From the NCBI RefSeq assembly GCF_000758525.1, contig NZ_CP009241.1, forward strand, positions 3,596,001 through 3,660,000: 64,000 bases of DNA. Reading direction: 5' to 3'. This DNA is from Paenibacillus sp. FSL H7-0357 (GTDB lineage: Bacteria > Bacillota > Bacilli > Paenibacillales > Paenibacillaceae). A program made the translations under genes and the position numbers. Shown here one piece after another: positions 1 to 64,000 of this stretch; position 1 is the stretch's first letter, and each line of letters starts with the position of its first letter. The notes under the pieces are model-generated. The model was not told the origin of the DNA and made no database searches. It was given only the letters and a program-made list of their open reading frames with translations.

Positions 1-636
1 ATCTTTTGCCCGGGCTTCTGATACTGCCTGATGCATCCGTCTGGGCAATGAAGCCGTTTTGCGCTGTGATGGAACTACCATCGGAGCTTCGGTTTTCGCC
101 CGACCTGTGAGCAGGGTCGCGGTTACGCCTGCGGCAAGTCCCGAAATCCAGTGGATGGCCAGCAGGGTATATCCGGCGGCAGGACTGTGCAGAAAAGCAA
201 CGCCGACTACAATGAGCAGCGTAACCGGACTGGCGAAGTGGGCGACGGAAGCCAAGCGTCCGGCCTCCTTGTCCGTAATGCTGCCCTGCTTATGCAGCAA
301 TTGCACACCGCCTGCGCCAGCCGGGAAACCGGCGGTCATTCCGAGGGCGAGTGTCCAGCCTCCGGCCCCCGGAAGACGGAAAATCCTGGTCATCACCGGC
401 TCCAGCAGTACTCCGAGTCCATGCACGAATCCCGTGGCTGTGAGCATTTCTGATAACATCAGAAAGGGCAGAAGCGCCGGGAAGACAAGTGTCCACCAGA
501 GCTTCAGACCCTGAAGGGAAGCCTGGAAGGAGGACTCCGGCGATAAGATAATCGCAATGGCGAGCACAATGGCAACGGCCCCGGACAGAAAGGGAACCGA
601 GGCTGAAGTGAACCGGCGTATTTTAAAGTTATTCAT
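1..636 (-). CDS. ylbJ: Sporulation integral membrane protein YlbJ (3' part cut by window edge)
   Basis: The minus-strand frame opens at an ATG at 636-634, behind an AGAGGTGA ribosome site, and stays open to the left edge (212 codons). The protein is very hydrophobic. It starts MNNFKIRRF and has a membrane segment at about residues 15-32, then a gate-like stretch with LVFPALLPFLMLSEM and GMTAGFPAGAGG. This matches the nucleoside-transporter-gate type of YlbJ, a membrane protein made during sporulation. It is divergent from the ylbL-type gene, as in other Bacillales. The C-terminal half is outside the window. Function is assigned from family resemblance and gene order. Confidence 0.8.
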   Translation of the reverse strand, partial: MNNFKIRRFTSASVPFLSGAVAIVLAIAIILSPESSFQASLQGLKLWWTLVFPALLPFLMLSEMLTATGFVHGLGVLLEPVMTRIFRLPGAGGWTLALGMTAGFPAGAGGVQLLHKQGSITDKEAGRLASVAHFASPVTLLIVVGVAFLHSPAAGYTLLAIHWISGLAAGVTATLLTGRAKTEAPMVVPSQRKTASLPRRMHQAVSEARAKD

Positions 637-790
637 TATGAGCATCACCTCTTCATAACTTAGGACATGGGCTGAGACTGTTATCAATTTATGCAGGGCA
701 GACAACCATCATGCCACAGCGGAGAGGATACAGCTCCGAAGTTTATTTGGAGACATAAGCATAGAGCCGCGGGGAAAGAAGGGAATTGCA

Positions 791-1828
791 TTGAGGCAAC
801 TGAAACGCCGGGTAGGCGTTCGCGCCATAGCCTACTTGTTTACTTTTGTGGTTATACTCTATGTTGCAGTATTTATGAATACTCCATATCTCGTGTATCA
901 GCCGGGCAGTGCCTCAGAGGTGGCGCCGATGATCAAGGTGGAGAATGCCGATCCGCAGGAGCAGGGCACATTCATGATGACGACCGTATCAGCGAGCTAC
1001 GCCAATGTTGCCCTATTAGTGGCTTCTGCGTTTAATTCCAATGCGGAAGTCGTATTGAAAGAGACCAGGCTAGGGGATAAGAGTGAGCAGGAATATGCGG
1101 CTGAGCAGGTATATTATATGAGCAGCTCCCAGTCTGCTTCCGTTCAGGCTGCCTATCATGCTGCGGGCGTTCCTTATGAGGATGTTGTAGACTATCTGTA
1201 TGTCTTCTCGGTTCCGGAGGAAAGCAGCCAGGACCAATTTCAAATAGGCGACAAAATCATCCGTGTTCAAGGGCAAACTGTGCCAGACCCCACTGCGCTC
1301 TCCAAACTGCTTTCCTCAAGCAAGGTTGGCGATCAGGTAGAAGTCGTACTGCAGCGGGGTGGTAAGGAAGTCAAGGAACAGGTAACACTGGTGGAGGTTA
1401 AAGACAAGGAGACTGCGGCGGGCCGCCCAGGATTTGGGGTTGTGATTGGCGCGGTGCAGAAGGTACAGCCGAAGGACGCAGGAAAAGCGGTCAGCTTTGT
1501 GGATACCAGTGTCGGAGGACCCTCGGCTGGCCTAATGTTTACGATGGAAATTTATAACCAACTTACTAAAGGCGATTTAACCAAAGGACACCGGGTAGCG
1601 GGAACTGGAACTATTGACGCTGAAGGCAAGGTAGGGGCCATTGGCGGAGTGAAGCATAAGATTGTTGCTGCAGACCGGGAGGATGCGGAGATTTTTTTCG
1701 TGCCGGTTAAGAATTATGATGAAGCCAAAGCCAGAGCGGATAAAATAGGCACCTCAATGAAGCTGGTGCCTGTATCCACTCTGGATGACGCGCTGAAATA
1801 TATGGAAGAGCTGCCGGTCAAACCCTAA
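791..1828 (+). CDS. ylbL: Membrane-anchored PDZ / Lon-like serine protease (YlbL/SepM type)
   Basis: This is a 345-residue protein with a TTG start 7 nt after an AAGGGA site. One N-terminal membrane segment (about 13-29) is followed by an extracytoplasmic region, a PDZ domain (about 130-200) and a C-terminal Lon-type S16 protease domain. The catalytic serine is Ser245 in GGPSAGL and the dyad lysine is Lys290 in GGVKHK, 45 residues apart as expected for Lon. YlbL family proteases act on the outer face of the membrane. Its last 11 bases overlap the end of the convergent tmcAL gene, so the two transcripts overlap. Confidence 0.9.
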   Translation: MRQLKRRVGVRAIAYLFTFVVILYVAVFMNTPYLVYQPGSASEVAPMIKVENADPQEQGTFMMTTVSASYANVALLVASAFNSNAEVVLKETRLGDKSEQEYAAEQVYYMSSSQSASVQAAYHAAGVPYEDVVDYLYVFSVPEESSQDQFQIGDKIIRVQGQTVPDPTALSKLLSSSKVGDQVEVVLQRGGKEVKEQVTLVEVKDKETAAGRPGFGVVIGAVQKVQPKDAGKAVSFVDTSVGGPSAGLMFTMEIYNQLTKGDLTKGHRVAGTGTIDAEGKVGAIGGVKHKIVAADREDAEIFFVPVKNYDEAKARADKIGTSMKLVPVSTLDDALKYMEELPVKP

Positions 1829-3056
1829 CCGGCGGCAGTAAGAAATCGCTGTACAAATCAGTACGCAGAGGATTGGCGAAAGCTCCGGCATACGCGGCGG
1901 AGGCTTGGAGATCGCATTCAAGCATCGGATGTGAGAAATGGGCAGGACTCAGGACAACGGGAAGAGAGGCACTTCTCTTCATATTCTTGAGCAGCTTTCT
2001 GCCGCTCTCGCTGAACCCCAGAACCCGAATGTAGCCGGGGCCTTGGGCCAGCCGGGAAGGTGTCATTTCCTCCTTGCTGTGATTCAGCAGGGCATGCAGC
2101 AGCAATCTCTGCAGCCGTGTATGCGTGTAGCGTCTGCTCTTTAATACTTGCAGCAATGCGCTGACCGAGAATTGTTCAAGCTGCGGCATGACTCTCAGCA
2201 GCCGGTTCTCAAGCCCTTCATTCATATCCTGCAGGGACCTCAGCTCTGCGGCAGTATGCGTAGTCAGCACATGACGGAGCTGGATGCGGAAGTCTTCCAG
2301 GTTCAAAGGGCCTCTGCCGGCTGCATGCTCTCTTTCCAGGATGGACACGCTATATTCTGGCATGAATTCTGCAGGTGAGCCGCCTTCATTAAGAAGCCGG
2401 CGGATCGCTGTGGCGCTGGCAATGGAAGACCCCGCCTGCAGCGGGTCATGGAAGCCTGCGCCAGTGCGCGGCACGGTAAGAGGTCTGATGACACTGCCGA
2501 GCCGCCGCAGGGCGATCAGGTAATGCAGGCCGAGACTGTTGTTCGGCTGCCGCAGCAGTTCTTCGGCATCGAAGGGTTTCTCCTCTCCCGGGAGAGACCC
2601 TTCCCAGACTGCCGCCGCTGCTGTGCTGTATGCGGCGGGGAAGCTTGTGCCTAGCGCCATGAGGCGGCGGATCTCGCTCTGAAGCTCGCTGCTTTCTTCG
2701 GCCAGGAATCCGGCCAGCGGCAGCAGCTCACCCAAAGTGCCGGCTTCGGAGCCGAAGCACAGGCTGTCCACGACCCCGGTCGCTTCCAGCAGGGATACAG
2801 CTCCGAAGGCGAACCACTCTGCCGGTTGAAGCGCATAAGCGACCGGCAGTTCAATCACGAGATCGGCGCCCATATGCAGCGCCATCTCCGTGCGGGCCCG
2901 TTTACTGACCGCAGCCGGCTCGCCGCGCTGGGTGAACGGGCCGCTCATGACGACGATCACGCTGTCCGCGCCGGAGATTTTTTTGGCTTCGTTGAAATGG
3001 TGGACATGCCCGTTATGTAAAGGGTTGTATTCTGCTATTATGCCGACGGTTGTCAC
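1818..3056 (-). CDS. tmcAL: tRNA(Met) cytidine acetate ligase TmcAL
   Basis: This 412-residue cytoplasmic enzyme acetylates the wobble cytidine (ac4C34) of elongator tRNA-Met from acetate and ATP. The start MTTVGIIAEYNPLHNGH carries the nucleotidyltransferase HxGH-type motif (residues 14-17). MSGPFTQRGEPA and the later LPVAYALQPAEWFA block are typical of the YlbM/TmcAL family. Length is normal for the family. The ATG lies about 90 bp before the -35 of the opposite yceD promoter, so the two genes diverge. The 3' end overlaps ylbL tail to tail. Confidence 0.93.
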   Translation of the reverse strand: MTTVGIIAEYNPLHNGHVHHFNEAKKISGADSVIVVMSGPFTQRGEPAAVSKRARTEMALHMGADLVIELPVAYALQPAEWFAFGAVSLLEATGVVDSLCFGSEAGTLGELLPLAGFLAEESSELQSEIRRLMALGTSFPAAYSTAAAAVWEGSLPGEEKPFDAEELLRQPNNSLGLHYLIALRRLGSVIRPLTVPRTGAGFHDPLQAGSSIASATAIRRLLNEGGSPAEFMPEYSVSILEREHAAGRGPLNLEDFRIQLRHVLTTHTAAELRSLQDMNEGLENRLLRVMPQLEQFSVSALLQVLKSRRYTHTRLQRLLLHALLNHSKEEMTPSRLAQGPGYIRVLGFSESGRKLLKNMKRSASLPVVLSPAHFSHPMLECDLQASAAYAGAFANPLRTDLYSDFLLPPVRV

Positions 3057-3148
3057 AGCTGCTTCACTCCGTATTCTGAGAAATATGGTGATTTAATAGT
3101 TATATCATAAATTGTCCCTCTTTCTGAAACAATATAAAGGGAAAATGG

Positions 3149-3178
3149 TTGACAAAGTTCGGTAATAATAGGTATAAT
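3149..3178 (+). promoter_or_regulatory. Sigma-A promoter of yceD-rpmF
   Basis: TTGACA (3149-3154) and TATAAT (3173-3178) are perfect consensus hexamers with an 18-nt spacer, placed 28 nt before the yceD start. This is the best-matching promoter seen in the window. Confidence 0.85.
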
Positions 3179-3205
3179 AAATTTTGTTTGTTTGGAGTGA
3201 TGATT

Positions 3206-3715
3206 ATGAAGATTCACTTTCGCAAAATGGCAAATGTCGATGAGCCTCTGAATATTCATGAAACTATGGATGTCAGCGAGCTTGTCAAAGGGCGAAAGGA
3301 TATACTTGCTGTTGCACCGCTCTTGGTGGACCTTAAAGCGCTGCCCGCGGATACCGATTGTGTGAACGTGGTGGGAAGACTGAGTGGAGAGGTGGACATG
3401 TTATGTTCACGTTGTCTCACCGAGGTCAACAGTAAGCTGAACATTCCTTTTGCGGAGACTTTCAAGTGGCTTAAGGAGCCAATTCTTCCCGAAGATGAAG
3501 ATGATGAACTCATTTACATCAAAGATGAGACTGTGGAGCTTGTCCCGTTCGTGGAAGAAAACTTCGTACTGCACTTGCCGGATTCGGTATTGTGCAAGGC
3601 AGACTGTCTTGGTCTTTGTCAGAAATGCGGACAAAACTTGAACGAAGGCACCTGCAGTTGCGACAACACAGTGATCGATCCTCGACTCGCTGGGTTGAAA
3701 GACTTTTTCAAATGA
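3206..3715 (+). CDS. yceD: YceD family protein (DUF177), upstream partner of rpmF
   Basis: This is a 169-residue protein with the start set at ATG 3206, 6 nt after TTTGGAGTGA. An earlier in-frame TTG at 3149 is the -35 hexamer, so it is not a start. Cysteine pairs at about 67/70 (CSRC) and a cluster at 130-152 ending CGQNLNEGTCSCD suggest metal binding. The family is almost always encoded directly before rpmF, as here (62-bp gap), and has been linked to 23S rRNA/50S biogenesis in other organisms. The biochemical role in Firmicutes is not established. Confidence 0.88.
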   Translation: MKIHFRKMANVDEPLNIHETMDVSELVKGRKDILAVAPLLVDLKALPADTDCVNVVGRLSGEVDMLCSRCLTEVNSKLNIPFAETFKWLKEPILPEDEDDELIYIKDETVELVPFVEENFVLHLPDSVLCKADCLGLCQKCGQNLNEGTCSCDNTVIDPRLAGLKDFFK

Positions 3716-3777
3716 AGTATGACTAAGACCAAATCCCGCGATAGGCGGGTTAAAACCGAATTAGGAGGTGTAACACA

Positions 3778-3951
3778 ATGGCAGTACCTCAACGGAGAAC
3801 GTCCAAAACACGCCGTGACAAACGCCGCACCCACTTCAAACTGGTTGTGCCGGGCATGGTGAAATGCGAACAATGCGGAGAGCTGAAACTGGCTCACCAC
3901 GTATGCAAAGTTTGCGGAACTTACAAAGCAAGAGAGATCATCAAACAATAG
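3778..3951 (+). CDS. rpmF: 50S ribosomal protein L32
   Basis: The 57-residue protein starts [17 protein letters not shown], the L32 hallmark. It carries a complete four-cysteine zinc ribbon: CEQC followed by CKVC. The ATG at 3778 lies behind TTAGGAGGTGTAACACA. It is a structural protein of the large subunit and is co-transcribed with yceD. The zinc-binding cysteines show that this is the zinc form rather than the cysteine-less paralogue. Confidence 0.97.
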
Positions 3952-3964
3952 TTTCTAATAAGAG

Positions 3965-3999
3965 TAGCACTTCATCTAATGGTGGGGTGCTATTTTTTT
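3965..3999 (+). terminator. Rho-independent terminator after rpmF
   Basis: TAGCAC (3965-3970) pairs with GTGCTA (3987-3992) and is followed by seven T. The stem is short but the position is right, before the FapR-controlled promoter. Confidence 0.6.
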
Positions 4000-4095
4000 G
4001 GGGATGGGTAAAGATTCCCCTCCGTTATTGTGTGGCTGAAGCCGCGTGGTTATGCCGCTTTTCAGGCAAAGCTTTATTTTTGCCGCAGCATGCTT

Positions 4096-4123
4096 TATAC
4101 TACATATTAGTACCAGGTTCTAA
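4096..4123 (+). promoter_or_regulatory. FapR operator overlapping the fapR operon promoter
   Basis: A -10 hexamer TATACT (4096-4101) is followed immediately by TTAGTACCAGGTTCTAA (4107-4123). This matches the palindromic FapR box TTAGTACC-N-GGTACTAA except for one arm base. The box would cover the transcription start, so FapR bound there should block its own operon until malonyl-CoA or malonyl-ACP releases it. The -35 (TTTATT, about 4073) is poor. Confidence 0.75.
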
Positions 4124-4220
4124 ATGAAGTTTATGACCTTTATATTGATGACGATAGCGGCCTTCTCGCGGCCGGATGCTAAGTTCAGCATGTGCCAGGA
4201 GGTGAGCCGCCATAGAGCGG

Positions 4221-4817
4221 ATGTCCAAGAAAGAGCGCCAGCAGCAGCTGCTGGGTATTATCGATGGCAATCCATTTGTGACCGACAGGGAGTTGACCCG
4301 GCAGCTCAAGGTGAGCATTCAGACCATCCGTCTGGACCGGCTGGAGCTGGGGATTCCGGAGCTGCGTGAACGGATGAAGCAAATGGCTGAACATTCTTAT
4401 GATCAGGTGCGCTCCTTACCAGCCAATGAAGTGGTCGGTGATATTGTCGATCTGCAGCTGGACAAGAGCGGCATTTCCATATTTGAAATTCGTGAGGAGC
4501 ATGTCTTCTCCAGGAACGGGATCGCTCGTGGCCACTACGTGTTCGGACAGGCCAATTCGCTGGCGGTTGCCGTGATCAATGACGAAATTGCCCTGACCGC
4601 TTCAGCCGACATCCGGTTTGTGCGCATGGTCCGGTTAGGCGAGAAATGTATTGCCAAAGCGCAGGTGCGTTCGCTCGCTGGCCGGAACGGCAAAGCTGAG
4701 GTGGACGTATTTACGTATGTCGGAGAAGAACTCGTGTTTCAGGGTCATTTTGTAGTGTACCGGTCCGCAATTGAAGAATACAGCGAAGGGGGAAACCGCA
4801 GTGCTGATCGCCATTGA
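4221..4817 (+). CDS. fapR: Fatty-acid and phospholipid biosynthesis repressor FapR
   Basis: This is a 198-residue repressor. The N-terminal DeoR-like helix-turn-helix (about 18-47) includes VTDRELTRQLKVSIQTIRLDR, and the C-terminal hotdog-fold domain (about 85-185) senses malonyl-CoA. ATG 4221 is the first usable start in frame, because an in-frame TGA sits at 4203. The ribosome site is weak and distant, which may keep repressor levels low. The last 17 bases overlap plsX. The C-terminus runs about 10 residues past the Bacillus form. The FapR box just upstream indicates autoregulation. Confidence 0.95.
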   Translation: MSKKERQQQLLGIIDGNPFVTDRELTRQLKVSIQTIRLDRLELGIPELRERMKQMAEHSYDQVRSLPANEVVGDIVDLQLDKSGISIFEIREEHVFSRNGIARGHYVFGQANSLAVAVINDEIALTASADIRFVRMVRLGEKCIAKAQVRSLAGRNGKAEVDVFTYVGEELVFQGHFVVYRSAIEEYSEGGNRSADRH

Positions 4818-5790
4818 TGCCATGGGAGGCGATAATGCTCCTGAATGCAATGTGGAAGGGGCATTGTCCGCGGCCGCGGAATGGAGCGATACGCAGATTG
4901 TGCTCGTCGGCGACGAAGCCAGACTTGAGCCGCTGCTGAAGAATAAACCGTCCAATGTGACGGTGCGTCATGCGGGGGAAGTGATTGGCTCCGATGAAGA
5001 GCCGGTCAAAGCAGTCCGCCGCAAGAAGGATTCATCCATGGTTGTGGCTGGACGTATGGTGCGTGAAGGGGAAGCAGATGCCATGATCTCTTCCGGGAAC
5101 ACAGGCGCGCTGATGACCACGGGGCTGCTTGTGGTGGGGAGAATGGATGGAATAGAGCGCCCGGCGCTTGCTCCGATGATTCCGACGCTAGATGATGTCG
5201 GCGTACTCGCCCTTGATCTGGGGGCCAACATGGATGCCAAGCCCCAGCACCTCGCACAATACGCGCTGATGGGCAGCATCTACCGCAGCAAAGTACACGG
5301 AATTGCCAAGCCGCGTGTAGGGCTGCTGAATGTGGGGACTGAGCCGGGCAAAGGTAATGAATTGACCAAAGAAGCTTATCCTCTGCTAGCCGCTTTGCCG
5401 GGGATTCATTTTGTCGGCAATGTTGAAGCACGTGATGTGCTGACGGGCAATTGTGATGTGCTTGTTTGTGACGGGTTTGCGGGCAACATACTTCTGAAGA
5501 CACTTGAAGGTACGGCGGGCGCTATGTTCTCTCTGCTGAAGGAACAGTTCAGCCGTTCGCTCAAGACCAAGCTGGGTGCGGCTATACTGATGCCGGAGCT
5601 CAGAAGTCTCAAGGGGAAGATGGATTACAAGGAGCACGGCGGAGCGCCGCTGCTCGGTCTTAGCGGTCTGGTAGTGAAAGGGCACGGCTCATCTGACGGC
5701 AATGCGGTCAAGAATGCAGTCAGACAAGCGCGGATTGCGCTGCAGGCGGGTCTTGTGTCCAGCATATCCAAGGAAATTAGCGGGAAGTGA
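4801..5790 (+). CDS. plsX: Phosphate acyltransferase PlsX
   Basis: This 329-residue enzyme converts acyl-ACP plus phosphate into acyl-phosphate, the first step toward phosphatidic acid in Gram-positives. The GTG start at 4801 follows AAGGGGGAAACCGCA and gives the family N-terminus (V)LIAIDAMGGDNAP. A longer in-frame TTG at 4771 lies inside fapR and is unlikely. Other family blocks are SSGNTGALM, LDLGANMDAKPQHL and LVCDGFAGNILLKTLEG. It overlaps fapR by 17 bases and touches fabH, so it is translationally coupled in the fap operon. Confidence 0.95.
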   Translation: MLIAIDAMGGDNAPECNVEGALSAAAEWSDTQIVLVGDEARLEPLLKNKPSNVTVRHAGEVIGSDEEPVKAVRRKKDSSMVVAGRMVREGEADAMISSGNTGALMTTGLLVVGRMDGIERPALAPMIPTLDDVGVLALDLGANMDAKPQHLAQYALMGSIYRSKVHGIAKPRVGLLNVGTEPGKGNELTKEAYPLLAALPGIHFVGNVEARDVLTGNCDVLVCDGFAGNILLKTLEGTAGAMFSLLKEQFSRSLKTKLGAAILMPELRSLKGKMDYKEHGGAPLLGLSGLVVKGHGSSDGNAVKNAVRQARIALQAGLVSSISKEISGK

Positions 5791-5798
5791 GTGACGAT

Positions 5799-6788
5799 AT
5801 GAAACAGTTACGTCCGGTAGGAATAATTGGTACAGGAAAATATGTGCCCGAAAAAATATTAACTAACAGTGATTTGGAAAAGATAGTCGAAACGAATGAT
5901 GAATGGATTGTCAGCCGTACAGGGATCCGTGAACGGCATATTGCCGCTCCGCATGAGGCGACCTCGGATCTTGCTTATGAAGCTGCGCTGAAGGCGCTGG
6001 AATCAGCAGGCATGAAGGCGGAGGATCTGGATCTCATTATTATAGCAACAGTTACACCTGACAGTTCTTTTCCGTCCACAGCCTGCATTCTGCAGGACAA
6101 ACTGGGGGCCAAAGGAGCCGCGGCTTTTGACTTGTCCGCAGCCTGCTCCGGCTTCGTCTACAGTCTGGCAACAGCAACCGGATTTATCCAGAACGGGATG
6201 TATAACAATGCATTGATCATTGGAGCGGATACCTTGTCGCGGATTACGGATTACACGGACCGCAACACTTGCGTGTTGTTCGGAGACGGCGCGGGAGCGG
6301 TTATTCTCGGCGAAGTTCCGGAAGGCAGAGGTTTCCAATCCTTTGATCTCGGTGCTGAAGGCTCCGGAGGCAGCCTGCTGAAGATGGAAGCGGGCGGCTC
6401 GCGTATGCCGGCTTCCCAGCAGACGATAGACGACAAGAAGCATTTCATATACATGAACGGCCGTGAGGTGTTCAAGTTCGCCGTTCGGGTGATGGGTACG
6501 GCTACCGAGCGTGTGCTTACCAAAGCAGGTCTCACGAAGGAAGACATTGATCTGTTCGTGCCGCACCAGGCAAATATCCGCATCATTCAATCGGCTATGC
6601 AGCGTTTGGATCTGCCAGAAGAGAAATGCGTAATCAACGTGGACAGATACGCCAATACGTCTGCGGCTTCGATTCCGCTTGCGCTGGTTGAAGCAGCGGA
6701 AGAGGGCCGGATGAAGGAAGGCGACACCGTGCTGATGGTTGGCTTCGGCGGCGGCCTTACTTGGGGTGCCTCGGTACTGAAATGGTAA
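5799..6788 (+). CDS. fabH: Beta-ketoacyl-ACP synthase III
   Basis: This 329-residue condensing enzyme starts fatty-acid synthesis by joining an acyl-CoA primer to malonyl-ACP. The catalytic triad is visible: Cys116 in SAACSGF, His in VPHQANIRI and Asn in YANTSAAS. I chose ATG 5799. The GTG at 5787, which overlaps the plsX stop, would add four residues and has no room for a ribosome site. B. subtilis fabH is not in the fap operon, but here it is the third gene, as in Paenibacillaceae. Confidence 0.95.
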   Translation: MKQLRPVGIIGTGKYVPEKILTNSDLEKIVETNDEWIVSRTGIRERHIAAPHEATSDLAYEAALKALESAGMKAEDLDLIIIATVTPDSSFPSTACILQDKLGAKGAAAFDLSAACSGFVYSLATATGFIQNGMYNNALIIGADTLSRITDYTDRNTCVLFGDGAGAVILGEVPEGRGFQSFDLGAEGSGGSLLKMEAGGSRMPASQQTIDDKKHFIYMNGREVFKFAVRVMGTATERVLTKAGLTKEDIDLFVPHQANIRIIQSAMQRLDLPEEKCVINVDRYANTSAASIPLALVEAAEEGRMKEGDTVLMVGFGGGLTWGASVLKW

Positions 6789-6885
6789 ACATATAAACGA
6801 GCAATGAATTCAAAGAACTCGGTGTGCCTGCCGCTTGATTTGCAAGCCCGGCAGCTGCACCGTTTACGGGAAGGAGTTCGAACTT

Positions 6886-7818
6886 ATGGGTAAAATCGCA
6901 TTTGTCTTTCCCGGCCAGGGTGCACAGGCAGTTGGGATGGGTAAGGATGTTTATGACGCTCTGCCGGATAGCCGTGCGGTGTTCGAGAAGGGCGATGAAG
7001 TGCTTGGGTTTCCGCTGAGTAAACTTGTATTTGAAGGTCCGGACAGCGAACTCAAGCAGACGGTAAACACACAGCCTGCGCTTGTAACAACCAGTGTAGC
7101 TTATCTGGAAGCACTGAATAAGCATGGACTGAAGCCAGACTACGTTGCAGGTCACAGTCTGGGTGAATACAGCGCTCTTGTGGCTTCAGGCGTACTGTCT
7201 TATGAGGATGCAGTCAGCCTCGTGCGTCTCCGGGGACGTTTCATGGAAGAAGCGGTTCCTGGCGGACAGGGCGCTATGGCAGCTGTATTGGGTGCAGAAC
7301 GCGAAGCTTTGGCTGAGCTGTGCAACAATATTTCCGCAGAGGGCAACCCGGTTGAATTGGCAAACGTCAACTGTCCGGGTCAGATTGTAGTGTCCGGATC
7401 GCTCGAAGGTGTGAATGCTGTCGTTCAGCGTGTGAAAGAAGCCGGAGGCAAGCGGGCGATTCCGCTCGAAGTCAGCGGACCGTTCCACTCTTCTTTGATG
7501 AAGGAAGCTGCCGAGCGTCTGGCAGCTGAACTGAAAGATGTAACCTTTAATGCGCCTTCAGTTCCTGTAATTGCCAATGTTACTGCCTCGCCGGTTACCG
7601 ATCCCGAGGAAATCCGCGGGCTGCTGGTACGCCAGGTGTTCTCGCCTGTACTCTGGCAGGACAGTGTGGAATGGCTGATTGCGGCTGGTGTGGACACATT
7701 TGTTGAGATTGGCTCCGGCAGTGTGCTGGCAGGACTGATCCGCAAAATTGACAAGAATGTCAAGGTGATCAATATCAACAGTCTGGAAAGCATCCAGACA
7801 GTCAATGGCTTGGCTTAA
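6886..7818 (+). CDS. fabD: Malonyl-CoA:ACP transacylase
   Basis: This 310-residue cytoplasmic enzyme moves malonyl from CoA to ACP. The start MGKIAFVFPGQGAQ follows AAGGAG at 9-nt spacing; the longer in-frame opening from 6835 has no ribosome site. The nucleophile is Ser91 in GHSLGEYSAL and the partner is His201 in SGPFHSSLM. It is the fourth gene of the fap operon. Confidence 0.95.
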   Translation: MGKIAFVFPGQGAQAVGMGKDVYDALPDSRAVFEKGDEVLGFPLSKLVFEGPDSELKQTVNTQPALVTTSVAYLEALNKHGLKPDYVAGHSLGEYSALVASGVLSYEDAVSLVRLRGRFMEEAVPGGQGAMAAVLGAEREALAELCNNISAEGNPVELANVNCPGQIVVSGSLEGVNAVVQRVKEAGGKRAIPLEVSGPFHSSLMKEAAERLAAELKDVTFNAPSVPVIANVTASPVTDPEEIRGLLVRQVFSPVLWQDSVEWLIAAGVDTFVEIGSGSVLAGLIRKIDKNVKVININSLESIQTVNGLA

Positions 7819-7851
7819 CCACAGCGCAGGATAAAGGGAGGGGAATACAGA

Positions 7852-8601
7852 ATGTTCTCAGCATTAAGAGGCCAGACGGCCCTTGTAACCGGCGGTTCCC
7901 GCGGCATCGGCCGCAGCATAGCGCTTCTACTCGCAGAGCATGGCGTGAAAGTGGCCGTGAACTATTCCGGAAGTGAAGCTGCAGCGCAGGAAACAGTAGC
8001 CCGGATAGCAGAGCTAGGCTCCGAGGGGATTGCCCTGAAGGGGAATGTAGGCAAAAGCGATGAGGCGGAGAATCTTGTTAAAGAGGTCTTGAACACTTGG
8101 GGCAAGATTGACATCCTCGTTAATAATGCCGGCATCACCAGGGACAACCTGATTATGCGCATGAAGGAAGAGGAATTTGATCAGGTCATCGAAACGAATC
8201 TCAAAGGCGTGTTCAACTGTCTAAAAGCAGTCACACGTCCGATGATGAAGCAGCGTTACGGGCGGATCATCAATATTTCTTCGGTTGTGGGTGTGACGGG
8301 GAATCCTGGGCAGATTAACTATACTGCTGCAAAGGCAGGGGTAATCGGCATGACGAAAGCTGCGGCCCGCGAGCTGTCTTCACGGGGAATTACCGTGAAC
8401 TGCATCGCTCCCGGTTTTATAGACACCGATATGACCCGTGAGTTGTCCGATGAAGTCCGCAGTGAGCTGATTAAGGGAATTCCCCTTGCTCAGCTTGGGC
8501 GGCCGGAGGACATTGCTATGGCGGCGGTATTTTTGGCCTCGGAAGGGGCTGCTTACATGACCGGTCAGACACTTCATGTGGACGGCGGTATGTACATGTA
8601 A
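7852..8601 (+). CDS. fabG: 3-oxoacyl-ACP reductase
   Basis: This is a 249-residue NADPH-dependent SDR for the first reduction step of fatty-acid elongation. The Rossmann motif TGGSRGIG (13-20), NNAG (91-94), catalytic Ser144, YxxxK (Tyr157, Lys161) and the terminal HVDGGMYM all match FabG. It has a clear AAAGGGAGGGG ribosome site and a 33-bp gap after fabD. It is probably the last gene of the FapR transcript before acpP's own promoter region. Confidence 0.94.
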
Positions 8602-8671
8602 GATCAAACCAGCGTATAGGGATTAAGGGAGAAGCGGGAAGAAGCGCCCGGAAAGCGTTTTTTACGCTCTA

Positions 8672-8704
8672 TGGTATTTTGACTTCATATCTCGTATAAT
8701 ACCA
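8672..8704 (+). promoter_or_regulatory. Inverted repeat and probable promoter before acpP
   Basis: TGGTATT (8672-8678) and AATACCA (8698-8704) form a 7-bp inverted repeat. A consensus TATAAT (8695-8700) lies at the right arm. The TTGACT at 8679-8684 is only 10 nt from the -10 and cannot be its -35. ACP is needed in large amounts, so a separate promoter is reasonable, but this assignment is tentative. Confidence 0.4.
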
Positions 8705-8722
8705 AAAGAGGAGGTGAACCGG

Positions 8723-8956
8723 ATGTCCGATGTATTGGAGCGTGTAAAACGCATTGTCATCGACCGCTTAGGTGCCGATGAAGCTGAGGTAACATTAGAA
8801 GCGTCTTTCAAAGATGATTTAGGTGCTGATTCTCTTGATGTAGTAGAATTGGTTATGGAATTGGAAGATGAATTCGATATGGAAATCTCTGATGAAGATG
8901 CAGAGAAGATTACGACCGTGGGTGAAGTTGTGAAGTACATACAATCTCATACCTAG
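8723..8956 (+). CDS. acpP: Acyl carrier protein
   Basis: This is a 77-residue acidic four-helix carrier. The phosphopantetheine attachment site is Ser37 in GADSLD. The start ATG 8723 follows a near-perfect AGAGGAGGTGA site; an in-frame GTG at 8714 lies inside that site and is rejected. It carries growing acyl chains for FabH, FabF, FabG and PlsX, all encoded nearby. A hairpin after the gene suggests it is often transcribed as a short unit. Confidence 0.97.
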
Positions 8957-8970
8957 AGTCATATGATTGA

Positions 8971-9010
8971 GGGTCCCGTTCCTGCTAGGGCGGGACTTCT
9001 CCTCATTTTA
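8971..9010 (+). terminator. Probable terminator after acpP
   Basis: GTCCCG (8973-8978) pairs with CGGGAC (8991-8996), followed by a T-rich run (TTCTCCTCATTTT). The following 160 bp before fabF hold two more small inverted repeats (TGCAAA/TTTGCA near 9030-9050; CCGCA/TGCGG near 9071-9094), and no gene. Confidence 0.55.
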
Positions 9011-9177
9011 CAGCACAAATGAAATGCAAAAGGATGCATATTTGCACCTTTACGGGGAAAATAACAGAACCGCAGAGGGGTTAATTTTTGCGGCGACTGC
9101 AGTTTATATAGACTATTCAGAGAGCATGTATGTTCAATTATGTTGAAGTATACAGCCTACAGATGGGGTGATTGCGT

Positions 9178-10416
9178 TTGAGTCATAGAGTGGTAATTAC
9201 CGGTATGGGCGTGATGACGTCACTGGGTAAAGATTTGGATACGTTCTGGGATAGCCTCATGAGCGGGAAATCCGGTGTTTCCAAGGTTGAAGCCTTTGAT
9301 GTCAGTGAATACACTACGCAAATAGCAGCTTCGGTTAAAGACTTTGATGCGGAAGAACGTTTTGGCCGCAAGGAAGCCCGCAAGATGGACCGTTTCGTTC
9401 AGTTCGCGGTAGCAGCCGGAGAAGATGCGCTGAAGGACAGCGGACTTAAGATTGGTGAAGATATTGATGCGGAGAGAATTGGTGTGTCCGTCGGATCAGG
9501 TATCGGAGGTCTGGGTACTTGGGAAGACAATCATAATCTCCTGCTCGAAAAGGGACCGAAACGGGTCAGCCCGTTCTTTATTCCCATGATGATTGCCAAT
9601 ATGGGCTCCGGCCAGCTGTCGATCAATCTTGGTGCAAAAGGTCCTAATACAACAACTGTGACAGCCTGTGCAACAGGAAGCCACTCCATAGGGGAATCCT
9701 TCCGCCTGATCCAGCGCGGTGACGCGGATGCGATGATCTGCGGCGGTTCCGAAGCTACTATCCGCCCGACAGGGATGGCAGGATTCTGTGCCATGCGGGC
9801 GATGTCCACCCGCAACGACGAGCCGGAGAAGGCCAGTCGTCCATTTGACAGCGGCCGTGACGGTTTTGTAATGGGTGAGGGTGCCGGGATTCTGATTCTG
9901 GAATCGCTGGAGCATGCCGAGAAACGCGGGGCGAAGATCTATGCCGAAGTGATCGGCTACGGTCTGAGTGCGGATGCCCATCATATGACGGAACCGGATC
10001 CTGACGGCGCAGCACGCTGTATGAAGATGGCGATCCGAGATGCCGGTATCGCACCGGAAGAGATTGATTACATCAATGCGCATGGCACTTCCACGCCAGT
10101 AGGCGACAGATCGGAAACGGCTGCCGTGAAGAAGGCGCTTGGAGATCATGCTTACAAGGTTGCAATCAGCTCCACGAAATCAATGACAGGCCATTTGCTT
10201 GGTGCTGCCGGCGGTGTGGAAGCGATCATTTGTGGTCTTTCCCTGCAAAATAACATCATTGCGCCAACCATCAATTTGGACAATCCTGATCCGGAATGTG
10301 ATCTGGACTATGTTCCGAATGAACCGCGCAAAGCAGATCTGAATATTGTTATGTCGAATTCGTTCGGATTCGGAGGACATAACGCAACCGTAATTCTCAA
10401 AAAATATAATCAGTAA
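9178..10416 (+). CDS. fabF: Beta-ketoacyl-ACP synthase II
   Basis: This 412-residue elongating condensing enzyme has its catalytic Cys164 in TACATGSHS and the two active-site histidines in NAHGTST and [15 protein letters not shown] 9178 fits the GGGGTGA site better than the TTG two codons earlier. A gap of more than 200 bp separates it from acpP, so it may have its own promoter. Only 12 bp separate it from rnc. Its length and N-terminus agree with B. subtilis FabF. Confidence 0.94.
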
Positions 10417-10428
10417 GGGGACAGTGCA

Positions 10429-11133
10429 GTGAAAGGAGACCTGAAGCAGTTACAAAGTCAACTTCAAATCCAATTTCACGATGCTGTACTTCTGAAGCAG
10501 GCCTTTACCCATGCCTCTTATGTGAATGAACACCGTTTCAATCAGCATCAGGACAATGAGCGTCTGGAGTTTCTCGGAGACGCGGTTCTGGAGCTTACGG
10601 TTTCTGAATATTTGTACAAGTTGCTGCCGGACAGACCGGAGGGTGAATTGACTAAGCTGCGGGCCGCTATTGTATGCGAGCCTTCACTGGTCAAGTTCGC
10701 TGAGAGCTTGGGTTTCGGCAAATATGTATTGCTGGGCAAAGGGGAAGAACTTACGGGCGGACGTACTCGCCCGGCCTTGCTGGCCGATGTGTTCGAATCC
10801 TTCGTGGGAGCGCTTTATCTCGACCAAGGGCTGGAAACGGCACGGCGGTTTCTTGATCATCATGTATTTCCGCTGGTGGAGACGGACGGCAAGCTGCAAA
10901 TGCAGATGAGCGATTTCAAGACGGAGCTTCAGGAGCTGATACAGCATCACGGATTGGGTACGCTGGAATATCGGATTATTGAAGAACGGGGACCGGCGCA
11001 TGAGCGCGAATTCGTCTCTGAAGTGTATATGTCCAGCCAGTCTCTCGGCAAGGGCAGCGGCCGTTCCAAGAAGGAAGCGGAACAACAGGCTGCAGCTGCA
11101 GCGCTTTTGCGTCTGAAGGAAGACGGCGCCTGA
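10429..11133 (+). CDS. rnc: Ribonuclease III
   Basis: This 234-residue double-strand-specific endoribonuclease processes rRNA precursors and structured RNAs. The RNase III signature [11 protein letters not shown] is at residues 43-53, the second acidic site is [16 protein letters not shown], and a C-terminal dsRNA-binding domain (about 160-230) ends [20 protein letters not shown]. The start is GTG. In most Bacillales smc and ftsY follow directly; here about 13 kb of anaerobic genes intervene. Confidence 0.96.
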
Positions 11134-11163
11134 GTGATGTGGAACTTAGATAAGGTAGCTAGC

Positions 11164-11227
11164 AAAGAGCGGTAAAGGTCTGAATCCGGCAGGAAAAGCG
11201 GAATTTAGACCTTTGCTGCTCTTTTTT
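11164..11227 (+). terminator. Strong terminator after rnc
   Basis: A long stem pairs AAAGAGCGGTAAAGGTCT (11164-11181) with AGACCTTTGCTGCTCTTT (11207-11224) and is followed by T. It closes the fatty-acid/rnc unit, so the genes beyond are a separate transcript. Confidence 0.85.
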
Positions 11228-11328
11228 AAATATCATTAGATTGAACAAGCTTTTTAGGAATTTATGGATATCGTGTAAGAAGTGGATGAATTCACGTTGA
11301 AACGAAAGGATTTGCCCTTTTTTGTGGT

Positions 11329-11351
11329 TTGACAATCTTTATTGGGTAGGT
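11329..11351 (+). promoter_or_regulatory. Possible promoter of the DUF2294 gene
   Basis: A perfect TTGACA (11329-11334) is followed 17 nt later by a weak TTAACA -10. It lies about 60 bp before the DUF2294 start. The rest of the 11228-11411 gap is AT-rich with no other visible signal. Confidence 0.4.
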
Positions 11352-11411
11352 TTAACATGTAATTAATTAAATAAATTACCATAATAGGGATGTTAAGGCT
11401 GGGATGTAGTG

Positions 11412-11762
11412 ATGTCTGAGACTGTATTTGAATGCCAGGAGAAGATGCGAAGACTTGCAGTTAAGATTGTGAAGCATTATCGCGGCAAAGGTCCGGAGAA
11501 TGTAAAGGTTAGGATGGAGTATGAGTCCTTAATCATTATAGAGATTCGTGGAATTCTCTCCAGTTTATCTGAAATTTTGCTCAGCGAAGGTGCGGTACAT
11601 TTAGTTACAGAATACTGGAAAGTGCTGAAGCCTTATTTGGAGAGAGAGTTTATGGCAGAGATCGTAGAAACGCTTGGCAGCCCCTTTACATATACATGGA
11701 AGATCGAAGACCCGAATCCAGGGGATAGGGCAATTATTATTCAATTGAATAAATCGGTTTGA
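11412..11762 (+). CDS. DUF2294 (MpsC-like) domain protein
   Basis: This is a 116-residue soluble protein. Its pattern fits DUF2294, also called the MpsC domain: MRRLAVKIVKHYRGKGPENVKVR at the front, then LSSLSEILLSEGAVHLV and EIVETLGSPFTYTWKIEDPN. In staphylococci mpsC lies beside the MpsAB sodium/bicarbonate system, but no MpsA or MpsB is visible here. The stand-alone protein has no settled function. It sits between terminators just before fdhF, so it is a separate unit and the link to formate metabolism is only positional. Start ATG 11412 is chosen over the adjacent GTG 11409. Confidence 0.7.
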   Translation: MSETVFECQEKMRRLAVKIVKHYRGKGPENVKVRMEYESLIIIEIRGILSSLSEILLSEGAVHLVTEYWKVLKPYLEREFMAEIVETLGSPFTYTWKIEDPNPGDRAIIIQLNKSV

Positions 11763-11796
11763 TTAGAGAGAATGGACTTTTGCTCCTTAGCTTTTT

Positions 11797-11850
11797 AATA
11801 AGCCAGTACATTGTGTATTTCTGATTATACCTTGTATTGGCTTATTTTTG
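11797..11850 (+). terminator. Terminator between the DUF2294 gene and fdhF
   Basis: AATAAGCCAGTACA (11797-11810) pairs with TGTATTGGCTTATT (11833-11846), with one mismatch, and is followed by TTTTG. It isolates the formate/hydrogenase operon from the upstream gene. Confidence 0.75.
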
Positions 11851-11853
11851 TAT

Positions 11854-11862
11854 TGCTATAAT
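11854..11862 (+). promoter_or_regulatory. Extended -10 promoter of the fdhF operon
   Basis: TGCTATAAT (11854-11862) is a perfect extended -10, 34 nt before the fdhF ATG. The -35 candidate TTGTAT (11832-11837) is 19 nt away. No clear FNR box (TTGTGA-N4-TCACAA) was seen close by; the nearest match is the half-site AAAATCACAAGG at 11869-11880. Confidence 0.5.
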
Positions 11863-11895
11863 TGTGCAAAAAATCACAAGGAGTGGTGAGGAACT

Positions 11896-14040
11896 ATGGA
11901 GAATAAAGTGCTGACTGTATGTCCGTATTGCGGAAGTGGTTGTCAGATGAATTTACTTGTTGAGGAGGGGAAAATCGTAGGCGCTGAACCAGCGGATGGA
12001 AGAACGAATGAAGGGAATCTATGCCTTAAGGGTCATTATGGATGGGATTTTCTGAATGATCCGCAGATTCTTACCGCCCGTATCCGCAAGCCGATGATTC
12101 GTAAAGCAGGGACACTGGCAGAGGTATCCTGGGAAGAAGCCATTCAGTATACAGCCGAAAAACTAACAGCAATCAAGGAAAAGTATGGACCGGATGCAAT
12201 CATGGGAACCGGTTCAGCCCGTGGCCCGGGAAATGAAGCCAATTATGTCATGCAAAAATTTATGCGCGCTGTTATCGGAACCAATAATGTTGACCATTGC
12301 GCTAGGGTATGTCACGGGCCGTCCGTAGCTGGGCTTACCTATTCGCTAGGGGATGGCGCAATGTCCAATTCAATTCCTGAAATTGAGGACACGGATTTGT
12401 TGTTTATTTTTGGATACAATGCAGCGGTTACCCATCCCATTGTGGCGAGAAGAATTGTTAGTGCGAAGCAGAAGGGCGCCACCATCATCGTAACCGATCC
12501 CCGCAAGACGGAGTCGGCCCGCATTGCAGATACTTGGCTGCCCCTTAAAGGCGGCACGAACATGGCGCTTGTCAATGCCTTTGGTCATGTGCTAATTGCT
12601 GAGGAGTTATACGACAAGCAGTATGTTGAGAAATATGTGGAAGGTTTTGCGGAATATAAAGCCAGTGTGCAGAAATATACACCTGAATATGCGGAGAGCA
12701 TTACAGGTGTGCAAGCGGCGGAGATCCGCAAAGTAATGAGGCAATATGCGAGTGCGAACAAGGCGATGATCCTGTACGGTATGGGGGTATGTCAATTTGC
12801 CCAAGCCGTGGACGTTGTAAAGGGTCTGGCCTCACTGGCGCTTCTGACCGGTAACTTTGGCAGACCTGGCGTCGGGATTGGTCCGGTCCGCGGCCAAAAT
12901 AATGTACAGGGTTCCTGCGATATGGGGGCATTGCCAAATGTCTATCCGGGATACCAGTCTGTTACGGATGACAAGATCCGTAAAAAATTTGAAAAGGCCT
13001 GGGGAGTGGCTTTGCCTCGCAAAATCGGGTATCGGATTACCGAAATTCCTCATCTCGTTCTAAAGGAAGACAAGGTGAAGGCCTATTATATTTTTGGCGA
13101 AGATCCGGTGCAGAGCGATCCGAATGCCTCAGAAGTGAGAGAGACGCTGGATAAATTAGAATTTGTAATAGTCCAGGACATCTTCATGAACAAGACGGCC
13201 CTGCATGCCGATGTGATTTTGCCGGCCACCTCCTGGGGTGAGCATGACGGGGTCTACTCCTCAGCTGACCGTGGGTTCCAGCGGATCAGAAAGGCCATCG
13301 AGCCTCCCGGTGAAGTAAAGCCCGATTGGCAAATTATCAGCGAGCTTGCCACGGCGATGGGCTACCCGATGTCCTACCGGAACACGGAAGAAATATGGGA
13401 TGAAATGAGGGGGCTCTCCCCGTCGTTTGCCGGAGCCAGTTATCGGAAGATGGAAGAACAGGGCAGTGTTCAATGGCCTTGTCCGTCAGAAGATCATCCG
13501 GGCACACCGTATTTATATGAAGGGAACCGGTTTACCACTTCCAGCGGCAAAGGACAGCTGTTTGCCTGTGAATGGAGGGCACCGCTGGAGCAGCCGGATC
13601 AGGAATATCCGTTGTCCTTGTCCACAGTGCGTGAGGTAGGGCATTATTCGGTTCGGACGATGACCGGCAACTGCCGTGCCCTCAGTCAACTGTCGGATGA
13701 GCCTGGTTTCATCCAGATGAGCCCGGCGGACGGATCAAGCTTAGGGATTGAAGACGGCCAGCTTGTACATGTTGTATCCCGCCGAGGCAGAGTGTTAGCC
13801 CGGGCACAGATCAGCAACCGTGTCAAAACCGGAGCCACCTATATGACCTACCATTTCTGGATTGGGGCCTGCAATGAGCTGACGGGTGATTATCTGGACC
13901 CGGTCTCCAAAACTCCGGAATACAAGTATTGTGCGATCCGCATCGAGAAAATTGCAGATCAGCTGCGCGCGGAACAACAGGTTCAGCAGGAATATGAGGC
14001 GCTCAGAGCGCAGATGCATGTGGAGGCGAGACCGGTATGA
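11896..14040 (+). CDS. fdhF: Formate dehydrogenase H-type catalytic subunit (cysteine form)
   Basis: This 714-residue Mo/W-bisMGD enzyme interconverts formate and CO2. It is the same length as E. coli FDH-H and can be followed along it almost end to end. One [4Fe-4S] cluster is bound by CPYCGSGC (9-16) and Cys43. The metal ligand that is selenocysteine in E. coli is Cys139 in NVDHCARVCHGPSV, followed by the catalytic His140; the codon is TGC, so no Sec machinery is needed. Further motifs are GMGVCQF, VRGQNNVQG and MTGNCRALS. There is no NAD/FMN domain and no signal peptide, so it should be a cytoplasmic subunit handing electrons to the HycB-like partner, whose start overlaps its stop (ATGA). 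Confidence 0.95.
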   Translation: MENKVLTVCPYCGSGCQMNLLVEEGKIVGAEPADGRTNEGNLCLKGHYGWDFLNDPQILTARIRKPMIRKAGTLAEVSWEEAIQYTAEKLTAIKEKYGPDAIMGTGSARGPGNEANYVMQKFMRAVIGTNNVDHCARVCHGPSVAGLTYSLGDGAMSNSIPEIEDTDLLFIFGYNAAVTHPIVARRIVSAKQKGATIIVTDPRKTESARIADTWLPLKGGTNMALVNAFGHVLIAEELYDKQYVEKYVEGFAEYKASVQKYTPEYAESITGVQAAEIRKVMRQYASANKAMILYGMGVCQFAQAVDVVKGLASLALLTGNFGRPGVGIGPVRGQNNVQGSCDMGALPNVYPGYQSVTDDKIRKKFEKAWGVALPRKIGYRITEIPHLVLKEDKVKAYYIFGEDPVQSDPNASEVRETLDKLEFVIVQDIFMNKTALHADVILPATSWGEHDGVYSSADRGFQRIRKAIEPPGEVKPDWQIISELATAMGYPMSYRNTEEIWDEMRGLSPSFAGASYRKMEEQGSVQWPCPSEDHPGTPYLYEGNRFTTSSGKGQLFACEWRAPLEQPDQEYPLSLSTVREVGHYSVRTMTGNCRALSQLSDEPGFIQMSPADGSSLGIEDGQLVHVVSRRGRVLARAQISNRVKTGATYMTYHFWIGACNELTGDYLDPVSKTPEYKYCAIRIEKIADQLRAEQQVQQEYEALRAQMHVEARPV

Positions 14041-14627
14041 ATAATGTACAGCCGAATCCGTTTGTCATTGCCGAAGCGGGCAAATGCATAGGCTGCAAGG
14101 CGTGTGAACTGGCATGTTTCGCAGTTCATAACGATCACAATGGGGTTGGGGCGGCGGCGGGTACTGTTACGGTACCGGTTATTCCCCGCCTGCATGTCAT
14201 TCGAACAGAGAGCTTCACACTGCCGGTACAATGCCGCCAGTGCGAGAATGCGCCTTGTGCGGAAGCCTGTCCGGTTCAGGCGATCCGGCAGGAGGAGGGG
14301 ACGATAGTTATTCATGAAGAGAGCTGCATAGGCTGCAAAGGCTGTGCCATGGCCTGTCCGTTTGGTGCCGTCAGTCTGTATAAAGCATACAGCAACGGCA
14401 GGGTAGTCCCTCAGATTCAACTGAAGGAGCGGCAGCATAGCGCGATGGTACGTAGCGCCAAAGTGATCGCCTATAAATGTGATTTATGCCGGACCAGGGA
14501 CCATAAGGACGGAGCTATGGGAAACGTTCCGGCTTGTGTAGAGGTCTGTCCGGTAGAGGCACTGTCACTGGTTCATCCGGATACCAGTGTAGCCAGGTCA
14601 CGGACAGCAGCAGCTATGCGACTGTAA
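14037..14627 (+). CDS. HycB/HydN-like four-cluster ferredoxin subunit (first copy)
   Basis: This is a 196-residue electron-transfer protein. Cysteine sets CIGCKACELAC (17-27), CRQCENAPCAEACP, CIGCKGCAMACP and a last set starting CDLC and ending CVEVCP predict four [4Fe-4S] clusters, as in HycB, HydN and the small subunits of HDCR. ATGA overlap with fdhF implies coupled translation and a bound complex. A basic C-terminal tail (about 178-196, HPDTSVARSRTAAAMRL) follows the last cluster. Its likely job is to carry electrons between the formate dehydrogenase and the hydrogenase encoded next. Confidence 0.9.
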   Translation: MNNVQPNPFVIAEAGKCIGCKACELACFAVHNDHNGVGAAAGTVTVPVIPRLHVIRTESFTLPVQCRQCENAPCAEACPVQAIRQEEGTIVIHEESCIGCKGCAMACPFGAVSLYKAYSNGRVVPQIQLKERQHSAMVRSAKVIAYKCDLCRTRDHKDGAMGNVPACVEVCPVEALSLVHPDTSVARSRTAAAMRL

Positions 14628-14659
14628 TACCACTTCAATTCAGAAAAGAAGGTTGCACT

Positions 14660-16057
14660 ATGTCGTATAAGGATCCAATCATTCATATTGACGAACAATT
14701 ATGTACCGGCTGCAGACGTTGCGCGGCTGTATGTCCTGTGGATGCCATTATCGGCGAACCGGGCCACCCGCAGACTATTGATGCTCATCGCTGCGTCGTT
14801 TGTGGACAGTGTGTGCAGATTTGTACCGCTTATGCTGCGGACAACGAGTCGACGACAGCCTCACGAGCGGTAAAGTTACAGGAAAGAGGGCAGCTCCCCA
14901 ATGTGCGTGAGCCTTTGTTCGCTGCTTATTCGTCAGGGGATATCCAGAAGGTAAAAGCTGTTCTGGCTGATCCGAAACGGTTCAAGGTGGTGCAGTGCGC
15001 TCCTGCGATCCGAGTATCTCTGGCGGAGGAGTTTGGGCTGCCCTTCGGCACTTTAACCCCGGGGAAAATGGCGGCGGCGCTGAGACGGCTGAAGTTTGAC
15101 CGGATTTATGATACGAATTTTGCTGCGGACGTGACGATTATGGAAGAGGGCTCAGAGCTGATTGGCAGAGTGATGTCAGGAGAGCGGCTGCCAATGTTCA
15201 CCTCCTGCTGTCCGGCCTGGGTGAAGCATGCGGAGACGGCAGCACCGGAGCTGCTGGAGCATTTGTCCAGCTGCAAGTCCCCGATGCAAATGGGTGGAGC
15301 CTTGTTCAAGACCTACGGAGCGGAGCTGGATGGAATTGCACCTTCGGATATTTTCAGCGTCGCGGTTATGCCCTGTACCTGTAAAAAATTTGAATGCAGC
15401 AGAGAAGAAATGAGTGTGGATGGTTGCCGTGAAGTGGATCTCGTTATTACTACAAGGGAACTGGCCAGCTTAATCAAGGATCAAGGCATCGATTTCATTC
15501 ATCTTCCCGACGAGCCGTTTGATTCACCGCTGGGCAAATACTCTGGAGCGGGCTCGATCTTCGGCGTCACAGGCGGTGTGATGGAAGCTGCGATACGAAC
15601 AGGGTATGAACTGATCACCCATGAGCAGATTCCCAATCTGCAATTGGATTTTGTCAGGGGAGAGGAAGGCATCCGGACGGCAGAAGTTCAGATTGGCGAT
15701 TTGGAGCTCAAAGTGGCAGTAGTTGCAGGACTGAAATATGTGGATGCTGTTTTGGCAAAAGTTGCAGAGGGCACCTGCCCGTATCATTTCATTGAAGTGA
15801 TGGCTTGTCCCGAAGGCTGTGTCAGCGGCGGCGGACAGCCCAAGCTCCTGTTGGAAACGCAGCGGAAAATTGCTTATCAGGCCAGAAAGAGCGCTGTCTA
15901 CCGCCACGACTCTCATCAGAAGGTCCGCAAATCCCATGAGAATCCAGATATTATCAAATTATATAAGGACTTCTTAGGTGAACCGTTAGGCCATACTTCA
16001 CATCATTTGCTGCATACCAAATTTGTTGACAGAAGTCTTAAGGAGGAGATGTCATGA
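14660..16057 (+). CDS. [FeFe]-hydrogenase catalytic subunit (HDCR HydA2-like)
   Basis: This is a 465-residue soluble enzyme. Two ferredoxin-type [4Fe-4S] clusters come first: CTGCRRCAAVCP (15-26) and CVVCGQCVQIC (45-55). The H-cluster domain follows, with all three signatures: TSCCPAW (181-187, proton-relay Cys183), MPCTCKKFE (237-245) and MACPEGCVSGGGQP (381-394). Complete motifs rule out a sensory or Nar1-like relative. It lacks NADH/flavin subunits, so it should exchange electrons only with the flanking ferredoxin subunits, like the formate-linked (group A4) enzymes. Start ATG 14660 follows AAAAGAAGG; the in-frame opening from 14534 lies in the previous gene. MPCTCKK has an extra cysteine at 241. 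Confidence 0.93.
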   Translation: MSYKDPIIHIDEQLCTGCRRCAAVCPVDAIIGEPGHPQTIDAHRCVVCGQCVQICTAYAADNESTTASRAVKLQERGQLPNVREPLFAAYSSGDIQKVKAVLADPKRFKVVQCAPAIRVSLAEEFGLPFGTLTPGKMAAALRRLKFDRIYDTNFAADVTIMEEGSELIGRVMSGERLPMFTSCCPAWVKHAETAAPELLEHLSSCKSPMQMGGALFKTYGAELDGIAPSDIFSVAVMPCTCKKFECSREEMSVDGCREVDLVITTRELASLIKDQGIDFIHLPDEPFDSPLGKYSGAGSIFGVTGGVMEAAIRTGYELITHEQIPNLQLDFVRGEEGIRTAEVQIGDLELKVAVVAGLKYVDAVLAKVAEGTCPYHFIEVMACPEGCVSGGGQPKLLLETQRKIAYQARKSAVYRHDSHQKVRKSHENPDIIKLYKDFLGEPLGHTSHHLLHTKFVDRSLKEEMS

Positions 16058-16638
16058 ACCGGTTTGTCATTGCCGATCCCGATAAATGTATTGGTTGTCA
16101 TACTTGTGAAGTGGCCTGCGTAGTTGCACATGCCGGGAATAATATGTTCGTTCAGGAAGAGAGCGGGGCTGACTTCTATCCACGGTTGACAGTCGTCGAG
16201 ACCGATGAAGTTACCGCACCGGTGCAGTGCAGACATTGCGAGGATGCTCCTTGTGCCAATGTGTGCCCGAATGGCTCCATTACGAGCAAAGACAATAGCA
16301 TTTTCATCAATCAGGATAGCTGCATTGGTTGCAAGACCTGTATGCTGGTATGTCCTTATGGGGCGATTACAATGGTTCCGGCACATAAAGGTGGCCAAAA
16401 GCAACTTCAATCCGGGCTTCGTTCCAATACATCGGGTGCATGGAGCCGCAAGGAGAGAATTGTGGCGAACAAATGTGATTTGTGTGAAGACAGCGGCAAG
16501 GGCCCGGAATGTGTACGGGTATGCCCCACAAACGCTCTCCAATTCATCGTTCCAAGCCAGATTGAGGATTCCATTTCCCGGAAAAGACTGGCCAGTGCGC
16601 AGTCATTACAGCAGTTTAGCGGTTTTTCGCGCCTCTAA
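16054..16638 (+). CDS. HycB/HydN-like four-cluster ferredoxin subunit (second copy)
   Basis: This 194-residue relative of the protein at 14037 starts MNRFVIADPDKCIGCHTCEVAC. It has four cysteine sets: CIGCHTCEVAC, CRHCEDAPCANVCP, CIGCKTCMLVCP and CDLCEDSGKGPECVRVCP. ATGA overlap with the hydrogenase gene implies coupled synthesis. Two such small subunits beside one FDH and one hydrogenase is the HDCR stoichiometry. The tail (about 170-194, SRKRLASAQSLQQFSGFSRL) is basic and could form a helix; in HDCR, tails of the matching subunits build filaments, but that is only an analogy here. Confidence 0.9.
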   Translation: MNRFVIADPDKCIGCHTCEVACVVAHAGNNMFVQEESGADFYPRLTVVETDEVTAPVQCRHCEDAPCANVCPNGSITSKDNSIFINQDSCIGCKTCMLVCPYGAITMVPAHKGGQKQLQSGLRSNTSGAWSRKERIVANKCDLCEDSGKGPECVRVCPTNALQFIVPSQIEDSISRKRLASAQSLQQFSGFSRL

Positions 16639-16665
16639 TTCAGTCACTATAACGCAGAAAGCAAG

Positions 16666-17706
16666 GTGGAGCGTTTGTCCGATATCTTGGTCGATCACTT
16701 TGGTCGTTTACATAATTATGTGCGTATCTCCGTTACTGAGCGCTGCAACTTGGGCTGTCAGTATTGCAATCCGGGCAGAGTAGAAAAGGCTGTGGAGGGT
16801 AACCCGCTTACCTTTGACGAAATTGAACGGATCGTAAGGGTACTCGCTGAGATGGGGGTAACCAAGGTGCGACTTACCGGAGGAGAACCGTTGATGCGTC
16901 CGAACCTGGAAGAACTGGTGGCCAGGTTAAGGGCCATCTCCGGGATTGAACGTGTCGGTCTGACCACGAATGGACTGCTGCTCGCCCCCAAAGTGCAGAA
17001 GCTGCGTGATGCCGGGCTTACAGATCTCAACGTCAGCCTGGATTCTCTAATTCCAGAACGCTATTCCAGAATCACTGGGGGCGGCGATGTCAGCAAGGTG
17101 TTGCATGCTTTAGCAGCTGGTTTTAAGGCTGGCTTCGAGGTACTGAAGCTGAATATGGTCTTGATGAAAGGTGTAAACGATGATGAAATTGAATCCTTTC
17201 TGCAGCTGACTCAGAAATATCCGCTGCACGTCCGCTTTATTGAATATATGCCCATGGGTCATGATATCAACGGATGGGAAGCGGGATATATGCCTTTGGA
17301 TGGAATACTGGAGCGGTGTGCCAAGGCTGGTTTTAGTCTTGAAGCAGATCCGGACCCGGGTAGGACAACTGATGAGCCGACTAGGAAAGCAGCAGATTCC
17401 GGCCCGGCCCGTTATTTTCGCATCCAAGGTGCGGCAGGGCAATTTGGCTTGATTCATCCGGTCAGCCAGCATTTCTGTAATTCATGTAACCGGCTGCGTA
17501 TTACAGCAAACGGTCACGTTAAGCCGTGCCTCTTCTGGAACGAAGAGCTGTATATCCGGCCTTACATCGCTCAATCAGAGCTGCTGAAGCAATTGTTTCT
17601 GCGCGCCCTGGAAGCCAAACCTGGCCAGCATATAATGATGGACCAACCGGGCACCAAGCCACCCTTGAAGGCCACAATGCGTCTGATGTCGCAAATTGGG
17701 GGGTGA
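16666..17706 (+). CDS. moaA: GTP 3',8-cyclase MoaA (radical SAM)
   Basis: This 346-residue enzyme performs the first step of molybdopterin synthesis. The radical-SAM cluster motif is CNLGCQYC (Cys27, 31, 34). The second cluster uses cysteines in HFCNSCNRLRI and VKPCLF, and the C-terminus ends in the conserved Gly-Gly (MSQIGG), which MoaA needs for activity. So this is a true MoaA rather than a loose homologue. Its place in the operon fits the cofactor need of the formate dehydrogenase. The start is GTG 16666; TTG 16675 is an alternative. It ends 7 nt before the next start. Confidence 0.88.
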   Translation: MERLSDILVDHFGRLHNYVRISVTERCNLGCQYCNPGRVEKAVEGNPLTFDEIERIVRVLAEMGVTKVRLTGGEPLMRPNLEELVARLRAISGIERVGLTTNGLLLAPKVQKLRDAGLTDLNVSLDSLIPERYSRITGGGDVSKVLHALAAGFKAGFEVLKLNMVLMKGVNDDEIESFLQLTQKYPLHVRFIEYMPMGHDINGWEAGYMPLDGILERCAKAGFSLEADPDPGRTTDEPTRKAADSGPARYFRIQGAAGQFGLIHPVSQHFCNSCNRLRITANGHVKPCLFWNEELYIRPYIAQSELLKQLFLRALEAKPGQHIMMDQPGTKPPLKATMRLMSQIGG

Positions 17707-17713
17707 AAAACAA

Positions 17714-19135
17714 TTGAACGACGATCCTATGTTTCGGGTGGAATCGGATGCTTTAGGGAGTGAAGCGGTTCCCAGTGGGGCTTATTATGGAATTCACGCG
17801 GTAAGGGCGCGGGATAATTTTGCGGTCAGCGGCCGGCCGGTGAATCCGCGGATCACGCGGGCCATTGTAATGGTGAAGAAAGCGGCAGCCAAAGTAAATG
17901 GCAGGCAAGGGGGTATTTCCGAGCAGGCGGCTGCGGGTATTCTATCTGCTTGCGATGAAATTCTACAGGGCCAGATGGATAAACACTTTATTGTGGATGC
18001 GTATCAGGGCGGAGCGGGAACGAGTACGAACATGAACGTTAACGAGGTGATAGCCAATCTGGCCATCGAGAAACTTGGTGGACATAAGGGGGATTACCGG
18101 CTGATCCATCCGATAGATCATGTGAATCTCTATCAATCTACCAATGACGTGTATCCCACTGCCATGCGAATTGCGATGATTCCGCTGCTTCGCTCGCTTA
18201 GTGAAGAGTTTGCCTCTCTTCAGGAGGCATTGCAGGAGAAGGAGCGGGAATACGCCGATGTGTTAAGGTTAGGACGGACTCAACTCATGGACGCACTGCC
18301 CATCATGGCCGGACAAAGCTTTGGTGCTTATGCCAAAGCGGTTGCACGGGACAGGTGGCGGCTGTACAAGGCGGAGGAACGGCTGCGGGAGATTAACCTT
18401 GGAGGAACGGCAGTGGGCACAGGAATGAATGCCCCCCTTGCTTATATTTATGCCATTGCAGAAGAGCTGCGGGAACTAACCGGAATGGGGCTGTGCCGCA
18501 GCGATTTTCCGATGGATGGCACCCAGAATATGGATGTGTTTGTGGAAGTTTCAGGTTTGCTCAAAGCCGCTGCAGTGAACTTGCTGAAGATATCCGGCGA
18601 TTTCCGGCTGCTTAATGCCGGGCCCTCCGGCGGAATTGCAGAATACATCCTGCCGCCTATGCAGGTAGGTTCTTCGATCCTGCCCGGTAAAATGAACCCG
18701 GTCATCGCAGAGATGGCCGGGTCAGTCGCTATGAAGGTGATCTCCAATGATACAGCAGTCACTTTGGCGGCGGCCAGCGGACAGCTGGAGCTGAATGCCT
18801 TTGCCCCTTTAATCGCAGAATCTCTGCTTGAATCTCTTGAAATTCTTACTGAGGCTGTACGGCTCTTTCATGAGCGATGCGTGCGTGGGTTGAAAGTCGA
18901 TACTGCACATTGTCTCGAGCATTTGGAACGCTCCGGCGTCATGGCTGCCGCAGCGGTGACGTATCTGGGTTATGACGCCGCAGCTGAACTGGCTACGTCT
19001 GCGGCGGCCTCGGGCCGGCCGTTAAAAGAGATTTTGCTGGAACAAGGACTGATGACGAAAAAGCAGATCGATGCCATTCTGCATCCGCTGGAGGTTACCA
19101 AACCAGGCATCCCTGGAAGATCAAGAGATTTATAA
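17714..19135 (+). CDS. aspA: Aspartate ammonia-lyase family protein
   Basis: This 473-residue member of the fumarase/aspartase superfamily has TSTNMNVNEVIANLA, STNDVYPTAMR and the signature loop as GSSILPGKMNP (usual form GSSxMPxKxNP). Start TTG 17714 lies behind the GGGGGGTGA at the end of moaA. Aspartase genes recur in hydE/hydF/hydG operons of other bacteria, where ammonium release is thought to support making the H-cluster dithiomethylamine bridge. It is probably aspartase, but the substrate cannot be fixed from sequence alone. Confidence 0.82.
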   Translation: MNDDPMFRVESDALGSEAVPSGAYYGIHAVRARDNFAVSGRPVNPRITRAIVMVKKAAAKVNGRQGGISEQAAAGILSACDEILQGQMDKHFIVDAYQGGAGTSTNMNVNEVIANLAIEKLGGHKGDYRLIHPIDHVNLYQSTNDVYPTAMRIAMIPLLRSLSEEFASLQEALQEKEREYADVLRLGRTQLMDALPIMAGQSFGAYAKAVARDRWRLYKAEERLREINLGGTAVGTGMNAPLAYIYAIAEELRELTGMGLCRSDFPMDGTQNMDVFVEVSGLLKAAAVNLLKISGDFRLLNAGPSGGIAEYILPPMQVGSSILPGKMNPVIAEMAGSVAMKVISNDTAVTLAAASGQLELNAFAPLIAESLLESLEILTEAVRLFHERCVRGLKVDTAHCLEHLERSGVMAAAAVTYLGYDAAAELATSAAASGRPLKEILLEQGLMTKKQIDAILHPLEVTKPGIPGRSRDL

Positions 19136-19165
19136 AGGTTCTAAGATAACGAAGGAGCGCATGTT

Positions 19166-20434
19166 ATGAGCTTACATGATACCCCGCGTGGAGAACGAAT
19201 GCACATTGCAGTCTTTGGACGGCGTAATGCCGGGAAATCCAGTGTGATTAACGCTTTAGGCGGTCAGGAGACGTCCATTGTTTCTCCGGTAAGCGGGACA
19301 ACGACAGATCCGGTTTATCAACCGATGGAGCTGCTGCCGGTGGGACCGGTAGTGCTCATTGATACCGCCGGATTGGATGATAGCGGAAGTTTGGGCGAAC
19401 AGCGGATTCGCAAAACAAATCAGGTTCTGAGCAAAACCGATCTGGCGTTGCTGGTGATAGACGCTGTCCAAGGAGTAGGCGAATTTGAGCACAATCTTTT
19501 ACAGAACCTGTCTGTCAAGAAGATTCCGGTCATTCTACTATTGAACAAAGTAGACTTGCTCGAAGAACATGGTAACGGTGAGGAACACACTGTAGTGGCG
19601 GCAAAGGCAAAGGTAGAAGACCAGCTTCATTTGAAGCCAATGCTATTCAGTGCTCTCAGGAATACTGGGATCACGGATCTAAAAGCTGCAATCGTCCGGG
19701 AGCTCCCGAGGGACGAAGACCGGTTCCGGCTAGTGGGAGACCTGCTGAATCCCGGAGACTTGGCTGTTCTGGTAGTGCCGATCGATAAGGCAGCACCCAA
19801 AGGAAGACTGATTCTGCCCCAGCAGCAGACCATTCGTGACATCATGGAATGTGATGCAGTTGCTGTTGTCACCAAGGAACAGGAGCTTGGACACACGCTC
19901 AAGACGCTGGGGCGCAAGCCAAATGTGGTCATCACGGATTCACAGGCATTTCTTAAAGTTCAGGCAGATACCCCAAAGGATATCCCGCTCACGTCCTTTT
20001 CCATATTGTTTGCCAGGTACAAGGGGGATCTTCCTCAGCTTGTACGCGGGGTTCGCGCTATTGGTCGTTTGCAGGACGGAGACCGGGTGCTCATTGCGGA
20101 AGCCTGCACGCATCACCGGCAATCCGATGATATTGCTTCCGTGAAGATTCCCCGCTGGCTGCGGGAACTGACAGGCAGGCAGCTTCAAATTGAACATGCC
20201 GCAGGCAGTGATTTCCCTGCAGGACTCGGCGGTTATTCACTGATCATTCACTGCGGAGCGTGTATGTTGAACCGCAGGGCGATGCTGGGGAGGCTTGAAG
20301 AGGCGGAACATGCGGGTGTTCCAATTGTGAATTATGGTGTATTTATTGCCTACGTGCAGGGGGTGTTCCCAAGAGCCATCGAAATGTTTCCGTCTGCAAT
20401 GCTGGCCTGGGAGGAGGGGGCATATAACCATTAA
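19166..20434 (+). CDS. hydF: [FeFe]-hydrogenase maturation GTPase HydF
   Basis: This 422-residue scaffold protein holds the 2Fe precursor of the H-cluster and delivers it to the hydrogenase. The N-terminal GTPase domain has Walker A GRRNAGKSS (14-22), DTAGLDD and NKVD. The C-terminal cluster-binding domain has the HydF pattern CTHH (about 312) with HCGAC (about 362). ATG 19166 follows GAAGGAG. It is the last gene of the plus-strand operon and is followed by a terminator shared with hydG. Confidence 0.95.
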   Translation: MSLHDTPRGERMHIAVFGRRNAGKSSVINALGGQETSIVSPVSGTTTDPVYQPMELLPVGPVVLIDTAGLDDSGSLGEQRIRKTNQVLSKTDLALLVIDAVQGVGEFEHNLLQNLSVKKIPVILLLNKVDLLEEHGNGEEHTVVAAKAKVEDQLHLKPMLFSALRNTGITDLKAAIVRELPRDEDRFRLVGDLLNPGDLAVLVVPIDKAAPKGRLILPQQQTIRDIMECDAVAVVTKEQELGHTLKTLGRKPNVVITDSQAFLKVQADTPKDIPLTSFSILFARYKGDLPQLVRGVRAIGRLQDGDRVLIAEACTHHRQSDDIASVKIPRWLRELTGRQLQIEHAAGSDFPAGLGGYSLIIHCGACMLNRRAMLGRLEEAEHAGVPIVNYGVFIAYVQGVFPRAIEMFPSAMLAWEEGAYNH

Positions 20435-20449
20435 TGCGTATATTAAAGC

Positions 20450-20498
20450 GGGGGTGTTCCAAAAGCCATCTGAATGGCTGCTGGAACACCCCCTTTTT
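20450..20498. terminator. Bidirectional terminator between hydF and hydG
   Basis: GGGGGTGTTCCA (20450-20461) pairs perfectly with TGGAACACCCCC (20482-20493), with an inner GCCAT/ATGGC stem and a T-run on the plus side. It closes the plus-strand operon and faces the end of the opposite one. Confidence 0.9.
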
Positions 20499-20522
20499 GT
20501 GACAGCGTACATTGGGTGCGGC

Positions 20523-21944
20523 CTAAAACCGTAGATCTCGTTCGCCGTTATGGATACGCTGAAGTTGCTTTAGGGTCGCTTTTTTGACCGATTCCTTGGG
20601 AATGCGCTCCAGATTGTCATGAATCGTCTGCTCTCCAATGGCCCGCATCTCCTCATCGGCGTAATCCAGCAGGTATTCCTGAAACGTCATCAGGGAGTTC
20701 GGCTGACAGACATTATGAATTTGGCCGGATTTGGCCAGCTGCATGAAACGGTCTCCCGTGCGGCCTTCCCGGTAACAGGCGGTGCAGTAACTCGGCACAT
20801 AGCCGTCCTGGCAGAGATTTTTGATGATTTCCATAGGGGAGCGGTGATCGCCTACCATGAATTGCGGTTTGTCATCTTTATCTTTGTTCACACTGTATGC
20901 GCCAACACCTGTGGCGGAGCCTGCGCTGATCTGGGAAATGCCCAGTTTGATTATCTGATCACGAAATTCAGCGTCTTCGCGTGTAGAGAGTATCATTCCT
21001 GTATAGGGAACGGCTATTCGCAGAACGGCGACGATTTTGGCGAAATCCGGATCGCTGACCAAGTAAGGGTAACTGTCCAGGTTCACATTCTCCGCTTCGC
21101 GCAGGCGGGGGACGGAAATCGTATGCGGTCCGCAGCCATAGGCCTGTTCCAGATGCTCGGCATGCTTTAGCATGGCTATCGTTTCATATTTATAATCATA
21201 GAGCCCATACAGAACACCAATACCAACATCCTCGATACCGGCTTTCATGGCCCTGTCCATGGCGGTCGTATGCCAATCATAATCACTTTTGGGTCCTTGC
21301 GGATGGTATTGCTTGTAACTAGGTCTATGATAAGTCTCCTGAAATAAAATATAAGTTCCAATTCCCGCCTCAGCCAGCTTGATGTAGTCATCGAATGTGG
21401 TTGCAGCGATATTGACATTGATCCGGCGGATACTGCCATTGTCCAGCTTCGTATCGTAAATGGTCTTTATGCAGTCGAGAATATAATCGATGGAACAATT
21501 GCGGGGATCCTCACCCGCTTCCAGCACAAGCCGTTTGTGTCCCAGAGACTGCAGAACGTTAACTTCCTGGGCAATTTCATCTGAGGTTAAGCGGCTGCGT
21601 GTGAATTCAGAATTGGAATGTTTGTAACCGCAGTACACGCAATTATTGACACAGTAGTTGCTGACATAGAGCGGTGCGAACAATACAATCCGGTTGCCGT
21701 AGATCCGTTCCTTGATAACTCTGGATACCTGATAAATCTCATTCAGTGTTTCCTGATCTTCCACATTTAAGAGGACAGCTGCTTCTTGTGAGGTCAGTCC
21801 TTTACATTGTCTGGCTTTCTCAAGAATTGCGGACACCTTGGCCCGATCCGATCCGGCATTTTCTCCAAATCGCAGCGCTTCTTTGATCTCTTCGTCCTGA
21901 ATGAAATCCGCCGGACGACTTTCATTTACTCGGCTCACGAACAT
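20523..21944 (-). CDS. hydG: [FeFe]-hydrogenase maturase HydG (radical SAM tyrosine lyase)
   Basis: This 473-residue enzyme splits tyrosine to make the CO and CN ligands of the H-cluster. The radical-SAM motif is CVNNCVYC (Cys98, 102, 105). The C-terminal auxiliary cluster motif has Cys-X2-Cys-X22-Cys (CTACYREGRTGDRF onward), which separates HydG from ThiH. I set the start at ATG 21944, giving MFVSRVNESRPADFI. The frame is open back to ATG 22052, which would add 36 cysteine-rich residues and overlap hydE, without a ribosome site. Confidence 0.93.
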   Translation of the reverse strand: MFVSRVNESRPADFIQDEEIKEALRFGENAGSDRAKVSAILEKARQCKGLTSQEAAVLLNVEDQETLNEIYQVSRVIKERIYGNRIVLFAPLYVSNYCVNNCVYCGYKHSNSEFTRSRLTSDEIAQEVNVLQSLGHKRLVLEAGEDPRNCSIDYILDCIKTIYDTKLDNGSIRRINVNIAATTFDDYIKLAEAGIGTYILFQETYHRPSYKQYHPQGPKSDYDWHTTAMDRAMKAGIEDVGIGVLYGLYDYKYETIAMLKHAEHLEQAYGCGPHTISVPRLREAENVNLDSYPYLVSDPDFAKIVAVLRIAVPYTGMILSTREDAEFRDQIIKLGISQISAGSATGVGAYSVNKDKDDKPQFMVGDHRSPMEIIKNLCQDGYVPSYCTACYREGRTGDRFMQLAKSGQIHNVCQPNSLMTFQEYLLDYADEEMRAIGEQTIHDNLERIPKESVKKATLKQLQRIHNGERDLRF

Positions 21945-22038
21945 CCACTTCTTTCTGGGTTCATTATTGGATTGACAAGCAGACTTGGACTCTTCCAACT
22001 CGATTGCGAGATGACAACAGGCTGATTCGGTGGCTTCC

Positions 22039-23115
22039 TTACAATGGAACATGCTGTGCAGAAGAACGGGATAGATAATTCAGACTATCTCCCCGGCCCA
22101 TATCCACATGGAATCCGGCAGCTTCAATCCGCTGTTCCAGACAGAATCTGCATTGGGCGGATTCGTCACCCAGACAGATTTTGTTATTGTAGAGCGTATA
22201 TTGGGCTCGTACAGTCAAAGGAGAGAGATTAGGCATGACCACATTGGCGCCTGCTTGCAACGCCAGCTCCCGCCCGTTCGGGTGAGCGGTTCCCATGGCT
22301 GTTGTAGCAGGGATTAGGGCATTCGGCACGAAGAGCCGGGCAAGAGCAATCATATCCAGTGTATCTATTACTGTTCCGGCCGGCTCGTCCTTTAAGGGTG
22401 TGGCCTGATGCGGCAAAAAAGGGCCAATGCCGATCATATCCGGTTCAAGCGCCTTAAGATACAGCAGGTCTTCAGCCAAATCCCCGGGCGTTTGGCCTGG
22501 TAAACCAACCATAAAGCCTGCACCCACCTGATAGCCGAGGGACTTGAGAGCCTCCAACCGATTCCGGCGGCTGTCAAAGGTCATGGTCGGGTGCAGGGCT
22601 TGGTACAGCTTACGGGAGGCTGTCTCATGACGCAGCAAGTAACGGTCAGCTCCGGCCGCGAGCAGTGTAGCGTAAGTCTCATCATCCCGTTCACCAATCG
22701 ACAGTGTTACCGCGGTATCCGGATAGAGTGTTTTAATGCGCGTAATGAGCTCGGCCAGCTTCTCAGTGGTGTACCAGTCGTCTTCTCCGCTCTGCAGAAC
22801 AAAGGTACGATAGCCCAGCTCATACCCTTCCCGGCAGCATTCCAAGATTTCTTCAGGTTGGAGCCGATAGCGGCTGACTGTCTTATTGCCGGAGCGTATG
22901 CCGCAATACAGGCAGTTCTGTTTGCAAATATTGGAAAATTCGATCAGCCCACGCAAAAATACACGGTCGCCATAACGTTCCATTCTTTTCAGATGGGCCA
23001 GGTGATGAAGCCGCTTTTTTAGATTTTGGTCCGGGTTCCTCAGTACGGTAATGATCTCTTGAGCTTCCAGTGATTCTTCTTCATATAATCGATCCAGCAA
23101 TTGTTCCGTTGACAT
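22039..23115 (-). CDS. hydE: [FeFe]-hydrogenase maturase HydE (radical SAM)
   Basis: This 358-residue radical-SAM enzyme assembles the 2Fe subcluster with HydG and HydF. The first cluster motif is CKQNCLYC (Cys64, 68, 71), after the FLRGLIEFSN block typical of HydE and biotin-synthase relatives. TTAMGTAHPNGRE and CRFCLEQRIEAAGF are C-terminal features. ATG 23115 directly follows a GTG in frame. It is the middle gene of the minus-strand group fdhD-hydE-hydG. Confidence 0.93.
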   Translation of the reverse strand: MSTEQLLDRLYEEESLEAQEIITVLRNPDQNLKKRLHHLAHLKRMERYGDRVFLRGLIEFSNICKQNCLYCGIRSGNKTVSRYRLQPEEILECCREGYELGYRTFVLQSGEDDWYTTEKLAELITRIKTLYPDTAVTLSIGERDDETYATLLAAGADRYLLRHETASRKLYQALHPTMTFDSRRNRLEALKSLGYQVGAGFMVGLPGQTPGDLAEDLLYLKALEPDMIGIGPFLPHQATPLKDEPAGTVIDTLDMIALARLFVPNALIPATTAMGTAHPNGRELALQAGANVVMPNLSPLTVRAQYTLYNNKICLGDESAQCRFCLEQRIEAAGFHVDMGRGDSLNYLSRSSAQHVPL

Positions 23116-23236
23116 CACTCCCTATCCTGGAGGGGATTAATCATATAACCAAAAAATAACAATTGCGAAGCTCTAGAAAAAATTGTAACAAAAGTAAAAA
23201 TAGAGAACAGTGAGTTTTGTGCTTGAATTTTGAGGT

Positions 23237-24061
23237 TCAAGGAGGGGGGAAAGCGGGACAACCGGAGATACGATCCGGACGGGTATACACATTACATGAA
23301 TTCTGACGAATGAAACCAACGGTGGTGATTCCCAACTGTTCCGCCAGCTCAAGTGCTAGTCCGGTGGGGGCAGATTTGGACAAAATCATTTCACAGCCTA
23401 TTTTGGCTACTTTCAATAAGATTTCAGAAGAGATCCGTCCGCTGAAAACAACAATTTTGTCATTGAGTTTCAAATGTTGCTTCAGGCAGTAGCCGTAAAT
23501 TTTGTCCAGTGCATTATGACGCCCAATGTCGCTGCGGGCCAGCAGCACCCCGCCGGCATCGCAAATTGCAGCAGAATGGACGCCACCGGTGCGGTGGAAC
23601 AGCTCTGATCCGGTTTGCACTTCCTCCATTAAGCGGAAACAATCGTCGAAAGAAAGTGACACATGTACCCCGTCCGCAATTTTGGCCGTTCTGGCATCAT
23701 TAATGTAGACGAAGCCATGCCGGCTAGACCCGCAGCAGGAAGTTACATATCGCTTGGCGAACAGCTGACGGTGTAATGGGCTTAAGTGGTCTATAGTTAC
23801 GTGGACGAAACCTTCTTCTTCCTTACTCCAAATCGCCTTGATATCCTGGAACCCTCTAATGATTCCTTCGGATGCCAAATAACCGATAACCATGTCCTCG
23901 ATATATTCAGGCGTGCATACCAGAGTGACGAATTCATCACCGTTTATTTTGATTGTGACCGGATGCTCCGTAACGATAAGATCTTCCTCCATCGTGATAT
24001 GGCCACTGCGGTAACGTATAATTTCCCCATGCCGCTCGGATCCGAGTTCCAATGCAATCAC
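23237..24061 (-). CDS. fdhD: Formate dehydrogenase accessory sulfurtransferase FdhD
   Basis: This 274-residue protein transfers sulfur to the bis-MGD cofactor of formate dehydrogenase, which is needed for activity. The key cysteines are at 109-110 in VTSCCGSS. Other family blocks are ICDAGGVLLARSDIGRHNALDKI and VVFSGRISSEI. The start is GTG 24061, with TTG 24052 as an alternative better spaced from AGGGTGA. A 121-bp gap precedes hydE. With moaA in the facing operon, it ties this module to molybdo-enzyme assembly. Confidence 0.93.
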   Translation of the reverse strand: MIALELGSERHGEIIRYRSGHITMEEDLIVTEHPVTIKINGDEFVTLVCTPEYIEDMVIGYLASEGIIRGFQDIKAIWSKEEEGFVHVTIDHLSPLHRQLFAKRYVTSCCGSSRHGFVYINDARTAKIADGVHVSLSFDDCFRLMEEVQTGSELFHRTGGVHSAAICDAGGVLLARSDIGRHNALDKIYGYCLKQHLKLNDKIVVFSGRISSEILLKVAKIGCEMILSKSAPTGLALELAEQLGITTVGFIRQNSCNVYTRPDRISGCPAFPPP

Positions 24062-24229
24062 CCTTTTTCGTTAGAAATTGAATATCTCAACATTTCCTTA
24101 AATGATAAATAATACCATCTAAAAACACACCCTTACTACATCACTTTTCCTAAAAAGTGTCAATTTAATATCTCACATACAGCCTTTGCGTTCTTCATGA
24201 ATCAGAGCTATTTTAGGAGTTGAACGCTA

Positions 24230-24238
24230 TGGTATAAT
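24230..24238 (+). promoter_or_regulatory. Extended -10 promoter of smc
   Basis: TGGTATAAT (24230-24238) is a perfect extended -10, 24 nt before the smc ATG. With rnc 13 kb away, smc needs this promoter of its own. Confidence 0.6.
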
Positions 24239-24261
24239 GGGTCAGAGGTGATAGGCGAGTT

Positions 24262-27200
24262 ATGTTTTTGAAACGGATTGAATTAGCGGGCTTTAAATCA
24301 TTTGCCGACAAAACGGAAATGGAATTTGTACGCGGCATAACGGCCGTTGTTGGCCCGAACGGCAGCGGCAAAAGCAATATTTCCGACGGCATCCGCTGGG
24401 TGCTCGGTGAACAGAGCGCCAAATCGCTGCGCGGCGGCAAGATGGAGGATATTATCTTTGCCGGAAGTGATGCACGCAAAGCCGTGAATTACGGTGAGGT
24501 GTCGCTCACTCTGGACAATGAGGATCATGTCCTGCCGCTCGATTTCAGCGAAGTTACAGTAACGCGCCGTGTGCACCGCAGCGGTGAAAGTGAATATTTA
24601 ATCAATAAGCAGGCCTGCAGGCTGAAGGATATCACAGAGCTGTTTATGGATACCGGCATCGGACGCGAGGCTTATTCGATTATCGGACAAGGCCGGATTG
24701 AAGAAATTCTGAGTACGCGTTCCGAGGATCGCCGCGGTATTTTTGAAGAGGCCTCAGGTATTGTTAAGTATAAATCACGCAAAAAAGATGCGGGCCGCAA
24801 GCTGGACGAAACCGAGCAGAACCTGCTCCGGATTCATGATTTGATCAGCGAGCTGGAGGATCAGGTAGGCCCGCTCAAGGATCAATCGGAGAAGGCCATC
24901 CGCTATAAGGAGCTGCGCGAGCAGCTGAAACAGCTGGAAATCTCCGTGTACGTGCACCAGATAGAAGGCATTCATACCTCCTGGAAGGAAGGCAATGCCC
25001 GGCTTGAAACGCTGCAGGTCGAACAGCTTGAGCTGTCCACTGTCGTTTCGGCCCATGACGCCAAGCTGGAGAGCGGGCGTTCTGAGCTTCGAGCACTGGA
25101 GGCGCAGGTTGAACAACTGCAGGAACAGCTGCTTCGTTACAGTGAAGCGAATGAGAAAAGTGAAGGCTACGGCGAAGTGCTGAAGGAGCGCAAGCGCAAC
25201 CTGGAGAACAACCGCGAGCAATTGATGCTTACACTGGGCTCGGTAGGAGAGCGCTCAGAGGGTAGACAGCGCGAGCTGGCAGAGCTGGAGCATAAGCTGC
25301 AGCAGTCAAGACAGGCTCTGGAGGAGCTGCGCGCTCAACTGGCAGATGAGGAAGTCCGGCTGGAAGGAGTGGCTGGCGGGATTAGCCAAAGCAAGGAAGA
25401 GAAGCTAAAAAGCGCCTTGCTTGAGCTAATGAACCTGATGGCCCAGGCCCGCAACGAAATTCGTTACGCGGATCAGCAGAAGGAAGCCTTGGAGCGGCGG
25501 ATGAGCCGCAGCGTTGAGGAAAGCGGCAAATGGGTCGCGCGGCTCGCGGAGCTGTCTGCTTCGCAGAAGGGTCTGAAGGATACCATTGCCACACTCGGCA
25601 AAGAGATTGGAACGCTGCGCGGCGCCTACATCACGGAGAGCGAGCAGACCAGCAAACGCCAGAAGCTGCTGGAGGAAACGCAGAGCGGACTCCGTAAATG
25701 GGAACAGAAGCGCGAAGCCCAGGTTTCCCGGCATGAGACGATGAAGGAAATGCAGGATGATTTTGACGGATTTATGCTTGGAGTCAAAGAGGTCCTTAAG
25801 GGAGCGCGCAAAGGCCAGCTAAGCGGTGTGCACGGTGCAGTAGCGGAGCTGATCTCCGTGCCGGAACGGCTGGAGCTGGCTGTGGAAACAGCGCTAGGCG
25901 CATCGCTTCAGCATGTGGTTATGGATAATGAAGCCGTCTCCCGTCAAGCGATTACCTTTCTGAAGCAGCGCCAGCTGGGACGGGCTACATTTCTGCCGCT
26001 GGATGTCATCCGGCCCCGGCAGATTACCGGCAGCGACCGCAGTATGGTGGAAGGTGCGGAAGGATTTGTCGGCATCGGCAGTGATCTGGTCGGTTATGAG
26101 GACAAATATGCAAGCATTGTCGGCAGCTTGCTCGGAAATGTCGTTATTGCAGAAAGTCTGGAACAGGCTAACCGGATCGCCGCCAAATGCCAATACCGCT
26201 ACCGTGTAGTTACGCTGGAAGGCGATGTTGTCAATGCCGGCGGTTCGATGACCGGGGGCAGTCAGCATAAGAAGAACAACAGCCTGCTGAGCCGTAAACG
26301 CCAGCTCGACCAGCTGTTCGGTGAAATTGAAGAAAGCGAACGTCAGATTGCCAAGCTGAAGCAAGGCATTGCCAAACTTCGCGAGGAGCAGGAGAACGCT
26401 GCGAAGAAGCTGGAGCAGCTGCGCCATGACGGTGACGAGAAGCGTCTGGAGGAGCAACGGGTCTCCGGTGATTTGAAGCAGCTGGAACAGGAACTGCGCC
26501 ATGTTCAGGAGCAGGTGGATGGTGCGGGTGCCGAACGCAGCGGCTTTGAGAGTGAAGTCCGCAGTCTGGACGAGAGCCGCAATCAGGCGGTTGCCGAGCT
26601 TGCAAGGCTGGAGAAAGAAGAGAAGGATTCCCATGAGGCCATCCGCAATGCCGAATCGGAGCGTAAGGCGAGTGAAACGGCTAAGGAAGAGCTGCAGGGT
26701 AAGCTGACCGGCATGAAGGTAAGTGAGGGTAAGCTGGATCAGGAGATTTTCTCACTGGAGGAACAGCTTAGACGCATGAGGCAAGACGCCGGATCGCAGG
26801 ATAAAGAGCTGCGCCAGAGCCGCAGTCTGCTTATGACCATCGAGAAGGATCTCGAAGAGAATTCACGCGAAGCGGTCAAACAGAAGGAAGATCTGAACAA
26901 CTACCGCCTGAAGAAAGAAGAGACGGCGGGTACGCTTGATTTGGCGCGCGCTGAACGGGCGGCGTTAACCCGCAAGCTGGAGCTTGCCGAAGGTGAAACC
27001 AAAGACCAGCGGCAGGCTTTAAAGGCCGTGGAGGACAAGCTGCGTTCCACAGAGGTAGCTGTAGGACGGCTTGATGTTGAGCTGGACAACATTCTCCGTA
27101 AACTGAGCGATGATTACGAGCTGAGTTATGAACTGGCGAAGCAGCGTTATCCGGTTCCCGAGGATGTGCCGGCCGCACAGCTGGAGGTGCAGCGTCTAAA

Positions 27201-27831
27201 GCGCAGTATATCTGCGCTTGGCGAAGTGAACCTGGGGGCAATTGAGGAGTATCAGCGCGTGCATGAACGTTATACTTTCCTCAGTGGCCAGAAGGATGAT
27301 CTGGTGGAGGCCAAGACAACGCTTTACCATGTCATTCATGAGATGGAAGAAGAGATGTCCAAACGCTTCAAGCAGACCTTCGATGCCATCCGCCGTGAAT
27401 TCGGCACGGTTTTCTCGAAGCTGTTCGGCGGCGGACGGGCGGACCTGATGCTGCTTGATCCCGAGCATATGCTCGACACAGGCATAGATATTGTCGCCCA
27501 GCCTCCCGGCAAAAAACTGCAAAATCTGCAGCTGTTGTCAGGCGGTGAACGCGCATTGACCGCTATGGCACTGCTGTTCGCCATCCTGCAGGTCAAACCG
27601 GTGCCTTTCTGTGTGCTGGATGAGGTGGAAGCGGCACTGGATGAAGCGAACGTAGTCCGCTTTGCCCAGTATCTGCGCGAGTTCTCGGAGCAGACACAGT
27701 TTATCGTGGTTACCCACCGCAAAGGAACCATGGAGGAAGCGGATGTGCTGTATGGTGTAACGATGGAAGAAGGCGGCGTATCGAAGCTTGTCTCGGTGAA
27801 GCTGGAGGATGAGGAAGCGGAGATTGCCTAA
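24262..27831 (+). CDS. smc: Chromosome segregation ATPase SMC
   Basis: This 1189-residue condensin subunit has an N-terminal ATPase half with Walker A GPNGSGKSN (32-40). Two long coiled coils (about 165-500 and 680-1010) flank a hinge (about 515-640, rich in glycine, with GSMTGGSQ just after it). The C-terminal half has signature LSGGERALTAMAL and Walker B FCVLDEVEAALD. Length is normal for Bacillales. It works with ScpA and ScpB, encoded elsewhere, to compact and separate chromosomes. ftsY follows after 67 bp. Confidence 0.97.
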   Translation: MFLKRIELAGFKSFADKTEMEFVRGITAVVGPNGSGKSNISDGIRWVLGEQSAKSLRGGKMEDIIFAGSDARKAVNYGEVSLTLDNEDHVLPLDFSEVTVTRRVHRSGESEYLINKQACRLKDITELFMDTGIGREAYSIIGQGRIEEILSTRSEDRRGIFEEASGIVKYKSRKKDAGRKLDETEQNLLRIHDLISELEDQVGPLKDQSEKAIRYKELREQLKQLEISVYVHQIEGIHTSWKEGNARLETLQVEQLELSTVVSAHDAKLESGRSELRALEAQVEQLQEQLLRYSEANEKSEGYGEVLKERKRNLENNREQLMLTLGSVGERSEGRQRELAELEHKLQQSRQALEELRAQLADEEVRLEGVAGGISQSKEEKLKSALLELMNLMAQARNEIRYADQQKEALERRMSRSVEESGKWVARLAELSASQKGLKDTIATLGKEIGTLRGAYITESEQTSKRQKLLEETQSGLRKWEQKREAQVSRHETMKEMQDDFDGFMLGVKEVLKGARKGQLSGVHGAVAELISVPERLELAVETALGASLQHVVMDNEAVSRQAITFLKQRQLGRATFLPLDVIRPRQITGSDRSMVEGAEGFVGIGSDLVGYEDKYASIVGSLLGNVVIAESLEQANRIAAKCQYRYRVVTLEGDVVNAGGSMTGGSQHKKNNSLLSRKRQLDQLFGEIEESERQIAKLKQGIAKLREEQENAAKKLEQLRHDGDEKRLEEQRVSGDLKQLEQELRHVQEQVDGAGAERSGFESEVRSLDESRNQAVAELARLEKEEKDSHEAIRNAESERKASETAKEELQGKLTGMKVSEGKLDQEIFSLEEQLRRMRQDAGSQDKELRQSRSLLMTIEKDLEENSREAVKQKEDLNNYRLKKEETAGTLDLARAERAALTRKLELAEGETKDQRQALKAVEDKLRSTEVAVGRLDVELDNILRKLSDDYELSYELAKQRYPVPEDVPAAQLEVQRLKRSISALGEVNLGAIEEYQRVHERYTFLSGQKDDLVEAKTTLYHVIHEMEEEMSKRFKQTFDAIRREFGTVFSKLFGGGRADLMLLDPEHMLDTGIDIVAQPPGKKLQNLQLLSGGERALTAMALLFAILQVKPVPFCVLDEVEAALDEANVVRFAQYLREFSEQTQFIVVTHRKGTMEEADVLYGVTMEEGGVSKLVSVKLEDEEAEIA

Positions 27832-27898
27832 ATGAAAGCATTGTATTTCGGAAATGAACCGGGGAATCTGGTGTCTTAACGATAAGAGGAGGAAGAGC

Positions 27899-28897
27899 AT
27901 GAGTTTTTTTAAGAAACTGAAAGAAAGTATTTCCGGTAAAACCGAAACGGTTACCAAACAGTTCCGCGACGGTCTGGAGAAGACCCGCAAGGGTTTCGTT
28001 GAGAAGGTATCCGATCTCATCATCCGCCGTAAAAAAATAGATGAAGAGTTTTATGAGGAACTGGAAGAGATTCTGATCGGTGCCGATGTCGGGGTAAATA
28101 CGGTAATGTCGCTTGTTGAAGAGCTTCGGGCTGAAGTGAAGCAGAAACGGATTGAGGATGCCTCGGAGCTGCAGCCGATCCTCTCCCGCAAACTGATGGA
28201 GCTGCTGCGCGGTGATGACGACAACAGTCTGAAAGAGAATCCGGACGGAATCACCGTTATTCTGTTCGTCGGCGTAAACGGTGTCGGCAAGACAACAACA
28301 ATCGGCAAGCTGGCACACCGCTACAAACAGGAGGGTAAAAAGGTTCTTCTCGCCGCAGGCGATACCTTCCGGGCCGGAGCGATTGAGCAGCTTGAGGTCT
28401 GGGGTCAACGGGCTGGTGTTGACGTCATCAAGCAGCAGGCGGGCTCTGACCCGGCTGCAGTAATGTTCGATGCCGTGCAGGCAGCCAAGCAGCGGAATGT
28501 GGATGTGCTGATTTGCGATACGGCGGGAAGACTGCAGAACAAGAGCAACCTGATGGAAGAGCTGAACAAGATCTTCCGGGTCATTCAGCGTGAAATTCCC
28601 AGCGCTCCGCATGAGGTGCTGATGGTGCTGGATGCGACTACCGGTCAGAATGCCTTGACGCAGGCGAAGCTTTTTGGTGAAAAAAGTGGCGTTACCGGCC
28701 TGGTGCTGACCAAGCTGGACGGGACCGCCAAAGGCGGTATTGTTGTGGCGATCCGCCAGGAAATGAATCTGCCGGTGAAGCTGGTTGGACTGGGCGAGAA
28801 AATGGAGGATTTGCAGCCATTTGATTCCGGACAGTTCGTTCATGCGCTGTTCGCCGGGATGATCTCTGACGAAGATCAGAAGGAAGCGCAGGAGTAA
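27899..28897 (+). CDS. ftsY: Signal recognition particle receptor FtsY
   Basis: This 332-residue SRP receptor GTPase targets nascent membrane proteins. It has a short charged N-terminus, the helical N domain and the G domain: GVNGVGKTTTIGKLA, DTAGRLQ and TKLDGTAKGG. Start ATG 27899 follows AGAGGAGGAAGAG. The acidic A domain of enterobacterial FtsY is absent, as in Bacillus. The usual next genes (ylxM, ffh) are not here; a strong terminator and unrelated genes follow. Confidence 0.97.
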   Translation: MSFFKKLKESISGKTETVTKQFRDGLEKTRKGFVEKVSDLIIRRKKIDEEFYEELEEILIGADVGVNTVMSLVEELRAEVKQKRIEDASELQPILSRKLMELLRGDDDNSLKENPDGITVILFVGVNGVGKTTTIGKLAHRYKQEGKKVLLAAGDTFRAGAIEQLEVWGQRAGVDVIKQQAGSDPAAVMFDAVQAAKQRNVDVLICDTAGRLQNKSNLMEELNKIFRVIQREIPSAPHEVLMVLDATTGQNALTQAKLFGEKSGVTGLVLTKLDGTAKGGIVVAIRQEMNLPVKLVGLGEKMEDLQPFDSGQFVHALFAGMISDEDQKEAQE

Positions 28898-28940
28898 CTC
28901 GCCGCAGGCGCTTCAAACGAGGATGAACTATGATTACCAT

Positions 28941-28979
28941 AAAAGCCCTGCAGAACGGTTCACGTTCTGCAGGGCTTTT
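28941..28979. terminator. Strong terminator after ftsY
   Basis: AAAAGCCCTGCAGAACG (28941-28957) pairs perfectly with CGTTCTGCAGGGCTTTT (28963-28979). A and T tracts on either side let it work in both directions. Confidence 0.92.
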
Positions 28980-29334
28980 GTCATTACTGATTGTGTGAAA
29001 AAACAACTGCCACCAGGTTTTTTTGTGAAAAAGCTGCCCCTTCTTTAAATAGAAGGAACGGGTGCTTTTATATTTGGATACTTATATTAAAAAAACATTA
29101 TATGAAAAATTCATAATAGTACTGCTTGTCAACTCACCTGCATACAATTCAATGTATAATTCACTTTCGTGCTCCCGAAAACTAAACTCATGAGAAAGGA
29201 AGCGATTCCACAAATGCTGGATGGGGTATAAACTCCATTTTGTTGTTATATATATTGACATGAACAATATCATTTACGTATTATGAGAGTAGTATTTAAT
29301 ATTTTCATACTTAATTCTTAAATTACGAACCAGC
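28980..29334. other. AT-rich intergenic gap with no gene
   Basis: About 355 bp without a ribosome-bound open frame. It is AT-rich and contains TATATGAAAAATTCATAAT near 29099-29117, a near-palindrome (ATGAAAAATTCAT). No RNA gene or repeat family was recognised. It marks the break in the usual smc-ftsY-ylxM-ffh order. Confidence 0.6.
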
Positions 29335-29361
29335 TTGTCAACAAACTTCACACATTATAAT
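29335..29361 (+). promoter_or_regulatory. Promoter of the ATP-grasp / alpha-E operon
   Basis: TTGTCA (29335-29340) and TATAAT (29356-29361) are separated by 15 nt, a little short. The start codon is 22 nt downstream. Confidence 0.5.
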
Positions 29362-29382
29362 GATCCGAAAGGAGTCGGGCTC

Positions 29383-30846
29383 ATGTCAAAACTTGATCCT
29401 TTGCCCGGTCTGTCTCCGTATCCGCTGCAGCATTTCTATGATGAAATGTATGCCGATGAACGGAGCATCCGTCCTCATTACAAACATGTGAACCGCATGT
29501 TTTCCGGGATGAGCCCTGAAGAGCTGCAAGGCAAGCAGAAGCTGCTGCAGCGCCGGATGATGGAAGAAGGTATTACCTTTACGCTGTACAACCCGGCACA
29601 GGATCATCCGATGGAACGAACGATTCCTTTCGATATGATTCCGCGGATTATCCCCAAGGGGGAATGGGAGAGGCTTGAGGCTGGCATTGTCCAGCGGATC
29701 ACGGCTTTGAACCTGTTCATCCATGATATTTACCACGAGCAATACATTGTAAAAGACGGGATTGTCCCGCGCCGCATGATTATCTCCAACTGTTATTTCC
29801 GGCCGGAGATGGCGGGACTGCGAGTCCCCGGCGGTGCTTATGTCACTACCTCGGGCATTGACCTGATCCGCCATCATGACGGAGAGTATTATGTGCTCGA
29901 AGACAACCTGCGTACTCCTTCCGGCTTTTCCTACCTGTTTAAAGGCAGATCACTCATGAATCAGCTTTTCCCCGAATTGTCTTTCGCCAGCTCCATCCGG
30001 GATGTGGATCATAGCTTAAACCGTTTTCTGTCTGTGCTGCGGAGTTTATCTCCGTCGAGGACCAAAGATCCGGTTATTGCGCTTCTGACCCCGGGAGAAT
30101 ATAACTCCGCTTATTATGAGCATGCTTTCCTGGCACAACAGATGGGCATTCATCTTGTAGAAGGCCGTGATCTGGTGACCCAGGACCACAAAATTTATCT
30201 GAAAGAAATGAATGGGCTGCGCCGTGTAGATGTGTTGTACCGCCGTTTGGATGATGACTATATCGATCCGCTGGCGTTCCAGCCCAGCTCCCTGCTCGGT
30301 GTCGCCGGACTGATGAATGCCTACAGGGCAGGCAACATTGCCATCGCCAATGCACCGGGAACCGGAGTAGCCGATGACAAAGCCATGTATGTCTATGTTC
30401 CAGATATGATCCGGTATTATCTCAATGAAGAGCCGATTCTGGGCAATGTCCCCACCTACCTGTTATCACGTCCGCAGGAACGCCAGTATGTGCTCGATAA
30501 TCTTGCGGAGATGGTCGTGAAGGAGACCTCACTCTCCGGCGGCTATGGCATGCTGATTGGAAGTGAAGCTACCAAGGAGGAACTGGTTGATTTCCGGCTC
30601 AAGATCCTCGCTGACCCTGCCCGTTACATCGCCCAGCCGATTATGTCGCTCTCAAGAGCGCCGGTATTGTCAGGAGGGACAATGGCTCCGCGTCATGTTG
30701 ATCTCCGTGCATTCGTGCTCATGGGTGCGGACCGCAAACCGCATGTGATTCCCGGAGGGTTAACCCGGGTTGCCATGAAGGAAGGCTCGCTGGTCGTGAA
30801 TTCTTCACAAGGCGGTGGGGTCAAGGATACCTGGGTAATGGCCTGA
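29383..30846 (+). CDS. Circularly permuted ATP-grasp protein (DUF404/DUF407 type)
   Basis: This is a 487-residue protein. MSKLDPLPGLSPYPLQHFYDEMY, then DHPMERTIPFDMIPRII, YYVLEDNLRTPSGFSY, LVEGRDLV and the C-terminal LVVNSSQGGGVKDTW match the circularly permuted ATP-grasp type 2 family, which probably forms an amide or peptide bond using ATP. The true start is ATG 29383 after AAAGGAG; an in-frame TTG at 29335 is the -35. The next two genes (alpha-E and transglutaminase-like) form a widespread co-conserved triad whose product is unknown. No substrate can be named. Confidence 0.88.
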   Translation: MSKLDPLPGLSPYPLQHFYDEMYADERSIRPHYKHVNRMFSGMSPEELQGKQKLLQRRMMEEGITFTLYNPAQDHPMERTIPFDMIPRIIPKGEWERLEAGIVQRITALNLFIHDIYHEQYIVKDGIVPRRMIISNCYFRPEMAGLRVPGGAYVTTSGIDLIRHHDGEYYVLEDNLRTPSGFSYLFKGRSLMNQLFPELSFASSIRDVDHSLNRFLSVLRSLSPSRTKDPVIALLTPGEYNSAYYEHAFLAQQMGIHLVEGRDLVTQDHKIYLKEMNGLRRVDVLYRRLDDDYIDPLAFQPSSLLGVAGLMNAYRAGNIAIANAPGTGVADDKAMYVYVPDMIRYYLNEEPILGNVPTYLLSRPQERQYVLDNLAEMVVKETSLSGGYGMLIGSEATKEELVDFRLKILADPARYIAQPIMSLSRAPVLSGGTMAPRHVDLRAFVLMGADRKPHVIPGGLTRVAMKEGSLVVNSSQGGGVKDTWVMA

Positions 30847-30913
30847 GGGAAATGCATATTGCTTCTGGATCATAAAATGCCGAATCACTATGTTAGATGA
30901 GGGAGTGGCGAGG

Positions 30914-31867
30914 ATGCTGAATCGTAATGCGGAGGCTTTGTTTTGGATCGGCCGGTATATTGAACGGGCAGAGAATCATGCGCGGCTTATCGATGTGCAT
31001 TATCATATTCAACAGGAAGAGGACTTCCAGGAGGAAGGACATAAATGGTCGAGGCTGATTGATGCGCTCGGGGTCAGAAATGAATACCTGCGGCAATTTG
31101 ACAGCTTTTCGGAACAGGATGTATTGTCCTTCATTACGCTGGATCTGGGCAATTCCAATTCGTTATTCTCTTGTGTTCATCAAGCGCGCAACAATTTGCG
31201 CACTCTGCGTCAGCATTTGCCAAGCGAGCTGTGGGATATTGCCAACGGTTTTAATCTGTGGCTCGCAGAGCAGTCGGTAGCGGATATTATGCGGGGTCCG
31301 CATCATTTCTATCAGCAGGTCAAAGAGCGGGCGGCGATGTTTCTCGGGGCAGAGCAGTCTGTCATGCTGAGGGGAAATGAATGGCATTTTATTGAGAGCG
31401 GCCGCTTTCTGGAACGGGCAGAGAACACGACACGGATTCTGCAGGCGGTCACTGTACAGTGCAAGTCTAAGGAAATTAACGCGATTTATACCCAGCTTCA
31501 GGCGGTGCTGAAATCCGTGAGCGGTTATCAATCCTTCCGAAGGTATTATGCAGATGCCATGTCACCGGAGAGTATTCTGGAGTTCCTCATTGTGAATGCC
31601 TCTTTTCCGCGTTCGGTCCGCTTTTCATTCCATAAATTGGAGGAGCATTTAGCCAAGCTCGAGCTGGATACTTCTGAGAAGGGCTCCGGGCATGAGAAGG
31701 TCATTCGCCAGGCCGGAAAGATCAAAGCAGAGCTGGATTATATGGAGAAAGAAGAAATGTCCGGCGATCTCGTCGAGGATGTGCTGCATTCGCTGATGTT
31801 ATCATGCCAGAGACTGGGCAAAACGATGGAAGGCGCCTTTTTTCGCCGCGAAGGAGTGCGGGTATGA
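30914..31867 (+). CDS. Alpha-E domain protein (DUF403)
   Basis: This 317-residue, mostly helical protein begins MLNRNAEALFWIGRYIERAENHARL, the family hallmark, and repeats a similar block near 165-180 (ESGRFLERAENTTRIL), suggesting an internal duplication. ATG 30914 lies 9 nt after GAGGGAG; the ATG at 30890 is upstream of that site. Alpha-E proteins always travel with the permuted ATP-grasp protein and are thought to act with it. Its stop overlaps the next start (ATGA). Confidence 0.87.
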   Translation: MLNRNAEALFWIGRYIERAENHARLIDVHYHIQQEEDFQEEGHKWSRLIDALGVRNEYLRQFDSFSEQDVLSFITLDLGNSNSLFSCVHQARNNLRTLRQHLPSELWDIANGFNLWLAEQSVADIMRGPHHFYQQVKERAAMFLGAEQSVMLRGNEWHFIESGRFLERAENTTRILQAVTVQCKSKEINAIYTQLQAVLKSVSGYQSFRRYYADAMSPESILEFLIVNASFPRSVRFSFHKLEEHLAKLELDTSEKGSGHEKVIRQAGKIKAELDYMEKEEMSGDLVEDVLHSLMLSCQRLGKTMEGAFFRREGVRV

Positions 31868-32730
31868 AAATTCAGATCCATCATACGACCACCTACAGCT
31901 ATCCCGAGCCGGTTACGGACAGTGTCAATGAAATCAGGCTGACGCCGCGCACGAATTACCGCCAGTCCTGCTACCATCATGAGGTTGAGGTGTTTCCCCC
32001 CGCCAATTTGCTGACTTACGAGGATTTCTTCGGCAACCGGGTTCATGCTTATTCCGTGAACAAGCCGCATACGGAGATGGTCATCCATACGAAGGCGACC
32101 GTAGTGACTTTAGATAAAGCACAGGGTAACGATCTGCCGCATCTTCCGCTGGAAGAGCAGGTGAGACTGCTCAATGATGAGAAATTCCAGAACCGGTATG
32201 TTGAGTTCATCTTGCCGACGCGTTATACGGAAGTGACTCCTGAGCTGGTTGAATTTGCTTCACAGCATCCCTTTGACGAAGCCGATGATATGTACGAGTG
32301 GACCAAAAAGCTGTCATCGACCATCTACGAGCAATTTACGTATGATCCCGAGGCTACCAGTGTGAACACGACTGTGAAAAAAGCATTAAAGCTGAAGCGC
32401 GGCGTCTGCCAGGACTACGCACACTTGATGATTGCGGTCTGCCGCAGTGTCGGTCTGCCTTCCAGATATGTTAGCGGGTATCATTTTGTCGGTGATTTGC
32501 AGGGAGCTAATGCCAATTTCGAGCAGGCTTCGCATGCCTGGGTGGAGACGCATATTCCCGGCACGGGCTGGCTTGGTTTTGATCCCACCAATAACGTGGA
32601 AGTAAGCTGGCGTTACATCAAACTTGGGCATGGCCGGGATTACAAGGATATTGTACCGGTCAAAGGTGTCTACCGCGGAGTATCGGGTACGCTCACCGTG
32701 AAGGTGGATGTCCGTCAGTTGGGAAACTAA
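31864..32730 (+). CDS. Transglutaminase-like cysteine peptidase family protein
   Basis: This is a 288-residue protein. An N-terminal beta domain (MKIQIHHTTTYSYPEPV) precedes the transglutaminase core with the Cys-His-Asp triad: RGVCQDYAHLM, SHAWVE and GFDPTNN. Cytoplasmic members of this group can act as proteases or amidases rather than crosslinkers. Being coupled to the alpha-E gene (ATGA) and the ATP-grasp gene suggests the set makes and processes a peptide-like product; this is inference. Confidence 0.88.
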   Translation: MKIQIHHTTTYSYPEPVTDSVNEIRLTPRTNYRQSCYHHEVEVFPPANLLTYEDFFGNRVHAYSVNKPHTEMVIHTKATVVTLDKAQGNDLPHLPLEEQVRLLNDEKFQNRYVEFILPTRYTEVTPELVEFASQHPFDEADDMYEWTKKLSSTIYEQFTYDPEATSVNTTVKKALKLKRGVCQDYAHLMIAVCRSVGLPSRYVSGYHFVGDLQGANANFEQASHAWVETHIPGTGWLGFDPTNNVEVSWRYIKLGHGRDYKDIVPVKGVYRGVSGTLTVKVDVRQLGN

Positions 32731-32745
32731 ATGTACAGAATCCAG

Positions 32746-32770
32746 GCCCCACATTGTGGGGCTTAGTTTT
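32746..32770 (+). terminator. Terminator after the transglutaminase-like gene
   Basis: GCCCCAC (32746-32752) and GTGGGGC (32756-32762) form a tight stem with ATT loop, followed by TTAGTTTT. Confidence 0.8.
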
Positions 32771-32804
32771 GTATCTAAATGAGATAACCGGGTCACATCC
32801 TCTT

Positions 32805-32870
32805 GTTTTGTGCATCTTTAGTGCAACTTGCTGCCTGGTTTGCACAAATTTTGCATAACCTGATTATAAT
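32805..32870 (+). promoter_or_regulatory. Promoter of the SDR gene with repeated TGCA boxes
   Basis: TATAAT (32865-32870) has TTGCAC (32840-32845) 19 nt before it. Within 60 bp there are four boxes: TTTGTGCA, TAGTGCAA, TTTGCACAAA and TTTTGCATAA. The first and third are inverted copies. This looks like a regulator-binding region, but the regulator is unknown. Confidence 0.4.
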
Positions 32871-32937
32871 CAAGGCCGATTTGGGTAATCTTGAAACAGA
32901 GCCACTTGGATGGACGAATCGGAAGGAGAGTGTACAT

Positions 32938-33747
32938 ATGAGCCCAAATATAGCTAAAAAGCAGCGTTTTCTTGGAAAAACAGCCATAATCACAGGTGCG
33001 GGCTCGGGAATCGGCAGAGCGACGGCGATTCAAATGGCGCGCGAAGGTGCAAATGTAGCCTTGTTTGATCTGGTGAATGAGCGTACTTCGATCCTGGAGC
33101 AGAAGCTGAACAAGCTCCGCAAGGATTGTGCACTGGCCATTGACGTAGACACCTCGGATGAGGAACGGATGAAAGAAGCAGTGCGCAGGACCGTTGAGCA
33201 TTTCGGAGGTCTTGATGTTGTGTTCGCCAATGCTGGAATCAACGGAGCTGTGGGTCCGATTGAGGAACTCAGCCTTAGTGATTGGGAACGTACTATATCG
33301 GTCAATCTGACCGGAACCTTCCTGACGCTGAAGTACAGCATTCCCCATCTGAAGGATAAAGGGAAAGGCAGCATCATTATCACCAGCTCGATTAACGGCA
33401 ACAGCAGATTCGCCAGCTTCGGCTGGTCCCCATACAGCACAACTAAAGCCGGTCAGGTAGCCTTTGCCAAGATGGCGGCACTGGAGCTGGCCAAGTTCAA
33501 AATCCGGGTCAATGTAATCTGTCCTGGTGCGATTTCCACCAATATTGATGAGAGCACGGAATTTAATGAGGATATGGAAGCTATCGTGATTCCGATTGAA
33601 TTTCCGGAAGGGGCACAGCCACTCGCGGATGGACCGGGCAAACCGGAAAATGTAGCGGATCTGGTTGCTTTCCTAGCCTCGGATGAATCCATTCATATAA
33701 CGGGTGCGCAGATTGTGATCGACGGTGCAGAATCCCTGTTGTCCTAA
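32938..33747 (+). CDS. Short-chain dehydrogenase/reductase
   Basis: This is a 269-residue classical SDR. The NAD(P) motif is TGAGSGIG, with NAG, catalytic Ser in ITSSIN and YSTTK (Tyr/Lys). Start ATG 32938 follows GGAAGGAG; the frame opens earlier at 32803 without a ribosome site. An aspartate at the end of strand 2 (ALFDL) suggests NAD rather than NADP. An insertion near 200-225 (ESTEFNEDMEAIVIPIEFPEGAQPL) shapes the substrate pocket. The substrate is not predictable. It is monocistronic. Confidence 0.85.
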   Translation: MSPNIAKKQRFLGKTAIITGAGSGIGRATAIQMAREGANVALFDLVNERTSILEQKLNKLRKDCALAIDVDTSDEERMKEAVRRTVEHFGGLDVVFANAGINGAVGPIEELSLSDWERTISVNLTGTFLTLKYSIPHLKDKGKGSIIITSSINGNSRFASFGWSPYSTTKAGQVAFAKMAALELAKFKIRVNVICPGAISTNIDESTEFNEDMEAIVIPIEFPEGAQPLADGPGKPENVADLVAFLASDESIHITGAQIVIDGAESLLS

Positions 33748-33783
33748 CCCATAACGCAGCGGGTGATACATCATCTGCTTCCC

Positions 33784-33846
33784 AGCAAACAGCCTTAGCC
33801 GGTGATCAGATCAATGATCAGGGTTGAGGCTGTTTGCTGTGTTTTT
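33784..33846 (+). terminator. Terminator after the SDR gene
   Basis: CAGCAAACAGCCTTAGCC (33784-33801) pairs with GGTTGAGGCTGTTTGCTG (33822-33839), with an inner TGATCA/TGATCA pair, followed by TGTTTTT. Confidence 0.8.
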
Positions 33847-34082
33847 CTTGTTGTAAACATACAGGTTATGGTAACATTTCAGCTAAAGGGCCTGGGCTGA
33901 CCCGGACTCATAAGTATTATTATGCTATACAATGGCTCTACCCTGTGGTGCGGGCGCTTTTCCCTAAATATGCGGTTTCACTAAAAGAGATCGGTCTGGC
34001 TATGATTCATCTATCAGTCCATGGATCTGACCGCGATATTCTGGAAAGCCGGGAGATTGCCGCCATCGCAAGAGAGCAGTAG
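33846..34082 (+). pseudogene. C-terminal remnant of an epimerase-like NAD-binding protein
   Basis: An open frame with no ribosome site runs out of the preceding terminator. Its last 60 or so residues (GLTRTHKYYYAIQWLYPVV, then LFPKYAVSLKEIGLAMIHLSVHG and ILESREIAAIA) look like the C-terminus of NAD-dependent epimerase/dehydratase-like proteins. The Rossmann N-terminal part is missing. It is best read as a deletion remnant. Confidence 0.5.
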
Positions 34083-34122
34083 GTTAACTGTTAAATAATC
34101 TATCACAGAAAAAGGTGATCCT

Positions 34123-34467
34123 ATGAATCAAGAGGTGACAGATTTCATTAACACTGTCCAACAGCCATGGCAAAATGAGCTGTGTAATCAACTCCGCCAG
34201 TTGGTTCATGATTCCATTCCGGAGGTACAGGAGCGTATTCAATACGGCAAACCGCATTTTCTTAAAAACGGCAAATATGCTGCGGTTATTACCACCGCTA
34301 AGGGTTGGGTGACCTTTTCCATCTTCAATGCAGCAGAATTGGAAGCTCCTGACGGATTGTTCGAAGCCGGAAAACCGGAAAGAAGAACAACCAAGCTGCT
34401 TGAAGGCAAACCGGTTGATTATGAGCTGCTGGGTGCATTGCTGAAACAAGCCTCGGCTACACTCTAG
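34123..34467 (+). CDS. DUF1801 (YdhG-like) protein
   Basis: This 114-residue cytoplasmic protein carries INTVQQPWQNELCNQLRQLVHDSIPEV, IQYGKPHFLKNGKYAAVI and WVTFSIFN, the DUF1801 pattern. The start follows AAAGGTGAT at 5 nt. A terminator hairpin follows, so it is a single-gene unit. The family's function is unknown; some members relate to iron-sulfur chaperone-like folds. Confidence 0.8.
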   Translation: MNQEVTDFINTVQQPWQNELCNQLRQLVHDSIPEVQERIQYGKPHFLKNGKYAAVITTAKGWVTFSIFNAAELEAPDGLFEAGKPERRTTKLLEGKPVDYELLGALLKQASATL

Positions 34468-34508
34468 GGTAGTTCATAGAATCGGATGCTGAACAATAAA
34501 AGGAATGA

Positions 34509-34536
34509 AACACTGCCGAAAGGTGGTGTTTTTTAT
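34509..34536 (+). terminator. Terminator after the DUF1801 gene
   Basis: AACACTGCC (34509-34517) pairs with GGTGGTGTT (34522-34530) around a GAAA tetraloop, followed by TTTTATTTTT. Confidence 0.9.
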
Positions 34537-34603
34537 TTTTTCACAAGAACAAAAACTAAACAATCTAATTAGATAGTTGTAAAATAACAAACAAAATGAT
34601 AAT

Positions 34604-35428
34604 ATGTCTATATTAAATAAAGCGGATTGGGTGATTGAGTTGCCGGAAGGAAAGGGTTCAGTCAGTATTTCGGAAAAATTCTGGAATGCCTCGATTGAGG
34701 AGTTAAAGCAAGGTTATATTTTTGAGACGCGAGACCGTTCAGGAATCTATACCTGTCTGGTATGCGGTGAAGAATATGAGAAGGGTATTATCTATAAGAA
34801 TGACAACCATTACTATGAGGCAGAGAAATATGCTGCGCTTCATGTGGCCAATGTTCATGGCACCATGTTTAATTGGCTGCTCGGAATGGATAAGAAACTT
34901 ATAGGGCTGACGGATCTGCAGAAAGGGCTGCTGCTTGCATTTCATCAGAGCCTCAGTGACGGGGAGGTTGCCAAGGAGTTAGGAATCGGCAGTACTTCCA
35001 CGGTGCGGAATCACCGGTTCACACTGCGTGAGAAGGTCAAGCAAGCCAAATTGTTTCTTGCCGTCATGGAGCTGGCTGAGGAGAAACCGGGTGTTTCTTC
35101 ACCATTTGTAAGTATCCCGCGCTCCGCTTCCATGATCGATGAACGTTTTGCTATTACGGAAGAGGAGAATGCCGAGATCCTTGGGACTTATTTTAAGGAG
35201 GGACTGGATGGCCCGTTATCCGAATTTCCCAAGAAGCAGAAGCGGAAAGCCGCCATTCTTCGCCAACTGATTAAGAGGTTTGCCGCCGGCCGCAAATACA
35301 GTGAGAAAGAGGTTAACGCCATTCTGGGTGAAGCCTTCCCTGATCATGTCACACTGCGGCGCTATCTGATTGATTATGGCCTGCTGGACCGCGAGGATGA
35401 CGGCAGCAGCTACTGGGTTAAATTATAG
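34604..35428 (+). CDS. DUF2087 transcriptional regulator with zinc-finger-like N-terminus
   Basis: This 274-residue protein has three parts. Residues about 49-88 hold TCLVCGEEY followed by HVANVHG, a Cys2-His2-like metal site. Residues about 100-145 are a LuxR-like helix-turn-helix (LTDLQKGLLLAFHQSLSDGEVAKELGI). Residues about 205-270 are DUF2087 (FPKKQKRKAAILRQLIKRF, then EVNAILGEAFPDHVTLRRYLIDYGLLDRE). It is probably DNA-binding, but its targets are unknown. The ribosome site before ATG 34604 is weak. The two genes that follow (GIY-YIG and DUF1992) may share its transcript. Confidence 0.8.
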   Translation: MSILNKADWVIELPEGKGSVSISEKFWNASIEELKQGYIFETRDRSGIYTCLVCGEEYEKGIIYKNDNHYYEAEKYAALHVANVHGTMFNWLLGMDKKLIGLTDLQKGLLLAFHQSLSDGEVAKELGIGSTSTVRNHRFTLREKVKQAKLFLAVMELAEEKPGVSSPFVSIPRSASMIDERFAITEEENAEILGTYFKEGLDGPLSEFPKKQKRKAAILRQLIKRFAAGRKYSEKEVNAILGEAFPDHVTLRRYLIDYGLLDREDDGSSYWVKL

Positions 35429-35477
35429 AGCCTGTGCCCCGGGACAGAGCTTATTATTGAAGGAGAGATCAGGAATA

Positions 35478-35861
35478 ATGGAAAAAGCAAGACGCAAAGA
35501 ACTGGCCTATGATTATGCCCACTCTCATCGGCCGATGGGTGTATACCGGATTGTGAATACGAAGAACGATAAGTCTTTTGTAGGCAGCAGCCTTAACCTG
35601 GAAGGCGTATGGAACAAGCATAAATTTATGCTCGATATTAATAGCCATGACAATAAATCGCTGATGGCCGACTGGGTAGAGTACGGGGAAGAGGCCTTCC
35701 GTTTTGAGATTCTGGAACAAATTAAACCGGAGGAGGATTTTGTGGCATCCGTGTCCGAGCTGGCCAAATACAGAAAGCAGCTTCCGGAGCTGGAGAGCAA
35801 ATGGATGGACCAGCTGTCTCCCTACGGAGACCGCGGTTATCATAAACCCAAGCAGAAATGA
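35478..35861 (+). CDS. GIY-YIG domain protein
   Basis: This is a 127-residue protein. The nuclease-fold motif reads GVYRI followed by FVGSSLNLEG, a degenerate GIY-YIG in which the second tyrosine is replaced by Phe (FVG). Start ATG 35478 follows AAGGAGAGATCAGG; the frame is open from 35370 inside the previous gene. It could be a small DNA-binding or inactive nuclease-like protein. The changed motif makes catalysis uncertain. Confidence 0.75.
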   Translation: MEKARRKELAYDYAHSHRPMGVYRIVNTKNDKSFVGSSLNLEGVWNKHKFMLDINSHDNKSLMADWVEYGEEAFRFEILEQIKPEEDFVASVSELAKYRKQLPELESKWMDQLSPYGDRGYHKPKQK

Positions 35862-35926
35862 AATGACATAGCGGCTGTGTTAAAATAAGAAGCAAAACGG
35901 GTTCTGAACACAAGGAGCGGTACGAT

Positions 35927-36325
35927 ATGGGTATGCTGTCATGGCTGGCGGAGCAGCGGATTCAGGAAGCGATGCGGAGCGGGGAATTCAAGGATCTTCC
36001 CGGGGCTGGAAAGCCGCTGGAGCTGGAGGACTTGTCGGGGGTTCCTGAGGAACTGCGGATGTCATTCAAGATTATGAAAAATGCCGGGCTGCTGCCGGAA
36101 GAGATCACACTGCGTAAGGAATGTGTAACCCTTGAGGAACTGCTGGCAGCATGCCGCAACAGCGGGGTTACTAGTTCTGGTGAACAGAAAACGCTGGAGA
36201 ACAAGCTCTCCATGAAGAGACTTCGGCTGCAGGAACTGCTGAGGCAGCGCGGGCTGGAGAGCAGCAGTTCCATCCTGGAGTACGGCGATAAAATTCGTCA
36301 GAAGCTGCTGAGTGAAGAAGAATGA
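35927..36325 (+). CDS. DUF1992 (DnaJ-homologue C28-like) protein
   Basis: This 132-residue protein begins with the conserved block WLAEQRIQEAMRSGEFKDLPG, GKPLELED, then PEELRMSFKIMKNAGLLPEEI, as in YhdN/DJC28 proteins. The C-terminal half is helical and charged. The start follows AAGGAGCGG. There is no J domain. Function is unknown. A terminator follows. Confidence 0.82.
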   Translation: MGMLSWLAEQRIQEAMRSGEFKDLPGAGKPLELEDLSGVPEELRMSFKIMKNAGLLPEEITLRKECVTLEELLAACRNSGVTSSGEQKTLENKLSMKRLRLQELLRQRGLESSSSILEYGDKIRQKLLSEEE

Positions 36326-36358
36326 GTCTGCGCCCGGAGGGGCGGCAGGCTTTTTTTT
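36325..36358 (+). terminator. Terminator after the DUF1992 gene
   Basis: GTCTGCGCCC pairs with GGGCGGCAGGC (one bulge), followed by eight T. The remaining gap to 36518 shows no other signal. Confidence 0.85.
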
Positions 36359-36518
36359 GTTATCTTTCGGTATATCTGTATCCGGTTGGGAGAGTTCGAA
36401 TCCAACTTTATGAAGCATCTTGAAATTTAGGATCGTTTCGCCCATGATGATTAGGCAGGATAGATGCAATACGCGCTGCCAATTATACTAAGTTAATCAC
36501 AGATTATGGAGAGAAAAG

Positions 36519-39008
36519 ATGAAACAGCTTCCTATTATGCAGGTGCTCCCTGACCTGAAATTGATACTGAATAAGAATAAAGCAGCTGTACTTATTGCCG
36601 AACCCGGTGCGGGGAAGACGACCGGAACCCCTCCGGCTTTTTTGGACGAGCCTTGGATGTCTGGCAAGAGTATTCTAATGCTGGAGCCCAGAAGGCTTGC
36701 AGCCCGTTCAGCGGCTGTTTATATGGCGGCCTGCCTTGGAGAGAGTGTGGGACAGACGGTAGGCTACCGGATGCGTATGGACAGCAAGGTTGGCAAAAAC
36801 ACACGGATTGTTGTTGTGACCGAAGGTGTGCTGACGAGAATGCTGCAAAGCGATCCTTCACTTGGCGATGTTGGACTTATAATTTTTGATGAATTTCATG
36901 AGCGCAGTCTTCATGCTGATCTCGGGCTGGCACTGACGCTGGAGGTGCAGTCTGTGCTGCGTGAAGATCTGCGTATTCTCATAATGTCAGCTACACTGGA
37001 TGGAGAACGGGTGTCGGCGCTGCTTGGCGGAGCGCCGGTAGTGGATTGTCCCGGCCGCACCTATCCGGTGGAGACGATTTATGTTCCGGGATCAGGCACA
37101 GCGCAACTGGAGCAAGCAGCGGCCATTGCCGTCCGCCGGGCCCTGGATGAGCAGTCCGGTGATGTACTGGTGTTCCTGCCCGGCGAACGGGAGATCCGCC
37201 GTACCGAACGTGAGCTGCAGAGCGGGGCGCTTCCCCAAGGGACGGTGCTGCGGCCGCTTTATGGCCAGCTCCCGCAGGCCATGCAGGATGCGGCGGTGGC
37301 TCCAGCCGTGCCGGGTGAGCGCAAGGTCGTATTGGCAACTTCCATCGCCGAAACAAGCTTGACCATCGAAGGGGTGCGCACGGTGATTGACACCGGGCAG
37401 CGCCGTACGCAGGTATTCTCTCCGCGCACCGGCATGCCGCGGCTGACAACAGTGCCGGTATCGAAGGCATCGGCTGACCAACGCCGTGGCCGTGCCGGGC
37501 GGACAGCGCCGGGAGTCTGCTACCGGCTGTGGAGCAGCGAGGAGCATCAACGTCTTCCGGACGACAACGTGCCGGAGATCATGGAAACCGACCTGGCGCA
37601 GCTCGCGCTGGAGCTGGCGCTATGGGGCGTGCGCGATCCTGCCGCGCTGCCCTGGCTGGATGCGCCGCCCGCCGCGCCTTACGCGCAGGGCGCTGCGCTG
37701 CTGCGCCAGCTCGGCGCGCTGGATGCCGGCGGCGCCATCACGCCGCACGGCCGCAGCATGGCCGCGCTTGGCGCACACCCGCGTGCCGCGCATATGCTGC
37801 TGCGCGCGGCAGAGCTTGGCGCCGCGCCGCTCGCCTGCCGGCTGGCGGCGCTGCTGCAGGAGCGGGACCTCTTCAAGGGTCCCGCCGCTGCGGACAGCGA
37901 CCTCACGCTGCGCGTGGAGGCGCTGTTGAGGTTCGAGCGCTCCGCCGAGACGGGCGGAGCGGACCCGGCGATCTTGCGCGCGGTGCAGCGCGAGAGCCGG
38001 AATCTACTGGCGCAGCTGCAGGCCGCGCCGGAAGTGCCCCGAGACAGCAGCGGCACAGGGCTGCTGCTGTCGTTCGCCTATCCCGACCGGGTCGGGCAGA
38101 AACGCGGCGATGGCGCGTTTCTGCTGGCCGGCGGCCGGGGGGCGGCGATGCGGGAAGGGCAGCCGCTGTCGCGTTCGCCCTATATTGTTGCCGCCGGCGT
38201 GGACGACCGCGCCGGGCAGGGGCGGATCATGCTGGCCGCAGATCTGCCTGAAGAAGAGCTGCTCCGTCATCATGCGGGCAGTTTTACAGAGGAACGGGAG
38301 GTTTACTGGGACAAAGAGAGCGGAAGCGTCAAGGCGCGCCGGCGTACGCTGCTCGGCGCGCTGGTATTGAAAGAGACCTCGCATGAGCGGCCTACGGCAG
38401 AAGAGACGGAGGATGTCCTGCTGGGGGTGATATCCGCAGAAGGTCTGGAGATATTGCCTTGGGATAAAGGAACAGTGCAGTTGCGGCAGCGAATGGCATT
38501 CATGCATGGACTGCGGACGGATTGGCCTGATGTGGCGGATGAAGCCTTGCTTGGCTCGCTGGATGAATGGCTGAGGCCCTTCATCCAGGGAATGCGCAAC
38601 CTGCGTGATCTTCAGCGTCTTCCCTTAAGCCGGGCGCTTGAAGGAATGCTGGACTGGAACAGCAGACAGAAGCTGGACAAGGAAGCTCCGACACATATCT
38701 CGGTGCCCAGCGGATCTCGGATACCGCTGGATTACAGCAATCCGGGCGCGCCTGTACTGGCAGTAAGGCTTCAGGAGATGTTCGGGCAGGTAGATACACC
38801 GAGAATCGGCATGGGGCAAGTTCCTTTACTGCTGCATCTGCTGTCACCGGCGAGACGGCCGATGCAGGTCACCTCCGATCTGGCGAGCTTTTGGCGCAGT
38901 ACCTATTTCGAGGTTAAGAAGGATCTCAAAGGCAGATATCCCAAGCATTATTGGCCGGATGATCCGCTGCAGGCGGCGCCTACAAACCGGACCCGCCCGG
39001 TTAAATAG
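36519..39008 (+). CDS. hrpB: ATP-dependent helicase HrpB
   Basis: This 829-residue DEAH/RHA-type helicase has motif I AEPGAGKTT (27-35), motif II DEFHER, motif III SATLDG, motif V TSIAETSLTI and motif VI QRRGRAGR. These are followed by the HA2-like and HrpB C-terminal domains. RNA is the likely substrate, but the bacterial role is unclear. From about 37600 to 38130 the DNA is much richer in GC than its neighbours and the protein is alanine-rich, although the frame is intact. Its stop codon lies in the first unit of a 41-bp tandem repeat. Confidence 0.93.
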   Translation: MKQLPIMQVLPDLKLILNKNKAAVLIAEPGAGKTTGTPPAFLDEPWMSGKSILMLEPRRLAARSAAVYMAACLGESVGQTVGYRMRMDSKVGKNTRIVVVTEGVLTRMLQSDPSLGDVGLIIFDEFHERSLHADLGLALTLEVQSVLREDLRILIMSATLDGERVSALLGGAPVVDCPGRTYPVETIYVPGSGTAQLEQAAAIAVRRALDEQSGDVLVFLPGEREIRRTERELQSGALPQGTVLRPLYGQLPQAMQDAAVAPAVPGERKVVLATSIAETSLTIEGVRTVIDTGQRRTQVFSPRTGMPRLTTVPVSKASADQRRGRAGRTAPGVCYRLWSSEEHQRLPDDNVPEIMETDLAQLALELALWGVRDPAALPWLDAPPAAPYAQGAALLRQLGALDAGGAITPHGRSMAALGAHPRAAHMLLRAAELGAAPLACRLAALLQERDLFKGPAAADSDLTLRVEALLRFERSAETGGADPAILRAVQRESRNLLAQLQAAPEVPRDSSGTGLLLSFAYPDRVGQKRGDGAFLLAGGRGAAMREGQPLSRSPYIVAAGVDDRAGQGRIMLAADLPEEELLRHHAGSFTEEREVYWDKESGSVKARRRTLLGALVLKETSHERPTAEETEDVLLGVISAEGLEILPWDKGTVQLRQRMAFMHGLRTDWPDVADEALLGSLDEWLRPFIQGMRNLRDLQRLPLSRALEGMLDWNSRQKLDKEAPTHISVPSGSRIPLDYSNPGAPVLAVRLQEMFGQVDTPRIGMGQVPLLLHLLSPARRPMQVTSDLASFWRSTYFEVKKDLKGRYPKHYWPDDPLQAAPTNRTRPVK

Positions 39009-39110
39009 GGACGATGAATCGTCCCGCACGGATACATCCGGTCAAATAAGAACGATGAATCGTCCCGCACGGATACATCTTGTTAAACAGGGACGACTGA
39101 TCGTACGCAG
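38997..39110 (+). repeat. 41-bp tandem repeat over the 3' end of hrpB
   Basis: Unit 1 (38997-39037) and unit 2 (39038-39078) are nearly identical; a third, partial and diverged unit is at 39079-39110. Each carries the palindrome GGGACGATGAATCGTCCC or a close variant (the left arm is AGAACGAT in unit 2). Unit 1 contains the hrpB stop codon. Confidence 0.85.
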
Positions 39111-39163
39111 AATAGCAAAACTATGAATTTCCAAGGAATTGTGAAGTCTTGCTCCTGTAAACT

Positions 39164-39188
39164 GTTTGGTTCAGCCGCTAAAGGGTAA
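39164..39188 (+). promoter_or_regulatory. Sigma-B-like promoter of the stress protein gene
   Basis: GTTTGG (39164-39169), 13 nt, then GGGTAA (39183-39188) resembles the general-stress consensus GTTTAA-N12-15-GGGTAT. It lies 37 nt before the start of a protein that looks like a known stress-protein family. Confidence 0.5.
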
Positions 39189-39225
39189 TAATGTAGCGAA
39201 CCACAATTACGAAGGAGGGCTTCAA

Positions 39226-39801
39226 GTGACTAACAAAATTGTAGGAGTTTTCGATACGGAACAAGAAGCGACCAGAGCAATTGAAGGACTTCAAAGTCGA
39301 GGAGTCAGCAATGACGAAATCTCAGTAATCACAAGAGACCGCGATGAATTAAAAAGCATTTCTGATGATACAGGTACGATGGCTCCCGAAGGGGTAGCGA
39401 CAGGCGCGGCTACAGGTGGTGTGGTAGGCGGAATTACCGGGTTGCTCGCAGGAATCGGGGCATTAGCCATTCCGGGGATCGGTCCCATTCTGGCGGCTGG
39501 ACCTATTGTGGCAACACTCACTGGAGCAGCTATTGGTGCCGGTGCCGGTGGTCTGGTAGGCGGATTGATTGGTCTTGGTATTCCTGAGGATGAAGCCAAG
39601 GAATATGAAGGATATGTCGACAGCGGCAAAATCCTTGTTCTCGTAGATGACAACGGCAGAGGCCGGGATATCCACGATGTGTTCAGCGGCAGCCAATCCT
39701 TGAACTCTGGTCGATACAATAACCTCTACAGCGATACTACAGTGGATGACACCTTGATTAACAGGGAAACAACCGATACTTATAACCGTAACAGATTGTA
39801 A
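39226..39801 (+). CDS. General stress protein 17M-like glycine-zipper protein
   Basis: This is a 191-residue protein. The N-terminal part KIVGVFDTEQEATRAIEGLQSRG, then EISVITRDRDEL, resembles general stress protein 17M (YflT). A long Gly/Ala-rich hydrophobic middle (about 60-125, with TGAATGGVVGGITGLLAG and IGAGAGGLVGGLIGLGIP) looks like a glycine zipper that could insert in a membrane. The start is GTG 39226 behind GAAGGAGGG; the frame opens earlier but without a site. A sigma-B-like promoter precedes it and a terminator follows. The function is not known. Confidence 0.78.
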   Translation: MTNKIVGVFDTEQEATRAIEGLQSRGVSNDEISVITRDRDELKSISDDTGTMAPEGVATGAATGGVVGGITGLLAGIGALAIPGIGPILAAGPIVATLTGAAIGAGAGGLVGGLIGLGIPEDEAKEYEGYVDSGKILVLVDDNGRGRDIHDVFSGSQSLNSGRYNNLYSDTTVDDTLINRETTDTYNRNRL

Positions 39802-39856
39802 ATAAATTTTGATTGCAAGGGGCTTTATCAGTCTCCTTGACCCCATATTTGAACTA

Positions 39857-39901
39857 ACAAAAAATGTTCTTCCGCTGACAAGCCGGAAGAACGTTTTTTT
39901 T
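39857..39901. terminator. Terminator after the stress protein gene
   Basis: AAAAAATGTTCTTCCG pairs with CGGAAGAACGTTTTTT (39884 onward), with an A-run and T-run that allow both directions. Confidence 0.88.
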
Positions 39902-40061
39902 ATTGTGTAGAAGATTATGCATTGTGAAAATTGTGGATCATTCGAAGCATGATGAGGCACAGGCGCGGCTACTAATGATCGCATAAAAGTGGCAGAAACT
40001 TTATCAGTGTGCTGCACAGAAAGCACATTAGAAATCGGCGCGGACAGTCATCTGGATGGAA

Positions 40062-40265
40062 TGAGAGGCATAAATGCATCTGAATTTTCCGCACACGCGC
40101 TATATGGCCAAGTGAGAGGCATAAATGCATCTGAATTCGCCGCACACGCGCTATATGGCGGAGTGAGAGGCATAAATGCATCTGAATTCGCCGCACATGG
40201 GTTAAATGGCGGAATGAGAGGCATAACGCATCTGAATTTGCCGCACACACGCTACATGGCGGAAT
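40062..40265 (+). repeat. Four tandem copies of a 51-bp repeat
   Basis: TGAGAGGC recurs at 40062, 40113, 40164 and 40215, exactly 51 bp apart. The shared core runs GAGAGGCATAAATGCATCTG, then AATTCGCCGCACACGCGC and TATATGGCGG. The last copy is one base shorter. Because 51 is a multiple of three, both strands are open and encode 17-residue repeats, but changes between copies are not biased to third positions and no ribosome site is present. Confidence 0.9.
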
Positions 40266-40597
40266 CCAGAAGTTACTCAACAATATAGTTCTATCTAGTC
40301 CACCAACTTCCCAATCTGTTCCAACTTGTTGCAACTCTATTCCCAAGCTGTCTTCACCTTTTCGTCATCGAAGGGTTCTTGAACACGGCGACAGCGCACC
40401 ATCCATCACAACAACCACTATAACCCTAATTTCAGCATATGAAAAATTCACAATAGAAAAATCAAAAAAATCACTCCCCCACCTTTCCACGAGAATGACC
40501 ACCATTTTATCTTCACTTATGTCTTACAAACAAGGAAAAAGTGGACCCTGAGCAAGCGGGGGCTTCAGGTTGTGAAAATTGGTAAATAGTGTTTTAC
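40266..40597. other. Intergenic stretch with no recognised feature
   Basis: About 330 bp, pyrimidine-rich on the plus strand at first, then AT-rich. It includes ATATGAAAAATTCACAATAG at 40438-40457, one mismatch from a stretch at 29100. TAGTGTTTTACTA (40587-40599) is a small inverted repeat. No gene seen. Confidence 0.5.
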
Positions 40598-40628
40598 TAG
40601 AGTTATGCAATAGAGTATTCAATAGAGT
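40598..40628 (+). promoter_or_regulatory. Three TAGAGT direct repeats before the RTP-like gene
   Basis: TAGAGT occurs at 40598, 40611 and 40623 (spacing 13 and 12 nt), one helical turn or so apart, 60-90 bp before the gene. The layout suits a dimeric winged-helix protein and may be an autoregulatory site. Confidence 0.45.
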
Positions 40629-40687
40629 TTACTGAAAAGGTTAGAAAGAATACAGGTAAAGTCATTCCACTACAAGGAGGGGTTCCG

Positions 40688-41047
40688 ATGGCATTTATGA
40701 TTGCCCAGCGGGCTTTTATTAAAGTATATCTGATTACGATGGTAGAACAGCACAAGGGATACGGTTATCAAATGCTGGAGGATTTGCGGAGAGATTTCAA
40801 AGCTCATAGCTATGCTCCTCCCCAAAGTGAAATCTACCGTGCGCTCCATGAACTGGTGCAGCAAGGAATACTTTACCGCACTAAGCAGTTGAAGGGAAAT
40901 GATCCTAAGGTCGATTTTCAGGAAATTGTCTTATATCATTTCACGGCCGATGGGGAGGAAAAAGCCAGGCTCTATAAAAAGCAGGTGAAGACAGACCTTG
41001 ACCGCTGCCTCGGTATATTAAACAAGGCGGTAGCGGATAATTTCTAA
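40688..41047 (+). CDS. Replication terminator protein (RTP)-like winged-helix protein
   Basis: This 119-residue protein aligns over nearly its whole length with B. subtilis RTP (122 residues). Matching blocks are QRAFIKVYLITMVEQ, YGYQMLEDLRRDFK, SEIYRALHELVQQGIL, EIVLYHFT and the C-terminal dimer helix LYKKQVKTDLDRCLGILNKAVADNF. RTP binds Ter sites and stops replication forks in one direction. Relatives in other Bacillales may be ordinary regulators. The ATG follows AAGGAGGGG. Whether this one is a true fork-arrest protein needs Ter sites at the terminus, which cannot be judged from this window. Confidence 0.75.
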   Translation: MAFMIAQRAFIKVYLITMVEQHKGYGYQMLEDLRRDFKAHSYAPPQSEIYRALHELVQQGILYRTKQLKGNDPKVDFQEIVLYHFTADGEEKARLYKKQVKTDLDRCLGILNKAVADNF

Positions 41048-41049
41048 AG

Positions 41050-41613
41050 TCAGGAATCCTCTTTTTCTACATCCTGCCCGGGAGGTGTGACCGGAGAGCT
41101 GGCGCTGCCGTAGTCCTCAACGGAATCCCAGGCCCCGGCATCATCAAATCTTCCGCTATGCTCCTGCCGTCCCTCGCCTGCCCCGGCAGGAGGAGGTGTC
41201 ATTACCTGTTCTTCTACGGGACGGTCACTCGAGAGCTCTCTGCCGGGAGAGTATTCTACGGTATAGGCTGTGTAAGGAATGGCCTCTAAACGTTCATAAG
41301 GGATGTTTTGTTTGCTGGCGATACAGACACCGTAGGTACCATCCTTCATTCGTTGCAGCGCTGCTTCTATCTCTTCTAATTCTTCTGTAAGAGCTTTGTT
41401 AATACCCAAATCTCTGCTTCTTTCGAAGGTCTCTGTGCCTGTGTCAGCCGGATGGTTGTCGACGGAGGAGAGTTCACCGGTTGAGATTTTGAGCGAATCA
41501 CCGAGCAGGCTGTTTTCTTCACCATTACTGGAGAAATGTTGTTCCAATTCTTCTTTGCGCTCTTCTAAAGCAGCTTTAAGTGTGGCCAGCTGCGAGTTAC
41601 TTAAGTGGCTCAT
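41050..41613 (-). CDS. YteA/DksA-like protein with degenerate zinc finger
   Basis: This is a 187-residue protein. The N-terminal coiled coil (SNSQLATLKAALEERKEELEQHF), then LGINKALTEELEEIEAALQRMKDGTYG, match TraR/DksA-type YteA proteins. The C4 zinc finger usually reads GICxxCG and later C..C. Here only one cysteine remains (GVCIASKQNIPYERLEAIP), so zinc binding is probably lost. The acidic, proline-rich tail is low complexity. The start follows AAGGAAGG. It converges on the RTP-like gene with 2 bp between stops. Confidence 0.8.
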   Translation of the reverse strand: MSHLSNSQLATLKAALEERKEELEQHFSSNGEENSLLGDSLKISTGELSSVDNHPADTGTETFERSRDLGINKALTEELEEIEAALQRMKDGTYGVCIASKQNIPYERLEAIPYTAYTVEYSPGRELSSDRPVEEQVMTPPPAGAGEGRQEHSGRFDDAGAWDSVEDYGSASSPVTPPGQDVEKEDS

Positions 41614-41749
41614 TATGTGACCTTCCTTTCTGCGAAAAGAGTAGTATTGCTGATGTATTCTTACCTTACCCTTTTCGCGAGGAGGGCAATCAGTGAAGCT
41701 ATGAAATCAGAACTGCAACTTTAGTGATATTTTCAGGTTGCACTCAGCC

Positions 41750-41758
41750 TGTTATAAT
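41750..41758 (+). promoter_or_regulatory. Extended -10 promoter of the DivIVA-domain gene
   Basis: TGTTATAAT (41750-41758) is a perfect extended -10, 42 nt before the start codon. Confidence 0.55.
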
Positions 41759-41799
41759 GGTTACTGCCGGAGAACACAGATAACTTGGAGGTCACTTAA

Positions 41800-42183
41800 A
41801 TGGATGAACATATGAAACGCCGATTGGACAAGCAGAGAAAGCTGTTCAGCCAGCTCGGCATTACACTTGATGCACTGACGATTCATGAGAAGGAATTTGG
41901 TATGAAGCTTCGTGGTTATGACGCGGAGGAAGTAGATACTTTTCTGGACAGCGTAATCAAGGATTACGAACGATTTTATGCGACGATTGCCGATTTGATG
42001 GATAAGTGGCAGGAACAGCAGATTGAACTCCGCGAAATGAAAGCTGAGACCAAGGCAATTCCAGTCGCTCCTCCGATCGTTAGAGGAATTGATCCGAGAG
42101 AGTTGGAGGATGTTATCATCAAACTTGAAAACAATATCCGTCAATTAAAAGATAGACTGCCACAAAGTGAAGGCTACTTGTGA
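41800..42183 (+). CDS. DivIVA-domain (GpsB-like) protein
   Basis: This 127-residue cytoplasmic protein has a DivIVA/GpsB N-terminal domain at about 24-70 (LTIHEKEFGMKLRGYDAEEVDTFLDSVIKDYE) with the RGY/DVD-type membrane and partner contact. A proline-containing linker and a short C-terminal coiled coil (ENNIRQLKDRL) follow. The order resembles GpsB, which links cell division with penicillin-binding proteins. An extra 20 residues precede the domain. Paralogues are common, so the exact role is unsettled. Confidence 0.78.
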   Translation: MDEHMKRRLDKQRKLFSQLGITLDALTIHEKEFGMKLRGYDAEEVDTFLDSVIKDYERFYATIADLMDKWQEQQIELREMKAETKAIPVAPPIVRGIDPRELEDVIIKLENNIRQLKDRLPQSEGYL

Positions 42184-42307
42184 CAATAAAAGGATGAATA
42201 TGAAATATATTCCTATATTTTGCAATCGGGTGACTTGTTTACTGCATTTCCAACATTTACAATAAAATGGGAGTATATATCGGGATGCAAGATGGAGGTT
42301 GAAACCT

Positions 42308-45055
42308 TTGCCCAAGAAGCAAACTTGGAGCTTAAAGATTCGTGGCAAAATTGCAGTAGGCTATGTCTTGATTTTCTTAATGTTAGGCCTTTTTCTGCTG
42401 ATCGTATCCAGTAGAATTACCGATCTTGAGAAGGAAACAGTTTTCCTGAGTGACCATGATATAGAAGTGCACGAGCTTACATATCAAATTGAAAAAAATG
42501 TCCTGGATATGGAGACCGGACAAAGAGGATATGCGCTCACCGGAGACAATTCCTACCTGGTTCCATTTAATAGCGGCCTTGCAGCTTGGCAGATCAATCT
42601 TGCCAAGCTGAATGGTCTGATTGCAGACAATCCGGACCAGATGCGGAATCTAGGCGTTATTAAAGAAAATATTCAATTATGGATTGATCTGGCCGGACAG
42701 CCAGTGGTTGATCTAAAGCGGAATGGTGAGGATCAAGCCATAGCTAAGTTTTTCCGTAATGATACCGGCAAATCGGTTATTGACTCGATCCGCTCGCAGT
42801 CCGACTATTTCCGGGATAACGAGCGGAAGCTAACCAATGAACGGATTTCGAATTTGAAGGAAAGCAATAGCAGACTTCTGATAACCATGTATATTCTATG
42901 GACACTGGTTGTGCTGCTCGCGGTCTTGATTACGTATTTAATCTCTGCAAGTATTGTAAATCCGCTGCAGCATGTCATTCTGGCAATTAATGGGATCGCT
43001 GGAGGCGGCAATATGTCTGAGCGGATAAAGGTAAAGACCATGGATGAAATCTATGATCTTGGTGAAGCTACCAATAGTCTGCTGGATAAAGTGCAGCTGG
43101 AACAGTGGAGCAGTGAGCAGCAGACTGCCATGTCCGTAATTCTGCAGGAAGCTACAGATATTTATTTGTTATGCAGGACTTTTATGAATAAACTGGCAAC
43201 AACCCTTGAGATGCAATACGGTGCCATTTATGTTATGGATCATAAGGAACGTTATAAATGTATGTATTCCTATGCCGGTGCTGAGAAAACAGAATTCCCG
43301 TTTGCAGAAGATTCAATCTTACCCGGTGTGGGTCTTGTGGGACAATGTGCAGTAGATAAACGTATAATTATAGTTGAAGATTTGCCGGAGAATTATATCA
43401 GCATTAATTCTGCACTGGGCAGAACGGCTCCCCGCTTCGCAGTTATTGCACCGATTATATTTGAGAATAAAACTGTGGCTGTTTTAGAAGTAGCTTCATT
43501 GACCCAATGGGCATCGTATCACCATGAGCTTTTATCCAAGCTTTTGGACATGATGGCGGTTTCCGTGAATTCAGTGATGACCCGTATGGAAATCCAGAAA
43601 CTGTATCATAATTCCCAGGTCATGAATGAAGAGCTGCAAGTTCAATCGGAAGAACTGCAGGTGCAATCTGAGGAATTGCAGGTGCAGACCGAAGAATTGC
43701 AAAATCAAACGAATGAATTGCTCACGGTCAACCGGGAACTGGAGAATCAGAAGGCCGTTGCAGAGAATGCCGCAGTGGAACTGGAACGATATAATGAGCA
43801 GCTTGAGTTAAGCTCCCGCTATAAATCGGAATTTCTGGCGAATATGTCGCATGAGCTGCGTACTCCGCTGAATAGTATGCTTATCCTATCCCAACTGCTG
43901 GCCGAGAACCGCAATAACAACTTAAGCGAGGAAGAACAAGGTTATGCTTCGGTCATTCACAATTCCGGCACTGATTTGCTGGTCATGATCAACGATATTC
44001 TCGATCTGTCCAAGGTGGAAGCCGGCAAAATGATGGTGGAAATGGATGCGGTCAATCTTACGGAGCTCCCTACATTGCTCAGGGGTTATTTTGGTAAAAC
44101 CGCCGAACAACAGAAATTGGAGTTTTCTGTGAACATCGGTGCAGAAGTACCGGATCTATTTTATACCGACGAAATGCGGCTGCATCAAATTCTGCGCAAT
44201 CTGCTGTCCAATGCCTTTAAGTTTACGGAGGTAGGTTCCGTGCAAGTTGACATTACCCGGATCGAAGCTTATTCTGACCCGCAGTATAACCCAACTGAGC
44301 CAGTTTTGGCTTTCTCCGTCAAGGATACGGGAATCGGGATTTCGGAAGAGCATCGTGAGCTGATTTTTGAAGCTTTCATGCAGGCAGACGGTTCAACTGT
44401 ACGCAAATTTGGGGGAACCGGGTTGGGTCTGTCAATCTCCCTGCAGCTGGCCAGATTACTGGGCGGGTATATTTCACTGCAGAGCGAGCTGGGGCAAGGC
44501 AGCACCTTTACACTATTTCTTCCTTGCCGTTGCCTTGAAGCTGACATGGAGGATGGACTTCAGCCGCCGGGCTCCTGGTCAACCGTTGCGGCGGCACGGG
44601 AGCGGGAAGTCACTCAAAAGCCTGAGAAGGCCACTATAACTGTGGACACAAGTTTGTTTGAGAAACAATATGACATGCTCCAAGGCAGGACTGTGCTGAT
44701 TGTTGATGATGATCTTCGTAATATTTATGCCCTTAAGCAAGGGCTGGAGCCTTATCAGATGAATATCCTTACGGCACAGTCAGGCTTTGAGTGTCTACAG
44801 ATTGTCAGGGAACAGGCAAATGTGGATATCGTGCTGCTAGATATTATGATGCCGAATCTGGATGGTTATGATACTCTGTCAATCATTCGTGAAGAACTCC
44901 TGCTTCCGGATCTGCCGATTATCGCGATTTCAGCCAAAACCATGAAAGAGGACCGTGAGAAATGCCTGGCGGCGGGCGCAACTGATTTCATAAGCAAACC
45001 TGTTGTTATGAAAGACGTGATTACCCGAATGTGCCGATGGATTACGGTTGAATAA
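42308..45055 (+). CDS. Hybrid sensor histidine kinase (CHASE3-HAMP-GAF-HisKA-HATPase-REC)
   Basis: This is a 915-residue membrane kinase. A first membrane segment (about 17-36), a CHASE3-like extracytoplasmic domain (DMETGQRGYALTGDNSYL), a second segment (about 195-215), HAMP and GAF domains come first. A coiled coil built of repeated EELQVQS units (about 435-465) precedes the kinase core: His515 in MSHELRTPLNS, then GTGLGLSISLQLARLLGG. A C-terminal receiver has Asp845 in LLDIMMPN. TTG 42308 is 9 nt after GGAGG; TTG 42299 touches that site. No partner regulator lies next to it. Signals are unknown. Confidence 0.92.
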   Translation: MPKKQTWSLKIRGKIAVGYVLIFLMLGLFLLIVSSRITDLEKETVFLSDHDIEVHELTYQIEKNVLDMETGQRGYALTGDNSYLVPFNSGLAAWQINLAKLNGLIADNPDQMRNLGVIKENIQLWIDLAGQPVVDLKRNGEDQAIAKFFRNDTGKSVIDSIRSQSDYFRDNERKLTNERISNLKESNSRLLITMYILWTLVVLLAVLITYLISASIVNPLQHVILAINGIAGGGNMSERIKVKTMDEIYDLGEATNSLLDKVQLEQWSSEQQTAMSVILQEATDIYLLCRTFMNKLATTLEMQYGAIYVMDHKERYKCMYSYAGAEKTEFPFAEDSILPGVGLVGQCAVDKRIIIVEDLPENYISINSALGRTAPRFAVIAPIIFENKTVAVLEVASLTQWASYHHELLSKLLDMMAVSVNSVMTRMEIQKLYHNSQVMNEELQVQSEELQVQSEELQVQTEELQNQTNELLTVNRELENQKAVAENAAVELERYNEQLELSSRYKSEFLANMSHELRTPLNSMLILSQLLAENRNNNLSEEEQGYASVIHNSGTDLLVMINDILDLSKVEAGKMMVEMDAVNLTELPTLLRGYFGKTAEQQKLEFSVNIGAEVPDLFYTDEMRLHQILRNLLSNAFKFTEVGSVQVDITRIEAYSDPQYNPTEPVLAFSVKDTGIGISEEHRELIFEAFMQADGSTVRKFGGTGLGLSISLQLARLLGGYISLQSELGQGSTFTLFLPCRCLEADMEDGLQPPGSWSTVAAAREREVTQKPEKATITVDTSLFEKQYDMLQGRTVLIVDDDLRNIYALKQGLEPYQMNILTAQSGFECLQIVREQANVDIVLLDIMMPNLDGYDTLSIIREELLLPDLPIIAISAKTMKEDREKCLAAGATDFISKPVVMKDVITRMCRWITVE

Positions 45056-45096
45056 GCTTAGGCTTATGAGTTTGCTTGACTTTTGAAAAATTACCA

Positions 45097-45126
45097 TTGA
45101 CGGCGATATGAACTATGAATTATGAT
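45097..45126 (+). promoter_or_regulatory. Promoter of the PTS operon
   Basis: TTGACG (45097-45102), an 18-nt spacer and TATGAT (45121-45126). Transcription from about 45133 would include the RAT-like hairpin and the terminator ahead of the antiterminator gene. Confidence 0.65.
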
Positions 45127-45154
45127 AGGCTCATAAATGATCATTTATATGTAG

Positions 45155-45185
45155 TTGGCGTGTTACCGTAAAGGGCATGAGCCAA
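45155..45185 (+). ncRNA. RAT-like ribonucleic antiterminator
   Basis: TTGGC (45155-45159) pairs with GCCAA (45181-45185), enclosing GTGTTACC and GGGCATGA. The GTGTTAC and GGCATGAG parts resemble the ptsG leader recognised by GlcT. Its 3' arm is shared with the 5' arm of the following terminator, so only one of the two hairpins can form. Confidence 0.65.
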
Positions 45186-45227
45186 GGATTGTCTTCATTC
45201 ATTTGAGACAGTTCTTGGCTTTTTTTG
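45180..45227 (+). terminator. Regulated terminator upstream of the antiterminator gene
   Basis: AGCCAAG (45180-45186) pairs with CTTGGCT (45214-45220), with an inner TGTCT/AGACA stem, followed by seven T. It overlaps the RAT-like element by six bases. Confidence 0.85.
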
Positions 45228-45266
45228 TTGCCTGTAGCCTGAAGATTAGGGGAAGGAGGGGAGAAC

Positions 45267-46133
45267 TTGTCACGGGAAATCGAACAATTTCAAGTTCAGC
45301 GTGTAATTGGGAATAACGTTGTAATGGTCCAGGGAGAAAAGAACGGCAAGGAATATGTCATTATTGGCAAAGGCATCGGCTTTGCGGTGAAAGATGCCGG
45401 TGTGATTGAAAGCAACGATCACCGGATCGAAAAGCTGTTTCGCCTGGAAGACCGGGAAGAATGGAGCCAGTATCAAATACTGCTCGAGGACATTGATCCT
45501 AAAATAATGAAAATCACCGATGAGATTATCGGAGATATCACCTGTCAGTTTCCCGGCAAGTTAAACGACAAGATTTATTTGGCGCTCCCGAGTCATATCC
45601 AGTTTACCATCTACCGTCTGAGGGGCGGGATGGATATAATTAATCCTTTTTTACAGGAAACCAAAATGACTTTTCCGAAGGAATTTGAGATCGCTTTCAA
45701 AGCGGCAGAAAAAATCAGTGACGAGTTTAAAATACAGATTCCTGAGGACGAAGTAGGATTCCTCACCTATCATGTATACTCCGCTGTGAGCAATGTTCCG
45801 GTTGGACAGCTGGTGAAAGCCTCCAATATCGTGAATGAATTGATTGAGATGATCCGGGAAGAGCGGAAGATTACCTTTGAGCACGGCAGTATGAACCATG
45901 TCCGGTTGATGATTCATCTGCGTTTTTCGCTGGAACGGATACTGCAGGGATCCTTAATAGATAATCCCTTCGTGAAGCACATTAAGAAGGAGTATAAAGC
46001 GGAATATAAGCTGGCGCAGAAACTCGGGAAAGTAATGCAAAGTTCACTGGAAGTGGAAGTTCCTGATGAAGAATTATGTTTCCTGGCGATGCACTTGCAC
46101 CGGCTATTCCAAACTTTAGAGAAGAACAAATAG
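45267..46133 (+). CDS. glcT: BglG/GlcT-family transcriptional antiterminator
   Basis: This 288-residue RNA-binding regulator has a CAT RNA-binding domain at residues 1-60 (QRVIGNNVVMVQGEKNGKEYVIIGKGIGF). PRD1 and PRD2 follow, with phosphorylatable histidines in FLTYHVYSAV, MIHLRFSLER and LAMHLHRLF. The start is TTG 45267 behind GGAAGGAGGGG. It should bind the RAT hairpin just upstream when not phosphorylated by the transporter, and so switch on its own operon. GlcT is the closest named relative, but the permease two genes on looks GlcNAc-type. Confidence 0.88.
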   Translation: MSREIEQFQVQRVIGNNVVMVQGEKNGKEYVIIGKGIGFAVKDAGVIESNDHRIEKLFRLEDREEWSQYQILLEDIDPKIMKITDEIIGDITCQFPGKLNDKIYLALPSHIQFTIYRLRGGMDIINPFLQETKMTFPKEFEIAFKAAEKISDEFKIQIPEDEVGFLTYHVYSAVSNVPVGQLVKASNIVNELIEMIREERKITFEHGSMNHVRLMIHLRFSLERILQGSLIDNPFVKHIKKEYKAEYKLAQKLGKVMQSSLEVEVPDEELCFLAMHLHRLFQTLEKNK

Positions 46134-46155
46134 CAGCTTGCGAGGAGTGGCGCGG

Positions 46156-46665
46156 ATGTTTTCCAAATGGAAATCCAAAAAAGAAGAGCAGCATACTGAA
46201 CAGATCATAGAAATTACAGCTCCTATCAGCGGGCAAGCGGTTCCTTTGAACCAGGTACCTGATGATACCTTTGCCGGCGGACACATGGGCAGCGGAATTG
46301 CAATTGAACCTGCTGAGGGGAGGCTTAAGGCTCCGTTTGACGGCAAGATTGCCCATATCGTGAAATCCAATCACGCATTGATTCTTGAGCATCCGTCCGG
46401 ATTACAGCTGCTGCTACATATCGGAATCGATACGGTCAGCCTGAAAGGCAACGGATTTGTCAGCCATGTTGCTACCGGAGACAGCGTAAAGGCAGGGCAG
46501 ACCTTGATTGAATTTGATCTTGAGGCTATACAGGCGGCAGGACTTGCAACAATCTCGCCGGTAATCGTAACGAGTATGGAGGAACATTTACCGGAAATAG
46601 AGAGTCTCTATGGTGCAGTCACAGCGGGTACGAATATCGTTCTACGGGTGGCTTCAAAGCACTAG
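46156..46665 (+). CDS. PTS EIIA component, glucose family (Crr-like)
   Basis: This 169-residue cytoplasmic phosphocarrier accepts phosphate from HPr on His88 in LLLHIGIDTVSL and passes it to the IIB domain encoded next. Other blocks are ITAPISGQAVPL, GSGIAIEP and KAPFDGKI. ATG 46156 follows GAGGAGTGG; the frame opens six codons earlier. Free-standing IIA is expected, because the neighbouring permease has only C and B domains. Confidence 0.93.
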   Translation: MFSKWKSKKEEQHTEQIIEITAPISGQAVPLNQVPDDTFAGGHMGSGIAIEPAEGRLKAPFDGKIAHIVKSNHALILEHPSGLQLLLHIGIDTVSLKGNGFVSHVATGDSVKAGQTLIEFDLEAIQAAGLATISPVIVTSMEEHLPEIESLYGAVTAGTNIVLRVASKH

Positions 46666-46711
46666 CATACTTGAGCAGAACCAATCATGAAACCAAGGGG
46701 ATGATATTATT

Positions 46712-48166
46712 ATGTTGGCTTTTCTACAAAAGTTAGGTAAGTCTCTGATGCTTCCGGTCGCGACATTGCCGGCAGCAGGGATTCTGCAAGGGTTAGCTTT
46801 GATTAATTACGAAAAAGATTGGCATCTGGGGGCTAATGTAGGCGGATTCCTGAATCAATATGTTGCTCCATTCCTGAATGCTGGCGCGGGCGCCATATTC
46901 GGCAATCTCGCTTTAATATTTGCTATCGGTGTGGCAATAGGGTTCGCCGGAGATGCTGTAGCGGCATTGTCTGCGTTGATTTCATACCTGGTACTCACCA
47001 AAGTTCTGGCTATCGTACCCTTGCAGTTCTCATTTATTAACGACGACGTTGTTCTGAATATGGGGGTACTCGGGGGTATCTTTGCAGGTGCATGGGCAGC
47101 CTTCCTCTATAAAAAATACCACAATATCAAGATGCCGGACTGGCTGGGATTCTTCGCAGGCAAACGTTTTGTTCCGATCGTGACTGCCGGTTCCATGATG
47201 GTGCTTGCCATATTCGTAGGTATGATCTGGAGCCCTATACAGGATGTAATCAGTGATTTCGGGAACTGGGTTGTGGGTCTCGGCGCGGTGGGCGCTTTTA
47301 TCTTCGGTACAGCCAACCGCTTGCTGATCCCTATCGGATTACATCACGTACTCAACACCATTGCTTGGTTTCAAATTGGTGACTTTACCAATGCAGCCGG
47401 TGAACTGGTACACGGGGACTTGACACGTTTCTTCGCCGGAGACAAAACCGCAGGGATGTTCATGACCGGGTTCTTCCCGATTATGATGTTCGCTCTGCCT
47501 GGTGCAGCCTTTGCTTTTATCCATACTGCAAAACCGGAGAAACGCAAACTGGTTGCCTCTATCTTTATTGGTTCAGCGATTGCTTCCTTTTTAACAGGTA
47601 TTACTGAACCGCTTGAGTTTTCCTTTATGTTCGTTGCTCCGCTCTTATATCTGGTGCATGCCATTTTAACAGGGTTATCATTGGCCCTGATGTACGTCCT
47701 TGATGTTAAGATGGGCTTCGGATTCTCCGCAGGTTTGATTGATTCCTTGCTGTACCTGAAGCTTACTACTAATGCATGGATGCTTATCCCGATAGGACTT
47801 GCGTTCTTCGTCCTCTATTATGTGCTCTTCCGCTTCATTATAGTGAAATTTAAGCTGAAGACGCCTGGGCGGGAAGATGAGACCGAGGATGAAATCGAAG
47901 AAAAGTCCATCGGCGGGGCTTCGGCAGGTGTTTCTTCCCAAGCCGCAAAAATTCTGGAAAACATCGGCGGACCGTCCAACATCCGGAATATTGATGCCTG
48001 CATTACACGGCTGCGGTTGATCGTAAACGACGATAAGGCAGTAAAAGATGCTGCGCTTAAACAACTGGGCGCTTCCGGGGTTATGAGACTTGGTCAAGGT
48101 GCGGTGCAAATCGTATTTGGTCCAAAATCGGAACAGATTAAGGATGATATAAAGAAGCTTATGTAA
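46712..48166 (+). CDS. PTS EIICB permease, N-acetylglucosamine/glucose class
   Basis: This is a 484-residue membrane protein. The EIIC domain (about 1-370, ten or so membrane segments) includes LLIPIGLHHVLNTIAWFQ, FFPIMMFALPGAA and the GITEPLEFSF motif. After the linker LKTPGRED, the EIIB domain carries the phosphorylated Cys430 in DACITRLRL. The LHHVLNxIxWFQ block is closer to NagP/NagE than to PtsG, so GlcNAc is the likelier sugar. It is the last gene of the operon and a terminator follows. Confidence 0.9.
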   Translation: MLAFLQKLGKSLMLPVATLPAAGILQGLALINYEKDWHLGANVGGFLNQYVAPFLNAGAGAIFGNLALIFAIGVAIGFAGDAVAALSALISYLVLTKVLAIVPLQFSFINDDVVLNMGVLGGIFAGAWAAFLYKKYHNIKMPDWLGFFAGKRFVPIVTAGSMMVLAIFVGMIWSPIQDVISDFGNWVVGLGAVGAFIFGTANRLLIPIGLHHVLNTIAWFQIGDFTNAAGELVHGDLTRFFAGDKTAGMFMTGFFPIMMFALPGAAFAFIHTAKPEKRKLVASIFIGSAIASFLTGITEPLEFSFMFVAPLLYLVHAILTGLSLALMYVLDVKMGFGFSAGLIDSLLYLKLTTNAWMLIPIGLAFFVLYYVLFRFIIVKFKLKTPGREDETEDEIEEKSIGGASAGVSSQAAKILENIGGPSNIRNIDACITRLRLIVNDDKAVKDAALKQLGASGVMRLGQGAVQIVFGPKSEQIKDDIKKLM

Positions 48167-48177
48167 TAAATATTATG

Positions 48178-48207
48178 TGCGGGCATCTCTGATGTCCGCA
48201 TTTTTTT
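48178..48207 (+). terminator. Terminator of the PTS operon
   Basis: TGCGGGCAT (48178-48186) pairs with ATGTCCGCA (48192-48200), then seven T. Confidence 0.9.
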
Positions 48208-48219
48208 GTGATGCACCTC

Positions 48220-48254
48220 TTGCAATATATACAATACCGAGTATAATACTTGGT
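48220..48254 (+). promoter_or_regulatory. Promoter with a palindrome over its -10
   Basis: TTGCAA (48220-48225), 16 nt, TATAAT (48242-48247). The -10 lies inside ACCGAGTATAATACTTGGT (48236-48254), a near-perfect inverted repeat, so a repressor bound there would block the polymerase. Confidence 0.6.
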
Positions 48255-48280
48255 ATAACGGAATTAAGGAGTCGGTACAC

Positions 48281-48595
48281 ATGTCAGTCGATGATTATCT
48301 GGATCTTTTAAACTACGCCAAAGCAATTAACGATGGACAGTGGCAGGCTGACATCATTGAGAATTTAAAGAACTTCAAGGAAGCTTCCGAAGAGCGGGAA
48401 AGAGTGGAGAATGTCCGGGAACTCTGGAACCGGTTTGATCATATAAACCTGATGCTGCTGGAATTGTTCAACAAGTTGAGGGAACATGAGGATGCTGAGG
48501 ACAGTTACCGGTGGAAAGAGAAGATTTGGGAGCTGAAGATGGAGCGGATTACACTGGCAAAGCAAATTCAGGAGAGATATATCAAGATCAGATAA
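48281..48595 (+). CDS. Small charged helical protein of unknown function
   Basis: This is a 104-residue protein with ATG 48281 well spaced after AAGGAG. It is rich in Glu, Lys, Arg and Leu and probably all helical (for example VENVRELWNRFDHINLMLLELFNKLRE). There is no membrane segment, signal or recognised motif. The palindrome over its promoter suggests tight control. I do not recognise the family. Confidence 0.65.
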   Translation: MSVDDYLDLLNYAKAINDGQWQADIIENLKNFKEASEERERVENVRELWNRFDHINLMLLELFNKLREHEDAEDSYRWKEKIWELKMERITLAKQIQERYIKIR

Positions 48596-48631
48596 TAGAT
48601 GAATTGATATCCTTACTTGATAATACAAAAT

Positions 48632-48663
48632 AAAAAAATGGCATGCAGTTAGTCTGCTCTGCC
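48632..48663 (-). terminator. Terminator of the methionine-rich peptide gene
   Basis: Read on the minus strand, GGCA...TGCC and GCAG...CTGC form a stem followed by seven T. A second small hairpin (GTGAAT/ATTCAC) lies between it and the stop codon. Confidence 0.75.
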
Positions 48664-48727
48664 AAGACTTGCGAAGTTTACGTTAAGGTGAATTTTGCGG
48701 ATTCACATTAACAATCTGAAAGATGAA

Positions 48728-48940
48728 TTATTTCGACATTTGCATTCCTTCACGCATCATCGTCATACACATGGTCATCATTTCATCGCAGTCTTGCATT
48801 TTCTTCATCATCATGTCCATATCCATGTCCATCATGTTCATTTCAGTCATCTTCTCCATGCACATCTTCATACTGTTCATCTTGGCCATCATGTCTTCCA
48901 TGCACATATTCATCATCATTTCCATACACATCTTTTCCAT
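48728..48940 (-). CDS. Methionine-rich MCM-motif peptide, unknown function
   Basis: This is a 70-residue protein with 32 methionines (46 percent) and five cysteines. Cysteine is flanked by methionine on both sides in four places (residues 4-6, 12-14, 26-28, 57-59: MCM). Glu, Asp and Lys fill the gaps, so it is soluble and could be helical. ATG 48940 lies 8 nt after GAGAGGTGG, and a terminator follows, so it looks like a complete small gene. Thioether and thiol ligands at this density suggest binding of Cu(I), Ag or Hg, or a sink for oxidants; this is inference. No metal transporter lies next to it. I do not recognise a named family. Confidence 0.75.
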   Translation of the reverse strand: MEKMCMEMMMNMCMEDMMAKMNSMKMCMEKMTEMNMMDMDMDMMMKKMQDCDEMMTMCMTMMREGMQMSK

Positions 48941-49080
48941 TGTTAACGCCACCTCTCAATTTATAGTAGTTTACCTTCTCAAATTACTATATTTTGCTAG
49001 TCTAATCAACACTTTTTAAATATTTAAGCCTGGAAATATTTTATTATTTGTCACTATTATGTATATTCAGACCTTGCAGA

Positions 49081-49096
49081 TTGTAAATATAAGATT
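49081..49096 (+). repeat. 16-bp direct repeat, left copy
   Basis: TTGTAAATATAAGATT, identical to 49170-49185. The two copies bracket the orphan terminator. Confidence 0.8.
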
Positions 49097-49133
49097 ACTA
49101 AACATCACTGTGCACGGTTATTAGAAGATACCG

Positions 49134-49171
49134 GCAGTTCCTTTTTTCATAAAAAGGGGCTGCTTTTTTTT
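49134..49171 (+). terminator. Orphan plus-strand terminator
   Basis: GCAGTTCCTTTTT pairs with AAAAAGGGGCTGC (with two G-T pairs), followed by eight T. No plus-strand gene ends nearby, the last stop being at 48595 with a minus-strand gene between. Confidence 0.75.
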
Positions 49172-49185
49172 GTAAATATAAGATT
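49170..49185 (+). repeat. 16-bp direct repeat, right copy
   Basis: Same TTGTAAATATAAGATT as at 49081, 89 bp downstream, beginning inside the T-run of the terminator. Confidence 0.8.
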
Positions 49186-49226
49186 TTATATGCTTCACGC
49201 TATAAATTATCCTTCTATTTCTCGCT

Positions 49227-49266
49227 GAAACGGTACCGTCCTTAAAAAGGACGACAAAGCCGTTTC
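49227..49266. repeat. 40-bp nested inverted repeat (copy 1)
   Basis: Outer arms GAAACGG (49227-49233) and CCGTTTC (49260-49266) enclose inner arms CGTCCTT/AAGGACG. The same outer arms at the same 40-bp length occur at 54342-54381. No T-run follows, so it is not a plain terminator. Confidence 0.75.
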
Positions 49267-49363
49267 CACTTGTTGTGGTAAGATGTTTTTGACGTTTTCT
49301 GATACAAAAAAGCTTCAGGCTTCGTCTTACTTATAGCTGCAGCTGATAAGGAGGATTTAAACA

Positions 49364-49888
49364 ATGGATATTCCGGAATCTGATATATTCAAAGCTCTAT
49401 TTTATGAACACTATCCTGTGGTGCGGCGTAAACTTGCTGCTTTGGTACGGGATGAGACGGCGGCGGATGATTTAGCCCAGGATGTATTTTTAAGACTTTA
49501 CCGCAATCCGCCGGATGACCCCGGAGCGCTCGGTGCCTGGCTGCATAGAGTGCTTACCCGGGTCGGATATGATTATTTGAATAAAGTAGCCAGAGAACGG
49601 CGGCTGCAAAATAAGCAGGAGCTCCTCTTCGATATTGGGGCCTCTCCGCCTACAGGTGAAGAGGTGGTGCTCGCCAAGCTGGACCAGGAGGATGTCAGGA
49701 CCTGGCTGGACAGCCTGCCGGACAGAGACAGACAGGCGCTGTTGCTGAGATATTCGGGTTACAGCTACGCAGAGATCGCCGGAGAGCTCGGTGTAAAGCC
49801 GCCGGTTGTCGGGACACTGCTAAGCAGGGCCACAACGAAGCTAAGGCAGCATGCAGTAGAGGCGCTCCCGCACACGACTAGACCGTGA
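49364..49888 (+). CDS. ECF-family RNA polymerase sigma factor
   Basis: This is a 174-residue sigma-70 family protein. Region 2 (about 8-75) contains ADDLAQDVFLRLYRNP. Region 4 (about 115-165) contains LDSLPDRDRQALLLRYSGYSYAEIAGELGV. It has no region 1 or 3, as in ECF factors. ATG 49364 follows AAGGAGGA. The next gene is its likely membrane anti-sigma factor, and an ABC exporter completes the operon. The SigX/SigW-like group is plausible, but the target promoters are unknown. Confidence 0.9.
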   Translation: MDIPESDIFKALFYEHYPVVRRKLAALVRDETAADDLAQDVFLRLYRNPPDDPGALGAWLHRVLTRVGYDYLNKVARERRLQNKQELLFDIGASPPTGEEVVLAKLDQEDVRTWLDSLPDRDRQALLLRYSGYSYAEIAGELGVKPPVVGTLLSRATTKLRQHAVEALPHTTRP

Positions 49889-49942
49889 GGACAGCGGCGT
49901 TTGGAAATTTTGCTTCTATATATTACTTAGGAGGAACGATCA

Positions 49943-51064
49943 ATGACCAATCCTATAAAACATGAATCAGATCAGCTGAATATGGATGAAGCTTGGGCCA
50001 GGCTGCAAGACAGCATTGCGCAGGAACCGGTAAATCCGGTATGGGCAGCTTGGGGCCAGCAATCAACGACAAACAATGATCCCTTAATAAATGCTGCTTC
50101 TACAGCTGGTACACCCGGCGGTAGGACTGCAATGACGCAGATAACAGGGCAGGCTGATTCTGCTACGGAAGGCAAGAAAACGGGAAAACGGCCTCGGCGG
50201 CCTCAGATGAACCGCCGGCGGAAGTGGGCGGCAACAGCAGCCAGTGTAGCTATCTTCGCTGCTATTCTCGCCACTCCGGTAGGAAGCACGGCTATGGCAG
50301 CAATCCTGAACCAATTCCGGATGCAGGAACCAACAGTTGTGAATGAAAGCGATCTGCGGAATATCTTCAATCAGATTACCGAGGGGGGAACTGTCGGTGA
50401 AGCTGCCAGTAAATTCGGAGCGGTCTCGAGTTCGTCCGGAACCATCGATGGAGCGGTACCTATAAATGATTTGCAGAAAACGCTGGGGTACAGCGCAGTC
50501 AGCGGGGAAGGATTTGACCAAGTCAAGTCTGCTTGGATTAGTCCTTCCCAGGAGATGACCCTTATGCTGAACGTTGACGCAGTCAACGAAGCGTTGCTGC
50601 GCCTGGGATCAGATCAGCTGCTACCGGAATCAATAGATGGCAAGCCGATAACTCTGGCTATTCCTGAGATCGTCCGCTACGACTTATCCACGGACAATCA
50701 GCATTGGGCGAGCTTTACTCAGATGAATACGCCAATAGTGACGGTAGATCCGTCTATAGACGTAGAAGAAGCCGTTAAGGCTGTCCTTAACTTTCCGCTT
50801 CTCCCGGATCATCTGAAATCCAGTTTGCAGCAAAGCCGGATTCTATCCGGCGACATTCCATTGCCGCTGATTAAGGGTCAGTTCTCAGAAGAAATCACTA
50901 TTGACGGGACACCGGTTATTTTTAATAAAAACGAATATGGCAGAGGAACGCAATATAGTGCGACTTGGGTGAAGAACGGCCAGTTGTTCGATTTCTCCGG
51001 AGGAGAAGTGTATTCGGACAAAGCTAAGTTTATGACGAAACTGCAGGAGCTGATCACATCATGA
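49943..51064 (+). CDS. Membrane anti-sigma factor
   Basis: This 373-residue protein has a short cytoplasmic N-terminus (1-94) with a basic patch (KKTGKRPRRPQMNRRRK), one membrane segment (about 95-120) and a long extracytoplasmic domain. The N-out/C-in plan and the place after an ECF sigma gene mark it as the anti-sigma factor. The classical HxxxCxxC zinc motif is absent. Start after TTAGGAGGA. Its end overlaps the ABC ATPase start (ATGA). Confidence 0.82.
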   Translation: MTNPIKHESDQLNMDEAWARLQDSIAQEPVNPVWAAWGQQSTTNNDPLINAASTAGTPGGRTAMTQITGQADSATEGKKTGKRPRRPQMNRRRKWAATAASVAIFAAILATPVGSTAMAAILNQFRMQEPTVVNESDLRNIFNQITEGGTVGEAASKFGAVSSSSGTIDGAVPINDLQKTLGYSAVSGEGFDQVKSAWISPSQEMTLMLNVDAVNEALLRLGSDQLLPESIDGKPITLAIPEIVRYDLSTDNQHWASFTQMNTPIVTVDPSIDVEEAVKAVLNFPLLPDHLKSSLQQSRILSGDIPLPLIKGQFSEEITIDGTPVIFNKNEYGRGTQYSATWVKNGQLFDFSGGEVYSDKAKFMTKLQELITS

Positions 51065-52050
51065 GCATTCCCGCAATAGAAGCCAACTCGTTGACCAAAG
51101 AATACAGCAACGGGCGCGGTTGCCGGGATGTAACGATTACTGTGGGGAAAGGGGAAGCCTTTGGCTTCCTCGGCCCCAACGGTGCCGGGAAAAGCACCTT
51201 TGTGAAGATGCTGGTTGGACTTATCCATCCTACAGGCGGAAGCGCCTCTTTGTTAGGACATAAAATTGGTACGATGGAAGCCAAGATGAAGATCGGTTAT
51301 CTGCCGGAGCTGTACCGCTATCAGGAATGGCTGACCGGGGAAGAGGTTGTGCGGCTGCATGCCAGATTATGCCGGATCGATAAAACCGTGGCGGGTCAAA
51401 GAATTCCTCAGCTGCTTAATGAGGTGGGTATTGGACAACGCGGACGGGACAGGGTCAAGCATTACTCCAAGGGCATGCAGCAGCGGCTGGGACTGGCTTG
51501 CGCGCTGGTGAACGAGCCGGAGATCGTTTTCCTGGATGAACCTTCATCTGCGCTCGACCCGATTGGACGCATGGAAGTCAGGGGTATTCTGCAGCGCTTG
51601 AAGGAGCGCGGAATCACTATTTTTCTCAACTCTCATCTGCTTGAGGATGTTGAGGTGCTGTGCGACCGGATGGCACTGCTGAATAACGGTCTTATCCTGC
51701 GGCACGGCACAGTATCAGAAATATTAAATAAGCGAACGAGCTGGCATTTTAAAGTGGGCGGCTTTTCGCCTTTTTTGCTGTCCTGGCTGAATGATTTTAC
51801 CGGACTGTCAATCAACATCTCTTCTGGTGAAGATAAGCAGGAACGGGACTCCTTGCAGGGAACGGATCCTGACAGCGGAATTGTATGGCTGGAAGCAGAG
51901 CTGGAAAGTGAAGAGCAGGTGGGCTGGCTGAATGCGGTTTTTATAGAACAGGGTTTGACTTTATATGAAGTGAAGCGTAAAAAAGAGCGTCTGGAGGAAT
52001 GGTTTATGGATGCGGTATCCGGACTGAGCCACAGGGGGGAGCGGGAATGA
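51061..52050 (+). CDS. ABC transporter ATP-binding protein
   Basis: This is a 329-residue ATPase with Walker A GPNGAGKST (36-44), signature HYSKGMQQRLGLA, Walker B EIVFLDEPSSALDP and switch His in LNSHLLEDVE. A C-terminal extension of about 100 residues follows. The CcmA/NatA-type layout suggests an exporter. It overlaps both neighbours by 4 bp, so it is a coupled part of the sigma-factor operon. Confidence 0.9.
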   Translation: MSIPAIEANSLTKEYSNGRGCRDVTITVGKGEAFGFLGPNGAGKSTFVKMLVGLIHPTGGSASLLGHKIGTMEAKMKIGYLPELYRYQEWLTGEEVVRLHARLCRIDKTVAGQRIPQLLNEVGIGQRGRDRVKHYSKGMQQRLGLACALVNEPEIVFLDEPSSALDPIGRMEVRGILQRLKERGITIFLNSHLLEDVEVLCDRMALLNNGLILRHGTVSEILNKRTSWHFKVGGFSPFLLSWLNDFTGLSINISSGEDKQERDSLQGTDPDSGIVWLEAELESEEQVGWLNAVFIEQGLTLYEVKRKKERLEEWFMDAVSGLSHRGERE

Positions 52051-52934
52051 GAATTATACTCGGGATGACCTGGAAGGAAATGCTCCGCAAAAGGGTGATG
52101 ATGCTGACCCTGGTGATGACAGTGATCTTCCTGCTTGCTTTCTGGTTTGTGGCCGGCACTATCGGCGGAGATCGACGTTTTGGCGGCGGGTCCGGAATCG
52201 TGAATGGCAGTATTCTTATTGAGCGGTTTACGAATGGGGCATTTATACTGACGTTAGGGTTTTTCTTCGGATCGTTTGTTATCGCTTTTCTGGCGATCTT
52301 CAGCTCCTTCTCGGCCATTGCCGGGGAAGCGGAGCAGGGAGTGATGCAGGCGATGCTGCCCAGACCGATTCCACGCTGGAAATGGTATCTCGGCCGCTGG
52401 CTTGGCTATGTCACGCTGGGGTTACTCTACGCACTGATACTTTTCGCGGCTATTCTATTCATTACGAATGCCCATGCCGCAATACCTAGAGATATGGCAG
52501 CATTGGTTAAAGCTTTCCTGATTTTTGCTTCAAGTGTTCCGCTGTTGATCACATTGTCGATGCTGGGCTCCGGATTTTTCTCGGCGCTCGGGAACGGGGT
52601 ATTTATGACGATGCTTTACGGAGCGGGCTGGCTGGGAGGCATGATTGATAAGGTGAGCTCAGCGCTGAGCCTGGAAGGCAATGCACTTCATATGCTAAAC
52701 AATATGACAGGCTTCATGTCAATGCTCATGCCGGTTGATGGTTTGCAGCGCAAAATGACAGCTGTGCTGTTCAGTCTGGACGATCTTGGCGGTATGGTCT
52801 CGTTCAGTGGCGGGGCATTTTCACTTCTTAATTTGAACTCAGTTCCCTCGAATTCATTTGTGGTCTACGCTGCGGTTTATACTGCTGCTCTTTTCATAAT
52901 CGGCTTGCTGCGGTTTCAGCGGAAAGATTTATAA
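52047..52934 (+). CDS. ABC-2 type permease
   Basis: This 295-residue membrane protein has six predicted segments, starting at about 16-36 and ending near 270-290. EAEQGVMQAMLPRPIPRWKWYLGRW is the ABC-2 coupling-loop pattern. ATG 52047 overlaps the ATPase stop and follows GGGGGGAGCGGG. With the ATPase it forms an exporter whose expression is tied to the ECF factor, possibly an envelope-stress function. Confidence 0.87.
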   Translation: MRIILGMTWKEMLRKRVMMLTLVMTVIFLLAFWFVAGTIGGDRRFGGGSGIVNGSILIERFTNGAFILTLGFFFGSFVIAFLAIFSSFSAIAGEAEQGVMQAMLPRPIPRWKWYLGRWLGYVTLGLLYALILFAAILFITNAHAAIPRDMAALVKAFLIFASSVPLLITLSMLGSGFFSALGNGVFMTMLYGAGWLGGMIDKVSSALSLEGNALHMLNNMTGFMSMLMPVDGLQRKMTAVLFSLDDLGGMVSFSGGAFSLLNLNSVPSNSFVVYAAVYTAALFIIGLLRFQRKDL

Positions 52935-52966
52935 ATACGGAGTTCCAGAAAATATGAACAACAATA

Positions 52967-53009
52967 AGCGCCCTTTTTATTCCGGCTGGCGGAACAAAAA
53001 AGGGCGCTA
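52967..53009. terminator. Shared terminator between the exporter and the HxlR gene
   Basis: AGCGCCCTTTTTATTCCG pairs with CGGAACAAAAAAGGGCGCT. The long stem lies between convergent genes and probably stops both. Confidence 0.75.
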
Positions 53010-53029
53010 TTGATGCTGCGGACCCCATA

Positions 53030-53356
53030 TCATTTGGTTGCGCCGATCTCGATCCACTCTGTAGACCAGTTGCTGATTTCTCCAAGAATAGGAGCCAGGG
53101 CAGTGCCTTTGTCCGTCAGCGAATATTCAATGCGTACAGGCATTTCAGGATAAACTGTACGCGTGATAATGCCCTCATTTTCCATTTCCTTCAAGCGGTC
53201 AGACAAAACCTTTCCGCTGAGATTGGACAAGCAACTCTCGATTTCACCAAACCGGCGAGGGCCATTCATTAATACAAATACGATCAGTGCAACCCAACGT
53301 TTGCTAAGCACATCTACTGCTTTTTCAAAGCGTGGACACATCTCGAAGTCATTCAT
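53030..53356 (-). CDS. HxlR-family winged-helix regulator
   Basis: This 108-residue regulator shows the family pattern CPRFEKAVDVLSKRWVALIV (Cys6 near the N-terminus), GPRRFGEIE, LSGKVLSDRLKEMENEGII and YSLTDKGTAL. Several relatives sense thiol stress through that cysteine. ATG 53356 is 6 nt after AGAGGTGAT; the ATG at 53377 is upstream of the site. It is divergent from the RibA-like gene, with three palindromes between. Confidence 0.9.
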   Translation of the reverse strand: MNDFEMCPRFEKAVDVLSKRWVALIVFVLMNGPRRFGEIESCLSNLSGKVLSDRLKEMENEGIITRTVYPEMPVRIEYSLTDKGTALAPILGEISNWSTEWIEIGATK

Positions 53357-53387
53357 TAAGATCACCTCTGCATTCATTATATCATAA

Positions 53388-53475
53388 ACTTACAATAAGT
53401 AATTATAATTATTTAAATATATATTATAACTTGACGAAGTTATATTACAATGATAAACTAACTTACAAATAGTTA
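53388..53475. promoter_or_regulatory. Three related palindromes between hxlR-type and ribA-type genes
   Basis: ACTTACAATAAGT (53388-53400), TAACTTGACGAAGTTA (53427-53442) and TAACTTACAAATAGTTA (53459-53475) share the ACTT/AAGT arms. The middle one contains TTGACG, 17 nt before a TAAACT -10 of the RibA-like gene. They look like operators for the HxlR protein. Confidence 0.6.
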
Positions 53476-53522
53476 CTTGAAGTTAAAATTAAAAATATTT
53501 AAAACTTTAGGACGGTGCACTT

Positions 53523-54305
53523 ATGATTAAACCTGATATCCTTTCTATATTGCAGAATAAGATCAAACGGATAACGATGGATGATTCCACTAATATACTG
53601 GTCGGACCGATTACGCTGCCGGTGAATCTCGATGGAGAAACAGTCACTTTTAAATGGTACAGCTGGTTGAAATCGGATGACGTTGAACTGCAGGGCGGGG
53701 ATTCTATAGAAGCAACTGAATTATTGATCTCCCGTCTGTCTTCCATGAATCTCGCTGACAGTCAGCAGTCCAGTGTACTCGTTTACGGTGATTTCGAAGA
53801 CTCGGACGAAGCTTTGATCCGGATGCACAGCATCTGCCATACCGGCGATATTTTCGGCAGCAAACGCTGTGATTGCGGCTTCCAGCTGCACCAGTCGATG
53901 AAGATGATTGCCCAGCACGGCTCCGGTGCGTTGTTCTACCTGGCTAACCACGAGGGAAGAGGCATTGGCCTGTTCAGCAAGGCAATGGCTTATATTCTGC
54001 AGGAAGAGGGTTATGATACTGTGGAAGCCAATCTGGAGCTTGGCTTTGCCGATGATTCCAGAGACTATAAGGATGCCATCAGCGTACTGCAGCATCTGCG
54101 CAGCAAACCGGTGACACTGATTACGAACAACCCTAAGAAGATGGACGCCTTGAAGGCTGCCGGAATGAACACAGTGAAAAGAATTCCGCTATGGGGTGAC
54201 GTTTCCGTATTCAATGAGAAGTACCTGCGCACAAAGGTAACGCGGTCCGGCCACTTGGAAGCTGTGAAAAGTAACGATTTCTTTGAAGGCAGAGTCGCCA
54301 AATAA
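53523..54305 (+). CDS. GTP cyclohydrolase II family protein (RibA-like)
   Basis: This is a 260-residue protein. The zinc site is complete (Cys105, Cys116, Cys118 in CHTGDIFGSKRCDC). HEGRGIGL and TNNPKKMDALKAAGM are as in RibA, which opens GTP to start riboflavin synthesis. About 50 extra residues precede the domain, and no other rib gene is near. It may therefore be a specialised paralogue rather than the housekeeping enzyme. Start after AGGACGGTG. Control by the divergent HxlR gene is likely. Confidence 0.83.
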   Translation: MIKPDILSILQNKIKRITMDDSTNILVGPITLPVNLDGETVTFKWYSWLKSDDVELQGGDSIEATELLISRLSSMNLADSQQSSVLVYGDFEDSDEALIRMHSICHTGDIFGSKRCDCGFQLHQSMKMIAQHGSGALFYLANHEGRGIGLFSKAMAYILQEEGYDTVEANLELGFADDSRDYKDAISVLQHLRSKPVTLITNNPKKMDALKAAGMNTVKRIPLWGDVSVFNEKYLRTKVTRSGHLEAVKSNDFFEGRVAK

Positions 54306-54338
54306 TGCTGTCATCCAGCTACATTCCTGATTTCCCCC

Positions 54339-54384
54339 GCAGAAACGGATGCCGTTTGTAAATGGACGGTATAACCGTTTCTGC
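54339..54384. repeat. Nested inverted repeat (copy 2), probable terminator of the RibA-like gene
   Basis: GCAGAAACGG (54339-54348) pairs with CCGTTTCTGC (54375-54384), followed by TTATTTT. The inner part GCCGTTTGTAAATGGACGG is also self-complementary. Inside it, 54342-54381 has the same length and outer arms as 49227-49266. Confidence 0.75.
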
Positions 54385-54471
54385 TTATTTTACGATAAAC
54401 GGGTAGTGCTTTTGTAATCCGTGCATTATAATGGGGTACTGAACCCAATCTTTAGCTTAGCGAGGTACAAT

Positions 54472-55536
54472 ATGAACGCCATTCAAGTGCAGGACTTACG
54501 CAAAACGTTTAAAGTCCAAAAGAACCGCGAGGGCCTCAAAGGGGCCTTCGCTGATTTGTTTAAGAGGGAATACTCCGAAGTGACGGCAGTGAAGGACATT
54601 TCGTTCACGATTCCTCAAGGTGAAATTTGCGGATACATCGGTGAGAACGGTGCAGGCAAATCGACCACGATTAAAATGCTCACCGGCATTCTCGTTCCAA
54701 CTGCTGGCAGCCTGACTGTAGGCGGGTTTGTTCCGTATGCCGAACGTGAGAAATTTGTGCAGAACATCGGCGTAGTCTTCGGGCAGCGCAGCCAGCTGTG
54801 GTGGGATATCGGCGTGATCGAGTCTTTTCAGCTGCTGCGCAAGGTATACCGGGTCTCCGAACAAGATTTCAAAAAGCGTCTCGATGAGCTAGTGTTACGT
54901 CTGGAGCTGCAGGATCTGCTGAACCGGCCGGTCCGCAAGCTTAGCCTCGGCCAGCGGATGCGCTGCGAGCTTGTGGCCGCACTGCTCCATAACCCCTCGA
55001 TCCTGTTCCTGGATGAACCGACCATTGGTCTCGACATTGTCGTGAAATCGGAGATCCGCGAGTTTCTGAAGGACATGAACCGGGAGCATGGCACAACCAT
55101 TCTGCTGACTACCCATGATCTGCAGGATATTGAAGCGCTCTGTTCACGGGTCATTATGCTCGATGATGGGCGGATTATTTATGACGGCGGTCTGGAGGAC
55201 TTGAAACAGCGCTGGGGAACCGGGCGTGAGGTGGTATTCCAATTCGGCACAGCTACGAAGCTCAGCCAGATAATGCAATGGACGGAAGGTATGCCGGTGA
55301 CCTGGACGGCCGAGAACGACCTCGCCGCCAAAGTCTGGATTCCGCTGGAGCTGAATGTATCGGATGTGCTGGGACGCGTGGTAGGCCTGGCAGATATAAC
55401 AGACATCAAGATTATCGAAACCAACACAGACGATATTGTCCGCAGTATTTATCAATCCGGATCGGCGGAGAAACCGGAAGAGATGATCGCGGCTTTGCAG
55501 GAAGAGAAAGAGGTCATACATGTCGGACAAGCTTAA
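54472..55536 (+). CDS. ABC-2 exporter ATP-binding protein
   Basis: This is a 354-residue ATPase. Walker A is GENGAGKST, the signature is KLSLGQRMRCELVAALLH, Walker B is ILFLDEPTIGLD and the H-loop is LTTHDLQDIE. The VFGQRSQLWWD block and LKDMNREHGTTI belong to the group paired with DUF990-type permeases. ATG 54472 is preferred over an earlier ATG at 54421 lacking a site. It overlaps the first permease by 17 bp. Confidence 0.9.
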   Translation: MNAIQVQDLRKTFKVQKNREGLKGAFADLFKREYSEVTAVKDISFTIPQGEICGYIGENGAGKSTTIKMLTGILVPTAGSLTVGGFVPYAEREKFVQNIGVVFGQRSQLWWDIGVIESFQLLRKVYRVSEQDFKKRLDELVLRLELQDLLNRPVRKLSLGQRMRCELVAALLHNPSILFLDEPTIGLDIVVKSEIREFLKDMNREHGTTILLTTHDLQDIEALCSRVIMLDDGRIIYDGGLEDLKQRWGTGREVVFQFGTATKLSQIMQWTEGMPVTWTAENDLAAKVWIPLELNVSDVLGRVVGLADITDIKIIETNTDDIVRSIYQSGSAEKPEEMIAALQEEKEVIHVGQA

Positions 55537-56401
55537 CGCCGCTGTTTCCAGCTCCGCGGGTGGCTCCTCTTCCTCTGGAGGACAGCCGGAAAATGGACAC
55601 AGACTTTTGCTGGGCGCTTATTTTGATTTTATCCGCATCCGCTTTCTGACCATGCTCGCTTACCGTGTGAACTATTATTCAGGGATTCTAATCTATACGC
55701 TTAATATCGGGGTGAACTATTTCACCTGGAAGGCCATTTATGGGAACGGGGAGTCGCTTGGCGGGTTTACTGGAGCGCAGATGACCACCTATGTGGCCGT
55801 CTCATGGATGGCGCGCGCCTTTTATTTCAACAACCTGGACCGGGAGATCTCCACGGATATCCGGGACGGCAGCATCGCCATTCAGTTCATTCGTCCTTAT
55901 AACTACGTATTGGTCAAAATGATGCAGGGACTCGGCGAAGGGTTATTCCGCTTCATGATGCTGATGATTCCGGGGATGGTCATCGCCATTCTGTTATTTC
56001 CGGTGCAATTGCCGACAGAGCTTTCGGCCTGGGCCGGATTTCTGGTCATGCTCTTCTTCAGCTTCCTGATCAGTTCACAGATTAACGTTATCACAGGGCT
56101 GTCCGCCTTCTTCGTGGAGAACAATGAAGGCATGATGCGCATGAAGCGGGTCATTGTAGACCTGTTCTCCGGCTTGATTATCCCGATTAGCTTGTTCCCG
56201 GACTGGCTGTCCGGTGTGCTGAAGGTTTTGCCCTTTCAAGCCATCACCTACCTTCCGGGCTCCGTGTTTACGGGCCGGGTACAGGGTGTGGGCATATGGA
56301 ATGTGCTCGGTGTCCAGGTGTTCTGGTTCCTGGTGCTGCTGATTCCAATTGTCTGGCTATACCACGCGGCGCGTCAGCGGCTGTTCGTGCAGGGAGGGTG
56401 A
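55520..56401 (+). CDS. ABC-2 family permease, first subunit
   Basis: This is a 293-residue protein with a Ser/Gly-rich N-terminus (residues 8-25) and about six membrane segments. NNLDREISTDIRDGSIAIQFIRPYNY is the family loop. The ATG follows AGAAAGAGG and overlaps the ATPase gene. It should pair with the next permease in a heteromeric exporter; the cargo is unknown. Confidence 0.88.
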   Translation: MSDKLNAAVSSSAGGSSSSGGQPENGHRLLLGAYFDFIRIRFLTMLAYRVNYYSGILIYTLNIGVNYFTWKAIYGNGESLGGFTGAQMTTYVAVSWMARAFYFNNLDREISTDIRDGSIAIQFIRPYNYVLVKMMQGLGEGLFRFMMLMIPGMVIAILLFPVQLPTELSAWAGFLVMLFFSFLISSQINVITGLSAFFVENNEGMMRMKRVIVDLFSGLIIPISLFPDWLSGVLKVLPFQAITYLPGSVFTGRVQGVGIWNVLGVQVFWFLVLLIPIVWLYHAARQRLFVQGG

Positions 56402-56408
56402 GGAAGGT

Positions 56409-57194
56409 TTGTATTATCTGGGATTGTTAATCGAATATTTGAAAAATTATATGAAGACCCGGCTGACCTACCGCGCCGATTTCTGGGTGGAGGTCATTTC
56501 GGATCTGCTGTTTCAAGCGACTAATTTTATTTTTATCCTTGTGATCTTTATGCATACCGACAGCCTGGGCGGCTGGAATCAAAATGAAGTGGTGTTCGTA
56601 TACGGCTTCTTTATGGTCCCGTACGGCGTCTTCAGCTGCTTTGTGAACATGTGGGGCTTCAGTGAGCGTTATATCGTCAAAGGCGAAATGGACCGGATTC
56701 TGACCCGGCCTGCGCATAACCTCTTTCAGATCTTTCTGGAGAATGTAGACCCGCCAGCCCTGTTTGGTTCGATCATTGGATTGATTATTATGGCAATCAG
56801 CGGCGCTAACCTCGGACTGCCGTTCGAGTGGTGGACGATACCGGCACTGATCCTCCTTACGCTTAGTGCGGTAGCCATCTATACGGGGATTTACACCACG
56901 CTGACTTCATTGTCATTCTACTCCGATGCCCCGACCGGCATTTTGCCGCTGATGTACAATATTCAGAGCTATGGCCGTTATCCGGTCACGATCTACAACC
57001 GGGCTATTCAGGTATTGCTCACCTGGGTTATTCCGTTCGCCTTCGTCGGTATTTACCCGGCAGCACTCTTTCTGGAACGGGATGAGATGCGAGGAATGGC
57101 GCTGCTGACTCCTGTAGTCGGTGCGGTATTCCTTTGCCTTGGTCTTGTTTCTTGGAACTACGGGGTTAAACGGTATAAGGGAGCAGGCTCCTAA
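56409..57194 (+). CDS. ABC-2 family permease, second subunit (DUF990-like)
   Basis: This is a 261-residue protein with about six membrane segments. YLKNYMKTRLTYRADFWVE and RYIVKGEMDRILTRPAHNLFQI match the second permease of this exporter class. The start is uncertain: TTG 56409 comes right after GAGGAAGG, the frame is open back to 56349 and another TTG is at 56424. It completes the three-gene operon before a terminator. Confidence 0.85.
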   Translation: MYYLGLLIEYLKNYMKTRLTYRADFWVEVISDLLFQATNFIFILVIFMHTDSLGGWNQNEVVFVYGFFMVPYGVFSCFVNMWGFSERYIVKGEMDRILTRPAHNLFQIFLENVDPPALFGSIIGLIIMAISGANLGLPFEWWTIPALILLTLSAVAIYTGIYTTLTSLSFYSDAPTGILPLMYNIQSYGRYPVTIYNRAIQVLLTWVIPFAFVGIYPAALFLERDEMRGMALLTPVVGAVFLCLGLVSWNYGVKRYKGAGS

Positions 57195-57225
57195 AGCAGC
57201 TTTTCAGCCATAAAATAGTATCAGC

Positions 57226-57264
57226 AAGGCAGACAGGAGAAAGACACCCTGTCTGCCTTTTTTC
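57226..57264 (+). terminator. Terminator of the three-gene exporter operon
   Basis: AAGGCAGACAGG (57226-57237) pairs with CCTGTCTGCCTT (57248-57259), then T. Confidence 0.92.
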
Positions 57265-57375
57265 TGTCTCTGTAGAATTGGTATGGCGGATAGAGTGCAA
57301 AGTGGTTATTTCCCGGCACAGACCGAACAGGTAAGCTGGCTGTATGGTTTAAATGTGCTAAGGGAGTGATCGAAC

Positions 57376-58119
57376 ATGGGGGTCTTTGGAGCCGAGTTTA
57401 AAAAAGGGTGTTTGGATTCTTTGCCGATTGTCGCCGGTTTTATTCCTGCCTGTTTTACTTTTGGGCTGGTTGGCAAGGGACTTGGACTTGGAAGTCTGGA
57501 GGTTTTTCTGATGTCAGCATTGATGTATGCGGGCACAAGCCAATTCGCTGGCGTCAAGCTGCTTGCGGCAGGGACGGCGGCGCCTCTTATATTGCTGCTG
57601 ACCTTGGTTATTAATTTAAGATACCTGATGATCAGTTTGTCCTTTTCAGGGTTGGTCAGACGAAACCTCAGTACTGCGGTGAAGGCGTGGATCGGCTTCA
57701 GTTTAACAGAAGAGGTCTATGCTGTAAGTATGCTAAGCCATAAGCAGATTTTAGGGCAGGAAGCAGCGGACGGGCAATCACCGGAGTTGCCGCTGCATTA
57801 TCTTCTTGGCCTGCAAATTCCTCCTTATACTGCGAATCTTGTGTCCACAGCTGCTGGTATATCCCTTGCAGCCTATATTCCGGCCGCTTTTTTACCCGCG
57901 CTGAACACCTCGCTATATGCTTTATTGATTGCATTAATTGTTCCTCAGCTGCGGGGCAGCAGGCGCAATCTGGTGATTTGCCTGTGCTCGGCGTTGTTCT
58001 CCTGGGTTCTGCAACCTTACCTCGGGAGTTCTGCTGTGCTTGCCGCCATGCTGGCAGGAATGACTGCCGGCCTTCTCGTTCCAGTTCGGGTTAACAGGGC
58101 TGTGGAGGAGACCGCATGA
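57376..58119 (+). CDS. azlC: AzlC-family branched-chain amino acid exporter subunit
   Basis: This 247-residue membrane protein shows the AzlC pattern SLPIVAGFIPACFTFGL, ALMYAGTSQFAGVKLL and LVINLRYLMISLSFS, with seven or so membrane segments. The start follows AAGGGAG. It is translationally coupled to the AzlD-like gene (ATGA). Such pairs export branched-chain or other amino acids. Confidence 0.92.
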   Translation: MGVFGAEFKKGCLDSLPIVAGFIPACFTFGLVGKGLGLGSLEVFLMSALMYAGTSQFAGVKLLAAGTAAPLILLLTLVINLRYLMISLSFSGLVRRNLSTAVKAWIGFSLTEEVYAVSMLSHKQILGQEAADGQSPELPLHYLLGLQIPPYTANLVSTAAGISLAAYIPAAFLPALNTSLYALLIALIVPQLRGSRRNLVICLCSALFSWVLQPYLGSSAVLAAMLAGMTAGLLVPVRVNRAVEETA

Positions 58120-58430
58120 ACATTGCAGTGATCGTTGGCATGGCGCTGATCACCTTTTTGCTGCGATTCGCGCCGCTGCTGCTTACCCGTGATTTCCTTC
58201 CGAAAACCGGTAAAATCAAGATGATGCTGGATCATTTGCCGCTGGCTGTACTGAGTGCCTTAACGGTACCGGGGATCTTTCAGGTAGATCCCAAAGCTCC
58301 GCTGATCGGTATCGCTTCCGGCGCTGCTGCTGTTATACTGGTCTTAGGCCGTAAAATACCGCTGCTGCTTGTTGTTCTGGGTGCGGTAACAGCGGCAGTT
58401 ATAGTAAAGGTGATATCATTAAATTTCTGA
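58116..58430 (+). CDS. azlD: AzlD-family small membrane subunit
   Basis: This is a 104-residue protein with four membrane segments, starting MNIAVIVGMALITFLLRFAPLLL, with LPLAVLSALTVPGIF. It partners AzlC and overlaps it by 4 bp. The regulator gene follows after 28 bp and may control the pair. Confidence 0.9.
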   Translation: MNIAVIVGMALITFLLRFAPLLLTRDFLPKTGKIKMMLDHLPLAVLSALTVPGIFQVDPKAPLIGIASGAAAVILVLGRKIPLLLVVLGAVTAAVIVKVISLNF

Positions 58431-58458
58431 TATATGATGAAATGTGGAGAGGTGCCCG

Positions 58459-59988
58459 ATGAATCATGAACTGCTAATCACGCTTGACAGAGATAGGGCA
58501 GTGCCTTTAAACCGGCAGATCTATGAGCAGATTCGGACAGCTATCCATTCCGGAGCTTTAAGTGGAGGCGATCCGTTGCCGCCAACGAGAATGCTGGCCA
58601 AGCAGTTATCCCTCTCGCGAAGCGTGGTTCTGCAGGCATATGAGCTGCTTCAAGCAGAAGGATATCTGGAAATGCGCAAAGGTGCGGGAACTTTCGTTAC
58701 GGGTCTGCGGCCAGAGTACGGGCTATCAGGCGATGACCCTGACATGGAAAAGATTGCACAGGAGGACCGGCAACTTCACTTGAAGAATGAACTGGCCCTC
58801 TCTTTGCTTACACCTGATGCTATCATGGATAATGTCGGACCTGGTGCCGTGTTTTGTGATTTCCGCCATGGTGTGCCTGCCTGGGATGCCTTTCCCATGG
58901 ATAGCTGGCAGAAAGCGCTCATGAATGCCTGCCGCAGCGCCACGCCGCAGACACTGGGATATGGAGCTGCGGAGGGCTCATATTCCTTGCGCCAGGAAAT
59001 TGCCCGGCTGCTGCGTTCAACACGTTCCATTCCCGTGACTGCCGAGCAAATTGTGATTACATCGGGGGCAACGCAGGCCTTGGATATTTTAGCGAGGTTA
59101 TGTTTGAGCAAAGGCGACGGATTGATTATGGAAGATCCCACCCACCATACGGTACGCGCAATATTCAGGTTCTCCGGCGCTGAGATTATACCGGTAACGG
59201 TGGATGAGGAAGGCATAACCGTTGAAGACTTCGACAAACGTGTTCTTCAAGCGGCAGAAACAGGGCAGAGCAAGATTCCGAAGCTGATTTATGTCACGCC
59301 ATCCCATCAGTTCCCGCTCGGGACAACGATGTCATTAAGCCGCAGGGTTCAGCTTCTGAAATGGGCAAAGGCGCATGACGCGTTAATTATTGAAGATGAT
59401 TACGACAGTGAATACAGATACGATGGTCCTAAGCTGTCAGCACTTGCCGGTCTGGATCCCGGCAGCAGGGTGGCCTACATCGGAAGCTTCAGCAAAATCC
59501 TGTTTCCGGCGCTCCGCATAGGCTATATTATCCTGCCCCCATCCATGATCCCGGGATTTCTGGCGGTCAAATGGCTTGCCGACCGGATGTCTCCTGCTCT
59601 GGATCAAGAAGCGCTGGCTGAATTTTTGAAGTCTGGACAATATGCCCTTCATGTTGCCCGAATGAATAAGCTCTACGCCGGGCGCAGAAGTTGTCTGCTT
59701 CACAGTCTGCGGAAGGAGTTTGGCCCTCGGGTGCGTACGTTTGGTGAAGAGGCAGGCCTGCATGTGCTGGTTGAGCTGGATTCACCGGCAAATGAAAATG
59801 ATATAGCGGCAGCTGCGCTTCGGTATGGCGTACGTATCTATCCAGCCTCTTCTTACTTCGTGGGTTCCAAGCCGCAGAAGCCTGTATTTCTGCTGGGTTA
59901 CTCCAATCTTACGGAAAGCCAGCTGAAGAGCGGGGTGCAGGCGATCCGCAGGGCGGAAGACGATGCGAAGACAATGAGCTTGCATTAA
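58459..59988 (+). CDS. MocR/PdxR-type regulator (GntR domain fused to aminotransferase)
   Basis: This is a 509-residue protein. A GntR winged helix (about 10-75: PLNRQIYEQIRTAIHSGAL, LPPTRMLAKQLSLSRSVVLQAYE) is joined to a fold-type I aminotransferase domain. The PLP lysine lies in GSFSKILFPALRIGY, and IEDDYDSEYRYDG is the family loop. ATG 58459 follows GAGAGGTG. Such proteins sense PLP-linked ligands. With AzlC/AzlD just upstream, it may regulate amino-acid export rather than PLP synthesis; this is inference. Confidence 0.9.
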   Translation: MNHELLITLDRDRAVPLNRQIYEQIRTAIHSGALSGGDPLPPTRMLAKQLSLSRSVVLQAYELLQAEGYLEMRKGAGTFVTGLRPEYGLSGDDPDMEKIAQEDRQLHLKNELALSLLTPDAIMDNVGPGAVFCDFRHGVPAWDAFPMDSWQKALMNACRSATPQTLGYGAAEGSYSLRQEIARLLRSTRSIPVTAEQIVITSGATQALDILARLCLSKGDGLIMEDPTHHTVRAIFRFSGAEIIPVTVDEEGITVEDFDKRVLQAAETGQSKIPKLIYVTPSHQFPLGTTMSLSRRVQLLKWAKAHDALIIEDDYDSEYRYDGPKLSALAGLDPGSRVAYIGSFSKILFPALRIGYIILPPSMIPGFLAVKWLADRMSPALDQEALAEFLKSGQYALHVARMNKLYAGRRSCLLHSLRKEFGPRVRTFGEEAGLHVLVELDSPANENDIAAAALRYGVRIYPASSYFVGSKPQKPVFLLGYSNLTESQLKSGVQAIRRAEDDAKTMSLH

Positions 59989-60067
59989 TATGGCACGAAT
60001 AGGGTTTTGAAAAAGTTGAAAGATCATCACTATAAAAATGAAATTGGCGGAATTGAGGAGGTACTGG

Positions 60068-61063
60068 ATGAAATCATATATCCTTGGGGTAGATTTGGGT
60101 GGAACGAATATCAAAGCAGGGCTGTTTGATACCGGTTTTACAGCAATCGGGGAATTGTCAACGGCTACTGAAGCCGCGAAAGGACCGGCATTTGTGCTCG
60201 AACGGATTCGAAATGCGGTTCAGCTGCTAACGGAGGAGCATGGAGTTGCTTTGGAGCAGATCCAATGCATGGGACTGGGCATCCCCGGTTTGCTTGATCC
60301 GGAAGAGGGACTGTCCATCTTCTCTCCTAATTTTCCGGATTGGGAAAACATACATATTGTAAATGAAATGAAAAAGTTCTACTGCTTTCCTGTATTTATT
60401 GATAACGATGTGCGAGTCAATATGTACGGTGAATGGCAGTTTGGCGCAGGCAGAGGGTATAGAAATCAGGTGCTGCTTACGCTAGGAACGGGACTAGGTT
60501 CAGGAATCATCACTCAGGACAGGGTGCTTTACGGTACTACTTTCAGTGCCGGGGAAATCGGGCATATGAACATGTACAGGAACGGCCGCCCTTGCCGCTG
60601 CGGAAGCTCCGGCTGTCTTGGGAGGTACGTGTCCGCTGTAGGCATGGTCAACACTTTTAAGGAAAAGCTGGGTGAAGGCAGAACCAGTATCATTCAGACT
60701 TGGACAACCGGTAATAATGATGCCATAACCGCTTTGATGATCTCTGAGGCGTATGATCTAGAGGACAGCCTGGCTGTCGAGGTGATGCATGAGACAGGGG
60801 TTTTGCTTGGGTTTGGACTGGCCAATGTCATTAATCTGCTGAACCCGGATGTGGTCATTATCGGCGGGGGAATGGCGGCGGCAGGGGACAGGCTGCTGCG
60901 CAGTGCCCGGGAAACGGTAAATGCACATGCACTGAAACTGGCGGGCGGCAAATGCAGGATTGTTCAGGCTCAGCTTGGCAGCAGGGCCGGAACGCTGGGG
61001 GCTGCATACTACGCGTATAAGAAGGATTGTGTTAAGCTGGGAGATGAAGGAAAAAAAGTGTAA
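60068..61063 (+). CDS. ROK-family glucokinase
   Basis: This 331-residue sugar kinase has the ATP motif GVDLGGTNIKAGLFD and catalytic Asp in VFIDNDVRVNMYGEW. The ROK zinc motif is GHMNMYRNGRPCRCGSSGCLGRY. ATG 60068 follows GAGGAGG; the frame opens 30 bp earlier. Glucose is the most probable substrate, but ROK kinases vary. The reading frame continues open after its TAA into the next small ORF. Confidence 0.9.
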   Translation: MKSYILGVDLGGTNIKAGLFDTGFTAIGELSTATEAAKGPAFVLERIRNAVQLLTEEHGVALEQIQCMGLGIPGLLDPEEGLSIFSPNFPDWENIHIVNEMKKFYCFPVFIDNDVRVNMYGEWQFGAGRGYRNQVLLTLGTGLGSGIITQDRVLYGTTFSAGEIGHMNMYRNGRPCRCGSSGCLGRYVSAVGMVNTFKEKLGEGRTSIIQTWTTGNNDAITALMISEAYDLEDSLAVEVMHETGVLLGFGLANVINLLNPDVVIIGGGMAAAGDRLLRSARETVNAHALKLAGGKCRIVQAQLGSRAGTLGAAYYAYKKDCVKLGDEGKKV

Positions 61064-61147
61064 TCTAGTGATTACCGTAGACATCAGGCAATCAAGAGTA
61101 TTGATAAAATCGAAAATGATATCGAACAGCCGCTTGCCGCTCCAGAA

Positions 61148-61405
61148 ATGGACTATGTAATCCGGTTTGAGGAGCCTGTTAAGTTTGCCCAAGCACTGCC
61201 GGAAAGTGAAGATCCAACGGAACAGCCTATCTCGTCTGTCTATACGTCTGTTCCCGATACTCATATCTATAAACAGATTAATGGACAGCAGAGTGAATGG
61301 ATCGGTCCTGAGTCGTTAAAAGCAGGAGATGAAATTGAACTCACTTATTTTTATCCGCTGACCCCTGTTTTTTTGGCGATGGAAATTAAAGTGCTGAGTG
61401 AATAG
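61148..61405 (+). CDS. Small protein of unknown function, possibly 5'-truncated
   Basis: This 85-residue frame begins at ATG 61148 with no ribosome site. In the same frame the sequence is open and reads like coding from just after the ROK stop at 61063 (SSDYRRHQAIKSIDKIENDI), but has no start codon there. The end, WIGPESLKAGDEIELTYFY, faintly recalls DUF3221-type lipoprotein domains. It may be the remains of a longer gene. Confidence 0.45.
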   Translation: MDYVIRFEEPVKFAQALPESEDPTEQPISSVYTSVPDTHIYKQINGQQSEWIGPESLKAGDEIELTYFYPLTPVFLAMEIKVLSE

Positions 61406-61455
61406 CAAACACTGAAAAAAAAGCAGCATTCTGCTTGAATGGAGGAAGACATACC

Positions 61456-61968
61456 ATGAGTTTACCTGTACAGATCCGTCCTATGACCCAAGAAGACATA
61501 GAGATGATCTATGAAGGCTTATCCGGTCACGATATCAGTAAACCACTAGAGTATATCAAAAGCTGCTGGGAAGAAAACCGTAGTAAAGAAAGAGTGACGC
61601 TCCTGGTGTCCCTTGAGAGTAAGCTTGCAGGCTGGGGCCATGTGGTGCTTCACCCGCAGTACCCCTACTTTAAAGAGCACGGAATCCCTGAAATCCAGAA
61701 CTTTGACATTATCCCCCCGCTCCGCAAGCTGGGCATAGGGAGCCTGCTTATCGAGGCGCTGGAAAAAGAGGCATTTGTGCAGTCGGATACGATAGGTATA
61801 GGCTTCGGGTTGTATGCTGACTATGGTACTGCACAAAGAATGTACATCAAGCGCGGCTTTGTCCCCGATGGCAGAGGGATAATGTATAACGATATGCCCG
61901 TAGTTCCAGGAAGCCAAATTTGTGTAGATGATGATCTGACGCTATTTTTAATCAAAACCAAAGCATAA
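61456..61968 (+). CDS. GNAT-family N-acetyltransferase
   Basis: This is a 170-residue protein. IRPMTQEDIEMIYEGL opens the fold and the acetyl-CoA loop reads PPLRKLGIGSLLIEALE. YGTAQRMYIKRGFVPDGRG is the usual C-terminal block. ATG 61456 follows GGAGGAAG. The substrate is not predictable. It is a single gene, with no clear terminator. Confidence 0.87.
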   Translation: MSLPVQIRPMTQEDIEMIYEGLSGHDISKPLEYIKSCWEENRSKERVTLLVSLESKLAGWGHVVLHPQYPYFKEHGIPEIQNFDIIPPLRKLGIGSLLIEALEKEAFVQSDTIGIGFGLYADYGTAQRMYIKRGFVPDGRGIMYNDMPVVPGSQICVDDDLTLFLIKTKA

Positions 61969-62039
61969 AACATTTAATTCCGATAAAAATAGCGCATGCT
62001 ATGCTATATAGAGCGGACAGAACAAGCAGGAGGGCGAAA

Positions 62040-62576
62040 ATGAAACGAGAGATCCAGCATGTACCCTATGGCTATGAACCACCAGCCAGCGAACGCAAAG
62101 GAACGCTAGTTTTCTATGATTCCTTTGAGCATATAAGTGATCAGGAGCTGGCTGAGGCAGCCCGGACGGCTACAGAACGCAAATTCACCAAGCTGGTGCT
62201 GTATCCGTTGCATGAAGAAACGGTAAGGCGGATGACGAAGGAGCCTGTACAGGCGTATTATAAGCGGGAAGACCGTTTACATGAGTGGAGAAGAGAACAG
62301 GGACTTTCATTTATCACTGTGGAAACTCTGGAGGGAAAGCGGAAGAAATATACGCCGCTCGATTCTGCACTCCGTCATATTAGTGAGGTGTATCCTTCGC
62401 CGTATTTCCTGTATCTTACACCAGAGATGGCTAATTTGTTTGCTTCTTATTCCTCCTTTGAGGAGTGGATCGTGAAGCTTCGGCTTATTCTGAGCGAAAC
62501 TCCATCTACTATTCATCCAAGGCTTGAGAAATTTCGCCATCGCTGGGATGTTGCGGGCGACGAAGAGAGGAAATAA
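62040..62576 (+). CDS. Protein of unknown function (178 residues)
   Basis: ATG 62040 follows a strong AGGAGGGCG site. The protein is soluble and charged, with KGTLVFYDSFEHISDQELAEAA and a later KFTKLVLYPLHEETVRRM that could form an alpha/beta nucleotide-binding fold resembling cytidylyltransferase-like proteins. That is only a guess from pattern. A terminator follows. Confidence 0.65.
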   Translation: MKREIQHVPYGYEPPASERKGTLVFYDSFEHISDQELAEAARTATERKFTKLVLYPLHEETVRRMTKEPVQAYYKREDRLHEWRREQGLSFITVETLEGKRKKYTPLDSALRHISEVYPSPYFLYLTPEMANLFASYSSFEEWIVKLRLILSETPSTIHPRLEKFRHRWDVAGDEERK

Positions 62577-62616
62577 CCTGTGGCAGGAGTTGGCCAGCAC
62601 ATTCAATGCCAGTCTC

Positions 62617-62656
62617 AAGCAGCAGTGAAGACCCAGGTCTCATTGCTGCTTGTTTT
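62617..62656 (+). terminator. Terminator after the 62040 gene
   Basis: AAGCAGCAGTGA (62617-62628) pairs with TCATTGCTGCTT (62640-62651), followed by GTTTTGTT. It also lies downstream of the convergent DUF4395 gene. Confidence 0.75.
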
Positions 62657-62714
62657 GTTGTTGCCGGTAACAATGTCCGCCGCTGCGGCTGCTGTCATTA
62701 CACGCTATACAGCG

Positions 62715-63155
62715 TTATTGAGTGCTTCCCTGTTTGCGTTTGTAGTTGTACATTCTCCACTGGTAATGGATAAAGCAGCCAACGCAGAATCCGAGAATAG
62801 CGACAGTTGCTGCGACCGCTACCAATGCGGTGAAGATATATGCGGCAATATTCCAGCCTGCCAGAAAGCTGATCAGACCAGCGGCAAGACAGAAGACGGC
62901 TATGCTTTGGTTAAATTGCTGCTGCTCCCAATCTTCGTGCACATAAGCAGAGTGTTCTTTCTTGAGGAAATTTACCCCAACCTTCATCACGGGATTGTAT
63001 CCGAACAGTAGACCGGACAAGCCGGCGGCTAGGGGAATCGCAAGTATCCAATGTTGTCCTGTAAGCCAGGTTAATAATACGGAGATCACGATAACTGCCT
63101 GGTTGGTTTTGACCAATGGTCTGGGGATTCCTTTGGATTTGATATCTTTACCCAT
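62715..63155 (-). CDS. DUF4395 membrane protein
   Basis: This is a 146-residue protein with four membrane segments. PRPLVKTNQAVIVISVLL, then FGYNPVMKVGVNFLKKEH, FNQSIAVFCLAAGLIS and FCVGCFIHYQW match DUF4395. A CxxC pair in the last segment (CVGC) is typical and may be redox-active; relatives sit near thiol-redox proteins. Start after GAAAGGTG. No redox partner is adjacent here. Confidence 0.85.
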   Translation of the reverse strand: MGKDIKSKGIPRPLVKTNQAVIVISVLLTWLTGQHWILAIPLAAGLSGLLFGYNPVMKVGVNFLKKEHSAYVHEDWEQQQFNQSIAVFCLAAGLISFLAGWNIAAYIFTALVAVAATVAILGFCVGCFIHYQWRMYNYKRKQGSTQ

Positions 63156-63228
63156 CTAATTCACACCTTTCGCATTGGAATTAATTAAATTATAGCGGAT
63201 CCCTCTGCCACTAGCAATCAGAAAAGAC

Positions 63229-63435
63229 TTATTTAATCTCAAAATTTCCATCCTTTACGTTCGTGTAGGTAATGTCCTTAGTCCACATGGCTCAGTCGCT
63301 TCAACAGTTTAACTCAAATGAATTATTCTTTGACTCCTTCAGCCTTGAAAGTTAAGCTGTTTTTTGTCTGCAAGTTTCCTTCTTCCAAAAAAAGAGACTT
63401 AAAAAAGTGACTTTCAGCGCCAAACCGAAAGAGTC
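63229..63435 (-). pseudogene. Possible decayed coding remnants
   Basis: Two short minus-strand stretches read like protein C-termini: LEEGNLQTKNSLTFKAEGV before a stop at 63323, and WTKDITYTNVKDGNFEIK before a stop at 63229. They are in frames broken by stops and lack starts. They may be relics of one or two lipoprotein-like genes. Weak evidence. Confidence 0.25.
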
Positions 63436-63658
63436 ATGAAGAATTCTGAAATCTGGTATGTTAAAGTGTAAATAGTTAACAACACAAGAAAGAAGGGCTG
63501 AATATGATCTATGTTGTGCTGGACGACCGAGGCTTTACCGATACGTGACGGTCCGGATTGTAAAGAATACGCGCTAAATTTGTAAGCTGATGCTAGCTGA
63601 TGAAGTCTATGTGAACAGAAATTTTCGCTACTATAGGAATCAGGAGGATATTCAGTGG
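63436..63658. other. Leader region before the response regulator
   Basis: TGTTAA/TTAACA arms (63459-63481) form an inverted repeat. A 14-codon ORF with a fair ribosome site runs 63504-63548. No clear -10/-35 pair was found. Confidence 0.35.
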
Positions 63659-64000
63659 ATGGCCCATATACTAGTGGTTGAAGATGAACAGCCGATCAGC
63701 GATTTGATTACCATGAACCTTAAGCTGGTCGGACACACGTATTCCAAAGCTTATACCGGTTCAGAGGTTTCTGGAATTCTAGAACAGGAGCGAACGGATC
63801 TTATTCTGCTTGATGTGATGCTTCCCGGTATGGACGGGTTTGAAGTGATGCAGCAGATTGCCCACTTGCGGATTCCGGTAATTCTGATTACGGCCAAAAA
63901 TGCATTGGCAGACCGCATCAAAGGGTTCGAGTTAGGTGCGGATGATTATATTATAAAACCCTTTGAAATCCTTGAGCTGCTGGCCCGTATCAATGTCGTG
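63659..64000 (+). CDS. Response regulator, OmpR type (5' part, cut by window edge)
   Basis: The frame opens at ATG 63659 after CAGGAGGA and is open to the right edge (114 codons). It is a receiver domain: ILVVEDEQPI (acidic pocket), phosphorylated Asp in ILLDVMLPGMDG, Thr in ILITAKN and Lys in YIIKPFEI. The spacing fits OmpR/PhoB-family regulators, so a winged-helix domain and a kinase gene should follow outside the window. Confidence 0.88.
   Translation, partial: MAHILVVEDEQPISDLITMNLKLVGHTYSKAYTGSEVSGILEQERTDLILLDVMLPGMDGFEVMQQIAHLRIPVILITAKNALADRIKGFELGADDYIIKPFEILELLARINVV

Follow-up and report, generated by a model that had tools for sequence, protein, structure and literature searches.

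Paenibacillus sp. FSL H7-0357 encodes a complex of the hydrogen-dependent CO2 reductase (HDCR) type whose most likely role, judged from its genes, is that of a formate hydrogenlyase (probability about 0.87). An HDCR-like cluster in Paenibacillus is not new in kind. The present analysis adds the boundaries of the island that carries it and the transfer of that island as a whole, a covarying RNA element, and a difference in the HycB4 tail. The original prediction was confined to four genes, to which the island context, its own maturation genes and the RNA element are now added.

In the proposed mechanism, a Cys-liganded FdhF with a Mo or W cofactor, two polyferredoxins acting as a wire, and an A4-type [FeFe]-hydrogenase would assemble into a soluble HDCR-type complex. 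Pyruvate formate-lyase would make formate, FdhF would oxidize it to CO2, and the electrons would pass via the two HycB subunits to HydA, which would release H2. Neither NAD nor a direct proton pump would be involved in disposing of formate in this way. HydE, HydF and HydG would build the H-cluster, with FdhD and MoaA serving the Mo/W cofactor.

The four-gene core

Coordinates throughout are positions in the window, the 64,000-nt stretch of Paenibacillus sp. FSL H7-0357 analyzed here (NZ_CP009241.1, 3,596,001-3,660,000). Positions 11896-16638 hold the following genes:

11896..14040, + strand: fdhF, molybdopterin formate dehydrogenase catalytic subunit, 714 aa (TIGR01591, PDB chain matches, ligand motif)
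14037..14627, + strand: HycB4-like four-cluster polyferredoxin, 196 aa (7qv7_B, HycB4, 221.8 bits vs 122.1 for HycB3)
14660..16057, + strand: hydA, HDCR-type (A4-like) [FeFe]-hydrogenase, 465 aa from ATG (7qv7_D, 690.9 bits; tree)
16054..16638, + strand: second four-cluster polyferredoxin, HycB3-like, 194 aa (position and C-terminal tail)

All four reading frames are open, and 4-base overlaps join fdhF to the first polyferredoxin (14037-14040) and the hydrogenase to the second (16054-16057), just as the original prediction had described. The mechanical ORF for hydA starts upstream of the ATG, with TTG. The four HDCR subunit types are encoded together, and at the family scores obtained for these genes chance is no concern. 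Among the related loci surveyed, the order fdhF-hycB-hydA-hycB is common to Paenibacillus and several Clostridia. The complex had also been described as NAD-free and membrane-free. When the eleven genes of 11409-24061 were scanned with family profiles, neither an NAD-binding nor a membrane subunit turned up, which agrees with that description at the level of gene content; membrane-free status is not established, the paper on the T. kivui HDCR structure reportedly carrying the title 'Membrane-anchored HDCR nanowires'.

FdhF scores 924 bits against Fdh-alpha TIGR01591 (cut-off 666), and of the solved chains E. coli FdhH matches it best (1004 bits), with T. kivui FdhF behind at 737 bits split over two pieces. 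The ligand motif places Cys at residue 139, in line with the earlier assignment of a Cys139 ligand and no need for selenium. This motif was seen in 13 of the 14 named Paenibacillus loci, the contig of the 14th being incomplete; all 13 have Cys, and a selenocysteine requirement was rejected for Paenibacillus. Of 21 loci outside Paenibacillus that show the motif, a TGA copy is present in 16 and Cys alone in 5.

Each polyferredoxin contains 16 cysteines, giving two proteins with four [4Fe-4S] sites apiece, and HDCR HycB4 is the best solved chain for both. For the second, gene position and the C-terminal tail led us to call it HycB3-like, despite its scoring higher against HycB4 (175.3 bits) than HycB3 (160.7 bits); its alignment with HycB3 extends further into the tail. 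An AlphaFold model of HycB4 (16 alignment rows) reached a pLDDT of 48, too poor to use, and the question of filaments was thus approached through the tails alone. After the last Cys-Pro, the HycB4 tail spans 24-30 residues in 14 Paenibacillus versus 29-36 (one 91) in 22 others, and an ad hoc motif for it occurs in 0/14 and 14/22, respectively. By these sequence measures, the HycB4 tail, which is linked to filaments in T. kivui, is shorter and altered in Paenibacillus. For the HycB3 tail, an ad hoc motif was found in 3/14 Paenibacillus versus 11/19 others, and a looser motif, picked afterwards, in 14/14 versus 16/19.

HydA matches FeFe_hydrog_A TIGR02512 (435 bits, cut-off 406) as well as the Pfam families Fe_hyd_lg_C and Fe_hyd_SSU, and its best solved chain, HDCR HydA2 (7qv7_D, 691 bits), is followed by one at 394 bits. 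In a tree, a 100/100 branch separated 38 rows (HydA of the window, HydA2 of T. kivui and 36 relatives) from 24 other group A rows, with the program warning of long branches that include L044 and L050 on the window's side. That side also includes Clostridium ragsdalei, Sporomusa and Desulfosporosinus; the first two, like T. kivui, are acetogens. The 36 relatives had been labeled in advance by search rank (at least 57% identity), and the 24 outgroup rows were taken in order of name from 43 fetched lower-ranking loci, once these had passed a length filter. An fdhF homologue lies within the fetched stretch at 34/36 of the high-ranking hydrogenase loci versus 1/43 of the lower-ranking ones. Phylogeny had been named beforehand as a possible refutation; it places HydA with the formate-linked T. 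kivui HydA2, in a clade that we call A4-like from the tree, the group name A4 for the T. kivui enzyme being taken from PMC12905484. A bifurcating hydrogenase was rejected on Pfam domains and the tree, and none of the extra bifurcation subunits HytB-D (Fdh/Hyt, C. autoethanogenum type) is present in the island.

Physiological role and known systems

The genome holds one [FeFe]-hydrogenase (PF02906), one pyruvate formate-lyase and four formate/nitrite-channel (FNT) matches, and no [NiFe]-hydrogenase match (PF00374). A single family search for CdhC/ACS (PF03598, which we take to cover bacterial acetyl-CoA synthase) returned no match in the genome and hence no sign of Wood-Ljungdahl use. Because a sole [FeFe]-hydrogenase and a pyruvate formate-lyase occur with neither a [NiFe]-hydrogenase nor an acetyl-CoA synthase match, the formate hydrogenlyase role fits best, as had been suggested earlier. 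We infer a facultatively anaerobic lifestyle, assembly of the complex, its direction, the path of the electrons and regulation; direction cannot be fixed from sequence, since known HDCRs are described as reversible (PMC6288185, PMC12905484). Formate electrons could also go elsewhere, given that the genome encodes a NarG-like protein as well as a third molybdopterin oxidoreductase that somewhat resembles FDHs (218 bits with the matched stretch alone scored, cut-off 666).

A role chiefly in CO2 reduction, with H2 and CO2 turned into formate to feed one-carbon biosynthesis or to provide an electron sink, is unlikely. The reversibility of the enzyme type and the acetogens among its clade relatives, together with Desulfosporosinus, speak for such a role, but the genome has a formate-making pyruvate formate-lyase and no CdhC/ACS match. 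The proposal published for Paenibacillus, moreover, is formate disposal (PMC6288185). That FdhF and the hydrogenase are encoded together yet act apart, HydA with ferredoxin and FdhF with another acceptor, is very improbable: co-localization alone is no proof of a complex and known HDCRs are described as accepting reduced ferredoxin too, but the gene order recurs across Paenibacillus and in several Clostridia, the subunits match a solved complex, and the C. beijerinckii homologues are reported to co-purify (PMC12905484).

The formate hydrogenlyase role has precedent. A 2018 review (Schuchmann et al., PMC6288185) described HDCR-like clusters in many Paenibacillus and proposed formate disposal by a hydrogenlyase; cluster kind, genus and proposed role are the same as here, and the part of the review available to us makes no mention of island boundaries, transfer or an RNA element. 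It also relates that P. polymyxa extracts produce H2 when given formate (Grau and Wilson 1962, as cited in PMC6288185). The C. beijerinckii CbFdh/Hyd, purified in 2026, is a soluble tetramer with a Cys ligand and an A4 hydrogenase that runs both ways, splitting formate and reducing CO2 at similar rates (PMC12905484); the Paenibacillus complex is likened to it from genes. Its genes form two predicted operons, with no attenuator mentioned in the available portion of that paper (PMC12905484).

The T. kivui HDCR (PDB 7qv7) has the same four subunit types, HydA clade and Cys ligand and, in the accessible part of its description, no diaphorase gene in the cluster (PMC6119302). Both of its hycB genes lie between fdhF and hydA2 (PMC6119302), whereas the Paenibacillus order is fdhF-hycB-hydA-hycB. 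The Paenibacillus FDH is closer to E. coli FdhH than to its T. kivui counterpart, a point against the HDCR-type reading; the HycB4 tail is shorter, and the island adds hydEFG, moaA and aspA, with no match to the acetogenic pathway. E. coli formate hydrogenlyase shares the net reaction, the likely role and an FdhH to which FdhF scores 1004 bits; it differs in that the Paenibacillus genome has no [NiFe]-hydrogenase match and the island no membrane subunit gene that we found. HDCR is wanted for hydrogen storage, and its reported rate of CO2 hydrogenation far exceeds that of the best chemical catalysts (PMC6288185); the Paenibacillus version combines a Cys ligand with adjoining H-cluster maturation genes, and the gene set of the island is a natural candidate for heterologous expression.

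The island and its transfer

The four core genes sit in a 13-kb island that runs from the DUF2294 gene to fdhD and includes hydEFG, moaA and aspA:

10429-11133: rnc, left flank of the island (NCBIfam naming)
11138..24294, no strand: island as a unit, a single alignment to Paenibacillus faecis (blastn; 13,160 columns, 96.4% identity)
11409..11762, + strand: DUF2294/MpsC family gene, 117 aa, first in the island (PF10057, 30.3 bits, cut-off 23)
16666..17706, + strand: moaA, GTP 3',8-cyclase of molybdenum cofactor synthesis (TIGR02666, 345.6 bits, cut-off 284)
17696..19135, + strand: aspA-like aspartate ammonia-lyase (NF008909, 612 bits, cut-off 510; under the TIGR00839 aspA cut-off, 507 vs 681)
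19166..20434, + strand: hydF, H-cluster maturation GTPase (TIGR03918, 558.5 bits, cut-off 326)
20523..22052, - strand: hydG, H-cluster radical SAM maturase (TIGR03955, 691.5 bits, cut-off 312)
22039..23118, - strand: hydE, H-cluster radical SAM maturase (TIGR03956, 489 bits, cut-off 255)
23237..24061, - strand: fdhD, formate dehydrogenase sulfurtransferase (TIGR00129, 225.8 bits, cut-off 141)
24262-27831: smc, right flank of the island (NCBIfam naming)

The H-cluster maturation genes thus adjoin the core, an arrangement that the other loci examined almost never show. Within at most 10 kb on each side of the locus, some contigs being shorter, hydE and hydG were each found in 12/14 named Paenibacillus loci and hydF in 10/14, versus 0/22, 1/22 and 0/22, respectively, at other loci of the HDCR type.

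P. faecis (L022) holds the island at a different genome site. Compared with the window proteins, its RNase III shows 81% identity and its SMC 73%; its own rnc and smc matches lie 203 nt apart, and the last 30 or so bases of its island copy are coding sequence of smc. Because that copy is 96.4% identical at the DNA level and carries this scrap of smc, when its own SMC is only 73% identical, sequence comparison indicates that the island was transferred whole between species. Within Paenibacillus, the capacity to act as a formate hydrogenlyase producer may therefore be mobile.

The RNA element upstream of fdhF

Between the DUF2294 gene and fdhF lies an RNA element that is conserved and apparently undescribed. 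The features of this region are as follows:

11329..11358, + strand: sigma-70-like promoter before DUF2294 (TTGACA, 18 nt, TAACAT)
11752..11849, + strand: candidate attenuator RNA (fold z, covariation, covariance-model matches)
11862..11879, + strand: Rex/Fnr-like palindrome TTGTGCAAAAAATCACAA, 34 bases before fdhF

Rfam 15 gave no match at E ≤ 1 for 11100-24300 and none at gathering for the whole window, and in 19 related loci 0 of 11 matches overlap the element. Its parts are a hairpin (11756-11804 including its base) and terminator arms at 11800-11810 and 11833-11843 followed by a T-rich run, with the hairpin base sharing AAGCC with the 5' arm of the terminator hairpin. In LicT/SacY-type protein-dependent antiterminators, the target genes are preceded by a terminator whose 5' arm is overlapped by a hairpin; the candidate attenuator is alike in this overlap, a likeness of arrangement alone. 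Fold z is -5.8 for the whole element and -2.7 for the hairpin alone, and pieces of three other copies folded alone gave -0.7 to -1.8 (the L030 piece being cut short).

From Paenibacillus to Clostridium, the inner hairpin covaries and the letters of the base are nearly invariant, in a set of 27 copies of which many are near relatives and in an alignment (A5) fitted to the structure. In shuffle controls, 28/500 reached the count of doubly changed pairs, and 123/500 reached the pair-type count in a separate test. Covariance-model matches occur in Clostridium and Desulfosporosinus, and 4 of 398 phylum genomes searched under strict filters matched at E ≤ 0.01, the E-values being rough owing to short calibration. 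The strong matches are the genome itself and Desulfosporosinus acididurans (L037); the weak ones lie directly after a DUF2294 gene (33 bits) or resemble a bare terminator (31 bits). The Sarcina copy (L050, 26 bits) was left out of later model sources. Antisense matches were these hairpins in the opposite orientation, and a cut at E ≤ 1e-7 removed them.

One tentative reading, which we consider rather doubtful, is that an undescribed attenuation switch governs the island, with an antiterminator hairpin that overlaps a terminator, shared by Paenibacillus, Clostridium and Desulfosporosinus and sensing CO2, bicarbonate or formate, perhaps through DUF2294 binding the hairpin. Elsewhere in Bacillota, DUF2294 genes often have carboxylase or bicarbonate transporter genes as neighbors and are followed by a similar overlapping hairpin, which would make this switch one local version of a broader CO2-linked regulator. 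Our confidence was lowered slightly because covariation is absent from the five base pairs at the foot of the hairpin, on which exclusion of the terminator would depend: four are invariant and one varies on one side. The switch reading is further weakened by the modest fold z of the other copies, the shuffle controls, the many near relatives among the 27 copies and the fitting of A5 to the structure. If true, the switch would offer a handle on the regulation of such complexes and on the function of the uncharacterized DUF2294/MpsC family.

A plausible alternative, though short of an even chance, is that the element is the DUF2294 terminator plus a neighboring hairpin with no switching, and that fdhF has its own promoter, controlled at the palindrome. 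The best fold of the whole element sets the inner hairpin and terminator side by side, and the missing covariation leaves exclusion itself unsupported. A similar palindrome lies after the terminator, 31-37 bases before fdhF, in 16/23 distinct Paenibacillus loci (window included) and 0/18 others; TTGTGCAAAAAATCACAA has 2 mismatches to the Rex consensus, sites this loose are not in excess within the window, and the genome has one Rex-type gene. A plain terminator, however, has no need of a covarying inner hairpin and a near-invariant base, and the window hairpin folded alone forms that AAGCC-sharing base. In C. magnum, the element stands about 360 bases before a second fdhF, in a locus with no DUF2294 match. 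No site at the palindrome emerged from the promoter scan, which gave 2 sites versus 1.9 expected in shuffles, that before DUF2294 not being significant alone.

For the postulated wider regulator, the generic DUF2294-linked hairpin signal is only moderate. An overlapping hairpin and terminator occurs at 13/29 DUF2294 loci, or 13/17 of those with a terminator (L138 excluded for its short contig; L123 and L125, among the 13, are near copies), and the loose 'overlapping hairpin' criterion also holds at 129/355 background sites, a point for the no-switching alternative. Strict CO2-linked neighbors by Pfam (biotin carboxylase, AIR carboxylase, PurK, PEP carboxylase, Sbt_1) occur at 10/27 DUF2294 loci, a raw count with no background rate and with one or two neighbors per locus chosen by eye; the 27 are part of 30 loci fetched for the best-scoring matches, a nonrandom draw from 118 genomes. 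An AlphaFold model of DUF2294 made without an alignment (pLDDT 70.5) had no PDB match below E 0.001. An earlier version of the DUF2294 hairpin test against shuffled upstream sequence gave z from +0.8 to -4.7. The DUF2294 gene itself is present in 13/14 named Paenibacillus versus 5/22 other related loci.

Formate dehydrogenase, hydrogenase and their likely use

A four-gene set resembling hydrogen-dependent CO2 reductase (HDCR) had been proposed from the sequence alone, and it stands: all four ORFs are intact, and their products match HDCR subunits. These genes and two neighboring features are as follows:

11752–11849 (+), hairpin/terminator element between the end of the DUF2294 gene and fdhF, identified by fold, covariation and covariance model
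11896–14040 (+), fdhF, formate dehydrogenase
14037–14627 (+), HycB4-like polyferredoxin
14660–16057 (+), hydA, [FeFe]-hydrogenase
16054–16638 (+), HycB3-like polyferredoxin
17696–19135 (+), aspartate ammonia-lyase (aspA-like), among H-cluster maturation genes

Comparison with solved chains matched the hydrogenase to HDCR HydA2, the first polyferredoxin to HycB4, and the second to HycB4/HycB3, with the HycB3 alignment extending further into the tail. FdhF scores above the Fdh-alpha family cut-off, its nearest solved chain is E. coli FdhH, and its metal ligand is Cys139, as originally read. The ligand motif was seen in 13 of 14 named Paenibacillus loci and holds Cys in all 13; of 21 other loci with HDCR-type hydrogenases, 16 include a copy whose ligand codon is TGA and five have Cys only. 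The four-gene finding is correct and largely anticipated in print, and the enzyme itself belongs to a known kind.

The hydrogenase grouping that the original prediction had named as its check also came out in its favor. In a maximum-likelihood tree of 62 rows, a 100/100 branch separates the window HydA, HydA2 of Thermoanaerobacter kivui and 36 relatives from 24 other group A hydrogenases, with the 36 and 24 rows labelled beforehand from search rank. The Paenibacillus hydrogenases form a single clade of 15 rows (support 100/99). In fetched DNA, an fdhF homologue accompanies 34 of the 36 relatives versus 1 of the 43 loci ranking lower. A search of 60 other genomes of the genus found the window-type hydrogenase in 12 (76–98% identity) and another [FeFe] type in 17 (48–52% identity), with both types in one.

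The HycB4 tail past the last Cys-Pro spans 24–30 residues in 14 Paenibacillus loci versus 29–36 (one 91) in 22 others, and in P. terrae-like and P. macerans-like copies it appears by eye unrelated to the clostridial tail. The HycB3-side tail looks to be kept in Paenibacillus; a strict pattern matched only 3 of 14 loci, and a looser one, picked afterwards, matched all 14. We infer that filaments of the Paenibacillus complex would be weaker or absent; no description of the changed HycB4 tail was found within the literature passages and searches covered.

The genome's own content makes disposal of formate to H2 and CO2 the best-supported use of the enzyme, in line with the formate hydrogenlyase role first suggested. 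A single [FeFe]-hydrogenase catalytic domain is encoded, along with one pyruvate formate-lyase (970 bits to TIGR01255 over the matched stretch, against a whole-protein cut-off of 994), and there are four matches to formate/nitrite channels; searches of the genome for a [NiFe] large subunit and for CdhC/ACS gave no match. Its three molybdopterin oxidoreductases are the window FDH, a NarG-like protein and one other, the latter two scored over the matched stretch only, where the third reaches 218 bits with the Fdh-alpha model (cut-off 666). Passages of PMC6288185 had already proposed such formate disposal for Paenibacillus. A similar soluble tetramer from C. beijerinckii, Cys-type like that of the window, works in both directions at similar rates, reversibility being measured for the C. 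beijerinckii enzyme (PMC12905484, in part).

Island content and transfer

All genes of the island (11138–24294) sit between rnc and smc. DUF2294, moaA, aspA and hydF share the strand of the four enzyme genes, and hydG, hydE and fdhD lie on the opposite strand. Within up to 10 kb on each side of the cluster, hydE and hydG occur in 12 of 14 named Paenibacillus loci (the remaining two lie on short contigs), hydF in 10, fdhD in 7 and moaA in 6; across 22 non-Paenibacillus loci of the type, hydE, hydG and hydF number 0, 1 and 0. H-cluster maturases adjoining the cluster thus distinguish Paenibacillus from other loci of the type. An aspartate ammonia-lyase gene lies near the cluster in 12 of the 14 versus 0 of 22 others. 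The rnc gene is upstream in 8 of 13 genus genomes with the type (own included), and in the remaining five rnc and fabF are absent from the fetched stretch.

In P. albidus, the island and near flanks (~88% identity) occupy the same place as in the window. In P. faecis, positions 6478–19622 of locus L022 match the whole island in a single alignment (13,160 columns, 96.4% DNA identity) but at a different site; the genes on either side are parC- and lysR-like, judged by eye from their translations. The last ~30 bases of this copy are smc coding sequence resembling that of the window. P. faecis has its own rnc and smc matches, 203 nt apart, and its SMC and RNase III are 73% and 81% identical to those of the window. 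The simplest reading is that P. faecis recently acquired the island from a lineage that carried it at rnc–smc. No description of the island as a transferred unit was found within the literature passages and searches covered.

A candidate attenuator ahead of fdhF

The 11752–11849 element folds far better than its shuffles (z −5.8, 0/200 equally good), with an inner hairpin beside a terminator; the hairpin by itself (first 55 bases) gives z −2.7, with 3/200 equally good. Folded alone, the hairpin reaches into a base whose AAGCC doubles as the terminator 5′ arm, so that hairpin base and terminator are mutually exclusive. In a structure-fitted alignment of 27 copies, 9 of 23 pairs are doubly changed (covariation score 0.271 versus ≤0.135 in slid controls), and in an unfitted MAFFT alignment of hairpin and base from 16 copies, 6 of 17 pairs are (0.270 versus ≤0.146). 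Covariation is concentrated in the inner hairpin, less in the terminator, and the exclusive base is nearly invariant, without covariation.

Trained on 16 copies from Paenibacillus, a covariance model matched copies outside its training set in C. thailandense, C. lacusfryxellense, C. magnum and two Desulfosporosinus (E 8.5e-12 to 7.7e-9), and weakly one in Sarcina (26 bits). The C. magnum copy (L036:15945–16032) is a leader ahead of a second HDCR-like fdhF, at a locus where no DUF2294 match was found; a molybdenum riboswitch (RF01055) lies behind that cluster at 21140–21259. The element had no match in Rfam 15, and no description of it was found among the papers listed in a literature search, where DUF2294 occurs in one unrelated paper and one further match concerns iron regulation in Clostridioides difficile.

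A promoter-like site ahead of DUF2294 is not significant. After the terminator lies a palindrome that differs by two changes from the Rex consensus (taken from passages of PMC6391272, which also report that in Caldicellulosiruptor bescii Rex binds ahead of hydG and of [FeFe]-hydrogenase genes). Equally loose sites show no excess within the window, and a counterpart lies 31–37 bases before fdhF in 16 of the 23 distinct Paenibacillus loci, counting the window, versus 0 of 18 others. Control of this candidate site by Rex or Fnr is plausible.

DUF2294 beyond the island

The DUF2294 family was found in 118 of 398 Bacillota genomes. In the passages of PMC6689103 covered, the mpsC gene of Staphylococcus aureus is found downstream of mpsAB, which encode a bicarbonate transporter, and past a weak terminator; deleting mpsC leaves growth unaffected, and the authors find it not collocated with mpsAB beyond staphylococci, which disfavors a firm link of DUF2294/MpsC to the transporter. 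In 10 of 27 loci scanned (from L121–L150, neighbors picked by eye, no control set), DUF2294 adjoins biotin carboxylase, AIR carboxylase, PurK, PEP carboxylase or a Na+-bicarbonate transporter. We hypothesize that DUF2294/MpsC may be a CO2-linked regulator family. A hairpin overlaps the downstream terminator in 13 of 17 DUF2294 loci with a terminator, versus 129 of 355 background sites. At two loci, L145 and L147, a hairpin/terminator follows DUF2294, and the next gene or the one beyond it encodes DUF4914, a family of unknown function.
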